Assembly: GCA_028281025.1 (NCBI GenBank)
Contig: JANQKR010000019.1
Coordinates: 1-42,572 of the forward strand
Source: Croceivirga sp.
Lineage (GTDB): Bacteria > Bacteroidota > Bacteroidia > Flavobacteriales > Flavobacteriaceae
Length of the DNA: 42,572 nucleotides
Reading direction: 5' to 3'
The notes beneath the pieces were generated by a model. It had not been told where the DNA came from. It searched no databases and was given only the letters and a program-made list of their open reading frames with translations. The stretch's first letter is position 1. Each line of letters starts with the position of its first letter. This document shows, piece after piece, positions 1 through 42,572 of the stretch. The translations under genes were made by a program, and so were the position numbers.

Positions 1-40
1 AAGCGATAAATCCTATTTTTGTAAAGGTTTGGCTTAGTTT

Positions 41-69
41 TTGGTGGTCAAACTTACATATATTTTTTG
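41..69 (+). promoter_or_regulatory. candidate Bacteroidota promoter for the amidase gene
   Basis: A TTG at 41-43 (-33 element) is followed after 17 bases by TATTTTTT at 61-68, close to the Bacteroidota -7 consensus TAnnTTTG (the G is one base late). This would place transcription start near 75 and give a leader of about 58 bases before the ATG at 133. A second, exact TAnnTTTG match lies at 14-21 but its -33 partner would be outside the window. The assignment rests on pattern only. Confidence 0.35.
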
Positions 70-132
70 TTCCTCTTATGTGTCGTTACCATAAATTTAA
101 CCCATAGGGGAAGCCGAAAACACACTATTCCT

Positions 133-1353
133 ATGAATAAAAATCGGTTCGTTTTTGCCATTTGCCTTGGATTGATATTCCTACTTTTTTCATTTATCAA
201 AAATGATACCGAACCACTTGATAAAGAGAAGTTCGTAGTCGTACTCGATGCAGGTCATGGTGGACATGATCCGGGGAACCTGGGCAATGGATACCTGGAA
301 AAGAACATTGCACTTTCCATTGTTTTAAAGGCTGGACGAGTTTTGGAAAAGTATCCGGACGTTGAGGTTATCTACACCCGAAAAGACGATTCTTTTGTTG
401 ACTTGTACAAGAGGGGTGAGATTGCCAACAAGGCCAATGCCGATTTGTTTGTTTCCGTGCACTGTGATTCCCATAGTTCCAATGCCTATGGAATGGGGAC
501 CTTTGTTTTGGGTCTTCATGCCAATAGGCAAAACTTTGAGGTCGCTAAAAAGGAGAACAGTGTAATTTACCTGGAGGACAATTATGAACAGCGCTATTCG
601 GAATATGATATCAATTCCCCTGAATCCGTTATTGGGCTTACCATTATGCAGGAGGAATTCCTGGACCAGAGTATAGAACTGGCCAAATTGCTGCAGGATA
701 ATTTTACCAAAAAATTAAAACGGAAGGACAGAAAAGTAAAGCAGGCGGGCTTTATTGTTCTCCATCAAACCTTTATGCCCAGTGTCTTGGTGGAAACAGG
801 TTTTTTGACCAATAAAGATGAGGGGAGCTATCTCAATTCTGAAAAAGGACAAAGGGAAATAGGTACGGCCATTGCCGATGCCATTTTAAGCTATAAAAAT
901 GGGTTCGATGCCAATTTAGTGGAAGGGGAAACCGTTCAGGACAATCCTTTGGAAAAGGCAGGGAAGGCCGTTGTGGAGCAGACCAAGGTAGATCCAAAAC
1001 CTAAAATGGAGGAGCAGGTTACGGAAAAAAAAGAAACCCCGACTGAACCATCCCCCAAAAGCAATGCCCCTAAAAATCCACTAAAAACCATCGTTTTTAA
1101 GGTACAACTCTTGGCGAGTTCAAAATCCATCCCCTTAAAACCCGACAACTTTAAGGGTCTTGATAAACTCTCCTCCGAGCCTTACAAGAATATGTATAGA
1201 TACCTATACGGCAATACCTCCAGTTATGAGGAAGCCGAGAAATTGAAGACAGAAGCAAATGCCAGGGGCTATACCACCTCATATATCGTGGCCTACCGGA
1301 ATGGGAAGAGAATCTCCGTAAAGGAGGCCTTAAATTCTGCTTCTACACAGTAA
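133..1353 (+). CDS. N-acetylmuramoyl-L-alanine amidase (Amidase_3) with SPOR-like C-terminus
   Basis: Zinc-dependent peptidoglycan amidase that cleaves the bond between N-acetylmuramic acid and L-alanine in the periplasm, typically for daughter-cell separation or wall turnover. A membrane segment or uncleaved signal lies at residues 6-22. The Amidase_3 fold follows with zinc ligands His42 (DAGHGG), Glu56 (LEKN) and His110 (SVHCDS), and the catalytic Glu221 in LVETGFLTN. A charged Pro/Lys/Glu linker (about 280-320) leads to a C-terminal domain starting KVQLLAS, with Tyr-rich YRYLYGN and the helix EEAEKLK, which resembles a SPOR domain that binds denuded glycan. The ATG at 133 was preferred to an in-frame start at 67 because it puts a normal hydrophobic signal at the N-terminus. 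The MCE gene follows after 48 bases. AmiC-like is a fair label, but the exact paralogue cannot be told. Confidence 0.9.
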   Translation: MNKNRFVFAICLGLIFLLFSFIKNDTEPLDKEKFVVVLDAGHGGHDPGNLGNGYLEKNIALSIVLKAGRVLEKYPDVEVIYTRKDDSFVDLYKRGEIANKANADLFVSVHCDSHSSNAYGMGTFVLGLHANRQNFEVAKKENSVIYLEDNYEQRYSEYDINSPESVIGLTIMQEEFLDQSIELAKLLQDNFTKKLKRKDRKVKQAGFIVLHQTFMPSVLVETGFLTNKDEGSYLNSEKGQREIGTAIADAILSYKNGFDANLVEGETVQDNPLEKAGKAVVEQTKVDPKPKMEEQVTEKKETPTEPSPKSNAPKNPLKTIVFKVQLLASSKSIPLKPDNFKGLDKLSSEPYKNMYRYLYGNTSSYEEAEKLKTEANARGYTTSYIVAYRNGKRISVKEALNSASTQ

Positions 1354-1370
1354 GCCTCTAAAATTATTCC

Positions 1371-1378
1371 TAATTTTG
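1371..1378 (+). promoter_or_regulatory. -7 promoter element before the MCE gene
   Basis: TAATTTTG matches the Bacteroidota -7 consensus TAnnTTTG exactly and sits 23 bases before the TTG start at 1402. No TTG is present at the expected -33 distance, so this is a half-supported promoter. It suggests the MCE gene can be transcribed apart from the amidase. Confidence 0.4.
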
Positions 1379-1401
1379 TTTGAAACTGAAAAAGCGACCT
1401 T

Positions 1402-2361
1402 TTGAGATTATCCAGGGAAGTAAAGACAGGAATTTTAGTTTTGTTGGGAATTCTTGCGCTAATAATGGGCTTTAGTTATCTAAAGTCCTCTTCAATTTTT
1501 GACCATTCGAGAACCTTCTATGCCGTTTACGATCGTGTCGGAGGACTCCAAACGGGGACACAGGTATCACTTAACGGATTGGTAGTAGGCAATGTGACCG
1601 GAATTCGGTTCAAGGACAATTCCGGGAAGTTATTGGTCACCTTTGTGGTGAACAATGATTTCGAATTCTCCATAAATAGTAAGGTGGAACTTTTTGACAC
1701 TGGAATTATTGGGGGAAAGGGACTTCAGGTAATTCCGGCCTTTGATGGTGCCAGAAATGCGCAGTCCGGGGATACATTAATGTCCTCCACCAAACCGGGA
1801 CTCACGGAATTGGTACAGCAAAAATTGACCCCGCTACAAATGAGCTTGGAGAGTACTTTTACGGATGCGGATACCCTTTTGACCAATATCAATAGCATTT
1901 TGGATAATAGGACAAAAAGGGAACTTCAGGAAAGTATAGCAGGTCTCAACGATTTAATAAGGACCTTTAAGGGAAGTGCTACCAAATTAAATTCCTTTCT
2001 GGAGGAAAACGGGGAAGGATTGGACAGTACGATGAAAAATGTAAATACCATAACAACAAACCTTTCCAAAATTTCCGATTCCTTGGCAAATGCCGGACTT
2101 GGAAAAACCATGGCGGACCTTCAGAACACCATTTCGAGTTTGAATAACATTCTTGGGAAAATTGAAAGGGGAGAAGGAACTTTGGGAAAAATGGCAAATA
2201 ATGAAGAGTTGTACACCAATCTCACGGAAGTTTCCAGGGAATTGGATCTACTCTTACAGGATTTTCGGTTAAACCCAAAGCGTTATGTGAATGTTTCGGT
2301 CTTTGGTAAAAAACAAAAAGAGTACAAGGTACCGGAGGACGATCCCGCCAGTAAACAATAG
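1402..2361 (+). CDS. MCE/MlaD family lipid transport protein
   Basis: Predicted substrate-binding subunit of an MCE (Mla-type) phospholipid transport system, anchored in the inner membrane and reaching into the periplasm. Residues 1-30 carry the family N-terminus (MRLSREVKTG) and a single membrane segment. The MCE domain runs about 35-115 (VYDRVGGLQTGTQVSLNGLVVG, split here as VYDRVGGL and GTQVSLNGL). The rest is a long helical region rich in Asn/Ser/Leu with the EKGEGTLGKM-like motif ERGEGTLGKM near 250, typical of the hexamer-forming helices. The start is a TTG, chosen because it gives the conserved N-terminus. No MlaE permease or MlaF ATPase is in the window; in related genomes these are often elsewhere. 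About 319 residues is usual for the family. Confidence 0.88.
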   Translation: MRLSREVKTGILVLLGILALIMGFSYLKSSSIFDHSRTFYAVYDRVGGLQTGTQVSLNGLVVGNVTGIRFKDNSGKLLVTFVVNNDFEFSINSKVELFDTGIIGGKGLQVIPAFDGARNAQSGDTLMSSTKPGLTELVQQKLTPLQMSLESTFTDADTLLTNINSILDNRTKRELQESIAGLNDLIRTFKGSATKLNSFLEENGEGLDSTMKNVNTITTNLSKISDSLANAGLGKTMADLQNTISSLNNILGKIERGEGTLGKMANNEELYTNLTEVSRELDLLLQDFRLNPKRYVNVSVFGKKQKEYKVPEDDPASKQ

Positions 2362-2378
2362 CAAGGTAAATGGGCAAT

Positions 2379-2406
2379 AAATTTACTATGCATGCATAAT
2401 AAATTT
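2379..2406. promoter_or_regulatory. 28-base near-perfect palindrome, operator or terminator
   Basis: Positions 2379-2406 form a dyad with 13 of 14 base pairs matched (single C/A mismatch at 2386/2399) centred between 2392 and 2393 on TATGCATGCATA. It lies between the MCE stop (2361) and the iron-sulphur gene, directly abutting a -7 box at 2410-2417 so that it covers the -33 position. The right arm runs into five T residues (2404-2408). It could be a dimeric repressor site for the iron-sulphur operon or a weak intrinsic terminator for the MCE gene. The AT-rich outer arms make a strong terminator less likely. Confidence 0.5.
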
Positions 2407-2409
2407 TTG

Positions 2410-2417
2410 TAATTTTG
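2410..2417 (+). promoter_or_regulatory. -7 promoter element for the iron-sulphur operon
   Basis: TAATTTTG is an exact TAnnTTTG match 16 bases before the ATG at 2433. If transcription starts about 7 bases downstream, the in-frame TTG at 2415 would lie upstream of the transcript, which favours the ATG at 2433 as the real start. The palindrome at 2379-2406 overlaps the place of the -33 element. Confidence 0.4.
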
Positions 2418-2432
2418 TATTTAATTATTTTC

Positions 2433-3761
2433 ATGATCACATATATACCAAATATTGTTTTTGCAATTTTCCTTGCGTTGGGTATTGGTTATTTCACTAA
2501 AAATGTAAAAAAACTGATTCGCAATATAAGATTGGGAAAGGAAGCGGATGTAGATGGCGATAAGGGGCAACGATGGAAAAATATGACGAGGATCGCATTG
2601 GGGCAAACAAAAATGGTGGTTAGGCCCATAGCGGGTTTAATGCACATTATTGTTTATCTGGGTTTTATTATCATCAACATTGAAGTATTGGAAATCATCA
2701 TAGACGGGTTGCTCGGAACACACCGAATCTTCGCCTTTATGGGTGGATTCTATGATTTTCTTATCGGTTCTTTTGAGATACTGGCCCTACTTGTGATCAT
2801 CGCCGTGATCGTTTTCTGGATTCGCAGGAATATGATCAAACTTCAACGGTTCATCAAGCCTGAAATGCAAGGTTGGCCAAAAAAGGATGGCAATCTCATC
2901 CTTTATATCGAGTTGGTATTGATGCTGTTGTTTTTGACCATGAACGCAACCGACTATCAGCTTCAACAAATGGGTGCGGAACACTATTCCGAAGCCGGTT
3001 CCTTTCCGGTAAGTCAGTTTATTGCCCCCTTATTTGATGGAATGTCCCAGGCAACCTTGATCGCAGTGGAAAGAAGTGCCTGGTGGTTGCATATTTTGGG
3101 CATTCTCTTCTTTTTGAACTACCTCTATTTTTCCAAGCACCTGCACATTCTATTGGCATTCCCCAATACGTTTTATGGAAAACTGAAGCCTAACGGGCAG
3201 TTCAGTAATGTTGAGGCCGTTACCAATGAGGTGAAACTGATGTTGGACCCTTCGGCAGACCCTTTTGCCGCTACCACCGAGGACGATGAAGAACCTGGGA
3301 AGTTTGGAGCATCCGACGTTATGGACCTAAATTGGGTACAACTCATGAATGCCTATACGTGCACGGAGTGCGGCAGGTGTACTTCTGAGTGTCCGGCAAA
3401 CCAAACAGGAAAAAAGCTTTCGCCCAGAAAGATAATGATGGATACCCGCGACCGGTTGGAAGAAGTGGGCAAAAACATGGATGCCAATGGTGGTACGTTT
3501 GAACCGGATGGAAAACAACTATTGGACGATTATATATCAAGGGAGGAGCTTTGGGCCTGTACTACTTGCAACGCTTGTGTTGAAGCCTGCCCCGTAAGTA
3601 TAGACCCCTTGTCCATTATTTTGGAGATGCGCCGTTTTTTGGTGATGGAACAGTCTGCCGCACCTTCCGAATTAAACAATATGATGGGGAATTTGGAGAA
3701 CAATGGTGCCCCATGGCCCTTTAACCAAATGGACCGGTTGAATTGGGCACAAGAAGCATAA
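2433..3761 (+). CDS. membrane (Fe-S)-binding protein, dicluster ferredoxin type
   Basis: Predicted membrane electron-transfer subunit. The N-terminal 250 residues hold about five to six hydrophobic segments resembling the nitrate-reductase gamma/HdrE-type fold. The cytosolic C-terminal part carries two 4Fe-4S motifs: Cys310, 313, 316, 320 (CTECGRCTSECP) and Cys376, 379, 382, 386 (CTTCNACVEACP). It pairs with the CCG-domain protein 10 bases downstream, giving a heterodisulphide-reductase/GlpC-like module that would pass electrons between the quinone pool and an unknown partner. The ATG at 2433 is preferred to a TTG at 2415 because of the promoter position. The physiological substrate cannot be read from sequence: no flavoprotein or dehydrogenase is adjacent. 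This pair is commonly seen in Bacteroidota. Confidence 0.85.
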   Translation: MITYIPNIVFAIFLALGIGYFTKNVKKLIRNIRLGKEADVDGDKGQRWKNMTRIALGQTKMVVRPIAGLMHIIVYLGFIIINIEVLEIIIDGLLGTHRIFAFMGGFYDFLIGSFEILALLVIIAVIVFWIRRNMIKLQRFIKPEMQGWPKKDGNLILYIELVLMLLFLTMNATDYQLQQMGAEHYSEAGSFPVSQFIAPLFDGMSQATLIAVERSAWWLHILGILFFLNYLYFSKHLHILLAFPNTFYGKLKPNGQFSNVEAVTNEVKLMLDPSADPFAATTEDDEEPGKFGASDVMDLNWVQLMNAYTCTECGRCTSECPANQTGKKLSPRKIMMDTRDRLEEVGKNMDANGGTFEPDGKQLLDDYISREELWACTTCNACVEACPVSIDPLSIILEMRRFLVMEQSAAPSELNNMMGNLENNGAPWPFNQMDRLNWAQEA

Positions 3762-3771
3762 AAGTCAATAT

Positions 3772-4551
3772 ATGAATGTACCGACAATGGCATCCCTATT
3801 TGCCGAAGGCAAACAGCCCGAAGTCCTTTTTTGGGTAGGTTGTGCCGGGAGTTTTGATGATAGGGCAAAAAAGATTACCAAGGCTTTCGTGAAAATTCTG
3901 AATCAGGCCAAAGTAAGCTTTGCGGTTTTGGGAACCGAGGAAAGTTGTACAGGTGATCCCGCAAAACGTGCAGGGAACGAGTTCTTGTTTCAAATGCAGG
4001 CCATGACCAATATTGAAGTCATGAATGGGTATGAAGTAAAAAAAGTGGTGACCACTTGTCCCCATTGCTTTAATACCTTGAAGAATGAATATCCGGGCTT
4101 GGGCGGAAATTACGAGGTAGTCCACCATACCACTTTCTTAAAACAGCTTTTGGAAGAGGGTAAAATTTCAATGGAAGGAGGCAGCTATAAGGGTAAACGT
4201 ATCACTTTCCACGATCCCTGTTACCTGGGCAGGGCCAACGGAATTTTTGAAGCGCCCCGGGAACTCATCCAAAAGTTGGATGCCGAACTGGTGGAAATGA
4301 AAAGTTGTAAAAAACGTGGGCTCTGTTGTGGAGCCGGTGGGGCCCAGATGTTCAAGGAACCTGAGGAAGGCAAAAAGGATGTGAACATAGAGCGTACGGA
4401 ACAGGCGTTGGAAACGCAACCGGAAATCATAGCGGCGGCTTGTCCCTTCTGTAATACCATGATGACGGATGGTGTTAAGAACAAGGAAAAAGAAGCCTCC
4501 ATCAAAGTCATGGATGTAGCAGAATTAATTGCCGATGCAGAAGATTTATAG
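3772..4551 (+). CDS. (Fe-S)-binding protein, HdrB/LutA-like CCG domains
   Basis: Soluble cysteine-rich protein with the two CCG domains seen in HdrB, GlpC and LutA, which bind noncubane or conventional Fe-S clusters and take part in thiol or 2-oxoacid redox chemistry. Domain one contains VGCAG (Cys24) and TTCPHCFNTLKNEYP. Domain two contains HDPCYLGR, RGLCCGAGG and AACPFCNTMM. It lies 10 bases after the membrane dicluster gene and is surely co-transcribed with it. At 259 residues it is a complete stand-alone CCG protein. A specific role (lactate, glycolate or heterodisulphide metabolism) is not supported because no FAD-binding partner is next to it. Confidence 0.85.
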   Translation: MNVPTMASLFAEGKQPEVLFWVGCAGSFDDRAKKITKAFVKILNQAKVSFAVLGTEESCTGDPAKRAGNEFLFQMQAMTNIEVMNGYEVKKVVTTCPHCFNTLKNEYPGLGGNYEVVHHTTFLKQLLEEGKISMEGGSYKGKRITFHDPCYLGRANGIFEAPRELIQKLDAELVEMKSCKKRGLCCGAGGAQMFKEPEEGKKDVNIERTEQALETQPEIIAAACPFCNTMMTDGVKNKEKEASIKVMDVAELIADAEDL

Positions 4552-4634
4552 TGCCCTTGGGCTTTTCCAGGAGAATAATGGGTATTGTTTTGTAAGTAAT
4601 ACCTGGATTTCCGTCTACTTTTAAAAATGAATTG

Positions 4635-5507
4635 ATGGCAATGACAATACTTACCAAAATGCGTAATAAAGCAATAGCACCCCTCATTTTTTTGATGGTT
4701 TCTTTTTGGGGAAATGCCCAAGACGGGCCCCTATTGGAAAATCCTATTTTTTATGCCTCTTTTAATGGGGGCACAAAAGCCCAGGTGGCCATTGGGGATT
4801 CGGAAATTTATACGGCTTTGGACAGAAAGAACCTGCAAGGTGCCAGTACGGGACTGGAGGGTTCCAATGTAGTTCTTGCCAAAGGCAAGGGGCTTAGTGG
4901 TGATGCTTTGGACTTCAAGAAAAAGGGGAAACCCGTTGTTTTCTATGATGCATTTCAAAACGTGGGATATTCATCGGAATCATGGAGTGGTGCCATTTCA
5001 TTCTGGTTGCAACTTGATCCGGCCGAGGATTTGGAACCGGGATATTGCGATCCCATCCAAATTACCGATGTGAATTATAATGATGCATCGCTTTGGGTGG
5101 ATTTTACCAAGGAAAACCCAAGGGACTTTAGGTTGGGGGTCATTGGTGATCTCAAACAATGGAATCCGGATAATTTGGGACCGGATGATAATCCAGAGTT
5201 TGAGAAAAGATTGATCAGGGTTAAAAACCCCCCTTTTGGAAGAGGCCAGTGGACACATATTGTGATTAATTTTTCTGAGTTGGGCACGGCCAATGCAACA
5301 TCGGAACTATATGTCAACGCGGCCCTACAAGGAACCTTAAAAAATGTGGAGGACTTGTTTACCTGGGAAGAAGAACGCGCCAAAATCTTTCTTGGTCTTA
5401 GTTATATAGGTCTTATGGACGAGCTTTCCATTTTTGACCAGCCGCTTTCTCCCATGGCCATCAAAAAGATATATGGGGCCAAGTCCCTAAAATCAATAAT
5501 AGAATAG
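4635..5507 (+). CDS. secreted LamG/concanavalin-like domain protein
   Basis: Secreted protein of 290 residues with an N-terminal signal peptide (hydrophobic PLIFLMVSFWGNA, cleavage likely after NAQ). The rest is a single LamG-like beta-sandwich: early strand NPIFYASFNG, central SWSGAISFWLQL, then GQWTHIVINF and the closing IGLMDELSIFDQPLS, which are the usual landmarks of the fold. LamG domains bind or sit on carbohydrate, but no catalytic residues can be named. Several ATGs are in frame (4635, 4641, 4659); the start is uncertain. The next gene begins 2 bases after the stop, so both are made from one message. Function unknown. Confidence 0.75.
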   Translation: MAMTILTKMRNKAIAPLIFLMVSFWGNAQDGPLLENPIFYASFNGGTKAQVAIGDSEIYTALDRKNLQGASTGLEGSNVVLAKGKGLSGDALDFKKKGKPVVFYDAFQNVGYSSESWSGAISFWLQLDPAEDLEPGYCDPIQITDVNYNDASLWVDFTKENPRDFRLGVIGDLKQWNPDNLGPDDNPEFEKRLIRVKNPPFGRGQWTHIVINFSELGTANATSELYVNAALQGTLKNVEDLFTWEEERAKIFLGLSYIGLMDELSIFDQPLSPMAIKKIYGAKSLKSIIE

Positions 5508-5509
5508 CA

Positions 5510-5992
5510 ATGCTTGTACCTTTTCAATCCCTTCCCAATACCGCACGCATTTGGATTTATCAATGCAATCGAACATTTACGGATAGTGAACTTACGGAAG
5601 TAAAGTCCCTATTGGGAGCTTTTTTGACCCAATGGACGGCCCACGGTGCAGATTTAAAAGCGGGTTATGAACTCCCGTACGGTCGTTTTATAGTAATTGG
5701 ACTTGATCAATCCATGAACAGTGCATCGGGATGTTCAATTGATGCCTCGGTACATTTTATTCAAGATTTGGAGCGGAAGTTTCAAGTGCAGTTATTGGAT
5801 AAAATGAATGTTTCCTACAAACAGGGGGAATATATCGCTTATAAGCCCTTAAAGGATTTTAAAAAAATGGCCAAGGAAAGGGCGGTTTCCAAAAACACTA
5901 TTGTTTTTAACAATTTAGTGGCTTCAAAACAGGAGTTTTTAGAGAACTGGGAAGTGCCCGCTTCAGATAGTTGGCATGCCCGTTTTATGTGA
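5510..5992 (+). CDS. conserved flavobacterial 160-residue protein of unknown function
   Basis: Short soluble protein beginning MLVPFQSLPNTARIWIYQCNR. From memory this family is conserved across Flavobacteriia in the same place, after the iron-sulphur pair, and database entries often call it 'ABC transporter ATPase'. The sequence has no Walker A, Walker B or LSGGQ signature, so that name is not supported. Visible features are a Trp/Tyr-rich N-terminus, a helix DSELTEVKSLLGAFLTQW, a GLDQSMNSASGCSIDASVHF stretch with two small clustered residues and Cys, and a basic C-terminal third. The start is 2 bases after the LamG gene, implying translational coupling. No function is proposed. Confidence 0.75.
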   Translation: MLVPFQSLPNTARIWIYQCNRTFTDSELTEVKSLLGAFLTQWTAHGADLKAGYELPYGRFIVIGLDQSMNSASGCSIDASVHFIQDLERKFQVQLLDKMNVSYKQGEYIAYKPLKDFKKMAKERAVSKNTIVFNNLVASKQEFLENWEVPASDSWHARFM

Positions 5993-6051
5993 TTTTATCA
6001 CTTAAAATTGTCCTTACATCACATTTTTAGGGCACTTTTCGACCAAATACA

Positions 6052-6059
6052 TATTTTTG
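6052..6059 (+). promoter_or_regulatory. -7 promoter element before the GH3 fusion gene
   Basis: TATTTTTG is an exact TAnnTTTG match 25 bases before the ATG at 6085. No clear -33 TTG is at the right spacing. The 92-base gap after the preceding stop fits a separate promoter here. Confidence 0.4.
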
Positions 6060-6084
6060 GTACGTAAATTGAACCCAACAATTT

Positions 6085-9000
6085 ATGAGTATAAAATACT
6101 ATTGCTTAACCCTACTCTGTTTTGCGGCTTTGTGTTCCTATGGTCAAAAAGACCCGTTACTTGCTGCAGATAGCCTTGCACAGGCCCAATGGGTGAATGA
6201 GACCTATGCCTCCATGAGTTTGGATCAGCGTATTGGTCAGCTTTTTATGGTCAGCGTGGCATCCAATCAAAACAAAAACGCTACCGATGCCATAGGAAAG
6301 CTGGTTCAAGAGCATCATTTGGGTGGGGTCATTTTTTCCAAAGGGGGGCCTATACGACAGGCAAGATTGACCAATCAATTTCAGAAAGCTTCCAAAATTC
6401 CACTTATGGTAGGTATGGACGCAGAATGGGGACTGGCCATGAGATTGGACTCTACCTATGCCTTTCCCTGGAACATGACACTGGGGGCCATACAAGATGA
6501 TGCCATTGTAGAGGAAGTGGGTTACCGCATTGGACTTCATGTAAAAAGAATGGGGGTGCATATCAATTTTGCACCTGATATTGATATCAACATTAATCCA
6601 AAGAATCCCATCATCGGGAATCGTTCTTTTGGGGAGGACGTAAGCAACGTTGGACGCAAGGGAATTGCCTTTATGAACGGAATGCATGATGCTGGTGTTC
6701 TATCTTCCGGCAAACACTTTCCAGGGCACGGGGATACCGCCACGGACTCCCATAAAGTATTGCCGTTTTTGGAATTTACCAGGGAACGGTTGGATAGTGT
6801 TGAACTCCAACCGTATAGGGAATTGATACATGAAGGTCTAACCAGTGTAATGGTGGCACATTTGGATATTCCCAGTTTGGAAAGTAAGCCTGGGCATCCG
6901 TCCTCATTGTCCCAAAGCACCATTACCAATTTGTTGAAGGGGAAAATGGGTTTTAAAGGGCTGGTTTTTACCGATGCCCTTAATATGCAGGCGGTTTCTG
7001 GATTTGCCCCCACAGGGGAGGTTGAGCTTTCCGCATTTTTGGCGGGAAATGATATGCTTTTAATGCCGGTGGATGTGGTAAACGCCAAAAAAAAGCTATT
7101 GGAGGCCTATGAAAGTGGGAGGATTGACGAAAACAGATTGGCACATTCCGTGAAAAAGATTTTAAGGGCAAAGTTCAAGGTAGGATTGCATGACTACAAA
7201 CCGATTGACCTTGAGAATTTAAGGAATGATTTGAATACCGCGCAAGATGATTTGGTGTACGAAAAAGCGATGGAAAATGCCATCACCGTGGTTAAAAATC
7301 GGTTTTCATTGATTCCCATAAAAAAGCTGGAAAAGAAAAGGATTGCCTATGTCAAATTTGGGGACGCGGATGCAAGCCATTTTACGGATGCCTTGAATCG
7401 ATTTGGGGAAGTTACCGTAGTAAAGGCCAAAGATATGGCGGGCTATCGGGAGCGGCTAAAAGAATTCAATTTGGTGATTATTGGGCTCCATAAAAGCAAT
7501 GCCAGTCCATGGAAGGGGCACCGTTTTACGGAGAACGAACATTTTTGGTTGCAGGAGATATCCCGGATGCGTACGCACAATACGCTATTGGCGGTCTTCA
7601 CTAAGCCATATGCTTTGTTGGATGTAATCAATTTTGATACCGTGGATGGTATTGTAGTGTCCTATCAGAACAGTAAGATTGCCCAGGAAAAAACAGCTGA
7701 AATTCTTTTTGGTTCCATAGGTGCAAAGGGAAAGTTGCCCGTTACGGCCAGTAGTGCTTTTCCCGTGAATACCGGAATTGTGACAAAACGCATATCCCGA
7801 TTGGGATATAGTATTCCTGAACGTGTGGGCATGGACTCCGAAAAACTGGCCTATGTGGATACCTTGGTCCAAAGGGGATTGGATTCGTTGATGTTTCCGG
7901 GAGCCCAGGTATTGGTGGCCAAAGAGGGCAAAGTGGTTTACAACAAAAGTTTTGGGAGACCTACCTATGGGTCCACCGAAGAAATAGGCGAGAACCATAT
8001 TTATGATTTGGCATCCCTTACCAAGATTCTGGGAACCTTACCATTGATCATGAAAATGGAGGAGGAAGACAAACTAAGATTGAACGATACCTTTCAGGAT
8101 TTGGTCCCGGAGTATCAGGAATCGGAATTAAAGGACGTAACCGTATTAAAGGCATTATCGCACTATGGGCGTTTGCCCGCATGGATTGCCTTTTATTTGA
8201 GTACGCTCGATGAAAACCGAAAACCCTCGCAATTGTTCTATAAGAGATACCCCACCGAGGATTATTCCATAAAGGTTATTGATGGAATGTACTTGGCCAA
8301 TTTTTATCGGGACTCCATATACGACAGGATTGGGAGGCAAGAATTGAAATCGAACAGATATCGTTACAGTGATGTGGCGTATTATGTCTTAAAGAAATAT
8401 ATTGAAGATTCCTACGGAAAAACCCTGGATGTCCTTTTGCAGGATTATGTCCTTAGCTCCATGGGGACCAATAAACTAATGTACAATCCAATTGAAAAAT
8501 ACAATAGGGAGCAAATTGTACCTACCGAAGAGGACAATTACTACAGGTATCAGACGGTGCACGGTTATGTGCATGATATGGGTGCTGCAATGCAGGGTGG
8601 GGTAGGAGGCCATGCCGGACTATTTGGAAACGCAAATGACGTTGCCAAAATAATGCAAATGTATCTGCAAGGAGGCTATTATGGTGGTCAACGCTATTTG
8701 GATGCCAGGACGATCAAAAAATTCAACACTTGCTATTTCTGTGACAAAAACGTTCGGCGGGGAGTGGGATTTGATAAACCACAATTGGAGGAAAAGGGCC
8801 CTACCTGCGGTTGTGTTTCCAGGGAAAGCTTTGGTCATAGTGGTTTTACCGGCACCTATACATGGGCGGACCCCGAAAAAGAATTGGTTTATGTCTTTCT
8901 TTCCAATAGGACGTATCCTTCAATGCGAAACAATCTTTTGGTAAAATCAGCTTTGCGTACACGAATTCAAAAAGCTATTTATGATTCCATTATCAACTAG
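6085..9000 (+). CDS. GH3 beta-N-acetylglucosaminidase-like and beta-lactamase-fold fusion
   Basis: Two-enzyme exported protein of 971 residues with a signal peptide (about 1-20, ending CSYGQ). Residues 35-380 are a glycoside hydrolase family 3 TIM barrel of NagZ type: the KHFPGHGD motif starts at Lys210, the Asp221-Ser-His223 dyad that serves as acid/base in NagZ enzymes is present, and the nucleophile is Asp297 in VFTDALNM. Residues 400-575 look like the GH3 C-terminal alpha/beta domain. From about 590 a serine beta-lactamase-related domain follows, with Ser644-x-x-Lys647, Tyr761-Ser-Asp763 and His918-Ser-Gly920. The first half should remove N-acetylglucosamine from muropeptides; the second could be an esterase, amidase or peptidase. 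This architecture is known in Bacteroidota, but the substrate of the second domain is not. It lies in the same envelope block as the amidase. Confidence 0.9.
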   Translation: MSIKYYCLTLLCFAALCSYGQKDPLLAADSLAQAQWVNETYASMSLDQRIGQLFMVSVASNQNKNATDAIGKLVQEHHLGGVIFSKGGPIRQARLTNQFQKASKIPLMVGMDAEWGLAMRLDSTYAFPWNMTLGAIQDDAIVEEVGYRIGLHVKRMGVHINFAPDIDININPKNPIIGNRSFGEDVSNVGRKGIAFMNGMHDAGVLSSGKHFPGHGDTATDSHKVLPFLEFTRERLDSVELQPYRELIHEGLTSVMVAHLDIPSLESKPGHPSSLSQSTITNLLKGKMGFKGLVFTDALNMQAVSGFAPTGEVELSAFLAGNDMLLMPVDVVNAKKKLLEAYESGRIDENRLAHSVKKILRAKFKVGLHDYKPIDLENLRNDLNTAQDDLVYEKAMENAITVVKNRFSLIPIKKLEKKRIAYVKFGDADASHFTDALNRFGEVTVVKAKDMAGYRERLKEFNLVIIGLHKSNASPWKGHRFTENEHFWLQEISRMRTHNTLLAVFTKPYALLDVINFDTVDGIVVSYQNSKIAQEKTAEILFGSIGAKGKLPVTASSAFPVNTGIVTKRISRLGYSIPERVGMDSEKLAYVDTLVQRGLDSLMFPGAQVLVAKEGKVVYNKSFGRPTYGSTEEIGENHIYDLASLTKILGTLPLIMKMEEEDKLRLNDTFQDLVPEYQESELKDVTVLKALSHYGRLPAWIAFYLSTLDENRKPSQLFYKRYPTEDYSIKVIDGMYLANFYRDSIYDRIGRQELKSNRYRYSDVAYYVLKKYIEDSYGKTLDVLLQDYVLSSMGTNKLMYNPIEKYNREQIVPTEEDNYYRYQTVHGYVHDMGAAMQGGVGGHAGLFGNANDVAKIMQMYLQGGYYGGQRYLDARTIKKFNTCYFCDKNVRRGVGFDKPQLEEKGPTCGCVSRESFGHSGFTGTYTWADPEKELVYVFLSNRTYPSMRNNLLVKSALRTRIQKAIYDSIIN

Positions 9001-9028
9001 CTTAAAAATATTGCGCTACTTTTAACAC

Positions 9029-10171
9029 ATGAAAATTGCGATTGTATGTTATCCCACTTTTGGTGGGAGTGGTGTAGTGGCCACGGAATTGGGAATTGCT
9101 TTGGCGGAGAGGGGCCATGAAATCCATTTTGTGACCTATCAGCAGCCCGTAAGATTGGGATTATTGAGCAATAACATCCATTTTCATGAAGTTCATGTTC
9201 CAGAGTACCCGCTTTTCCGGTACCAGCCCTATGAGCTTGCATTATCAAGTAAATTGGTGGATACCATTAAGCATTATGGTATTGAGCTATTGCACGTTCA
9301 TTATGCCATACCACATGCGTATGCGGGCTATATGGCCAAAAAAATGTTGAAGGAAGAGGATATTTACATTCCCATGGTCACCACCTTACACGGTACCGAT
9401 ATTACACTGGTGGGCAACCATCCCTTTTATAAACCTGCAGTAACCTTTAGTATCAATAAATCCGACGTGGTCACTTCCGTTTCCCAGGATTTAAAACAGA
9501 AGACCTTAGAAATATTTGATGTAGAAAATGAAATAGAGGTAATCCCCAATTTTATTGATCCCAAAAAATACAGTAGTGCGTTTACGGATTGCCAGCGGTC
9601 GCTCATGGCTTCGGATGATGAAAAGATAATTACCCATATCAGTAATTTTCGAAAAGTGAAGCGGATAGATGATGTAATAGCCATCTTTTATCAGGTCCAG
9701 CGGGAGATTCCCTCCAAACTGATCATGGTCGGGGAAGGACCCGAGAAGGAACGGGCAGAATTGCAGTGCGAACAATTGGGATTGGAGGAAAGAGTGCTGT
9801 TTTTGGGGAATAGCAACGAAATTGACAGGATTCTTTGTTTTTCCGACCTGTTCCTATTGCCTTCGGAAACGGAAAGTTTTGGTTTGGCGGCCTTGGAGGC
9901 CATGGCCAACAAAGTGGCCATCATTTCAAGTAATGCCGGGGGCATACCTGAAGTGAACAAACATGGGATAAGCGGTTTTTTAAGTGATGTTGGGAACGTG
10001 GATGAAATGGCCAAAAATGCAATTCACCTTTTGGGTAACGATCAACGCTTGGAGCAATTTAAAACAAATGCCAAAAACCTGTCCAAAGAGTTTGAAATCC
10101 AAAATATTCTCCCACTTTACGAAGACGTTTACGAAAAGGCCTATAAATCCAGATATAAAAATTCGTATTGA
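9029..10171 (+). CDS. bshA: N-acetyl-alpha-D-glucosaminyl L-malate synthase BshA
   Basis: GT4 family glycosyltransferase that joins UDP-GlcNAc to L-malate in the first step of bacillithiol synthesis, in the cytosol. Recognised by the N-terminus KIAIVCYPTFGGSGVVATEL, the HGTDITLVG motif near residue 124, and the GT4 donor-site segment PSETESFGLAALEAMA with SNAGGIPEV after it. The 380-residue length is normal for BshA. BshB and BshC are not in the window, as is usual. The start ATG lies 28 bases after the preceding stop, and the stop codon overlaps the start of the next gene by one base (TGATG), so the two are translationally coupled. Confidence 0.92.
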   Translation: MKIAIVCYPTFGGSGVVATELGIALAERGHEIHFVTYQQPVRLGLLSNNIHFHEVHVPEYPLFRYQPYELALSSKLVDTIKHYGIELLHVHYAIPHAYAGYMAKKMLKEEDIYIPMVTTLHGTDITLVGNHPFYKPAVTFSINKSDVVTSVSQDLKQKTLEIFDVENEIEVIPNFIDPKKYSSAFTDCQRSLMASDDEKIITHISNFRKVKRIDDVIAIFYQVQREIPSKLIMVGEGPEKERAELQCEQLGLEERVLFLGNSNEIDRILCFSDLFLLPSETESFGLAALEAMANKVAIISSNAGGIPEVNKHGISGFLSDVGNVDEMAKNAIHLLGNDQRLEQFKTNAKNLSKEFEIQNILPLYEDVYEKAYKSRYKNSY

Positions 10172-10617
10172 TGAAATCCTTGATGGTGGTCCTGGTCTTG
10201 TTAACCTTTTCTTGCAAAAGCCAAAAAAAAGGTACGGAAGCGAATACTGCCCAACAAGAGGACCAACTGGTACTGTTGGTGGAGGATGCTTATTTTCCTG
10301 TGGAGACACCTGTCACCCATATTATTGAGGATGCCAAGACATTAAAAGCCTTTTTTATCAAGGTAAACCGAACAAGGAAACCGGGAATCCCGGTGCCTAT
10401 TGTGGACTTTTCCAAGGAAACCGTTTTGGTGGCCTGTGTGGGCGGTGTAAGAACCGGTTTGTCTCCAAAAATGAAGATAAAAACGGAGACGGCCCAGACC
10501 ATAGAGGTCATTACGGCATTGGAGGGTGATGAAGATGACCAGGGCGCACTATCGTATCCCTTTTGTGTATACAAAATTCCCAAAAGTCAAAAACAGATTA
10601 CTGTGGAGATACTATAG
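10171..10617 (+). CDS. PrcB-like lipoprotein
   Basis: Small predicted lipoprotein of 148 residues. The N-terminus MKSLMVVLVLLTFSCKS carries a lipobox with Cys15. The C-terminal domain (about residues 75-148) has DFSKETVLVACVGGVRTG and a closing YPFCVYKIPKS strand, which resembles the PrcB_C domain found in the Treponema dentilisin complex subunit PrcB and in many Bacteroidota lipoproteins of unknown role. The ATG at 10171 overlaps the bshA stop by one base. An in-frame TTG at 10168 is a less likely start. A role with a protease is only family lore; no protease gene is next to it. Confidence 0.75.
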   Translation: MKSLMVVLVLLTFSCKSQKKGTEANTAQQEDQLVLLVEDAYFPVETPVTHIIEDAKTLKAFFIKVNRTRKPGIPVPIVDFSKETVLVACVGGVRTGLSPKMKIKTETAQTIEVITALEGDEDDQGALSYPFCVYKIPKSQKQITVEIL

Positions 10618-10695
10618 CACCTATGTGATCTCTTACATTTCATCGGTAATAATGGTTTTTGGTATATCATTTTTATCCAAAGCCTAGAATTGGTT

Positions 10696-10703
10696 TACAT
10701 TTG
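10696..10703 (+). promoter_or_regulatory. -7 promoter element before the OmpA-family gene
   Basis: TACATTTG is an exact TAnnTTTG match 25 bases before the ATG at 10729. Its place argues against an in-frame TTG start at 10690, which would lie upstream of the transcript. Confidence 0.4.
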
Positions 10704-10728
10704 TTTCGTAACCCCCGAATTACAAAAC

Positions 10729-11907
10729 ATGAGGATACCCAAATCTATGGTGTGCTTGGCATTCTTACTTTCTTTCCAACTTGGGTTTACCCAGGATTTA
10801 GCATTCACCAAAAAAGATAGCATTGTTCAGAGTTCCTGGATTTTTGGCATTGGTTTCAATGTTGTTGACGATTCAGGTGATGAATTTGGGGAAATATTTG
10901 ATATTTCCGATAGTTGGAACGCGGTTCCTTTCCCCTCCCGTTTGAGCATAGGGAGATACTTTAAGAATGGTTTGGGCCTGGAGGCCATTGGGAGTTACAA
11001 CAGGTACAACGAAGGTAAGATCATTGATGGGGTTTTAAACACCGAGGATATTGATTACTATGCCATTGATTTTAGGGTGAGCTATGATTTGAACCAAATA
11101 CTGGGTGAAACCGGCTGGTTTGATCCCTATGTGGGCATTGGCGCGGGGTATACGGATGCCAATAACCAGGGAAGGGGTACCTATAATGCATCGGTTGGTT
11201 TTAGGACCTGGTTTTCCGATAGGTTCGGTTTGGATTTCAATTCCACTGGAAAATGGGCGATGAGCACGGAAAATGCCACCAACCACATACAACATGCTGC
11301 TGGGGCCGTATATCGATTTGGTATTGAAAAGGGCCTTTCGAAAAAAGGTGAGGAAAAACTGGTACGGATGCAGGAAATGGAGAAGGAGCAACAACGTATC
11401 CAAGATTCCATAGCAGCCGCGCAAAGGGCCGAACAAGAGGCAAGACTTTTGGCGGAACGTTTGGAACGTGAAGAGGAATCCAGGTTGGCCGAAAAGGAGA
11501 AAGCCTTACTGGACGCTGAAAAAAACGCCAAACGCAAGAGGTTGGAAGAGATGATTACGGCTTTGGGATATGTTTATTTTGATTTAAACTCCTCATACCT
11601 CAATAAAAAAGATAAAGAACTACTGGATAAATTGATCATCATCCTTGAAGAAAACCCGACTTTGGTACTTGAAGTCAGTTCCCATACTGATGCCAGGGGA
11701 ACAGATGAATACAATCTATGGTTGTCCAAACGCCGGGTGAAACGTACAGTGGACTATTTCTCCTCCAATGGAATTGGGAGTGAAAGGATAGTCAGTAAGG
11801 CCCTTGGTGAGGAAAAGCTGACCAATGAATGTGATGACAGGGTATACTGTACCGAGGAAAAGCATGGAAAAAACAGACGATCCGAATTTAAAATCCTAGA
11901 GTTCTAA
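10729..11907 (+). CDS. OmpA-family outer membrane protein
   Basis: Outer-membrane protein that ties the outer membrane to peptidoglycan. The signal peptide covers about residues 1-21 (ending LGFTQ). Residues 30-190 form a beta-barrel with alternating aromatic strands (GRYFKNGLGLEAIGSY, DPYVGIGAGYTD). A charged coiled coil of about 60 residues rich in Glu, Arg, Ala and Gln follows (from MEKEQQRIQDS). The C-terminal OmpA domain starts VYFDLNSSYLNKKDKELL and has SSHTDARGTDEYNLWLSKRR with the peptidoglycan-binding Asp and Arg residues, and ends NRRSEFKILEF. It has its own promoter and is followed by a hairpin terminator at 11933. The protein is complete. Confidence 0.9.
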   Translation: MRIPKSMVCLAFLLSFQLGFTQDLAFTKKDSIVQSSWIFGIGFNVVDDSGDEFGEIFDISDSWNAVPFPSRLSIGRYFKNGLGLEAIGSYNRYNEGKIIDGVLNTEDIDYYAIDFRVSYDLNQILGETGWFDPYVGIGAGYTDANNQGRGTYNASVGFRTWFSDRFGLDFNSTGKWAMSTENATNHIQHAAGAVYRFGIEKGLSKKGEEKLVRMQEMEKEQQRIQDSIAAAQRAEQEARLLAERLEREEESRLAEKEKALLDAEKNAKRKRLEEMITALGYVYFDLNSSYLNKKDKELLDKLIIILEENPTLVLEVSSHTDARGTDEYNLWLSKRRVKRTVDYFSSNGIGSERIVSKALGEEKLTNECDDRVYCTEEKHGKNRRSEFKILEF

Positions 11908-11932
11908 ATAACCCAAAATAAACTAACGCGAG

Positions 11933-11957
11933 ACCATAAACCTTTGTTTATGGTTTT
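11933..11957 (+). terminator. hairpin terminator after the OmpA-family gene
   Basis: A 9-base-pair perfect stem (ACCATAAAC at 11933-11941 and GTTTATGGT at 11946-11954) with a CTTT loop is followed by three T residues, then G. It lies 26 bases after the stop codon, at the end of the + strand envelope block and before the cusA promoter. The T tract is short, so termination may be partial. Confidence 0.65.
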
Positions 11958-12011
11958 GTGCTTTAAAGGAAAACAGTTTTTCTATTTTTAGTGTTTGGAA
12001 GCTATGAATTG

Positions 12012-12019
12012 TAATTTTG
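12012..12019 (+). promoter_or_regulatory. -7 promoter element before cusA
   Basis: TAATTTTG is an exact TAnnTTTG match 53 bases before the cusA ATG. A TTG at 11995-11997 is 14 bases upstream, a little closer than the usual 17-23. No obvious dyad for a copper-sensing repressor or activator was seen between 11958 and 12071. Confidence 0.4.
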
Positions 12020-12071
12020 GTTGTTTCAATTCTTACAGGGTCTTATTTTGTAATGGTCAGAACTTCTCACC

Positions 12072-15000
12072 ATGATTGAAAAAATAACCGGTTTTCTTAT
12101 TAAAAACAAGTTTTTGGCCTATTTGGCCATCGTCTTGATCATCTTGTTCGGTACTATTACCTCACCCTTTGATCTGGGATTTGGGTTTTTACCCCAAAAA
12201 GCGATTGCCGTAGATGCGATACCAAACATTGGCGAAAACCAACAGATAATATATACCACTTGGGAGGGACAATCCCCACGGGACATTGAGGACCAAATTA
12301 CGTATCCCCTTACCTCAAATTTACTGGGAATGGCAGGTGTAAAATCCATAAGGAGCAATTCCATGTACGGGTTTTCCAGTGTCTATATCATTTTTGAAGA
12401 TGATATAGGGTTTTATTGGTCCAGATCCCGAGTCTTGGAAAAATTGAATTCATTGCCTCGAGACCTGTTGCCAGAGAATGTGCAACCAAAACTGGGTCCT
12501 GATGCTACCGCTCTTGGACAGCTCTATTGGTATACTTTGGAGGGTAGGGATAAAAATGGCAAGGTAACAGGGGGTTGGGATTTAGCTGAATTACGAAGCA
12601 TACAGGATTTTTATGTCAAGAATGCCTTAGTGGCAACCCAAGGGGTTGCAGAGGTAGCTTCCATAGGTGGGTTTGTCAAGGAATATCAAATTGATGTCAA
12701 TCCCGAGCTTTTAAAACAATATGGAATTTCATTAAGACAGGTCGTTGACGCCGTGAAGGCCAGCAACCGCGATGTTGGTGCACAGACCTTGGAAATAAAT
12801 CGGGCAGAATATTTTGTAAGGGGACTAGGATATATAACTTCTGTGGAAGATATTGAAAGTACAAGTATTGTGTCCAACAACTTTACATCAATTACCATTG
12901 GGGATATTGCCAAAGTTAGCCTTGGCCCTGCAACACGAAGGGGAATTTTGGATAAAGGAGGGGCTGAGGTTGTGGGCGGTGTTGTGACGGCCCGTTATGG
13001 GACCAATCCAATGGAAGTCCTACAGAACCTACAGGACCAAATTGCCATTATAAGTACGGGACTTCCTAAAAAAGAGCTAAATGATGGACGAATATCCCAA
13101 CTCACCATTGTGCCTTTTTACGACCGTTCAAAACTTATCAAGGAGACACTGAATACGCTTGAGGATGCACTATTATTTGAAATTCTTATTGCCATCCTTG
13201 TCGTTGTTGTTATGTTAAGGAATTTCAGAATATCCATTTTGGTTTCTGGACTTATGCCCCTGGCCGTACTTACCGTTTTTATTACAATGAAACTCTTTAA
13301 TGTAGAGGCCAATATTGTTGCGCTTTCCGGTATAGCCATTGCCATTGGTACCATGGTGGATATGGGAATCGTTTTAACCGAAAGCATAGTAAGGCACCAA
13401 AAAGACGCTCCCAATAACAATTTGGAAACGAATATAAAAAAAGCATCAAAAGAAGTGTCTGGAGCGATATTTACTGCTGGCTTAACCACAATTGTGAGCT
13501 TTGTTCCCGTTTTTGCACTTACCGGGGCAGAGGGCAAACTGTTTTCGCCATTGGCGTTTACCAAGACGGTTGCGCTTTTTGCCTCTATTGGCATTGCGTT
13601 GTTTGCCATTCCACCCATTGCCGCATCACTTTTAAGAAAGAAACTCCCCTGGGGAAATGCCATTCCATGGATAGTTGTCCTCCTTGGTTTTGTTTCCAGC
13701 TTTTTTGGAACCTATTTAGGACTTCTTCTGATTTTTTTTGGTGTGGTAGAGTTATTGCACCAATATGAAAAGATAGCATTGCAGACCAGAAAAAGAACTG
13801 TATTGATCGGTACATTAACGGTAATTTTAATGCTACTCACAATATATTGGCGGCCTTTGGGGATTGGAAACAATTTGTTTGCCAATGGTCTTTTTATAGC
13901 ATTTTTGGTCATATTGGTTTTAGCACCATTTTGGTATTTTATAAATAACTATGAGAGGATATTGCGGTGGGTACTTAACAACAAGGGCCTAAGCCTCAGC
14001 GTCCCAATAGTACTTCTGGTTTTAGGTATTTCAATCATGCTATTTTCCCAAAAGGAATTCATGCCAACCTTGGATGAGGGGGAATTTTTGTTGATGCCCA
14101 CTTCGCTTCCCCATTCAGGAATTTCAGAGAACAACGAAATACTCAAAAAGTTGGACATGGCGGTTATGACCATCCCGGAAATTGAGTACGTTGTGGGAAA
14201 GGCGGGTCGTGTAGAGTCTGCTTTGGACCCTGCTCCCCTTTCCATGTACGAGAACCTCATTTCATATAAGCCAGAGTATATTTTGGATGATGATGGGAGA
14301 CCGGAACGTTTTGAAACGGACGTGAATGGTAATTTCATCACAAAATCCGGAGCCGCCATTCCGTCAGGAACAAGGGTCAATAAAATCGATTTGGTGGCCA
14401 ATGGTTATGGAGACTATTATCGGAATTGGCGTCCACATATTAAGGGACCAGAGGATATCTGGAATGAAATTGTAAAAGTTACCAAACTTCCTGGGGTAAC
14501 ATCAGCCCCTCAATTGCAACCAATTGAGACGCGTTTGGTGATGTTACAGACCGGAATGCGCTCAAATTTGGGAGTCAAAGTAAAGGGATTGGATTTGGAG
14601 AGTGTTGAAGCATTTGCCCTCATCCTGGAAAAGGAACTAAAACTATTGGAAGGAGTTATTCCGGAGTCCGTCTTCGCCGATAGGATGGTGGGTAAGCCTT
14701 ATTTGTTATTGGACATTGATAGGGCAAAAATAGCCCGTTATGGCCTGCAAATCGACGATATTCAGGAAACTTTGGAGATTGCCGTAGGGGGAAAGGTGCT
14801 ATCGCACACCAGTGAGGGGAGGGAACGGTATGGTGTTCGCATTCGTTATCCGAGGGAGTTAAGGGCTACACCTGAGGATTTTAAATCCATATATATCACA
14901 CTCCCCAACGGAAACTCCATACCCATATCAGAATTTGTTGAGGTGAAGTACGAGCAAGGTCCACAAAGTATTAAAAGTGAAGATGGTTTTTTGGTAAGCT

Positions 15001-15737
15001 ATGTAATCTTTGATAAAACCGACGATATTTCCGAAGTATCAATAGTTCAAAAGGCCCAGAAAGCCATAGCTTCAAAATTGGCTTCCGGTGAAATTACGGT
15101 TCCTTCCGGGGTCAACTACGAATTTAGCGGAACTTTTGAGCACCATTTAAGGTCCCAAAAGACCTTGGCATTTGTAATTCCGTTGGTATTGGTTATCATT
15201 TTTCTATTGTTATACCTTCAATTTCGATCCGTTTCCATTGCGTTCATGGTATTTTCAGGGGTTGCCGTGGCATTTGCCGGAGGCTTTATTATGATATGGC
15301 TATATGGACAGCCATGGTTTATGGATTTTAACCTGGGTTCCAAAAACATTAGGGATTTGTTCCAAATGGGCACGGTGAACCTGAGTGTCGCCGTATGGGT
15401 AGGATTTATTGCCCTTTTTGGTATTGCCACGGATGATGGGGTAATAATGGCCACTTATCTAAAACAGTCTTTTAATAAGTTATCCGCCAATGATGTCCCT
15501 ACCATTCATGAGGCTATTGTACAGGCAGGTAAGAAAAGAATCCGCCCCTGCCTAATGACCACAGCGACCACTATTTTGGCGCTTTTACCTATTTTGACCT
15601 CTTCCGGTAAAGGGAGTAGTATAATGGTTCCAATGGCCATTCCTGCATTTGGTGGGATGTTGGTCGCATTGATTACGTTGTTTGTCGTACCCTTGCTATT
15701 TTGTTGGCAAAAAGAAATACTTTTGAAGAAGCAATAA
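12072..15737 (+). CDS. cusA: CusA/CzcA family heavy-metal RND efflux pump
   Basis: Inner-membrane proton-driven pump that exports Cu(I)/Ag(I) or related cations from the periplasm or cytosol. The N-terminus carries TM1 and the CusA-type porter start (AIPNIGENQQII, YPLTSNLLGMAGV). TM4 has the proton-relay Asp430 in TMVDMGIV. The porter has PAPLSMYEN and TRLVMLQTGM with Met824, aligned with a cleft Met of E. coli CusA. At 1221 residues it is longer than the 1047 of E. coli CusA. The extra length comes mainly from about 115 residues between TM6 and TM7 (about 522-636) that include three to four additional hydrophobic segments, and from an insertion in the porter domain around residues 735-790. 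No TolC domain is fused at the C-terminus. cusB follows after 16 bases. Metal identity is inferred from the partner's copper-type domains. Confidence 0.9.
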   Translation: MIEKITGFLIKNKFLAYLAIVLIILFGTITSPFDLGFGFLPQKAIAVDAIPNIGENQQIIYTTWEGQSPRDIEDQITYPLTSNLLGMAGVKSIRSNSMYGFSSVYIIFEDDIGFYWSRSRVLEKLNSLPRDLLPENVQPKLGPDATALGQLYWYTLEGRDKNGKVTGGWDLAELRSIQDFYVKNALVATQGVAEVASIGGFVKEYQIDVNPELLKQYGISLRQVVDAVKASNRDVGAQTLEINRAEYFVRGLGYITSVEDIESTSIVSNNFTSITIGDIAKVSLGPATRRGILDKGGAEVVGGVVTARYGTNPMEVLQNLQDQIAIISTGLPKKELNDGRISQLTIVPFYDRSKLIKETLNTLEDALLFEILIAILVVVVMLRNFRISILVSGLMPLAVLTVFITMKLFNVEANIVALSGIAIAIGTMVDMGIVLTESIVRHQKDAPNNNLETNIKKASKEVSGAIFTAGLTTIVSFVPVFALTGAEGKLFSPLAFTKTVALFASIGIALFAIPPIAASLLRKKLPWGNAIPWIVVLLGFVSSFFGTYLGLLLIFFGVVELLHQYEKIALQTRKRTVLIGTLTVILMLLTIYWRPLGIGNNLFANGLFIAFLVILVLAPFWYFINNYERILRWVLNNKGLSLSVPIVLLVLGISIMLFSQKEFMPTLDEGEFLLMPTSLPHSGISENNEILKKLDMAVMTIPEIEYVVGKAGRVESALDPAPLSMYENLISYKPEYILDDDGRPERFETDVNGNFITKSGAAIPSGTRVNKIDLVANGYGDYYRNWRPHIKGPEDIWNEIVKVTKLPGVTSAPQLQPIETRLVMLQTGMRSNLGVKVKGLDLESVEAFALILEKELKLLEGVIPESVFADRMVGKPYLLLDIDRAKIARYGLQIDDIQETLEIAVGGKVLSHTSEGRERYGVRIRYPRELRATPEDFKSIYITLPNGNSIPISEFVEVKYEQGPQSIKSEDGFLVSYVIFDKTDDISEVSIVQKAQKAIASKLASGEITVPSGVNYEFSGTFEHHLRSQKTLAFVIPLVLVIIFLLLYLQFRSVSIAFMVFSGVAVAFAGGFIMIWLYGQPWFMDFNLGSKNIRDLFQMGTVNLSVAVWVGFIALFGIATDDGVIMATYLKQSFNKLSANDVPTIHEAIVQAGKKRIRPCLMTTATTILALLPILTSSGKGSSIMVPMAIPAFGGMLVALITLFVVPLLFCWQKEILLKKQ

Positions 15738-15753
15738 TATTCTAATCCATACG

Positions 15754-17478
15754 ATGTTATCCATGAAAAAATGGGGTATTTATGCGGCATTGGTTTTTGG
15801 AGGGCTTTTATTGGGCTATTTTTTCTTCGGAACCAGTGGTACCACTAAAAGCAAGACTGACGATATTCCCCAAAGTATGGGTAAATGGACTTGCTCAATG
15901 CATCCCCATGTGAAGGGGGAAGAAGGTGGGACCTGTCCCCTCTGTGCAATGGAGTTAACATTCATGGAAGAATCGGTTACAACACCTTCCGATTTCCAGT
16001 TTGAAATGAATGAAGATGCTCTTGCTTTGGCAAATATCCAAACTACGGTAATAGGGGCCATGAATGCCAATGTTGCATCCATTAAACTTTCGGGTGTCAT
16101 TACAACCAATCAACAGACCGATGCAGTACAGACCACTTTGTTCGAAGGTAGAATTGATGCCCTTTACCCAAATTATGTAGGGAAAAGGGTATGGAAAGGC
16201 CAGGAAATTGGAAAGGTTTATTCCCCAGAGCTTTATTTGGCACAGGATAAATTACTTACATCAGAGAATTATCGAGGGACGCACCCTAAGCTGTTCAATG
16301 CCGCCAGATATTCCCTGGGACTTTGGAAAATGACGGATGAGCAGATTGATAAAGTGTTGGCCAGTGGAAAGCCGATGATGAATTTTCCCTTGTACTCGGA
16401 TGTTACGGGTACGGTGACCGAAGTTTTGGGAAAAGAGGGTAATTATTACGACGAGGGAACACCACTCTTTAAAGTATCAAATCTAAACTCCGTGTGGGCC
16501 GTTTTCGATCTCTATGAGGACCAAATGGCCCTGCTGGGCGAAGGACAGGAAGTTGAGATTTCCATAGCGGCCATTCACGGAAAAACTAGAACGGGTGAAA
16601 TTTCCTTTATTGAGCCAATATTGCAAGAAGACAAGCGTACGGGCTCAGTAAGGGTGGTTCTTGATAACAAAAATGGGCAATTGAAGCCGGGAATGTTTGT
16701 GGAAGCTATGGTGCAAACTCCCTTAAACTTAAACCCCAATAGCGTGATTGTGCCAAAAACGGCGGTTTTATGGACAGGAAAACGCTCCATAGTGTATAAA
16801 AAGCCATTTTTGGACAAGCCTATTTTTGAAATGACGGAGGTAAGCTTGGGACAAAGCCTACAAAATGGTTACGTGGTTCAGTCCGGTCTGGAAATAGGGG
16901 ACGAGGTTGTAGTGAACGGGACGTTTACCATAGATGCAGCGGCACAACTTAACGGCAGGCCATCAATGATGTCAAAAGATTCCCATTTTGGTGATTCGAA
17001 ACATGAAACCAATCAAGAGGAAATAAGGGATATCAAGGATATGGGGGCAATCCCTATTCAAGATAACGTTACCTTGGAGTTTATGGGGCATTATTTTGAT
17101 TTGAAGGACGCTTTGGTAGAAACCAACTTTGAACGGTCAAAAAGTGAAGTGGATGAATTAAGTTCCTCCTTAAGGAAATATGAGGAAAAGGGGATGATGG
17201 AACCTGGTTTCTGGACCAATATTGAGAAAGAACTCGCATTGTTGTCCTCTGCCGAGGATATTGAATCCCTACGCAAACACTTTAAACCCTTTTCACGGGA
17301 ATTGATTGCTTTGGTGAAAAAAGGGAAATTGGACCAAGCAACGATTTATGTCCAATTTTGTCCTATGGCAGATAATCATAAAGGGGCTTTTTGGATGAGT
17401 CTTCAAGAGGAAATAAGAAATCCCTATTTTGGAGATAAGATGTTGATATGTGGAGTGGTAAAAGAAAAAATCAATTAA
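15754..17478 (+). CDS. cusB: CusB-like periplasmic adaptor with heavy-metal-binding and DUF3347 domains
   Basis: Membrane-fusion protein that links the RND pump to an outer-membrane channel and hands over copper. After an N-terminal membrane segment there is a heavy-metal-binding domain at residues 45-70 with Cys47, Met49, His50, Cys61, Cys64 and Met66. The adaptor core (lipoyl, beta-barrel and helical hairpin parts) spans about 90-400, with YSPELYLAQDKLL and SNLNSVWAVFDLYE. The C-terminal 125 residues are DUF3347-like, ending in QFCPMADNHKGAFWMS and NPYFGDKMLICG, a pattern of Cys, Met and His fit for copper. The start could also be the ATG at 15763. The stop overlaps the convergent lipoprotein gene by 8 bases. 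Confidence 0.9.
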   Translation: MLSMKKWGIYAALVFGGLLLGYFFFGTSGTTKSKTDDIPQSMGKWTCSMHPHVKGEEGGTCPLCAMELTFMEESVTTPSDFQFEMNEDALALANIQTTVIGAMNANVASIKLSGVITTNQQTDAVQTTLFEGRIDALYPNYVGKRVWKGQEIGKVYSPELYLAQDKLLTSENYRGTHPKLFNAARYSLGLWKMTDEQIDKVLASGKPMMNFPLYSDVTGTVTEVLGKEGNYYDEGTPLFKVSNLNSVWAVFDLYEDQMALLGEGQEVEISIAAIHGKTRTGEISFIEPILQEDKRTGSVRVVLDNKNGQLKPGMFVEAMVQTPLNLNPNSVIVPKTAVLWTGKRSIVYKKPFLDKPIFEMTEVSLGQSLQNGYVVQSGLEIGDEVVVNGTFTIDAAAQLNGRPSMMSKDSHFGDSKHETNQEEIRDIKDMGAIPIQDNVTLEFMGHYFDLKDALVETNFERSKSEVDELSSSLRKYEEKGMMEPGFWTNIEKELALLSSAEDIESLRKHFKPFSRELIALVKKGKLDQATIYVQFCPMADNHKGAFWMSLQEEIRNPYFGDKMLICGVVKEKIN

Positions 17479-18166
17479 CGGTCACCTCAAAGGAGAAAAT
17501 TTGGGAGTTGGATTGGTTCCCTTGTGCATCCCTGGTCAGAACCCTCCAAAAATATTGTGTACCTGATGTAACATCAATATTTTCCAATGAATTGGACGTC
17601 AGTTCCTGTGCAAAGGGCCCAGGTGGGCTGGTAGTGCCAAAGAAAACATCATAAGTAGCAATATCACCATCCAAATCGCTGGATTGCCATTCCAGGGTTA
17701 TTGTGGTTGTATTGGAAGGTAATTGGGCGTTTTGTTGTGGGGAAGGATCGGTTGCGGGAAAGGGCGCATATGATGATAACCCTGGCCCGGCATTGTAAAA
17801 TGAGGCAATGGCACTGTCCGAAGTGTTGTCACTGGACTCTAAAACTGAGGTTACATACCAACTGTAAGGTGTGCTTCTTAACAATCGTATGTCCAAAGAA
17901 TTTGTTTCTGCAGTGAAGGTATCCGTTTCATTGGTTTCCAGATTGATCAGGACTACCCTGTAACTATCCGCATTTTCCGATTGTGTCCACTCAAAGGTCA
18001 CCTCACTTTCCGTATCGGATAAAACAATACCCGTAGTACATAATGAGTTGTCTTCGGGAAAAACAAGACTTACGGCAATTGGGGATAACACCTCGTTAAG
18101 TAAATCAACATCACTACTACAACCGATCAGTAGTACAATGGACCATATGGCCAGATACCGCTTCAT
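17471..18166 (-). CDS. lipoprotein with two fibronectin type III-like domains
   Basis: Predicted lipoprotein of 231 residues with lipobox Cys16 (IVLLIGCSS). Two beta-sandwich units follow: about 35-120 (EVTFEWTQSENADSYRVVL, TPYSWYVTSVLE) and 135-231 (ITLEWQSSDLDGDIATYDVF, GTQYFWRVLTRD). These are the hallmark strands of fibronectin type III or SusE-like modules. The start overlaps the stop of the large sugar-dehydrogenase gene by four bases (ATGA), so the pair should be made together and may be a surface partner of it. The 3' end overlaps cusB by 8 bases on the other strand. The ligand is unknown. Confidence 0.82.
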   Translation of the reverse strand: MKRYLAIWSIVLLIGCSSDVDLLNEVLSPIAVSLVFPEDNSLCTTGIVLSDTESEVTFEWTQSENADSYRVVLINLETNETDTFTAETNSLDIRLLRSTPYSWYVTSVLESSDNTSDSAIASFYNAGPGLSSYAPFPATDPSPQQNAQLPSNTTTITLEWQSSDLDGDIATYDVFFGTTSPPGPFAQELTSNSLENIDVTSGTQYFWRVLTRDAQGNQSNSQIFSFEVTVN

Positions 18167-21100
18167 TTTTTCAATAGTTTAAATACACGTGTCTTACCTT
18201 GATATTTAAGGGAAATTACATAAACTCCGCTTTGCAGGGTATGTAATGGAACTTCGGTTCCACCGCTTTCAATGGTAATCCCATTGGAATAAAGCAGTTC
18301 ACCGGATATTGTAAAAATGTCAAGCTTCACATCCAGTGTATTGGAATTCACAGAAGCGATGCTGATTACATCATCAAAAGGATTCGGATAAATACGTATG
18401 CCTTCGGAAAGCAAAATGGTCTCTTCGTAGATTCCTAGGCAATCCTTTTCCGTGGATACAAGGAGGGTATTGCTATCTTGTTCTAGGTCTAAAACTATTT
18501 CACTGCGATTAGTGGTAAATACGGTGTCATTAAGGGTTATCGAATAGGAGGTCCCTCCGGACATGACCAGGGTAAGCGAATTTTCCGCTACGTTTAAGGA
18601 TGAACTTACCGAAAGAAGTTCAGGTTCCACAATGACCAGGACAAAACAAGATTCAAAATCTGGAAAGTCCGTTGTGGTGATGCATAAGTCGTAGGTGCCT
18701 ACAGCTAAACCATTAATATCCAGACTTTCGTTAAACGTATACTCCTGATTGCCCGAAGCGCCGCTGGAAAGTGTGGCCATATAGGTAAAGGAAAGTCGGG
18801 ATGTGATAATGATTTGCCCATCGTTGGCACCAATACAACTAAGTCCAACGGTATTTATGGTAAAGTTATCCGCTGGGATGGTGATTTCGCAACCACTATT
18901 GTCAACCATGGTATCCGGTGGGGTGTTCGGACATAGGTCCACATCATTTGTTACGCCATCATTGTCGTCATCAAGTTCCGAACCGGCACATCCTTCAGAA
19001 TTTACGGTTTCTCCGGCAGGGGTGTTTGGACATAGATCAATATCATTGGTGATTCCATCATTGTCAGTATCAAGTTCTGATTGTGCACATCCATTGGAAT
19101 TTACGATTTGACCGGTTGGAGTGTTTGGACACTGGTCCAAATCATTGGATACATGGTCATTGTCATCATCCAGTTGGGATTGGGTACACCCATTGGCATC
19201 CACCTGGGCACCTAAAGGGGTACTGGGACAGAAGTCAATATTATTGGTGACCCCATCATTGTCATCGTCCAGTTGGGATTGGCTACAACCATTGGCGTTC
19301 ACAACTTCTCCATTGGGGGTATTTGGACATAGATCTAAATCATTGGATACATGGTCATTGTCATCATCCAGTTGCGTATCGGCACACCCATTGCTATCTA
19401 CTTGTGCACCAATTGGAGTATTGGGGCATTGATCCAAACTGTTGTTGACCCCATCATTATCCAGATCAAGTTGGGATTGGGAACAACCGTCGGCATTTAC
19501 AGTCGCCCCTGTAGGTGTATTGGGACATAAATCAAGGTTATTGGGAATACCATCAAGGTCACCATCGTTTTGTCCGGTAACACACCCAAATGCATCCACG
19601 GTAGCCCCATCGGGAGTATTTGGGCATTGGTCCAAATCATTGTTTACCCCATCATTATCATCATCAAGTTCGGAAGGGGCACATCCATTGGAATTGACCA
19701 TCTCCCCATTAGGGGTATTTGGACATTGATCTATTTCGTTATTGATTCCGTCATTGTCATCGTCCAATTGGGATTGGGCACAACCATTGGCATCCACACT
19801 TTCACCATTGGGGGTGTTTGGACAAAAATCCAGGTTGTTTGGGACATTGTCATTATCATCGTCCAATTGGGATTGGGCACAACCATCTGCATTCACCGTT
19901 TGACCGTTGGGGGTGTTTGGGCAAATATCCAAGTTGTTCGGGACATTGTCGTTATCATCGTCCAATTGGGATTGGGCACAACCATCTGCATTCACCGTTT
20001 GACCGTTGGGGGTGTTCGGGCAAATATCCAGGCTGTTCGGGACATTGTCGTTATCATCGTCCAATTGGGATTGGGCACAACCATCGGCATCCACACTTTC
20101 ACCATTGGGGGTGTTCGGGCAAAGATCCACATCGTTGTTCACCCCATCATTGTCATCGTCCAATTGGGATGGGCTACAACCATCAGCATCCACACTTTCA
20201 CCATTGGGGGTGTTTGGACAAAGATCCACATCGTTGTTCACCCCATCATTGTCATCGTCCAGTTGGGATGGGCTACAACCATCGGCATCCACACTTTCAC
20301 CATTGGGGGTGTTTGGACAAAGATCCATATCGTTGTTCACCCCATCATTATCATCGTCCAGTTGGGATGGGCTACAACCATCGGCATCCACACTTTCACC
20401 ATTGGGAGTATTTGGGCATTGGTCCAAATCATTGTTTACCCCATCGTTGTCATCGTCCAGTTGGGATTGGCTACAACCATCGGCATCCACACTTTCACCA
20501 TCGGGAGTATTTGGGCATTGGTCCAAATCATTGTTTACCCCATCGTTGTCATCATCATGGGGTATTGGAACCAAACTCCACAACGCAAAGTTGGATGCAC
20601 TTATTTGGCCGGCATTGGAAAAGTTTCCCCCGGCAAGCAATCTTGTGTTGTCATTGGAAAACTCTAGGGAGTTGATTCTGATATCCACCCCTACGGAAGT
20701 ATTTGTGCCCAAGGCTTCCCAACCGTCATTTTCACTCCATCTGGCAATATTGTTCATTATCTCATTGATGTCGGTGATGTCTGAAGCAGTTTCAAAGGTT
20801 CCACCAACATAAAGGTAGCTGCCCCGTAGTAGTAGACTATTTACATTGCCTGAAAGTCCATTGTCAAGACTTTCCCAACTGTTGGCATTCCTATCCCACC
20901 GTGCAATTCTGTTAACCGTTTCAGTCCCTGCAATAGAAAAGTTTCCCCCGGCATAAATGTGAGTACCGTTTATTTGGATAGCTTGAACAAAACCACTGGT
21001 TCCTAATCCAAGTGTACTCCAGTTGCTACCATCCCATACCGCTATTCTGGGTGCAGAATTTCCACCGGCTTGGTCAAAATTCCCTCCAATATATAAATTG

Positions 21101-22857
21101 TCGTTCTCGTCAAAAGCGATTGCCCTAATCTCATTGTTGGTACCTGAAACTCCATTTCCGACATCAGTTAGTGCACTCCAAACATTGTTTTCCCAAACTG
21201 CAATGTTATTGACATTGATTCCTCCCGCAGTTTCAAAAGCACCGCCTACATAAACATGATTGTTACCGTCAATACCTAGCTTGGCCACGGGTCCGTTGGT
21301 ACCACTTCCAAGAGCTGACCAAGTACTGCCGTCCCAAACAGCAATATTGGACGCTGGGACACCGCTTACGGATGAAAAATCACCTCCAATATATACGTCT
21401 CCTTTATCGGCCACAGCTATGGCATTTACTTTTCCATTGGTGCCAGAGCCAAAAGCGGACCAACCAGAAGAAAGGTTGTACTGTGCAAGATTGCTAACAC
21501 TAACTCCACCAGCGTTTGTGAATTCCCCACCGATGTAATAGGTATCATTTCCGTTATTGGCAACTTTTTCAACAATTCCGTTAGTGCCGGAATTGGCGGC
21601 ATTCCAACTTCCCACTCCATTTACGGGCACTGTTACTGGACCACTGCTAGTGCCGCTAATTTTATAAATCCTTGCGGAGGATCCATAACTACTGAAATAT
21701 AACTCTCCGGCTTCATCCAATCCAAAACTGGATATAAACTGTCCGTTGGTCCTGAACAGGAACTCGTTGGTAGCTGTCGCTGTTGATGTGTCATAGTCCA
21801 ATGCCCAAACGCGCCCAGAGACATAATCACCGTAGATATATTTTCCTTGTATTAAAGGATCATTGCTGGATCCTCGATAAACATAACCACCGGTTATCGA
21901 GACATCACCATTACTGTGGCTGTATTCAAAAACAGGTTTAATATCTGGTGTGGTTACCAAGCTGGTACCGGTATCCTCATTGGAATTACCTTCAAATCTA
22001 TTCCATCCATAATTACCCCCAAGCACAATATGATTGATTTCCTCTCGATCATTTTGTCCTACATCCGCACCCCAAAGCGTATTGCCGTCGAAAGAGAATT
22101 TCCATGTGTTTCTTATGCCCCAGGCATATAATTCGTCAAGTCCGCTTTGTCCCCTACGTGGATTATCGGAGGGAATCTCATAATTTCCGTCAGGTAATTC
22201 GGAGTTGGTCTCTACAGGATTGTTTCCGTCCAAATCGACGTCAATTCGGAGAATACTGCCAAAAACCGTATTTAAGTTTTGTCCGTTACCTTCTGGGTCT
22301 CCTGCTCCACCACCATCACCAATGGAGATATATAGATAGCCATCGGGACCGAAAGCTATCTTACCACCATTATGATTTGACTGGGTTTGATTTTTTTCAA
22401 ATTTGAAAATGAGCAGTTCGCTGCCTGGTTCCACAGCATTGGGATCTGTGGCGCTCATTCGGTACCGGGCCAGGTTCATCTCGTAAACATTGTCCCTAGT
22501 AAGGTAATACACGTAAAAATACCTGTTCTGCGCAAAGTTGGGATGGAAAGCCAGCCCTAACAAACCATTTTCTTGTCCAGATGAGTATCGAACCACGCCT
22601 GTTAGGTCCAAAACAGTTTCTACATCCGAATTGGTGGCGGAAGGATCGTTTGGAAACACTTTTAGCCTTCCAGGCTGTTCGATTACAAACAATCTATCAG
22701 AACCGTCATTGGCATTTTGTATTTCTACTGGAAAGTTGAATGTTAGGTTTGGGAATGCGTTTTCGAAAGAAACTTGACCTTGTATGATAGACAGGGAAAA
22801 CAACTGCGCCAATACAAGGCAAAACATTGTTCTCATTAAACAAGAGGTTGTTTTCAT
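18163..22857 (-). CDS. secreted PQQ-type sugar dehydrogenase with propeller, TSP3 repeats and T9SS tail
   Basis: Very large secreted protein of 1564 residues. A signal peptide ends near residue 27. Residues 28-405 match the soluble aldose sugar dehydrogenase (GSDH) six-bladed propeller that oxidises sugars with PQQ: the candidate catalytic His162 in SNHNGGKIAFGPDGYLYIS, IGDGGG, a conserved WGIRN segment and GGNYGWNRFEG. Residues 418-760 are seven repeats of a W..LGSGTNG..YVGGxF..AGG..NIAVW module, likely a second seven-bladed propeller. Residues 768-1328 are 17 calcium-binding thrombospondin type 3 repeats. After a beta-sandwich (about 1330-1480) the final 75 residues, from IYPNPFDD to VFKLLKK, are a type A T9SS sorting domain. 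It should be exported by T9SS and held on the surface or released. The lipoprotein gene overlaps its stop. Confidence 0.92.
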   Translation of the reverse strand: MKTTSCLMRTMFCLVLAQLFSLSIIQGQVSFENAFPNLTFNFPVEIQNANDGSDRLFVIEQPGRLKVFPNDPSATNSDVETVLDLTGVVRYSSGQENGLLGLAFHPNFAQNRYFYVYYLTRDNVYEMNLARYRMSATDPNAVEPGSELLIFKFEKNQTQSNHNGGKIAFGPDGYLYISIGDGGGAGDPEGNGQNLNTVFGSILRIDVDLDGNNPVETNSELPDGNYEIPSDNPRRGQSGLDELYAWGIRNTWKFSFDGNTLWGADVGQNDREEINHIVLGGNYGWNRFEGNSNEDTGTSLVTTPDIKPVFEYSHSNGDVSITGGYVYRGSSNDPLIQGKYIYGDYVSGRVWALDYDTSTATATNEFLFRTNGQFISSFGLDEAGELYFSSYGSSARIYKISGTSSGPVTVPVNGVGSWNAANSGTNGIVEKVANNGNDTYYIGGEFTNAGGVSVSNLAQYNLSSGWSAFGSGTNGKVNAIAVADKGDVYIGGDFSSVSGVPASNIAVWDGSTWSALGSGTNGPVAKLGIDGNNHVYVGGAFETAGGINVNNIAVWENNVWSALTDVGNGVSGTNNEIRAIAFDENDNLYIGGNFDQAGGNSAPRIAVWDGSNWSTLGLGTSGFVQAIQINGTHIYAGGNFSIAGTETVNRIARWDRNANSWESLDNGLSGNVNSLLLRGSYLYVGGTFETASDITDINEIMNNIARWSENDGWEALGTNTSVGVDIRINSLEFSNDNTRLLAGGNFSNAGQISASNFALWSLVPIPHDDDNDGVNNDLDQCPNTPDGESVDADGCSQSQLDDDNDGVNNDLDQCPNTPNGESVDADGCSPSQLDDDNDGVNNDMDLCPNTPNGESVDADGCSPSQLDDDNDGVNNDVDLCPNTPNGESVDADGCSPSQLDDDNDGVNNDVDLCPNTPNGESVDADGCAQSQLDDDNDNVPNSLDICPNTPNGQTVNADGCAQSQLDDDNDNVPNNLDICPNTPNGQTVNADGCAQSQLDDDNDNVPNNLDFCPNTPNGESVDANGCAQSQLDDDNDGINNEIDQCPNTPNGEMVNSNGCAPSELDDDNDGVNNDLDQCPNTPDGATVDAFGCVTGQNDGDLDGIPNNLDLCPNTPTGATVNADGCSQSQLDLDNDGVNNSLDQCPNTPIGAQVDSNGCADTQLDDDNDHVSNDLDLCPNTPNGEVVNANGCSQSQLDDDNDGVTNNIDFCPSTPLGAQVDANGCTQSQLDDDNDHVSNDLDQCPNTPTGQIVNSNGCAQSELDTDNDGITNDIDLCPNTPAGETVNSEGCAGSELDDDNDGVTNDVDLCPNTPPDTMVDNSGCEITIPADNFTINTVGLSCIGANDGQIIITSRLSFTYMATLSSGASGNQEYTFNESLDINGLAVGTYDLCITTTDFPDFESCFVLVIVEPELLSVSSSLNVAENSLTLVMSGGTSYSITLNDTVFTTNRSEIVLDLEQDSNTLLVSTEKDCLGIYEETILLSEGIRIYPNPFDDVISIASVNSNTLDVKLDIFTISGELLYSNGITIESGGTEVPLHTLQSGVYVISLKYQGKTRVFKLLKK
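18874..20556 (-). repeat. 17 tandem 99-base repeats coding TSP3 modules
   Basis: Seventeen in-frame units of exactly 33 codons with the consensus DDDNDGVNNDLDQCPNTP then a Gly, two to three variable residues, Val, Asp/Asn, Gly-Cys and a SQSQL linker. The Asp-rich part binds Ca2+ in thrombospondin type 3 repeats, and the two Cys per unit may pair. Units 2-5 are almost identical at the DNA level, as are units 6-8, which points to recent unequal recombination within the array. Others have drifted. The last unit ends in CEITI without the linker. Confidence 0.95.
20578..21606 (-). repeat. seven propeller-like repeats of about 48 residues
   Basis: Seven units between residues 418 and 760 of the sugar dehydrogenase, each beginning at a Trp (WSALGSGTNG), with a central YVGGxF and ending NIAVWDGS. 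They are diverged at the DNA level, unlike the TSP3 array, so they are older. Seven units of this length fit a closed seven-bladed beta-propeller, separate from the GSDH propeller before it. Confidence 0.8.
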
Positions 22858-23048
22858 TTATAACAATGATAGGCCGTAAATATACAATTACCATGTTTTG
22901 TTTTTCGGATTTTAAAGACTCTTTCGACAAAATTCACATATTTGAGTTTTTTGTAGAATTATGTTTCATCGGATTTTTCTGACTAGCTAACGAAATTCCA
23001 ATCATAATCTCATTGTTAGGAGTTTATTTTAAGGAAAATTCCCCTGGC

Positions 23049-24068
23049 ATGATACTTTCCATCCAATATCTTCGTGGTTTGGCCGCCTTGCTTGTTCTTG
23101 CATCCCATTCCTATTGGAAGTTGGTGCAATACTCGGGTATCCAAAACATTGACTTCTATAAAATAGGTCATATGGGAGTGGATATTTTTTTCATAATATC
23201 GGGATATATAATGTGTCATAGCATAAAGAACAAAAGAATTAGAGGTCTTAGTTTTTTCAGAAAAAGAATTTTTAGGATTATTCCGTTATACTGGAGTCTG
23301 ACTTTGGTAGCTTTACTAGTTTTCCTTGTATTTCCTAATATGGTTAACAGTTCATCAGGAAAGACAGTGATATTTGAATCGTTTTTTCTTCTACCTACCT
23401 CATATAATTATTTATTGACAAATGGATGGACCTTGGCATATGAGTTCTACTTTTATACCATTTTCGCCTTAGTGCTTCATCGCCGTAACAATCTGGTATT
23501 GGTCATTTTGCTAATTAGTGTCATCACAATTTCCGGTATGATTCTTACAAAGACAAATAATGCTTATTACAAATTTTTTACCAATGAGATTATGTTGGAA
23601 TTCGTCTTTGGAATATTGATTTTTAAGTTTAAGGGCATTTTGAAATTTAAACCTGTTTTTTCGTGTTTGATCGTTTTGTTGGGGGTACTTTTAGCTGTTT
23701 ATTTCAAACTTAACGGTTTTGGCATACGTATAATCGATTTCGGTGTTCCCGCCATGATCTTCTTTATTGGTGTTGTAAGCTTGGAGGATTTTTTCGTTGG
23801 CAAGAGGCACATGGAAGTCTCTAAGCTTTTTGAGATGTTAGGCGCGTCGTCGTATTCACTTTATTTGATTCATCCGTTCCTGCTTGTTTCCACGGCGCTT
23901 GTTTTTAAATGGCTAGGATTGACCAATTACGTAATTTTGCTGTACATTTCCTTGTTTATGAGCTCGGTGATTGGTGGATATGTATGTTATAAGTTCATTG
24001 AGCAGCCATTGTCCAGTTTGGTGTGGAAGATTCGTACTCGGGGATCCCTAAAGCTTAAAAAAGAATAA
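23049..24068 (+). CDS. acyltransferase family 3 membrane protein (OafA-like)
   Basis: Integral membrane O-acyltransferase of 339 residues that likely acetylates a surface sugar. The family signature is at the N-terminus: SIQYLRGLAALLVLASHSYW with the conserved Arg in YLRG and His in the first membrane segment, then GHMGVDIFFIISGYIM and FFRKRIFRIIPLYW. About ten hydrophobic segments follow and the C-terminus is short and basic, with no SGNH domain. The ATG at 23049 was chosen over a TTG at 23013 because the family starts within a few residues of the SIQYLRG motif. The gene stands alone and converges on the polysaccharide cluster. It may modify that polymer, but this is inference. Confidence 0.85.
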   Translation: MILSIQYLRGLAALLVLASHSYWKLVQYSGIQNIDFYKIGHMGVDIFFIISGYIMCHSIKNKRIRGLSFFRKRIFRIIPLYWSLTLVALLVFLVFPNMVNSSSGKTVIFESFFLLPTSYNYLLTNGWTLAYEFYFYTIFALVLHRRNNLVLVILLISVITISGMILTKTNNAYYKFFTNEIMLEFVFGILIFKFKGILKFKPVFSCLIVLLGVLLAVYFKLNGFGIRIIDFGVPAMIFFIGVVSLEDFFVGKRHMEVSKLFEMLGASSYSLYLIHPFLLVSTALVFKWLGLTNYVILLYISLFMSSVIGGYVCYKFIEQPLSSLVWKIRTRGSLKLKKE

Positions 24069-24105
24069 TTCAAAATTGATTGAGGCAAAAGAGTAATAAG
24101 GCCTT

Positions 24106-25161
24106 CTATTGTGAATTTTGCTGAAGGTACTGCCTTATGGCTTTATCTTTCTGATTTATAATGTAATTTATGTTATCACTAGAAATAAGTTTTCCAAACT
24201 CTTTAACATCAGTCTTGTTAAGATTATTGGCCAAAACATCGATAATCTTATATCCGAGAAGCGGTCTAAAATGTGAACTTTCGTAATAGTAATAAGGGTC
24301 TGTTGTAATCTTATTGACTCCACTGAAATCGTAAAATTCGGAAACAGAGGACAGCTTTCTCAAAAACTCAAAGAACTCTTCTTTGTCCTGTCTCATATAA
24401 GTGGTAACAAACATTGGATTGATAAACAATTTGAGCGATATTCCATTTTCATTACATATTGAAACAATTTCACTAAGCTCGTCGATAACCCCATCAATAC
24501 GTTCGTTGTACTCATTATTATTCCAAGATGCACGTTTAAACTTTGGATCGGATTTGTGGACATCTAAATTAGTATTGATCCAGTCATCCACATTGACCGC
24601 AATAGAGACCCCGGAGTTATATAATTCAGAATACTTGGTATAAAATTTAGCGTCATTAGCTTTACGTATTTCATTAAAAATAGATGGGGATGGTTTAATG
24701 AAGAGATAGCTCAACCATGGATTGTACCTATTAACGTAAGACTTGCGATTCGCCTGCGATTTATGTTGGGACTTATCAATTAGATATGATGTTTCTTCTA
24801 GCCCTATCCATATGTTTTTTATTTCAACGTTGTTTTGGAGAAATAGTTTTATTTCTGCCAAATGCTCAGCTGGTACTCCTTGTGAGTAGGACATGTTATA
24901 CCAATTATCTCCATCCTCAATGATTCTAATATCAATTTTGCCCACACGTGATGACCCAAACAAAAAAGAATTGTGTTTTTTTGGATTATCCAACACATGT
25001 TTGGTTTTAAGATAATGCTGATTGGGTTCAATCCGTTGATTTTCCATATCCCCGCGGATTACCCCGTACGGATCTAATGTAATATTATATGTTACGACAC
25101 CAACCCCAAAAATAAAAGGCAGGATCATGAAAACCGCAAATCGTTGAAGGAATGTTTTCAT
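24106..25161 (-). CDS. SGNH-like partner protein of the MBOAT acyltransferase
   Basis: Membrane-anchored extracytoplasmic protein of 351 residues with one N-terminal membrane segment (about 8-26). It looks like an AlgX/AlgJ-type or DltD-like SGNH acyl transfer protein: FLFGSSRVGKID gives the candidate nucleophile Ser70 or Ser71, followed by a DUF-like central alpha/beta part with IKNIWIGLEETSY, and a late YYYESSHFRPLLGY with His297. The usual Asp-x-x-His of SGNH enzymes is Glu294-Ser-Ser-His297 here. It starts 3 bases after the MBOAT stop, as expected for a two-component O-acylation system in which the MBOAT passes an acetyl group across the membrane to the SGNH protein. The sequence is too diverged to be sure of the fold. 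Confidence 0.7.
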   Translation of the reverse strand: MKTFLQRFAVFMILPFIFGVGVVTYNITLDPYGVIRGDMENQRIEPNQHYLKTKHVLDNPKKHNSFLFGSSRVGKIDIRIIEDGDNWYNMSYSQGVPAEHLAEIKLFLQNNVEIKNIWIGLEETSYLIDKSQHKSQANRKSYVNRYNPWLSYLFIKPSPSIFNEIRKANDAKFYTKYSELYNSGVSIAVNVDDWINTNLDVHKSDPKFKRASWNNNEYNERIDGVIDELSEIVSICNENGISLKLFINPMFVTTYMRQDKEEFFEFLRKLSSVSEFYDFSGVNKITTDPYYYYESSHFRPLLGYKIIDVLANNLNKTDVKEFGKLISSDNINYIINQKDKAIRQYLQQNSQ

Positions 25162-25164
25162 ATA

Positions 25165-26613
25165 TTAGAATTGAAAATAAATAAACTGTTGTTCATTATC
25201 TCCGTACCAATAGATTAGGACGAGGAGTACTATATAAAATGACCATCTGACTGGTTTGGCCCATAGGGTAACCAATTTTGAGATTGCAAATTCACCTTCT
25301 CGCCCAATCCACTCAATGAATAAGAATATAAGGACATAGACAACAACTGGTATTGCACCCAACCTATCATCAAAATAGGGGTCTGTAAAGAACGATGTTG
25401 AAAACACTTTGGTAACAATATCCCAACCATGTCCGACATTTTCGGCCCTAAAGAATATCCAGGCGATTACGGTAATGAAGTAGGTTATAGCGATACTTAA
25501 TACTTCTCTTGGCGTGGGTAATGTTTTGCCTTTAGCAACTATTTCGAGATTGTTCCTATTTCTTTTTGCCAAAAGCAGTGGCAAAAAATAAATGGCGTTC
25601 AGCGCGCCCCAGACAATAAAAGTCCAATTGGCACCATGCCAGAATCCACTCACTACGAATATAATAAAGGTATTCCGGATTTTCATAACCGTTCCACCTC
25701 TACTTCCTCCCAACGGAATGTAAAGATAGTCGCGGAACCAGGTAGAGAGGGAAATATGCCATCTCCTCCAGAATTCGGCAATATCGCGGGAAAAGTAGGG
25801 GAACGCAAAGTTCTTCATAAGGTTAAAGCCAAATAATCTGGAGGTGCCAATGGCAATGTCGGAGTAACCACTGAAGTCGCCATAGATTTGAAAAGAAAAG
25901 AATATGGCCCCTAAAATAAGAGTGCTGCCCGAATATTCATCAGAATGGTTGAAAATTTGGTTGGCAAAAAGTGCACAATTATCTGCAATGACTATTTTTT
26001 TGAAAAGCCCCCATAATATTTGACGCATGCCATCCACGGCTCTATGGTAATCAAAAACCCTTTTCCTATAGAATTGGGGCAGTAGATTTGTGGCCCTTTC
26101 TATTGGTCCCGCAACTAGTTGGGGAAAGAAACTGACGAATGCGGAAAAAGCGACAAAATCTTTGGTTGGTTCCAGTTTTTTTCGGTAAACATCAATCGTG
26201 TAGCTCAGTGTTTGAAACGTATAAAAACTAATTCCAACGGGCAATACAATATTTAATGAGCCACCCTGTATTTCCTTTCCGAAAAAACTAAAGGCATCGA
26301 CAAAGCTTTCTACGAAGAAGTTGTAATACTTAAAGAATCCCAGGAAACCCAGATTTACCACTATACTGATCCACAGTAGAAGCTTCCTTTTTGATTTTTT
26401 GGATTCATTTCTTAAAAGATTGCCAACGGTAAAATCTACAATGGTGCTAAAAACGATCAATGTCAGAAATCTCCAATCCCACCATCCGTAAAAAACATAA
26501 CTGGCAACAACAATGAGAAAATTCTGCAGCTTGAGGTTTTTGTGCGTTACAAACCAATAGAGGAGAAAGACTATTGGTAGGAATAGGGCAAAATCTATGG
26601 AGTTGAAAAGCAT
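25165..26613 (-). CDS. MBOAT family membrane O-acyltransferase (AlgI-like)
   Basis: Polytopic inner-membrane protein of 482 residues that transfers acyl groups, usually acetyl, towards the outside for polysaccharide O-acetylation. Family hallmarks are FQTLSYTIDVYR (residues near 135), FPQLVAGPIERA, FWRRWHISLSTWFRDYLYIP with a conserved His, and the active-site His326 in SGFWHGANW. Length matches AlgI and DltB relatives. It is followed after 3 bases by the SGNH-like gene and preceded by a 187-base gap after asnB, the largest gap within the cluster, so this pair might have a separate promoter although no TAnnTTTG match was found there. Confidence 0.92.
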   Translation of the reverse strand: MLFNSIDFALFLPIVFLLYWFVTHKNLKLQNFLIVVASYVFYGWWDWRFLTLIVFSTIVDFTVGNLLRNESKKSKRKLLLWISIVVNLGFLGFFKYYNFFVESFVDAFSFFGKEIQGGSLNIVLPVGISFYTFQTLSYTIDVYRKKLEPTKDFVAFSAFVSFFPQLVAGPIERATNLLPQFYRKRVFDYHRAVDGMRQILWGLFKKIVIADNCALFANQIFNHSDEYSGSTLILGAIFFSFQIYGDFSGYSDIAIGTSRLFGFNLMKNFAFPYFSRDIAEFWRRWHISLSTWFRDYLYIPLGGSRGGTVMKIRNTFIIFVVSGFWHGANWTFIVWGALNAIYFLPLLLAKRNRNNLEIVAKGKTLPTPREVLSIAITYFITVIAWIFFRAENVGHGWDIVTKVFSTSFFTDPYFDDRLGAIPVVVYVLIFLFIEWIGREGEFAISKLVTLWAKPVRWSFYIVLLVLIYWYGDNEQQFIYFQF

Positions 26614-26800
26614 TTACTTGGTGGTTATAGTGGATTGATGCTAAATTAAATTACTAACGGGCATCAGGTTTTTTTATATAAATCTTATAATCAATTACTT
26701 AAATCAGGCTTTTAATCATAATCCATATTACATTGAAAACGGGTTCCACGATTCAATATTGTTGCTATGGGCATTCATTGTACCTATGGCATGGTATGGA

Positions 26801-28711
26801 TTACAGCGCGTAACTTCTTTCATACATATTGACATACCATTTTTGAAAACAATAAAAAGCCCAGACGCTATACGTGCTATCTTTTTTGTTGGACAAATGG
26901 TCTTTGACCAGCCTAGTGGTATTTTCAACATTGAACAGTTCCTGTGATTCCAAGAACTTGGGGAGGATATAGGATTCCAGTTCGGCCCTAAGGCTTGATT
27001 TAAGCCAGTCACCAACGGGAGAACCAAAACCTTGCTTGCTCTTTTCCAAAAACTGATTGGGGAAACTGCCCTTAAAGGCTTCCTTTAAAATGTACTTCTT
27101 GTTCCAACCCTGCATCAAAAAGTTCTCTGGCAAACCAAGGGTAAAGTCCCATAATTTTTTGTTCAGGAACGGAGCCCTGCATTCCAATGAACATAGCATG
27201 CTCGTTCTGTCGACCTTTGCGAGCATACCCCCCTCAAGACTTAGTGCCCTGTCAATGGTTCTGAAGTCATTTAGGGTTTTAGGCTTTTGAATTCCAAGTT
27301 TATCCCGGTATTCCGCGAACAAATCGGTTTCAAACTTGTCGGGTAAAATAAGGTCTTTCAGTTGGTTTTCGGTATTACCCAAAGAAATAATGTCCCAATA
27401 GTAGTCGCCTTTGTAATTGACGGCCTCTACCATTTTGCGGACCTTAAAACGTTTTCCCCTTTTATCATCCTTGGTGGTGAGCAGCACATTGGATGCTTTA
27501 CGTATCAACCCATGCAAAGCTTCAGGTACAATTGAAGTATACCTGTTGTTCAACTTGCCCACGTAATATTTATTGTAGCCTCCAAAAACCTCGTCCCCAC
27601 CGTCTCCGGTAAGGGCAACTTTTACATAATCCCGTGTTTTTTTAGAGACCAGATATGTGGGAAGCGCAGCGGTGTCTGAAAAAGGCTCGTCAAAGTTCAA
27701 TAGGATTTCATGGATATTGTCCTTTAAATCGTCCTCATCAATGATGAACTCATGGTGGTTGCTATTGATAAGTTTGGCCACTATCCGGGATTTATCCGTC
27801 TCATCAAAAGAGGCTTTTTTAAAACCAATGGAAAAAGTGTCTATCTTTTTATCGGTTAGTTCCGAAAGGCAAAGCGAAACAATGGAAGAATCCACACCTC
27901 CGGACAGGAAAGTTCCTAAAGGCACATCTGAAATAGATCGGCTTTCAATACTTTCCAAAACCAGTTCCCGGGTCTTTTTTTTGGCCTCCTGAAAACTTAA
28001 AGGTCCATCAAAAACAGTTTTAGAGGTGTTGATTTCATTTACAGTGTACGTATGACTTTTTAAATCATAAGTGATGTAATGGTTGGCCTCCAGTTTATAG
28101 ATGTTTTCGTAAATGGTATAGGGGGCAGGTATGTACGTGAGTCTCAAGAAGTGGTTTAACCCTTTCTTTGATACTTTGGGTTTTTCCGATAAAAAATCAA
28201 CCATTGATTTCAACTCTGAAGCCCACATAAATTGGTCCGTGGCATCGGTATAATACAAGGGCTTTTCACCAAAGAAATCCCTGGCAATAAACATTTTGTC
28301 CCTAGTTTTATCATAGATACTGAAGGCAAACATACCATCCAGTTTCCCAAAAGCTTCTTCCCCCTCCATTTCGTAGAGCCTCAGGATGACCTCAGTGTCA
28401 CTTTTGGTTTTAAAAACTACCTGTTTTTGTCGGAGCTGCTCCCTAATTTCCCTGTAGTTATAGATTTCCCCATTAAAAACAATGACTTTTTGATTATCAT
28501 CTGAAAAAATGGGCTGACTTCCCGAACTCAAATCAATAATGGAAAGTCTTCGCATGCCAAGGGCCACATTGGCCAACTCATCGGGATACGTAAAGGTTCC
28601 ACCTTCATCCGGTCCCCTATGGACGATGCGATCATTCATTGCATGAATCTGTTCGGCCAAGTTGTTTGGATGATTGTCAGTTTTGGTAATAAAACCATTT
28701 ATTCCACACAT
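26801..28711 (-). CDS. asnB: asparagine synthase (glutamine-hydrolysing) type amidotransferase
   Basis: AsnB-family enzyme of 636 residues. Cys2 (MCGINGF) is the glutamine amidotransferase nucleophile, with RLSIID, NGEIYNY and the SDTEV segment completing the class II domain (about 1-220). The synthetase domain carries the ATP pyrophosphatase loop LSGGVDSS near residue 270 and LTGDGGDEVFGGY. In polysaccharide clusters such enzymes either make asparagine or amidate a uronic acid, as reported for WbpS-type proteins. The presence of ugd in this cluster makes a uronate amide possible but unproven. The gene lies 11 bases after a glycosyltransferase gene and is likely in the same message. Confidence 0.88.
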   Translation of the reverse strand: MCGINGFITKTDNHPNNLAEQIHAMNDRIVHRGPDEGGTFTYPDELANVALGMRRLSIIDLSSGSQPIFSDDNQKVIVFNGEIYNYREIREQLRQKQVVFKTKSDTEVILRLYEMEGEEAFGKLDGMFAFSIYDKTRDKMFIARDFFGEKPLYYTDATDQFMWASELKSMVDFLSEKPKVSKKGLNHFLRLTYIPAPYTIYENIYKLEANHYITYDLKSHTYTVNEINTSKTVFDGPLSFQEAKKKTRELVLESIESRSISDVPLGTFLSGGVDSSIVSLCLSELTDKKIDTFSIGFKKASFDETDKSRIVAKLINSNHHEFIIDEDDLKDNIHEILLNFDEPFSDTAALPTYLVSKKTRDYVKVALTGDGGDEVFGGYNKYYVGKLNNRYTSIVPEALHGLIRKASNVLLTTKDDKRGKRFKVRKMVEAVNYKGDYYWDIISLGNTENQLKDLILPDKFETDLFAEYRDKLGIQKPKTLNDFRTIDRALSLEGGMLAKVDRTSMLCSLECRAPFLNKKLWDFTLGLPENFLMQGWNKKYILKEAFKGSFPNQFLEKSKQGFGSPVGDWLKSSLRAELESYILPKFLESQELFNVENTTRLVKDHLSNKKDSTYSVWAFYCFQKWYVNMYERSYAL

Positions 28712-28722
28712 ACTACCCAGTT

Positions 28723-29880
28723 TTAATGGTTTATAAAGTTGTTAAACTTGTGGTAAATGTTTTCCAATGAATACGCTTTGGCCCTTTTTAAGCTTAAAGC
28801 ACTGTACCTTTCCCTTGCCTGGGGATCGTTTTTTAGGTATTCCAGTGCTTTTGCCAGGGCAATTTCATCATCGTTATTGATCAATATGCCATAGGATGCC
28901 TTAAAAAAGAAACCTTTTTCTATATTCAATGGCTTGTTGTCATGTAATAATTCATGGGGTCCCGATAAGCAATTGGTAGAGATGCATGGCAATCCCATGG
29001 CCATTGCCTCCAATAGGGCATTGGGGAACCCCTCGGTAAATGAGGATAGTACAAAACAATGACTTTCCCTTAAAAAGGTATTGACATTCTTGACCCTACC
29101 TTTCAAAAAAACCGCTTCCATTAACCCATTTCTTTGAATTTGTTCTTGAAGGTGATCATGTTCGGGGCCACTTCCCAGAATGGTGAGTTCATAACCTGAC
29201 CCCAATTTGGATAATGCCCCAAGAATCATTTTTTGGTTTTTTCTTTCATTAAGTGTCCCTACATTAATTACTTTAAAAGGCTCCTTTATAGTAAGAAGGG
29301 TTTCTGAAGCTATAGTTTCTTTTGGCAGTTCTATGGGGTTATATATGACATCCATGGGTATCCTGATCCTAAAATTTGTTTGTAGATCTTGGTTGATGTA
29401 AACGGAGTTGGAAAAAAGACTGTCACAACGGTTATAAAGCAGTGGATAAAAGATTTTTGAGATATAGAGCGAAAGTTTGGAGGAGGTATTGTCCGAGGGA
29501 AAGCCACGCTCACTGATGATTGTTTTGGTTTTTGGGTTAAAGGGGCTGACCAATCCGTTAATTAGATTGGGAAATGCCAGGAAAGAGATGGCATGCGAAA
29601 TTTTCCTTTTTCGCAATATCTTATGGTACTTAAAAAGAAAGCCAAAGGCGTGCAAAAGCTTTTTGGGAAAACTTATCCTGTCAGGATGCTGTTGTGATAA
29701 AATAATCGTATCCACCTCGCTTGGGATTGGAAAATGGATTTCATTGTAAAACAGTATTAGCGTTACGTTGTAATCGTTTACAAGTTCCTTCAGGAGCAAA
29801 CTGATTACTTTTTCAGCCCCACCACTTGTTAAACTGATGTCTAAAATACTTATGTTTTTCCTTGGGGTCATCGTTTCCAT
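28723..29880 (-). CDS. GT4 family glycosyltransferase
   Basis: Cytosolic retaining sugar transferase of 385 residues adding a sugar to the lipid-linked repeat unit. GT4 landmarks are the N-terminal loop LTSGGAEKVI near residue 18, the central VINVGTLNERKNQKMIL where the donor domain begins, and SSFTEGFPNALLEAMAMG with the Glu pair that holds the nucleotide sugar, followed by SGPHELL. The first residues METM allow a second start at 29871. It is one of three GT4 genes in the cluster that share the GGAE-R/K-hydrophobic opening. Donor and acceptor cannot be told from sequence. Confidence 0.87.
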   Translation of the reverse strand: METMTPRKNISILDISLTSGGAEKVISLLLKELVNDYNVTLILFYNEIHFPIPSEVDTIILSQQHPDRISFPKKLLHAFGFLFKYHKILRKRKISHAISFLAFPNLINGLVSPFNPKTKTIISERGFPSDNTSSKLSLYISKIFYPLLYNRCDSLFSNSVYINQDLQTNFRIRIPMDVIYNPIELPKETIASETLLTIKEPFKVINVGTLNERKNQKMILGALSKLGSGYELTILGSGPEHDHLQEQIQRNGLMEAVFLKGRVKNVNTFLRESHCFVLSSFTEGFPNALLEAMAMGLPCISTNCLSGPHELLHDNKPLNIEKGFFFKASYGILINNDDEIALAKALEYLKNDPQARERYSALSLKRAKAYSLENIYHKFNNFINH

Positions 29881-29895
29881 CTCTTGGTGAAATTC

Positions 29896-30987
29896 CTATG
29901 CTAAAACATCTAAAAATAGTTTTTCGTATGCTCTGAGTATTTTTTCTTTGCTAAACTTTTTATGGACAGAATGGCGAATCTTTTCAGGGTTCCACGTGGT
30001 TTCATCAATAGCCTTTCGGATCAGATCCCCGTATGCCGTTTCGTCTTTTGCAATAAAGCCGTTTACCCCTATTTCTATGATTTCGTCCAATCCGCCATAG
30101 GCATCGAATGCCACTATGGGCGTGCCAACCGAACAACTCTCCAACAAACAATTGGGAAAACCCTCTACATAGGATCCCTGCAGGAACAAATCACTTTGTG
30201 CTAGATAGGTAGCTACCTCTTTTGTATGGGGGATATGGGTAATCTTTGGGCCAATTCCAAGGTCTTCCATAAGTGTTTTTAGCCTTTCCCGTTCGGGCCC
30301 ATCCCCAATCATTAAATACGTAAAATCAAAATCAAGATTTCCCAATACTTTTAAGATACGTTCGTGCCCCTTTTGGCTCTTAAGACTGGCGACCGTGATG
30401 AACTGGATTTTGTCGTGCTTTTTATCCGATGGTCCCTTTAAATGGAAATCATTGGTAATAGGGTTGTTGATCAGTTTCAACTTTTCTGCCGGGATACCAA
30501 AATTCTTTTGCATATCGTTTTTCATGTCTTTGGACTGACAGATAATCATGTCCAAAAAACGATAGCTGATTTTTGTAATTGCATTGTATAATGCGGTGTT
30601 GTGACCTTTGTAGGCCTTTACCACACTCAACACGTTGGCTTCCCTACCTATGAATTTGATCCTTGGAAAAAATATGGAAATAAGCCCCAGGATAGAATTT
30701 AGGTGGGAGATGGAGCTAAGAACAATATCAGGTTTGCTTTGCCTTATGAATTGATATAGTGGCCAAATGCTATGGAGTACCCTGCTTTTGTTGAGATAGG
30801 TGACCTTTACTTTATGTACATCATAAAACGTGTCCTTTTCAAAGCCCGTCAATAACAACTCCGCGTCGAATTTGGAAGTGTCGATTTCTTGGCTAACGAA
30901 AGACATAATACGTTCAGCCCCTCCAGCGACCAAGGAAGGTAGTACAAAGAGAATTTTCTTGTTTTTATGGGAAATGTTAGAGGTCAT
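29896..30987 (-). CDS. GT4 family glycosyltransferase
   Basis: GT4 transferase of 363 residues. The N-terminal acceptor domain begins KKILFVLPSLVAGGAERIM. The donor domain opens with FITVASLKSQKGHERIL, and SYVEGFPNCLLESCSVG carries the donor-site Glu residues, then YGGLDEII. An additional REANVLSVVKAYKGHNT stretch resembles the sugar-handling loop of GalNAc- or glucosyl-transferring relatives, without certainty. The next gene in reading order starts 15 bases after its stop, so the two GT4 genes are co-transcribed. Substrates unknown. Confidence 0.87.
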   Translation of the reverse strand: MTSNISHKNKKILFVLPSLVAGGAERIMSFVSQEIDTSKFDAELLLTGFEKDTFYDVHKVKVTYLNKSRVLHSIWPLYQFIRQSKPDIVLSSISHLNSILGLISIFFPRIKFIGREANVLSVVKAYKGHNTALYNAITKISYRFLDMIICQSKDMKNDMQKNFGIPAEKLKLINNPITNDFHLKGPSDKKHDKIQFITVASLKSQKGHERILKVLGNLDFDFTYLMIGDGPERERLKTLMEDLGIGPKITHIPHTKEVATYLAQSDLFLQGSYVEGFPNCLLESCSVGTPIVAFDAYGGLDEIIEIGVNGFIAKDETAYGDLIRKAIDETTWNPEKIRHSVHKKFSKEKILRAYEKLFLDVLA

Positions 30988-31019
30988 TAGACGAAGGTCG
31001 TAGGATTTATCACTTATTT

Positions 31020-31601
31020 TTAAAGATGCTTGATGATTTTGGTAATATCAATTTCCTTGATTTTTTTTGCTGGATTTCCTGCAATAAAAATTCCCTCTTC
31101 CTTAAAGGATTTGTTTACCACGGCATTTGCTCCAATCGCAATGTTGTTTGCAATTGTAATATCCCCATAAATTTTGGCTCCTGGAGCTATATAAACATTA
31201 TCACCTATCTGTGGAGCTTTAATTTTTCCTCCAGAAGCACCAATATTGGTACATGCGTGAATTCTACAATTTTTACCGATCCTTGCATTTACGTTTATAA
31301 TGATGGTACCATAATGTACAATTGCCAAGCCTGGTCCAAAAACATTTTCGGGTATGGTAAAGCCCAGCTTTAACGAAGATTTACGCAAGAGGTACTTTGC
31401 CATTGGATAATAAATACGCCCAAAAATGCTTGTTTTTACGTTTTTGTAATATTCCGCTTTCCTTAGTCTTTTTTGAAATATCCAGACATGGTTTTTGGAG
31501 AAAATACCTTTAAGTCTTTGCAAACCTGTTTTAGGTTTAATCCGTAAGGCTTTTTTGTCTTCGGCCAAATAATAACGATATTCTTTTTTAGATGTGATCA
31601 T
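31020..31601 (-). CDS. hexapeptide acetyltransferase, serine acetyltransferase-like
   Basis: Left-handed beta-helix acetyltransferase of 193 residues using acetyl-CoA. The N-terminal 75 residues are basic and helical. From about residue 80 the hexapeptide turns appear: FGPGLAIVHYGTIIINVNA, IGKNCRIHACTNIGASGG with the catalytic-type His, then GDNVYIAPGAKIYGDITI and IAIGANAVVNKSF. The HYGTI and CTNIG parts resemble serine O-acetyltransferases and their colonic-acid relatives such as WcaB. In this context a sugar hydroxyl or amine is a more probable acceptor than serine, because it sits 3 bases from the polymerase gene. The exact acceptor is unknown. Confidence 0.82.
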   Translation of the reverse strand: MITSKKEYRYYLAEDKKALRIKPKTGLQRLKGIFSKNHVWIFQKRLRKAEYYKNVKTSIFGRIYYPMAKYLLRKSSLKLGFTIPENVFGPGLAIVHYGTIIINVNARIGKNCRIHACTNIGASGGKIKAPQIGDNVYIAPGAKIYGDITIANNIAIGANAVVNKSFKEEGIFIAGNPAKKIKEIDITKIIKHL

Positions 31602-31604
31602 TTT

Positions 31605-32705
31605 TTAGGGCTGGGTTGCTAATTGTTCTCTGCTCAGACTTATTTGATATTGCAACCACATAGCGCAAAAAATAATGTAAAAGAAATTAAAAAAATTGTG
31701 GTTGGCCATTAGAAATACGGAAAATCCGATGCATTGCATGAATAGGTTAGGTGTCCTTGGAAAGAGCGTAAAACTTCTTGCCAAAAGAAAAAGTATATAG
31801 CCTACAAATAATAGAAACGTTATAATACCGGATTCGCCCAAGACCAGTAGATAACTATTGTGCACTCCAGCGCTATGGGCCCCCTCCCTACCCAAAAAGG
31901 TGCCATACCCATTTCCGAAAACGGGCTTTTCCAGTATGTCCTGGTAAAATTTGGCCCATGTCTCGGTTCTTGAACCCTCACTGATCTCTGTGGTTGAAAC
32001 TTCTTCATTGTTCACAATGGCCATCAGTTGTTCAAACCTGGGATTATTCAGGCCCACTACCTGATCGATAATAACCATTGTGAAAACCAATCCGATTCCT
32101 AGCACGAAAATACGGACGTTTTTGACCGAAATCCAGATAGAGAGGAGATTCACAGCTATCCAAAGGATAATAAAGGTCCTAGAGAACGTGAGCAATCCCA
32201 TTAGGGAGAAGACAAATTGTCCAATCAGTTTTAAATTATTGTTTTTTAAGGACCAAACAAGGCCATAACCAAATATACATACGAAACCGGCAACATTTGG
32301 ATTTATATAAAGTCCACTGTAACGACCAAAATGACTCGGAAAGAACAAGGTTTCAATTCCTATTGTCAAAGCGCCTATGAGCAAGAAAAAAAATAGCTCC
32401 TGTTTGGTGACTTTTTTGATGAGTTCATAGCCCAAAAGGACAACCAAAAAGAACTTTATGGTATCGATAATCAAAATTCTATTGTCTCCATAGTATTGAA
32501 AACTTGCGATCAGGTAATAGCAAAATCCTATAAAGAGCAAGAAAGTATTTGGTTTCGATTTTTGGGTAAAGAGATAAAAAAGAATAAGTAAAAGGAAAAT
32601 GGAGTAGCTGGTAAGACTCCCCAAGGCGGGGCTCACAAATTTTAGCAGCGCCGCTGGGATATTCAGTAAAACTAGTGCCAATATGCCATATTTGACCCAC
32701 TTCAT
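31605..32705 (-). CDS. O-antigen ligase/polymerase family protein (Wzy-like)
   Basis: Polytopic membrane protein of 366 residues with about ten to eleven hydrophobic segments. The long periplasmic loop late in the protein contains SEGSRTETWAKFYQDILEKP and GYGTFLGREGAHSAGVHNSY, the Wzy_C pattern with conserved Arg, Glu and HNSYL followed by LGESG. Proteins of this family either polymerise repeat units (Wzy) or ligate the chain to lipid A core (WaaL). With a Wzx flippase in the same cluster and only one such protein here, a polymerase role is favoured. It follows a GT4 gene after a 52-base gap. Confidence 0.82.
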   Translation of the reverse strand: MKWVKYGILALVLLNIPAALLKFVSPALGSLTSYSIFLLLILFYLFTQKSKPNTFLLFIGFCYYLIASFQYYGDNRILIIDTIKFFLVVLLGYELIKKVTKQELFFFLLIGALTIGIETLFFPSHFGRYSGLYINPNVAGFVCIFGYGLVWSLKNNNLKLIGQFVFSLMGLLTFSRTFIILWIAVNLLSIWISVKNVRIFVLGIGLVFTMVIIDQVVGLNNPRFEQLMAIVNNEEVSTTEISEGSRTETWAKFYQDILEKPVFGNGYGTFLGREGAHSAGVHNSYLLVLGESGIITFLLFVGYILFLLARSFTLFPRTPNLFMQCIGFSVFLMANHNFFNFFYIIFCAMWLQYQISLSREQLATQP

Positions 32706-32757
32706 TTTTTAAAACACTTTGACTTCTTTTTTTAGTTATGGTTGATAAGAACCCATT

Positions 32758-33855
32758 TTAAATTACATCTTTAATCAATTCTCCCCACCTTTTGACGATC
32801 GGGTCATTTTCATATTTTTGAGTAGATATCTTCGCTTTTTCACTAAATTGACCCCGAATGTTTTCATTGGTCATCAAAGCATTGAGTTTTTCCTCGAAAC
32901 ACTTTTGATTGTCCATGGGCACAAGATATCCATTAACTCCGTTTTCTATAAGTTCCGATGGACCAAAATCACAGTCGGTTGATATACAAGGGAGCCCAAA
33001 ATGCATGGCTTCGATAAGCGCATTTGGCAACCCTTCGTAGACGGAGGTAAAAGCAAAAATGCCGGCTTTATTATAATAGTCAGCAATATTTTCTTTTGGT
33101 TCTATGATTTCTATTTTGTTGCCAAGACCAAGCTGTTGGATAAGTGCGAGCAATTCGTTTTTTTTCTTTCCGATCCCAATCATCTTAATTGTCCAATCAT
33201 CGGTATCAAGATTACTGAATGCTTTTATCAATAATTGCTGATTTTTTTGGGCAGCCAATCTACCTATGGTCAATATAGTTCTGCTTGATACATCATAGAC
33301 GCTTCTCGATTCAGTTAAGGTTTTAGAGATGGGATTGGCAATAACCGAAGTTTTGTTTTCCTTGATGGAATCGGAATAGAACTTTCTTACGCCTTGGGTC
33401 TGCAATACTAGATGCGTGGCTTTGGGATACCAAAATCGGCGTTGAACGGACCAGAATTTTGGAACTTTCTCAACAAACGGATTGTTACGTTCACTAATAA
33501 TCGAAGGTATTCCCATAATCTTTGATGCAACCGTGGCGATTACATTGGCAGAAGTGATGAAACCGATCATTAAGTCTACTCTTTCCCTTTTTATTACTTT
33601 ACAGGTTTTTATGACCAGTTTAAAGTTAAGTGCCAAAGACTGTAAAAAGTTCTTGGAATTACCTTTCTTTTCCATGCAGTGAACCACTTTAATTTTTGGG
33701 TTTAAGGGATAAAACGGTTCTCTTTTGATAAAGGTTATGATCAGTACCTCGTACTCCGTGATTAGTTCATTGCTTAGTGTAGAAATAACCCGTTCAGCTC
33801 CTCCATTGGAAAGCTTCCCTATCACAAATGCTATTTTCTTTTTAGGGGTGGTCAT
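32758..33855 (-). CDS. GT4 family glycosyltransferase
   Basis: Third GT4 transferase of the cluster, 365 residues. It opens KKKIAFVIGKLSNGGAERVIS, passes through TSANVIATVASKIMGIPSI and SERNNPF, and the donor domain begins RTILTIGRLAAQKNQQLLI. The nucleotide-sugar site is SVYEGLPNALIEAMHFG, then FGPSELIENGVNGYLV. It resembles galactosyl- or GalNAc-transferring GT4 members such as those with the SERNNP motif, a weak hint only. The gene lies 7 bases after the neighbouring GT2 gene. Confidence 0.87.
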   Translation of the reverse strand: MTTPKKKIAFVIGKLSNGGAERVISTLSNELITEYEVLIITFIKREPFYPLNPKIKVVHCMEKKGNSKNFLQSLALNFKLVIKTCKVIKRERVDLMIGFITSANVIATVASKIMGIPSIISERNNPFVEKVPKFWSVQRRFWYPKATHLVLQTQGVRKFYSDSIKENKTSVIANPISKTLTESRSVYDVSSRTILTIGRLAAQKNQQLLIKAFSNLDTDDWTIKMIGIGKKKNELLALIQQLGLGNKIEIIEPKENIADYYNKAGIFAFTSVYEGLPNALIEAMHFGLPCISTDCDFGPSELIENGVNGYLVPMDNQKCFEEKLNALMTNENIRGQFSEKAKISTQKYENDPIVKRWGELIKDVI

Positions 33856-33862
33856 GATTTAA

Positions 33863-34846
33863 TTAAAATGGAATTTTAAAGATTTTGTGGCGTAAAACAT
33901 TGGCCTGTAATAGTTTGTGGTAAATCTTTATGGGCATGTGATAAGCTAGTTTTAGAAAAAGGTGATGGTTTTTACTCCCATTGTAATTCTTCTTGATAAG
34001 CGCTAAAATCTTTTTCCGATGTACTAGTTCCGGATCAACAAGTGGATTGTAGTTCAATCGCTTATAGTGGTTCAAAAGTTTTTCCAGAATATGGTCATTT
34101 ACCACTTGCAATAGCTCCGCGTCATTCTCATTGGCTACTATGGTTTTTTGCAGATACAAACCAGAATCCACTGAATCCAGTTTTTTGAGTGAATAGGCAC
34201 TATGTGTTATACTATTGGGATTAAAATAGTAGTAATAGAGCACTTCCTCTACGAAAGCAATTTTTTTTATTTTGCGTAAGATATCTATGGTAAAGTAAAC
34301 ATCCATTGAGTTTTTGTTGACCACGAATCTATAGTCATCAAAAATTTCACGTGAATAGATTCTTCGCCACATGGAGAACTGAGTGTTTTTGATCACACGT
34401 TTTAAGGCGGTTAGCCTATCCTCCATTCTATAGTTGTAATTCCCAATTTCTTGGAAGTCCTCCTCTTCCTTTTTTGTATAACGTACATCGCATTCTACAA
34501 CATGAAGGTTTTCTTTTTGGGCAACGGAGATGAGGAGTTCATATTTTCTGGGATGAATCCAATCATCACTGTCGACAAACCCAATAAAGTCTCCGGTTGC
34601 CACTTCCAAACCTGTGTTTCGCGCTACGCTGGCTCCCATGTTCTTTTGATGTAGAACAATTATGTTTTTGTATTTGGAAGCATATTCATCACAGATGGCA
34701 CCGCTGTTATCGGTCGACCCATCATTGATCAAAATAATCTCAAGGTTCTGATAGGTTTGGTTTATCATACTGTTCAAACATCTATGTATAAATGTTTCAA
34801 CATTATATATGGGGGTGATCAAACTTAGTTTTGGACTAGAGGTCAT
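33863..34846 (-). CDS. GT2 family glycosyltransferase
   Basis: Inverting GT-A fold sugar transferase of 327 residues. The N-terminal 100 residues hold the nucleotide-binding part: LSLITPIYNVETFIHRCLNS, LINDGSTDNSG and the metal-binding Asp92-Ser-Asp94-Asp95 in GFVDSDDW. The C-terminal 200 residues form the acceptor part, with SAYSLKKLDSVDSGL. It is a diverged copy of the neighbouring GT2: both share YSLKKL-x-x-(V/I)D and similar basic C-terminal ends, so one probably arose from the other by duplication. Donor unknown. Confidence 0.88.
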   Translation of the reverse strand: MTSSPKLSLITPIYNVETFIHRCLNSMINQTYQNLEIILINDGSTDNSGAICDEYASKYKNIIVLHQKNMGASVARNTGLEVATGDFIGFVDSDDWIHPRKYELLISVAQKENLHVVECDVRYTKKEEEDFQEIGNYNYRMEDRLTALKRVIKNTQFSMWRRIYSREIFDDYRFVVNKNSMDVYFTIDILRKIKKIAFVEEVLYYYYFNPNSITHSAYSLKKLDSVDSGLYLQKTIVANENDAELLQVVNDHILEKLLNHYKRLNYNPLVDPELVHRKKILALIKKNYNGSKNHHLFLKLAYHMPIKIYHKLLQANVLRHKIFKIPF

Positions 34847-34853
34847 TCTTTTT

Positions 34854-35828
34854 TTATGAGTTATCTGCGGCCATTTTTGTCTTTATTCTTTTTTCATTGA
34901 ATCTAAAGAATATTTTATAACACCATATGGGTAAAATATTGATAAGGGTGATATACAACGTGTTAAACTCCAATTTTGAATTGGCCCATATCAGTTTTTT
35001 TACCTTTTTCAAATGGTGGTTGTCAGGGTCGAAATGTGGATTTCTTAAGATGTTGTGATAATGATTGAATAATCTACGAAGAAAGTATTTCCTGAACTTC
35101 CTATGGATTTCCTTGTTTTTGGTCATTCCAGTAAAGTTCTCAACTTTTTCTTTGGTAACGTCGATACCCTCAAGTTTTTTTAGACTATAGCCACTTCGGA
35201 TTATGCTCTCATTTTCCTGAAAATAGTTGAAGAAATTTCTTGGTATAAATCCTACTTGGGTAACCTTTTTATAAATCTCAGAATTGAAAAGGCCATCCTC
35301 GTATAGTACACCCTTCCTGAACCGGGTGTCCCCAATCAGTGAGCGCTTGTAAATTTTATTGCCAACATTATAAAACCCCGGAACGATCATTCGTTGGAGT
35401 GCTTCATCCCTTGTCTCTATATATATTTTATCAAATTCCTCCTTAACCAACACCTCATTTTTACGCTTCCAAATGCATTCGGAAAGCTCAAGTCCATGTT
35501 CCATCATATATTCCAACATGGTTTCATACATTCCAGGCTCAATCCAATCATCACTATCTATAAATGAAATATAGTCCCCGGAAGCCTTTTCCAGGCCATT
35601 GTTACGTGCCATGCTAAGTCCCATGTTCTCCTGGTGCACAACGCTTATCCGCTTATCTTGTTTGGCATACGCATCACAGATTTCCCCACAATTGTCCGGA
35701 GAACCGTCATTTACCAAAATAATCTCCATATGGGGATACTTTTGTTCGAGAATACTATCCACGCACCGTGTTAGATAGTCCTCCACCTTATAAATAGGTA
35801 TGATTATACTGATCAAAGACTTGTTCAT
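34854..35828 (-). CDS. GT2 family glycosyltransferase
   Basis: GT-A fold transferase of 324 residues. Landmarks are ISIIIPIYKVEDYLTRCVDS, LVNDGSPDNCGEICDAYA and Asp91-Ser-Asp93-Asp94 in SFIDSDDW. The acceptor part contains ENESIIRSGYSLKKLEGID and ends in a basic tail. The 5' end is 2 bases from the flippase stop and the 3' end is 7 bases from the next GT2. The paired structure with that gene suggests that both add related sugars to one repeat unit. Confidence 0.88.
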   Translation of the reverse strand: MNKSLISIIIPIYKVEDYLTRCVDSILEQKYPHMEIILVNDGSPDNCGEICDAYAKQDKRISVVHQENMGLSMARNNGLEKASGDYISFIDSDDWIEPGMYETMLEYMMEHGLELSECIWKRKNEVLVKEEFDKIYIETRDEALQRMIVPGFYNVGNKIYKRSLIGDTRFRKGVLYEDGLFNSEIYKKVTQVGFIPRNFFNYFQENESIIRSGYSLKKLEGIDVTKEKVENFTGMTKNKEIHRKFRKYFLRRLFNHYHNILRNPHFDPDNHHLKKVKKLIWANSKLEFNTLYITLINILPIWCYKIFFRFNEKRIKTKMAADNS

Positions 35829-35830
35829 AT

Positions 35831-37357
35831 CTATTTTAACTGTTCAATGATTCTTGAAATTATATTTCTGAAACCTTTGTTTGTGTATAACAATGGAAAA
35901 AACAACAATAGCGTTAACACATTCAGTTTGATTGCGTACAAAATCCAGTCCCAATAGTTGACCACTTCAACTTTGATTAGGTAAGAGCTAATTTGCTCAA
36001 TTAGAAATGCACTTATCAAAAATGCTAACAATAGCTTTATAAAACCGGGCCAATAGTTTGAAAGGACCGACTTATTGAATCCATTCTTAAATAAAAAATA
36101 CGGTTTCCAAATCAAAACGATCAGGGTAAGACTTATCGTAGTGCCCAGCATGATTCCCTTAATTCCCCAAATGGAACCAAAGAAAATGGATATCACAACA
36201 TTTATTACAATCTCCGCAATTGGCGCCCATGTATCTTTGAACAGTCCATATGCGGTAATAAAACTGTCCAAGGGTAACCTAATAAGCGAAATGAAGAGGT
36301 TCACAATCATTAGGATTATTATGGAATTTTCCAATAAATACTTATCACCTATCCAAAGTTGGATAAAAATATGAATCAAAAAATACAAGTTAATGGACGC
36401 AAATCCAGCGATAAAAAAGCGAAGAGCCATCATTTCCCAAAAAACCTTTTTAATTTGGTTCGGATTGTTCTCCGCGACCAAGTTCCCTACACTGGCATTT
36501 ATACCGGTAAGAATTTTCCCCAAGATGTTTTTAAGCATCATGAAGATTAGGTTGTAATTGCCAAAAAATGTAACGCTTTGAATACTTACAAGCGAAAAAA
36601 TCAACAATTGATCTGTACTGTAGGTTACAAAGGCCGCAATCTTGTGAACAAATACCTGTTTTACTTTTTTTATAACATCCTTAAAATCTTTTAGAACTTC
36701 TTTTGTTGTTTTCTGATGAATTATTAGCCAAGGATATTCTTTTACAATCTTACGTCTGATGATATAACTATACGCTACTGAAAATGCCAATTCTAGTGTA
36801 ATCCATATGTAAAGATTACCGTAATAATAAGCAATACCCGCTTGAAGAATCTGCCTTATAATATTGGCAAGCTGATAGGTCTTGGTAACAATATATTCCT
36901 TTTGATCCGCTTTGAGCAAACTCTGGTGGAAGTTGTAAAAATAGCCCAGTAGAGAGGAAATTAGAAATGCAAAAAAGCAATAATAGACCAAAATTAATGA
37001 GAAACTTACCTCAGAGAAAATAAGCCCAAAAAACAATGATACTACTACTCCAAAACCCAGGATAGCCAGGCCTATCTTTTTATATAGATAGCCAAGCAGG
37101 CCAACAATCTTGTTTAATTCATCCCTGTTGTTTTCGTAAATAGGTCGGTAAAGGGCAAATCCTATTGCCGTTCCAATGCCTAATTCGGCAAGATTCAAAA
37201 ATTTCAATATACTTTGAAGCGTCCCTACCAATCCCAGGAATTCATCGCCTAAATGTTCAAGGAAAATTTTTCTGGTAAAGAACCCAATAAAAGTATACAG
37301 CAGATGAAAAAAAAGGTTAACTTTTACATTTTGGATAACTTTTTTTACTCTGGACAT
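35831..37357 (-). CDS. oligosaccharide flippase, Wzx family
   Basis: Polytopic membrane protein of 508 residues with about 12 to 14 hydrophobic segments, matching the polysaccharide transport (MVF/Wzx) superfamily that turns lipid-linked repeat units across the inner membrane. The N-terminal part has FFTRKIFLEHLGDEFLGLVG and LNLAELGIGTAIGFALYRPI, typical of Bacteroidota members. The ATG at 37357 is preferred to an in-frame TTG at 37378 because the extra seven residues (with four Lys/Gln and Tyr) add nothing conserved. A 107-base gap separates it from ugd. It is very AT-rich, as many flippase genes are. Confidence 0.87.
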   Translation of the reverse strand: MSRVKKVIQNVKVNLFFHLLYTFIGFFTRKIFLEHLGDEFLGLVGTLQSILKFLNLAELGIGTAIGFALYRPIYENNRDELNKIVGLLGYLYKKIGLAILGFGVVVSLFFGLIFSEVSFSLILVYYCFFAFLISSLLGYFYNFHQSLLKADQKEYIVTKTYQLANIIRQILQAGIAYYYGNLYIWITLELAFSVAYSYIIRRKIVKEYPWLIIHQKTTKEVLKDFKDVIKKVKQVFVHKIAAFVTYSTDQLLIFSLVSIQSVTFFGNYNLIFMMLKNILGKILTGINASVGNLVAENNPNQIKKVFWEMMALRFFIAGFASINLYFLIHIFIQLWIGDKYLLENSIIILMIVNLFISLIRLPLDSFITAYGLFKDTWAPIAEIVINVVISIFFGSIWGIKGIMLGTTISLTLIVLIWKPYFLFKNGFNKSVLSNYWPGFIKLLLAFLISAFLIEQISSYLIKVEVVNYWDWILYAIKLNVLTLLLFFPLLYTNKGFRNIISRIIEQLK

Positions 37358-37464
37358 TTTTTTTTGTTTAGTATACAAACAACTTTTGCCCTACTTCCCC
37401 AAAGTGAGCTTGTAGAACCGGATATTCCGTGATACTAAAGAATCCTAGTGGCGCAAAACTCAGT

Positions 37465-38793
37465 TTATTTTTTGCCTATTTGATGGTATTCAAAGCCCAT
37501 TTCCTTCATGGTTGTATCATTGTATTGATTACGCCCGTCAAAGATTACCGGCTCGCTCAACTGCTTGCCTATTTCATGGAAATCTGGCGACCTAAATTCC
37601 TTCCATTCGGTCAACAAAATCATAGCATCAGCGCCTTTTAACACATCGTATTTGGAGTTGACATAGGAAATCCCTTCTACACCTTTTAAATAAAAATGCT
37701 GCGCCTCATCCATGGCTTTTGGGTCATAAGCCTGAATCTTTGCCCCCCTTGCAACCAGTTCTTTACAAATATAAATTGCCGGAGCTTCGCGCATATCATC
37801 TGTTCCGGGTTTAAAGGCCAAACCCCAAAGTGCAAACGTTTTACCAGTTAAATCTTCGCCATATCTATTGATGACTTTATTGGCAATAACCAATTTTTGC
37901 TTGTCATTGACATCTTCAACAGCTCCTATCAAAGAAGCCTTGTAGCCATTTTCCTCTGCAGTTTTTTTAAGAGCCTTTACATCCTTGGGGAAACATGACC
38001 CTCCATAGCCACTACCGGGATAAATGAAACTGTAGCCAATTCTACTATCTGAACCAATTCCTATCCTAACTTTATTCACATCAGCGCCGACCAATTCACA
38101 AATGTTGGCAACTTCGTTCATAAATGAAATTTTGGTTGCCAACATGGCATTGGCCACATACTTTGTCATTTCTGCGGAACGGATATCCATGCTGATAAGC
38201 CTATCCATGCTACTTCTGAAGAATGGGGCATAAAGGGCTTTCATCTTTTTTTCTGCCGCAGGATTGTCAGTTCCTATTACTACCCTATCGGGTTTCATAA
38301 AATCGGCGATTGCATCACCTTCTTTTAGGAACTCAGGATTGGAAACTACGTCGAATCCAATATTCACACCTCGTTTGTCCAATTGTCCCTGAATAGCATC
38401 TCTAACTTTATCAGCAGTACCAACAGGCACAGTTGATTTGTCCACTACAATCAGTGGATTTTCCATATAATCGCCAATTTCCTCAGCAACCTTTAAGACA
38501 TATTTAAGGTCTGCTGAACCATCCTCTCCCATTGGAGTTCCGACCGCAATAAAGGCAACATCGCAATTCTCCAAGTGTTCTTTTAGTTGGGTGCTGAATC
38601 TCAGCGTATTACTTTCTACATTGCGCTTTACCATAGGCTCCAATCCAGGCTCATAAATTGGAATAATGCCATTACGCAATTTTTCAATTTTATCACTATC
38701 AATGTCAATGCAGGTCACGGTGTTGCCCATTTCGGCAAAACATGTACCACTAACCAAACCTACATAACCGGTACCAATAACAGTTAAATTCAT
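37465..38793 (-). CDS. ugd: UDP-glucose 6-dehydrogenase
   Basis: NAD-dependent enzyme that oxidises UDP-glucose to UDP-glucuronate, giving a uronic acid donor for the polysaccharide. Residues 1-20 ([20 protein letters not shown]) are the Rossmann NAD site. The central part has [11 protein letters not shown] and the catalytic Cys267 in [10 protein letters not shown]. The C-terminal UDP-binding domain has [18 protein letters not shown]. The length of 442 is usual. It is the first gene of the - strand cluster. Close relatives use UDP-ManNAc or UDP-GlcNAc, but the motifs here fit the UDP-glucose branch better. Confidence 0.92.
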
Positions 38794-39191
38794 TTTCTAA
38801 GATTGTTTTTTATTTGATTTCAATTCTTTTTTTGGGGGTCCCGTATTTTGAGGGGACAAAGATGAACAAAAGAAATTTAATTAACAGGTTTTTAGTTTTA
38901 ACGAATATTTAATCCGATGAAATGAATTTTTGCCACTTAGAAAATGCAAGAAATTCAACGGATGGGCAGCTCCAACTTAAATACAGTATTTCACGAACAG
39001 TGAAGTATTACCAGTATGATTTCCTTCTTTCATGCTTTCCAAGCAGATAAGGTCGTTTTTGGCGATAGATTATTCGCTGTTCTTTAATCGAGGAAATGTG
39101 TACATTCAACGGTTATTTTCAGGGCAAAAATTAAGTTGATAATACCTTTGAACATCCTCCAAAAAAAATGAGTTTGTCTTAACGTCAACCT
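38794..39191. other. 398-base divergent intergenic region between ugd and the copper oxidase gene
   Basis: No credible coding sequence was found on either strand. It must hold the promoters of two divergent genes. For the right-hand gene there is an exact -7 box at 39143-39150. For ugd, CATCTTTG read on the - strand (38864 to 38857) is a one-base variant of the consensus. A short imperfect stem GTCCC/GGGAC lies around 38838-38856. No strong long dyad or known riboswitch was recognised. Confidence 0.5.
39143..39150 (+). promoter_or_regulatory. -7 promoter element before the copper radical oxidase gene
   Basis: TACCTTTG is an exact TAnnTTTG match 41 bases before the ATG at 39192. No TTG is at the expected -33 spacing. 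The AT-rich leader contains a run of seven to eight A residues (around 39163-39170). Confidence 0.45.
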
Positions 39192-42100
39192 ATGAAAAAT
39201 TTTTACCCCACACTAAGCAAAAAATTAATACTTCTTTTTTCTCTTGTAGCATTTACGGTTTACGGCCAAAATCCTTCCCAAGATGGCCAATGGAGTGACC
39301 CAATAGGATTCGGATTGGTACCGGTTGCAGTGGCTAACCTTCCTGATGGGCGATTATTAACATGGTCATCCCAGTTTAGAGATTCCTACATTGGCTCAGG
39401 TGACGGGGCTACTTTTACGGAGATTTTCGATCCATCTTTAGGACCCGATGGCCAAGCTTTGGGAGAGTTTACCAGCAATACCGATCACGATATGTTTTGC
39501 CCTGGTATCAATAATTTGGCAGATGGTCGTATTCTCTCCGCTGGTGGAACCACTAGTACAAGAACTAGTATATATGATTGGAGAACCGGTTTATGGAGTG
39601 TGGCTTCGGAAATGAACATACCCAGAGGCTATCAAGGTAATGTAACATTATCCGATGGGTCTGTTTTCACCTTGGGAGGATCATGGAGCGACGGAGATGA
39701 CCCAGCTACCAATGGGGGCAAGGACGCGGAATTGTGGACCCCAGAATCGGGGTGGAGTTTACTACCGGGTATAGAAGGGGCGGACATTTTCAATGCGGCC
39801 GATATGTCCCGAGAGCTTCAAGGTTTATATAGAATTGACAACCATCTTTGGTTATGGCCTGCTTCTAATGGGCAACTGTTTCATGCAGGTCCAAGTGAAG
39901 AGATGCATTGGATAGATGTTTCCAATGGAGGCTCGATAACCAGTGCTGGAAATAGAGCTGATGACACCTACAGTATGAAGGGTACAACTGTCATGTATGA
40001 TATTGACAAAATACTGAAAGTAGGTGGAGCGGAATCATACGGAAGTAGTGACCCCGCCTTCGTTCCGGCCAAGGACAATTCCTATGTTATAGACATTTCA
40101 AATCCAGGGACTGTCTCAGTTACTCCAACCGTGAACAACCTGTCTTTTTCTAGGACTATGCACAATAGTACGGTTCTTCCCAATGGGGAAGTTTTGGTTA
40201 CCGGAGGTTTGGATAGAGCTGAAGTTTTCTCAGATGTAGGAGCAAGGCTTACAGCAGAACTTTTTGATCCGGCTACAAATTCATGGCGTAACGTTGCGGG
40301 TATGGCAACACCAAGAACATACCACAGTGTAGCTATTTTAATGGTGGATGGGAGAGTATTTGTTGGCGGAGGTGGACTGTGCGACAGTTCGAACTTGGAT
40401 GAATGCGTAAACCACTTTGATGCCGAAATTTATAGTCCGCCATATTTGTTCAATACGGATGGTTCATTAGCGAGTCGGCCAACAATAAGTGCCCCAGAAA
40501 CTGCGGACTATAATACGTCAATACCCGTTACAGGTACATCTGGAATTCAGGAATTCAGTTTAATACGATTTTCTGCAGCTACACATAGCACCAATAATGA
40601 ACAACGTAGAATCCCAGTTTCTTTTTCCCAAGCTGGTTCAAATTATAATGTGAATATCCCGGATCGAAATTTGTTGCCTCCAGGATATTATATGTTGTTC
40701 GCATTAAATGCAGATGGAGTACCAAGTGTTGCGGAAATTGTGCAAATCGGAAATGCCGTTCCCCTTCAGAATAATCCCAATCTGATTCTAAGTTTGGATT
40801 TTGACGAAGGCAGCGGCACGTCAATAACCGACAACTCCGGTAACGCAAACAATGCAACAATAGTTGAAAGAGATGACGCAGGTAATCAAATACCGCTAAC
40901 CCAAAATTATTTTACCAATGATGGACTTTTCGGTGGGGCACTTGAGATGGATGGTCTCGAATTTGACAGTAATACAATTGTTGAGATGCCTTATTCGGAA
41001 TCGTTGGCGGATATAGAAGACGAAATAACCGTTATGGCTTGGATTTATCGTGATGAGAATGCGATGAATGCGGGTATTTTCACACATGATTATCCGGCAA
41101 TATTCTTTGGGACACATAACAGTTTGTACAAATGGGAAATCCCCACTACCGAAGGTTTGGTGCGTTGCTATTCCGGATATATTCCAACGGGTCGTTGGGT
41201 ACATATTGCAGCAACGTTTGATGGGCAGACCGGGAGGCTGTTCGCCAATGGAGTCGAAATATGTACTAGAGCTACCACGGGAACCATGGTATTGAATGAT
41301 ACCGACCCAGAACTTTCCAAATTTACAATTTCTGGATTTTATGATGTAAGGCCAATTTCTGATAGCGGAATAACTGATGAATTGGATGGAAAAATAGACC
41401 AACTTAGGGTATATAACAAGGCTTTGGGAGCTGAAGAAATAAATACAGTCTTTTTAGAGGGTCAGGCCATCAATCCCACTGTACCTAATTGCCCTGACGG
41501 GACAATTACACTGGAGTACCGCATAGGCCCGAATGGTGAATGGGAGACAGGTGAACTAATTGATGTTTTGGAAGGACAAGAGGTTTATATAAGAGCTAAT
41601 GTACCATCCGGAGAAGAGTATTTTGTCACCACCAACATTGGTAATGGACCAACATTTAGTTCTGTTGATGACTTACCATCTCACAGTTTACCAAACACGT
41701 ACAAGATTGACACGTTTGTAAGTGGGGGGGATGGTTTGATAGGTTTGTCAAATGCGGGGCAATTCGTGGTCACAACCCTTTCTGGATGTGCGGATGTAGT
41801 AACTGTGGCAGTTACCCAAGCCTGTGGTCCCGGTTCAACTCCAATCATTCCCGAATATAGAATTGATGGGGTTTGGTTGAGTGGAGCTTCCGAATTGACC
41901 TTGGATGAAGGAACCGATGTTAGATTAAGTGCATTACCGAATGAAGCTAATGGTGGTGGTTTACGAGTAGAAATTACTCTTCCCGATGGAACGGTGGTAG
42001 GTGATAACTATGACCTTTCAAACATCACTGATGCCGATGAGGGAACCTATTTGATAACCTCTGCGCAAGGTTGTACCGCAACATTGACTCTAACGGTTGA

Positions 42101-42572
42101 AAATTCAAGTTGTGCTTCTGGGTCTGTAATCCCGGAATACACCCTGGACGGTGTCACCCAGAGCGGTGCGGGGACCTTGGTAGTAGACGAGGGCACTGAG
42201 GTAATACTGAGCATGCTCCCCGATGGGGTAGGTCTCACGATCACCCTTCCCGACGGTACGGATGTCGGTGACGACTATAACCTTGGGAATGTTACGGCCG
42301 CGCAGAACGGTAGGTACACCTTCACGAGCGCGGAGGGCTGTTCCGCAACACTGGACCTGACGGTACAGGCACCCGGTGGAGGCTGTGCCACAGGCAGCAT
42401 CATTCCTGAATATCGTATAAACGGCCAATGGCTGAGCGGCAGCAACGACATCACGGTCGAACCTGGTTCGGAAGTGATACTGAGTATGCTCCCCAATGGC
42501 ATCGACCTAACGATCACCCTTCCGGATGGAAGCACTGGTGGTGATGATTACCGGTTGACAGGCGTTACCGCC
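39192..42572 (+). CDS. galactose-oxidase-like copper radical oxidase with LamG and Ig-like repeats (partial, runs off the window)
   Basis: Secreted multidomain protein, at least 1127 residues, open to the right edge. A signal peptide covers about 1-25 (ending VYGQ). Residues 27-520 match the fungal galactose oxidase fold (AA5: Kelch propeller plus C-terminal E-set). All active-site residues have counterparts: Cys103 (DMFCPG) and Tyr147 (RGYQ), the thioether pair; Trp165 (GSWSDG), the stacking Trp; Tyr377 and His378 (TYHSVA); His465 (ATHSTN). The E-set ends with LPPGYYMLFALNADGVPS. The predicted reaction is oxidation of a primary alcohol or aldehyde to aldehyde or acid with H2O2 release. A LamG domain follows (about 533-757), then Ig-like repeats of 91-96 residues with a Cys pair each (from about 765). 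The substrate and the C-terminus, perhaps a T9SS domain, cannot be seen. The gene diverges from the polysaccharide cluster. Confidence 0.9.
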   Translation, partial: MKNFYPTLSKKLILLFSLVAFTVYGQNPSQDGQWSDPIGFGLVPVAVANLPDGRLLTWSSQFRDSYIGSGDGATFTEIFDPSLGPDGQALGEFTSNTDHDMFCPGINNLADGRILSAGGTTSTRTSIYDWRTGLWSVASEMNIPRGYQGNVTLSDGSVFTLGGSWSDGDDPATNGGKDAELWTPESGWSLLPGIEGADIFNAADMSRELQGLYRIDNHLWLWPASNGQLFHAGPSEEMHWIDVSNGGSITSAGNRADDTYSMKGTTVMYDIDKILKVGGAESYGSSDPAFVPAKDNSYVIDISNPGTVSVTPTVNNLSFSRTMHNSTVLPNGEVLVTGGLDRAEVFSDVGARLTAELFDPATNSWRNVAGMATPRTYHSVAILMVDGRVFVGGGGLCDSSNLDECVNHFDAEIYSPPYLFNTDGSLASRPTISAPETADYNTSIPVTGTSGIQEFSLIRFSAATHSTNNEQRRIPVSFSQAGSNYNVNIPDRNLLPPGYYMLFALNADGVPSVAEIVQIGNAVPLQNNPNLILSLDFDEGSGTSITDNSGNANNATIVERDDAGNQIPLTQNYFTNDGLFGGALEMDGLEFDSNTIVEMPYSESLADIEDEITVMAWIYRDENAMNAGIFTHDYPAIFFGTHNSLYKWEIPTTEGLVRCYSGYIPTGRWVHIAATFDGQTGRLFANGVEICTRATTGTMVLNDTDPELSKFTISGFYDVRPISDSGITDELDGKIDQLRVYNKALGAEEINTVFLEGQAINPTVPNCPDGTITLEYRIGPNGEWETGELIDVLEGQEVYIRANVPSGEEYFVTTNIGNGPTFSSVDDLPSHSLPNTYKIDTFVSGGDGLIGLSNAGQFVVTTLSGCADVVTVAVTQACGPGSTPIIPEYRIDGVWLSGASELTLDEGTDVRLSALPNEANGGGLRVEITLPDGTVVGDNYDLSNITDADEGTYLITSAQGCTATLTLTVENSSCASGSVIPEYTLDGVTQSGAGTLVVDEGTEVILSMLPDGVGLTITLPDGTDVGDDYNLGNVTAAQNGRYTFTSAEGCSATLDLTVQAPGGGCATGSIIPEYRINGQWLSGSNDITVEPGSEVILSMLPNGIDLTITLPDGSTGGDDYRLTGVTA
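41820..42572 (+). repeat. tandem Ig-like repeat array, GC-rich and open to the window edge
   Basis: Three units are recognisable from residue 877, starting at Cys878, Cys974 and Cys1065, with the pattern Cys-x-x-Gly-Ser..IPEYRIDG.WLSG..LTVDEGTEV.LS.LP..ITLPDGT..GDDY.L.NVT....G.Y..TSA.GC.ATL.LTV. A more diverged unit may precede them (about 765-876). The DNA GC content rises through the array: counted rows near 42181 and 42301 have about 55 and 62 percent GC, against about 40 to 45 percent in the enzyme part. The array continues beyond the edge. Confidence 0.85.

Follow-up and report, generated by a model that had tools for sequence, protein, structure and literature searches.

The gene at the end of the window, by which we mean the whole stretch of 42,572 nucleotides analyzed here (the entire contig C46 of its Croceivirga genome), encodes a homolog of galactose oxidase with an intact set of ligands, and lies in a locus for the synthesis and export of exopolysaccharide (EPS). 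Computation also finds a type IX secretion system (T9SS) tail on the protein and a recurrence of the EPS-locus placement in relatives. Since the gene has this placement and the placement is repeated, the enzyme probably serves to modify slime that the cell itself makes and not to digest a foreign sugar. We put at about 0.6 the probability that it is a T9SS-exported copper radical oxidase acting on primary alcohols, probably galactose-type C6-OH groups, of the bacterium's own EPS, with aldehydes and H2O2 as products. The T9SS would deliver the protein to the cell surface, and its Cu/Tyr-Cys radical site would carry out the oxidation there. Its likeliest target would be the C6-OH of galactose-type residues, which the explanation assumes to be present in the EPS produced by the surrounding locus of the Wzy/Wza/Wzc type, and the resulting aldehydes could cross-link or stiffen the matrix. 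Most work on copper radical oxidases concerns fungi, and what these enzymes do biologically is still being established. Recurrent oxidases in bacterial EPS export loci suggest a testable role, in which a bacterium finishes its own matrix by oxidation, and they offer a source of enzymes for which bacterial polysaccharides may be substrates.

The catalytic region and its predicted copper site

The open reading frame occupies 39192..42572 on the plus strand (1127 aa) and is still open at the contig end. The initial annotation placed the enzyme at 39192-40800, which takes in the catalytic half; it missed the truncation of the gene by the contig end as well as the EPS-locus setting. The parts of the protein are as follows.

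39192..39269, plus strand: putative signal peptide, residues 1-26 (hydrophobic N-terminus, read by eye in the translation)
39270..40748, plus strand: galactose-oxidase-like catalytic region (kelch repeats and GO-like E-set domain), residues 27-519 (phmmer against the PDB, Pfam, and alignment with 69 relatives)
39498..39500, plus strand: C103, Cys228 equivalent, predicted cross-link partner
39630..39632, plus strand: Y147, Tyr272 equivalent, predicted radical tyrosine
39684..39686, plus strand: W165, Trp290 equivalent, predicted stacking residue (69/70 domains)
39831..39833, plus strand: R214, equivalent of Arg330, a galactose-specificity residue of FgrGalOx (alignment with 1t2x)
40320..40325, plus strand: Y377-H378, Tyr495-His496 equivalents, putative copper ligands
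40584..40586, plus strand: H465, His581 equivalent, putative copper ligand
40998..41444, plus strand: LamG (Laminin_G_3), residues 603-751 (Pfam, E 1.4e-20)
41850..42572, plus strand: about three copies of a ~90-aa repeat, the last one crossing into contig C1 (L003:1-460)

When the protein is compared with the PDB by phmmer, the best match is "Galactose oxidase" 9g8h/9g43, with residues 21-519 (E ~3e-127, 429 bits); residues 27-519 match 6ryx (E 1.9e-103, 350 bits), and residues 30-519 match 1gof (E 1.8e-98, 334 bits). Matches of this strength are well outside what chance would give. C103, Y147, W165, Y377, H378, and H465 all pair with identical residues of 9g8h and 6ryx in the alignments. The aligned ranges of 1gof fit C228, Y272, W290, Y495, and H496 by offset, and H465 falls on H581 if additional alignment gaps are assumed. 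The C228-Y272 pair and W290 are named as in PMC13094651. Five of the six site residues are invariant in all 70 domains aligned, and W165 is kept in 69 (best 80 of 131 stretches); these domains are those of the window and of 69 of the 70 loci described below, the partial L075 being left out. The conservation of C103 and Y147 is not independent evidence, because the patterns used to scan for relatives included HDMFC and RGYQ. Within the catalytic region, Pfam places Kelch_6 and GO-like_E_set over their cut-offs and Glyoxal_oxid_N under its own.

The homology thus extends over the AA5 galactose-oxidase type's whole catalytic region, and the elements of the AA5 cofactor are all in place, namely the Cys-Tyr pair C103/Y147, the Tyr-His-His set Y377/H378/H465, and the stacking tryptophan W165. 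The initial proposal of a galactose-oxidase-like copper radical oxidase with every ligand is therefore borne out, both by the PDB matches and by residues kept at the copper and cofactor positions in relatives. The predicted enzyme class, a copper radical oxidase of the AA5 (galactose-oxidase) type that would be secreted, is well supported.

The closest structure, 9g8h/9g43, is similar in that all six site residues align. It differs at both ends: the match begins near residue 140 of its 617-residue chain, the window protein having no counterpart of these N-terminal residues, and the window protein alone goes on after the catalytic region with LamG, repeats, and a T9SS tail. The source of 9g8h/9g43 is presumably bacterial and actinobacterial. 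Fusarium galactose oxidase (AA5_2; 1gof) likewise has more than 150 residues ahead of the matched part that are absent here.

That such enzymes are rare in bacteria, as had been supposed, is an overstatement. Bacterial copper radical oxidases are described in two papers (PMC11267884, PMC11022532), and our scan finds relatives in Bacteroidota, proteobacteria, and actinobacteria (one scan, best 80 of 131). The former paper speaks of bacterial and plant AA5 members that belong to neither of the two fungal subfamilies, and it cites a work whose title names a Burkholderia AA5 alcohol oxidase fused to a CE3 domain (PMC11267884). Judged by this title, the Burkholderia protein is another bacterial AA5 enzyme with an additional domain, although the appended domain is a different one. 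The latter describes GlxA of Streptomyces as a radical copper oxidase with a transmembrane helix, coupled to the cellulose-synthase-like CslA (PMC11022532). Since GlxA and other bacterial AA5 enzymes are known, the class itself is ordinary for bacteria.

Appended domains and predicted export

The LamG module proposed in the initial annotation is present, but the "Ig-like" modules stand only as repeats of about 90 aa: these were located by pattern positions, and Pfam Ig has no match anywhere in the window protein. In 28 proteins (that of the window and those of 27 of the 70 loci, picked for long frames), the E-set domain occurs in 28/28, a T9SS tail in 24/28, LamG in 22/28, and F5/8 type C in 8/28. 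The window protein is one of the four without the tail, because its frame is cut before reaching it.

The tail is found on another contig of the same genome. C46 ends and contig C1 begins with the same 91 bases, and elsewhere in the genome this overlap has only an 80% match over 59 bases, within the same gene. When C46 and C1 are joined, the frame extends to 1249 aa and, past the repeats, closes with a T9SS type-A sorting domain and then a stop. On the C1 continuation this domain scores 48.0 bits with TIGR04183 (cut-off 23, E 9.3e-13) and 53.1 bits with PF18962 (cut-off 27, E 4.1e-14), so that the protein has the C-terminal sorting domain of a T9SS type A cargo. In G002, a genome of the same genus, the whole locus lies on one contig, and the equivalent frame has 2047 aa, with more repeats. 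The gene order after the oxidase is also that of C1 (epimerase, pectate-lyase-like, sugar transferase, DegT, GT4, CapD, Wza, Wzc), and only an Asn-synthase-like gene differs in place. Given the overlap and the single-contig locus of G002, the C46-C1 join is well supported; the number of repeats in the window's strain may be under-counted.

Of the T9SS parts, SprA and GldM are over cut-off in the window's genome, while a PorU sortase model searched against that genome finds nothing over cut-off, its sole weak match being the oxidase's own tail. The earlier suggestion of an exported protein gains from the T9SS tail on C1, beyond the window, and the signal peptide is plausible by eye; export would then follow the type IX route.

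The exopolysaccharide locus

Upstream of the oxidase gene, and facing away from it, the window holds the following.

24106..35828, minus strand: EPS genes, namely one unknown, an MBOAT acyltransferase, an Asn-synthase-like amidotransferase, three GT4, a hexapeptide transferase, a Wzy_C protein, and two GT2 (Pfam; NCBIfam for 26801-28711)
35831..37378, minus strand: possible Wzx flippase (length, hydrophobic sequence, position)
37465..38793, minus strand: divergent neighbor of the UDP-glucose/GDP-mannose dehydrogenase family, probably a UDP-glucose 6-dehydrogenase (three Pfam UDPG_MGDP_dh domains)

Neither Pfam nor NCBIfam gives a match to the flippase candidate at 0.01. Downstream, on C1, come an Asn-synthase-like gene, a sugar-nucleotide epimerase/dehydratase, a pectate-lyase-like gene, an initiating sugar transferase, an aminotransferase, GT4, and a CapD-like gene, then Wza, with Poly_export and SLBB domains, and Wzc. 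The latter is 98% identical to the Wzc of G002, in which Wzz, GNVR, and the TIGR01007 tyrosine-autokinase domain are over cut-off. Wzy_C and Bac_transf, the initiating sugar transferase, are also over cut-off in the locus. Of the parts of a Wzx/Wzy EPS locus, it has a Wzy-type polymerase, an initiating transferase, Wza, and Wzc, with the flippase a candidate. With EPS genes on both flanks, the oxidase gene is inside the EPS locus. The epimerase of the locus reaches no NCBIfam cut-off among the matches listed (25 models). The Asn-synthase-like amidotransferase at 26801-28711 resembles eps_aminotran_1 with 478 bits, under the cut-off of 817, and the EPS might contain amidated sugars.

The arrangement is similar to that of GlxA and CslA, where a copper radical oxidase is likewise encoded together with the machinery that builds a glycan of the cell itself. 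The differences are a transmembrane helix and the partner CslA for GlxA, and a T9SS tail and a Wzy/Wza/Wzc-type locus for the window protein. By analogy, the window protein may work like GlxA for a different kind of polysaccharide machine. Membership in the GlxA equivalog family itself (NF052501) is rejected, at 133.8 bits for a cut-off of 800.

Recurrence among relatives

We searched 395 Flavobacteriaceae genomes, drawn evenly with the window's own included and a completeness threshold of at least 90, and with an E-value limit of 1e-60 found the catalytic domain in 17 of them, at 26 places. These 17 genomes have one to three wza genes each, and in each one a Wzc gene adjoins the best Wza. Fourteen of the 26 places, in 10 of the 17 genomes, lie at most 15 kb from wza, compared with 0.33 expected by random placement and a maximum of 6 in 200,000 draws, figures to be read with rounded genome sizes in the placement model and with linked loci that are homologous and not independent events. 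The window's own distance between oxidase and wza was computed through the C46-C1 join. All 14 linked places adjoin the genome's best-scoring wza; one of them, in G129, matches only in part, within a frame of 275 aa, and may be a disrupted gene. Genomes G182, G211, and G306, three of the 17, have a catalytic copy on each side of wza. The other 12 places are not within 15 kb of wza, and some linkage could be missed since several of these are at contig ends. A smaller search of 99 nearer genomes, own included, had found the domain in six, at nine places.

A scan of genome contigs yielded 70 loci, taken from the best 80 of 131 stretches that code for a relative. Among these 70 relatives, 24 are EPS-linked (best 80 of 131): 20 carry two or all of CapD, Wza, and Wzc in flanks that extend to 10 kb at most, and another four carry three or more further genes resembling those of the window's EPS locus. 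All 24 fall within the 50 loci L026-L075, which by title are Bacteroidota, mostly Flavobacteriaceae, with Flagellimonas, Maribacter, Kriegella, and Croceitalea among the matches listed. In L076-L095, EPS genes are absent by this test, which distant EPS genes may escape because the reference proteins came from the window's own locus. The position of the oxidase gene within the EPS loci varies: it is found before capD, after wzc, or on both sides. About a dozen relatives share another block by the order of their open reading frames (GH31/M48/MFS/ECF-sigma; best 80 of 131); in L033, the one annotated, it consists of GH31, an M48 peptidase, an MFS transporter, DUF2807, two proteins without a match, and an ECF sigma factor.

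In a tree of the 70 catalytic domains (quick method, SH-aLRT only, L075 being too short to include), the 24 EPS-linked rows, that is, the window and 23 loci, all fall in one clade of 30 rows with a support of 98. The EPS-linkage label changes five times on this tree, against about 20 when it is shuffled, and by our count six rows of the clade lack the linkage. Two loci of Maribacter halichondriae, L052 and L057, have identical catalytic domains, one at an EPS locus and the other in a block of the GH31/ECF-sigma type, which suggests recent duplication or gene conversion. L040, a MAG contig, has a GH31/ECF-sigma-type block on the upstream side of the oxidase gene and, on the downstream side, epimerase and dehydrogenase genes of the EPS type; this arrangement results from either recombination at the gene or misassembly.

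We found no paper containing both "galactose oxidase" and "Wzc" in the literature searched, and no title on a flavobacterial galactose oxidase in EPS loci among the matches listed, in a search with most of the subscription literature outside it. As far as searched, the repeated placement of such an enzyme, with a T9SS tail, in EPS export loci is unreported. There may be a marine flavobacterial lineage with dedicated T9SS-exported copper radical oxidases in Wzy-type EPS loci, often beside capD-wza-wzc or on both sides of it, whose aldehydes would cross-link the fresh EPS, in a diderm counterpart of GlxA-CslA; to this broader proposal we give slightly less than even odds.

Substrate clues and rival explanations

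Together with the ligands, the equivalents of Trp290, Tyr329, Arg330, Tyr405, and Phe464 are all kept in the window protein, and R214 (Arg330) as well as the Phe464, Tyr329, and Tyr405 equivalents are kept in 30/30 of the EPS-linked clade. The residue at Fusarium position 194 presumably corresponds to Y66, by an offset estimate. At position 383 (Fusarium numbering) the window protein has Lys. The equivalent of Gln406 is Gly here, so the pocket differs from that of FgrGalOx, and across the EPS clade it is Gly, Asp, Ser, or Ala. R330 matters for galactose in FgrGalOx, according to PMC8207647, and according to PMC11267884 galactose-specific and general alcohol oxidase activities are dispersed across many AA5_2 clades. 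Judged by these residues, a galactose-like C6-OH is a plausible substrate.

The initial annotation had named either marine polysaccharide or the cell's own exopolysaccharide as the substrate. An attack on foreign marine polysaccharide, as a part of carbohydrate degradation, is unlikely. It would account for LamG and F5/8 type C, domain types that are often carbohydrate-binding, as it would for the pectate-lyase-like gene within the oxidase's own locus and for the dozen or so relatives next to a block that starts with a GH31 gene in its sole annotated example (best 80 of 131). The neighborhood, however, is one of EPS synthesis and export, and no SusC-like gene was found in any of the 70 flanks at 1e-15 (best 80 of 131; tblastn with 12 SusC queries; many flanks shorter than 10 kb), though the window's genome has about 30 SusC genes over cut-off, from which the queries were drawn. 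As a control, 144/144 pairings of the 12 queries (self included) pass the same threshold. At the density of the window's genome (~30 per 5.1 Mb), 5.0 SusC genes are expected in L026-L075, with a Poisson P(0) of 0.007; the expectation is given for these loci only because non-Bacteroidota loci are not expected to have SusC. That none was found near the relatives counts against a polysaccharide-utilization setting and makes a polysaccharide-digestion locus unlikely. Thus of the two substrates the cell's own EPS, with its locus setting and recurrence, is favored, and marine polysaccharide is disfavored.

The three other explanations are weaker still. The production of H2O2 might be the enzyme's main job, against competitors or to feed a peroxidase, and the alcohol oxidized would then matter little. 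Copper radical oxidases do reduce oxygen to H2O2, as stated in PMC13094651, and 12 of the 26 copies are away from wza, but the repeated placement beside capD-wza-wzc is then left unexplained, and we consider this quite unlikely. If EPS loci are exchange hot spots for unrelated cargo, the gene could simply be hitch-hiking in them, as its patchy presence (17/395 genomes) and the identical catalytic domains at EPS and non-EPS sites of one Maribacter genome would suggest. Cargo of this kind would hardly be expected to keep its ligands fully conserved, to occupy several different positions within EPS loci, and to adjoin the best-scoring wza of the genome at 14 places, which makes hitch-hiking improbable. 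Finally, a non-catalytic kelch protein merely resembling an oxidase would fit the Pfam result for the catalytic region, where kelch and E-set domains alone pass their cut-offs and Glyoxal_oxid_N remains below its own. With galactose oxidases as the best PDB matches over the whole region and every cofactor residue present and conserved, this is scarcely credible. Oxidation of the cell's own EPS remains the preferred explanation.

Upstream element and other genes of the window

A tentative regulatory site precedes the oxidase gene by about 110 bp.

39084..39119, plus strand: two-box element (TTAATCGA... then ...CAACGGTTATT), tentative regulatory site (weight-matrix scan)

It scores 34 in the window, which belonged to the matrix's training set along with several of the scanned loci. 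G002, outside that set, is the only independent strong match: the element is at the same place and scores 29.9, against a best of 16.3 in six shuffled windows. A strict pattern is satisfied by the window and six loci, and k-mer counts are barely above those of shuffles. At L034:17144, L039:17299, and L052:21336, none of them at the oxidase gene, the matrix likewise gives scores of 17-19.4, which exceed the 16.3 of the best shuffled window; the site before the oxidase gene reaches only 17-18 in L037, L043, and L044. A weaker two-box form precedes the pectate-lyase-like gene at L003:3733-3790 (17.5) and L014:7284 (20.5). This hints, as a lead at most, that the oxidase and the pectate-lyase-like gene might be jointly controlled. 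Where the oxidase gene follows wzc in the same direction (nine loci, several of them near-identical Maribacter), the gaps measure 149-331 bp, and several contain a hairpin with a T-run, identified by eye. A single wzc-oxidase operon is rejected because of these gap sizes and hairpins.

Genes farther upstream in the window include CusA/CusB-type copper/silver efflux genes at 12072-17478, about 22 kb from the oxidase gene. CusA/CusB genes adjoin the oxidase gene in 2/70 loci (L070 and L073), with 66% identity for CusA and about 49% for CusB (best 80 of 131); the remaining CusA matches, at 26-32%, are judged to be generic RND. A link of the oxidase to copper efflux is noted here as a remark only. 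At 18163-22857 there is a 1564-aa protein with repeats and a T9SS tail, whose match to glucose/sorbosone (PQQ) dehydrogenase (68.6 bits) is below cut-off; it is possibly a second extracellular sugar oxidoreductase near the EPS locus. The gene at 6085-9000 encodes a GH3 domain fused to a beta-lactamase-family domain.
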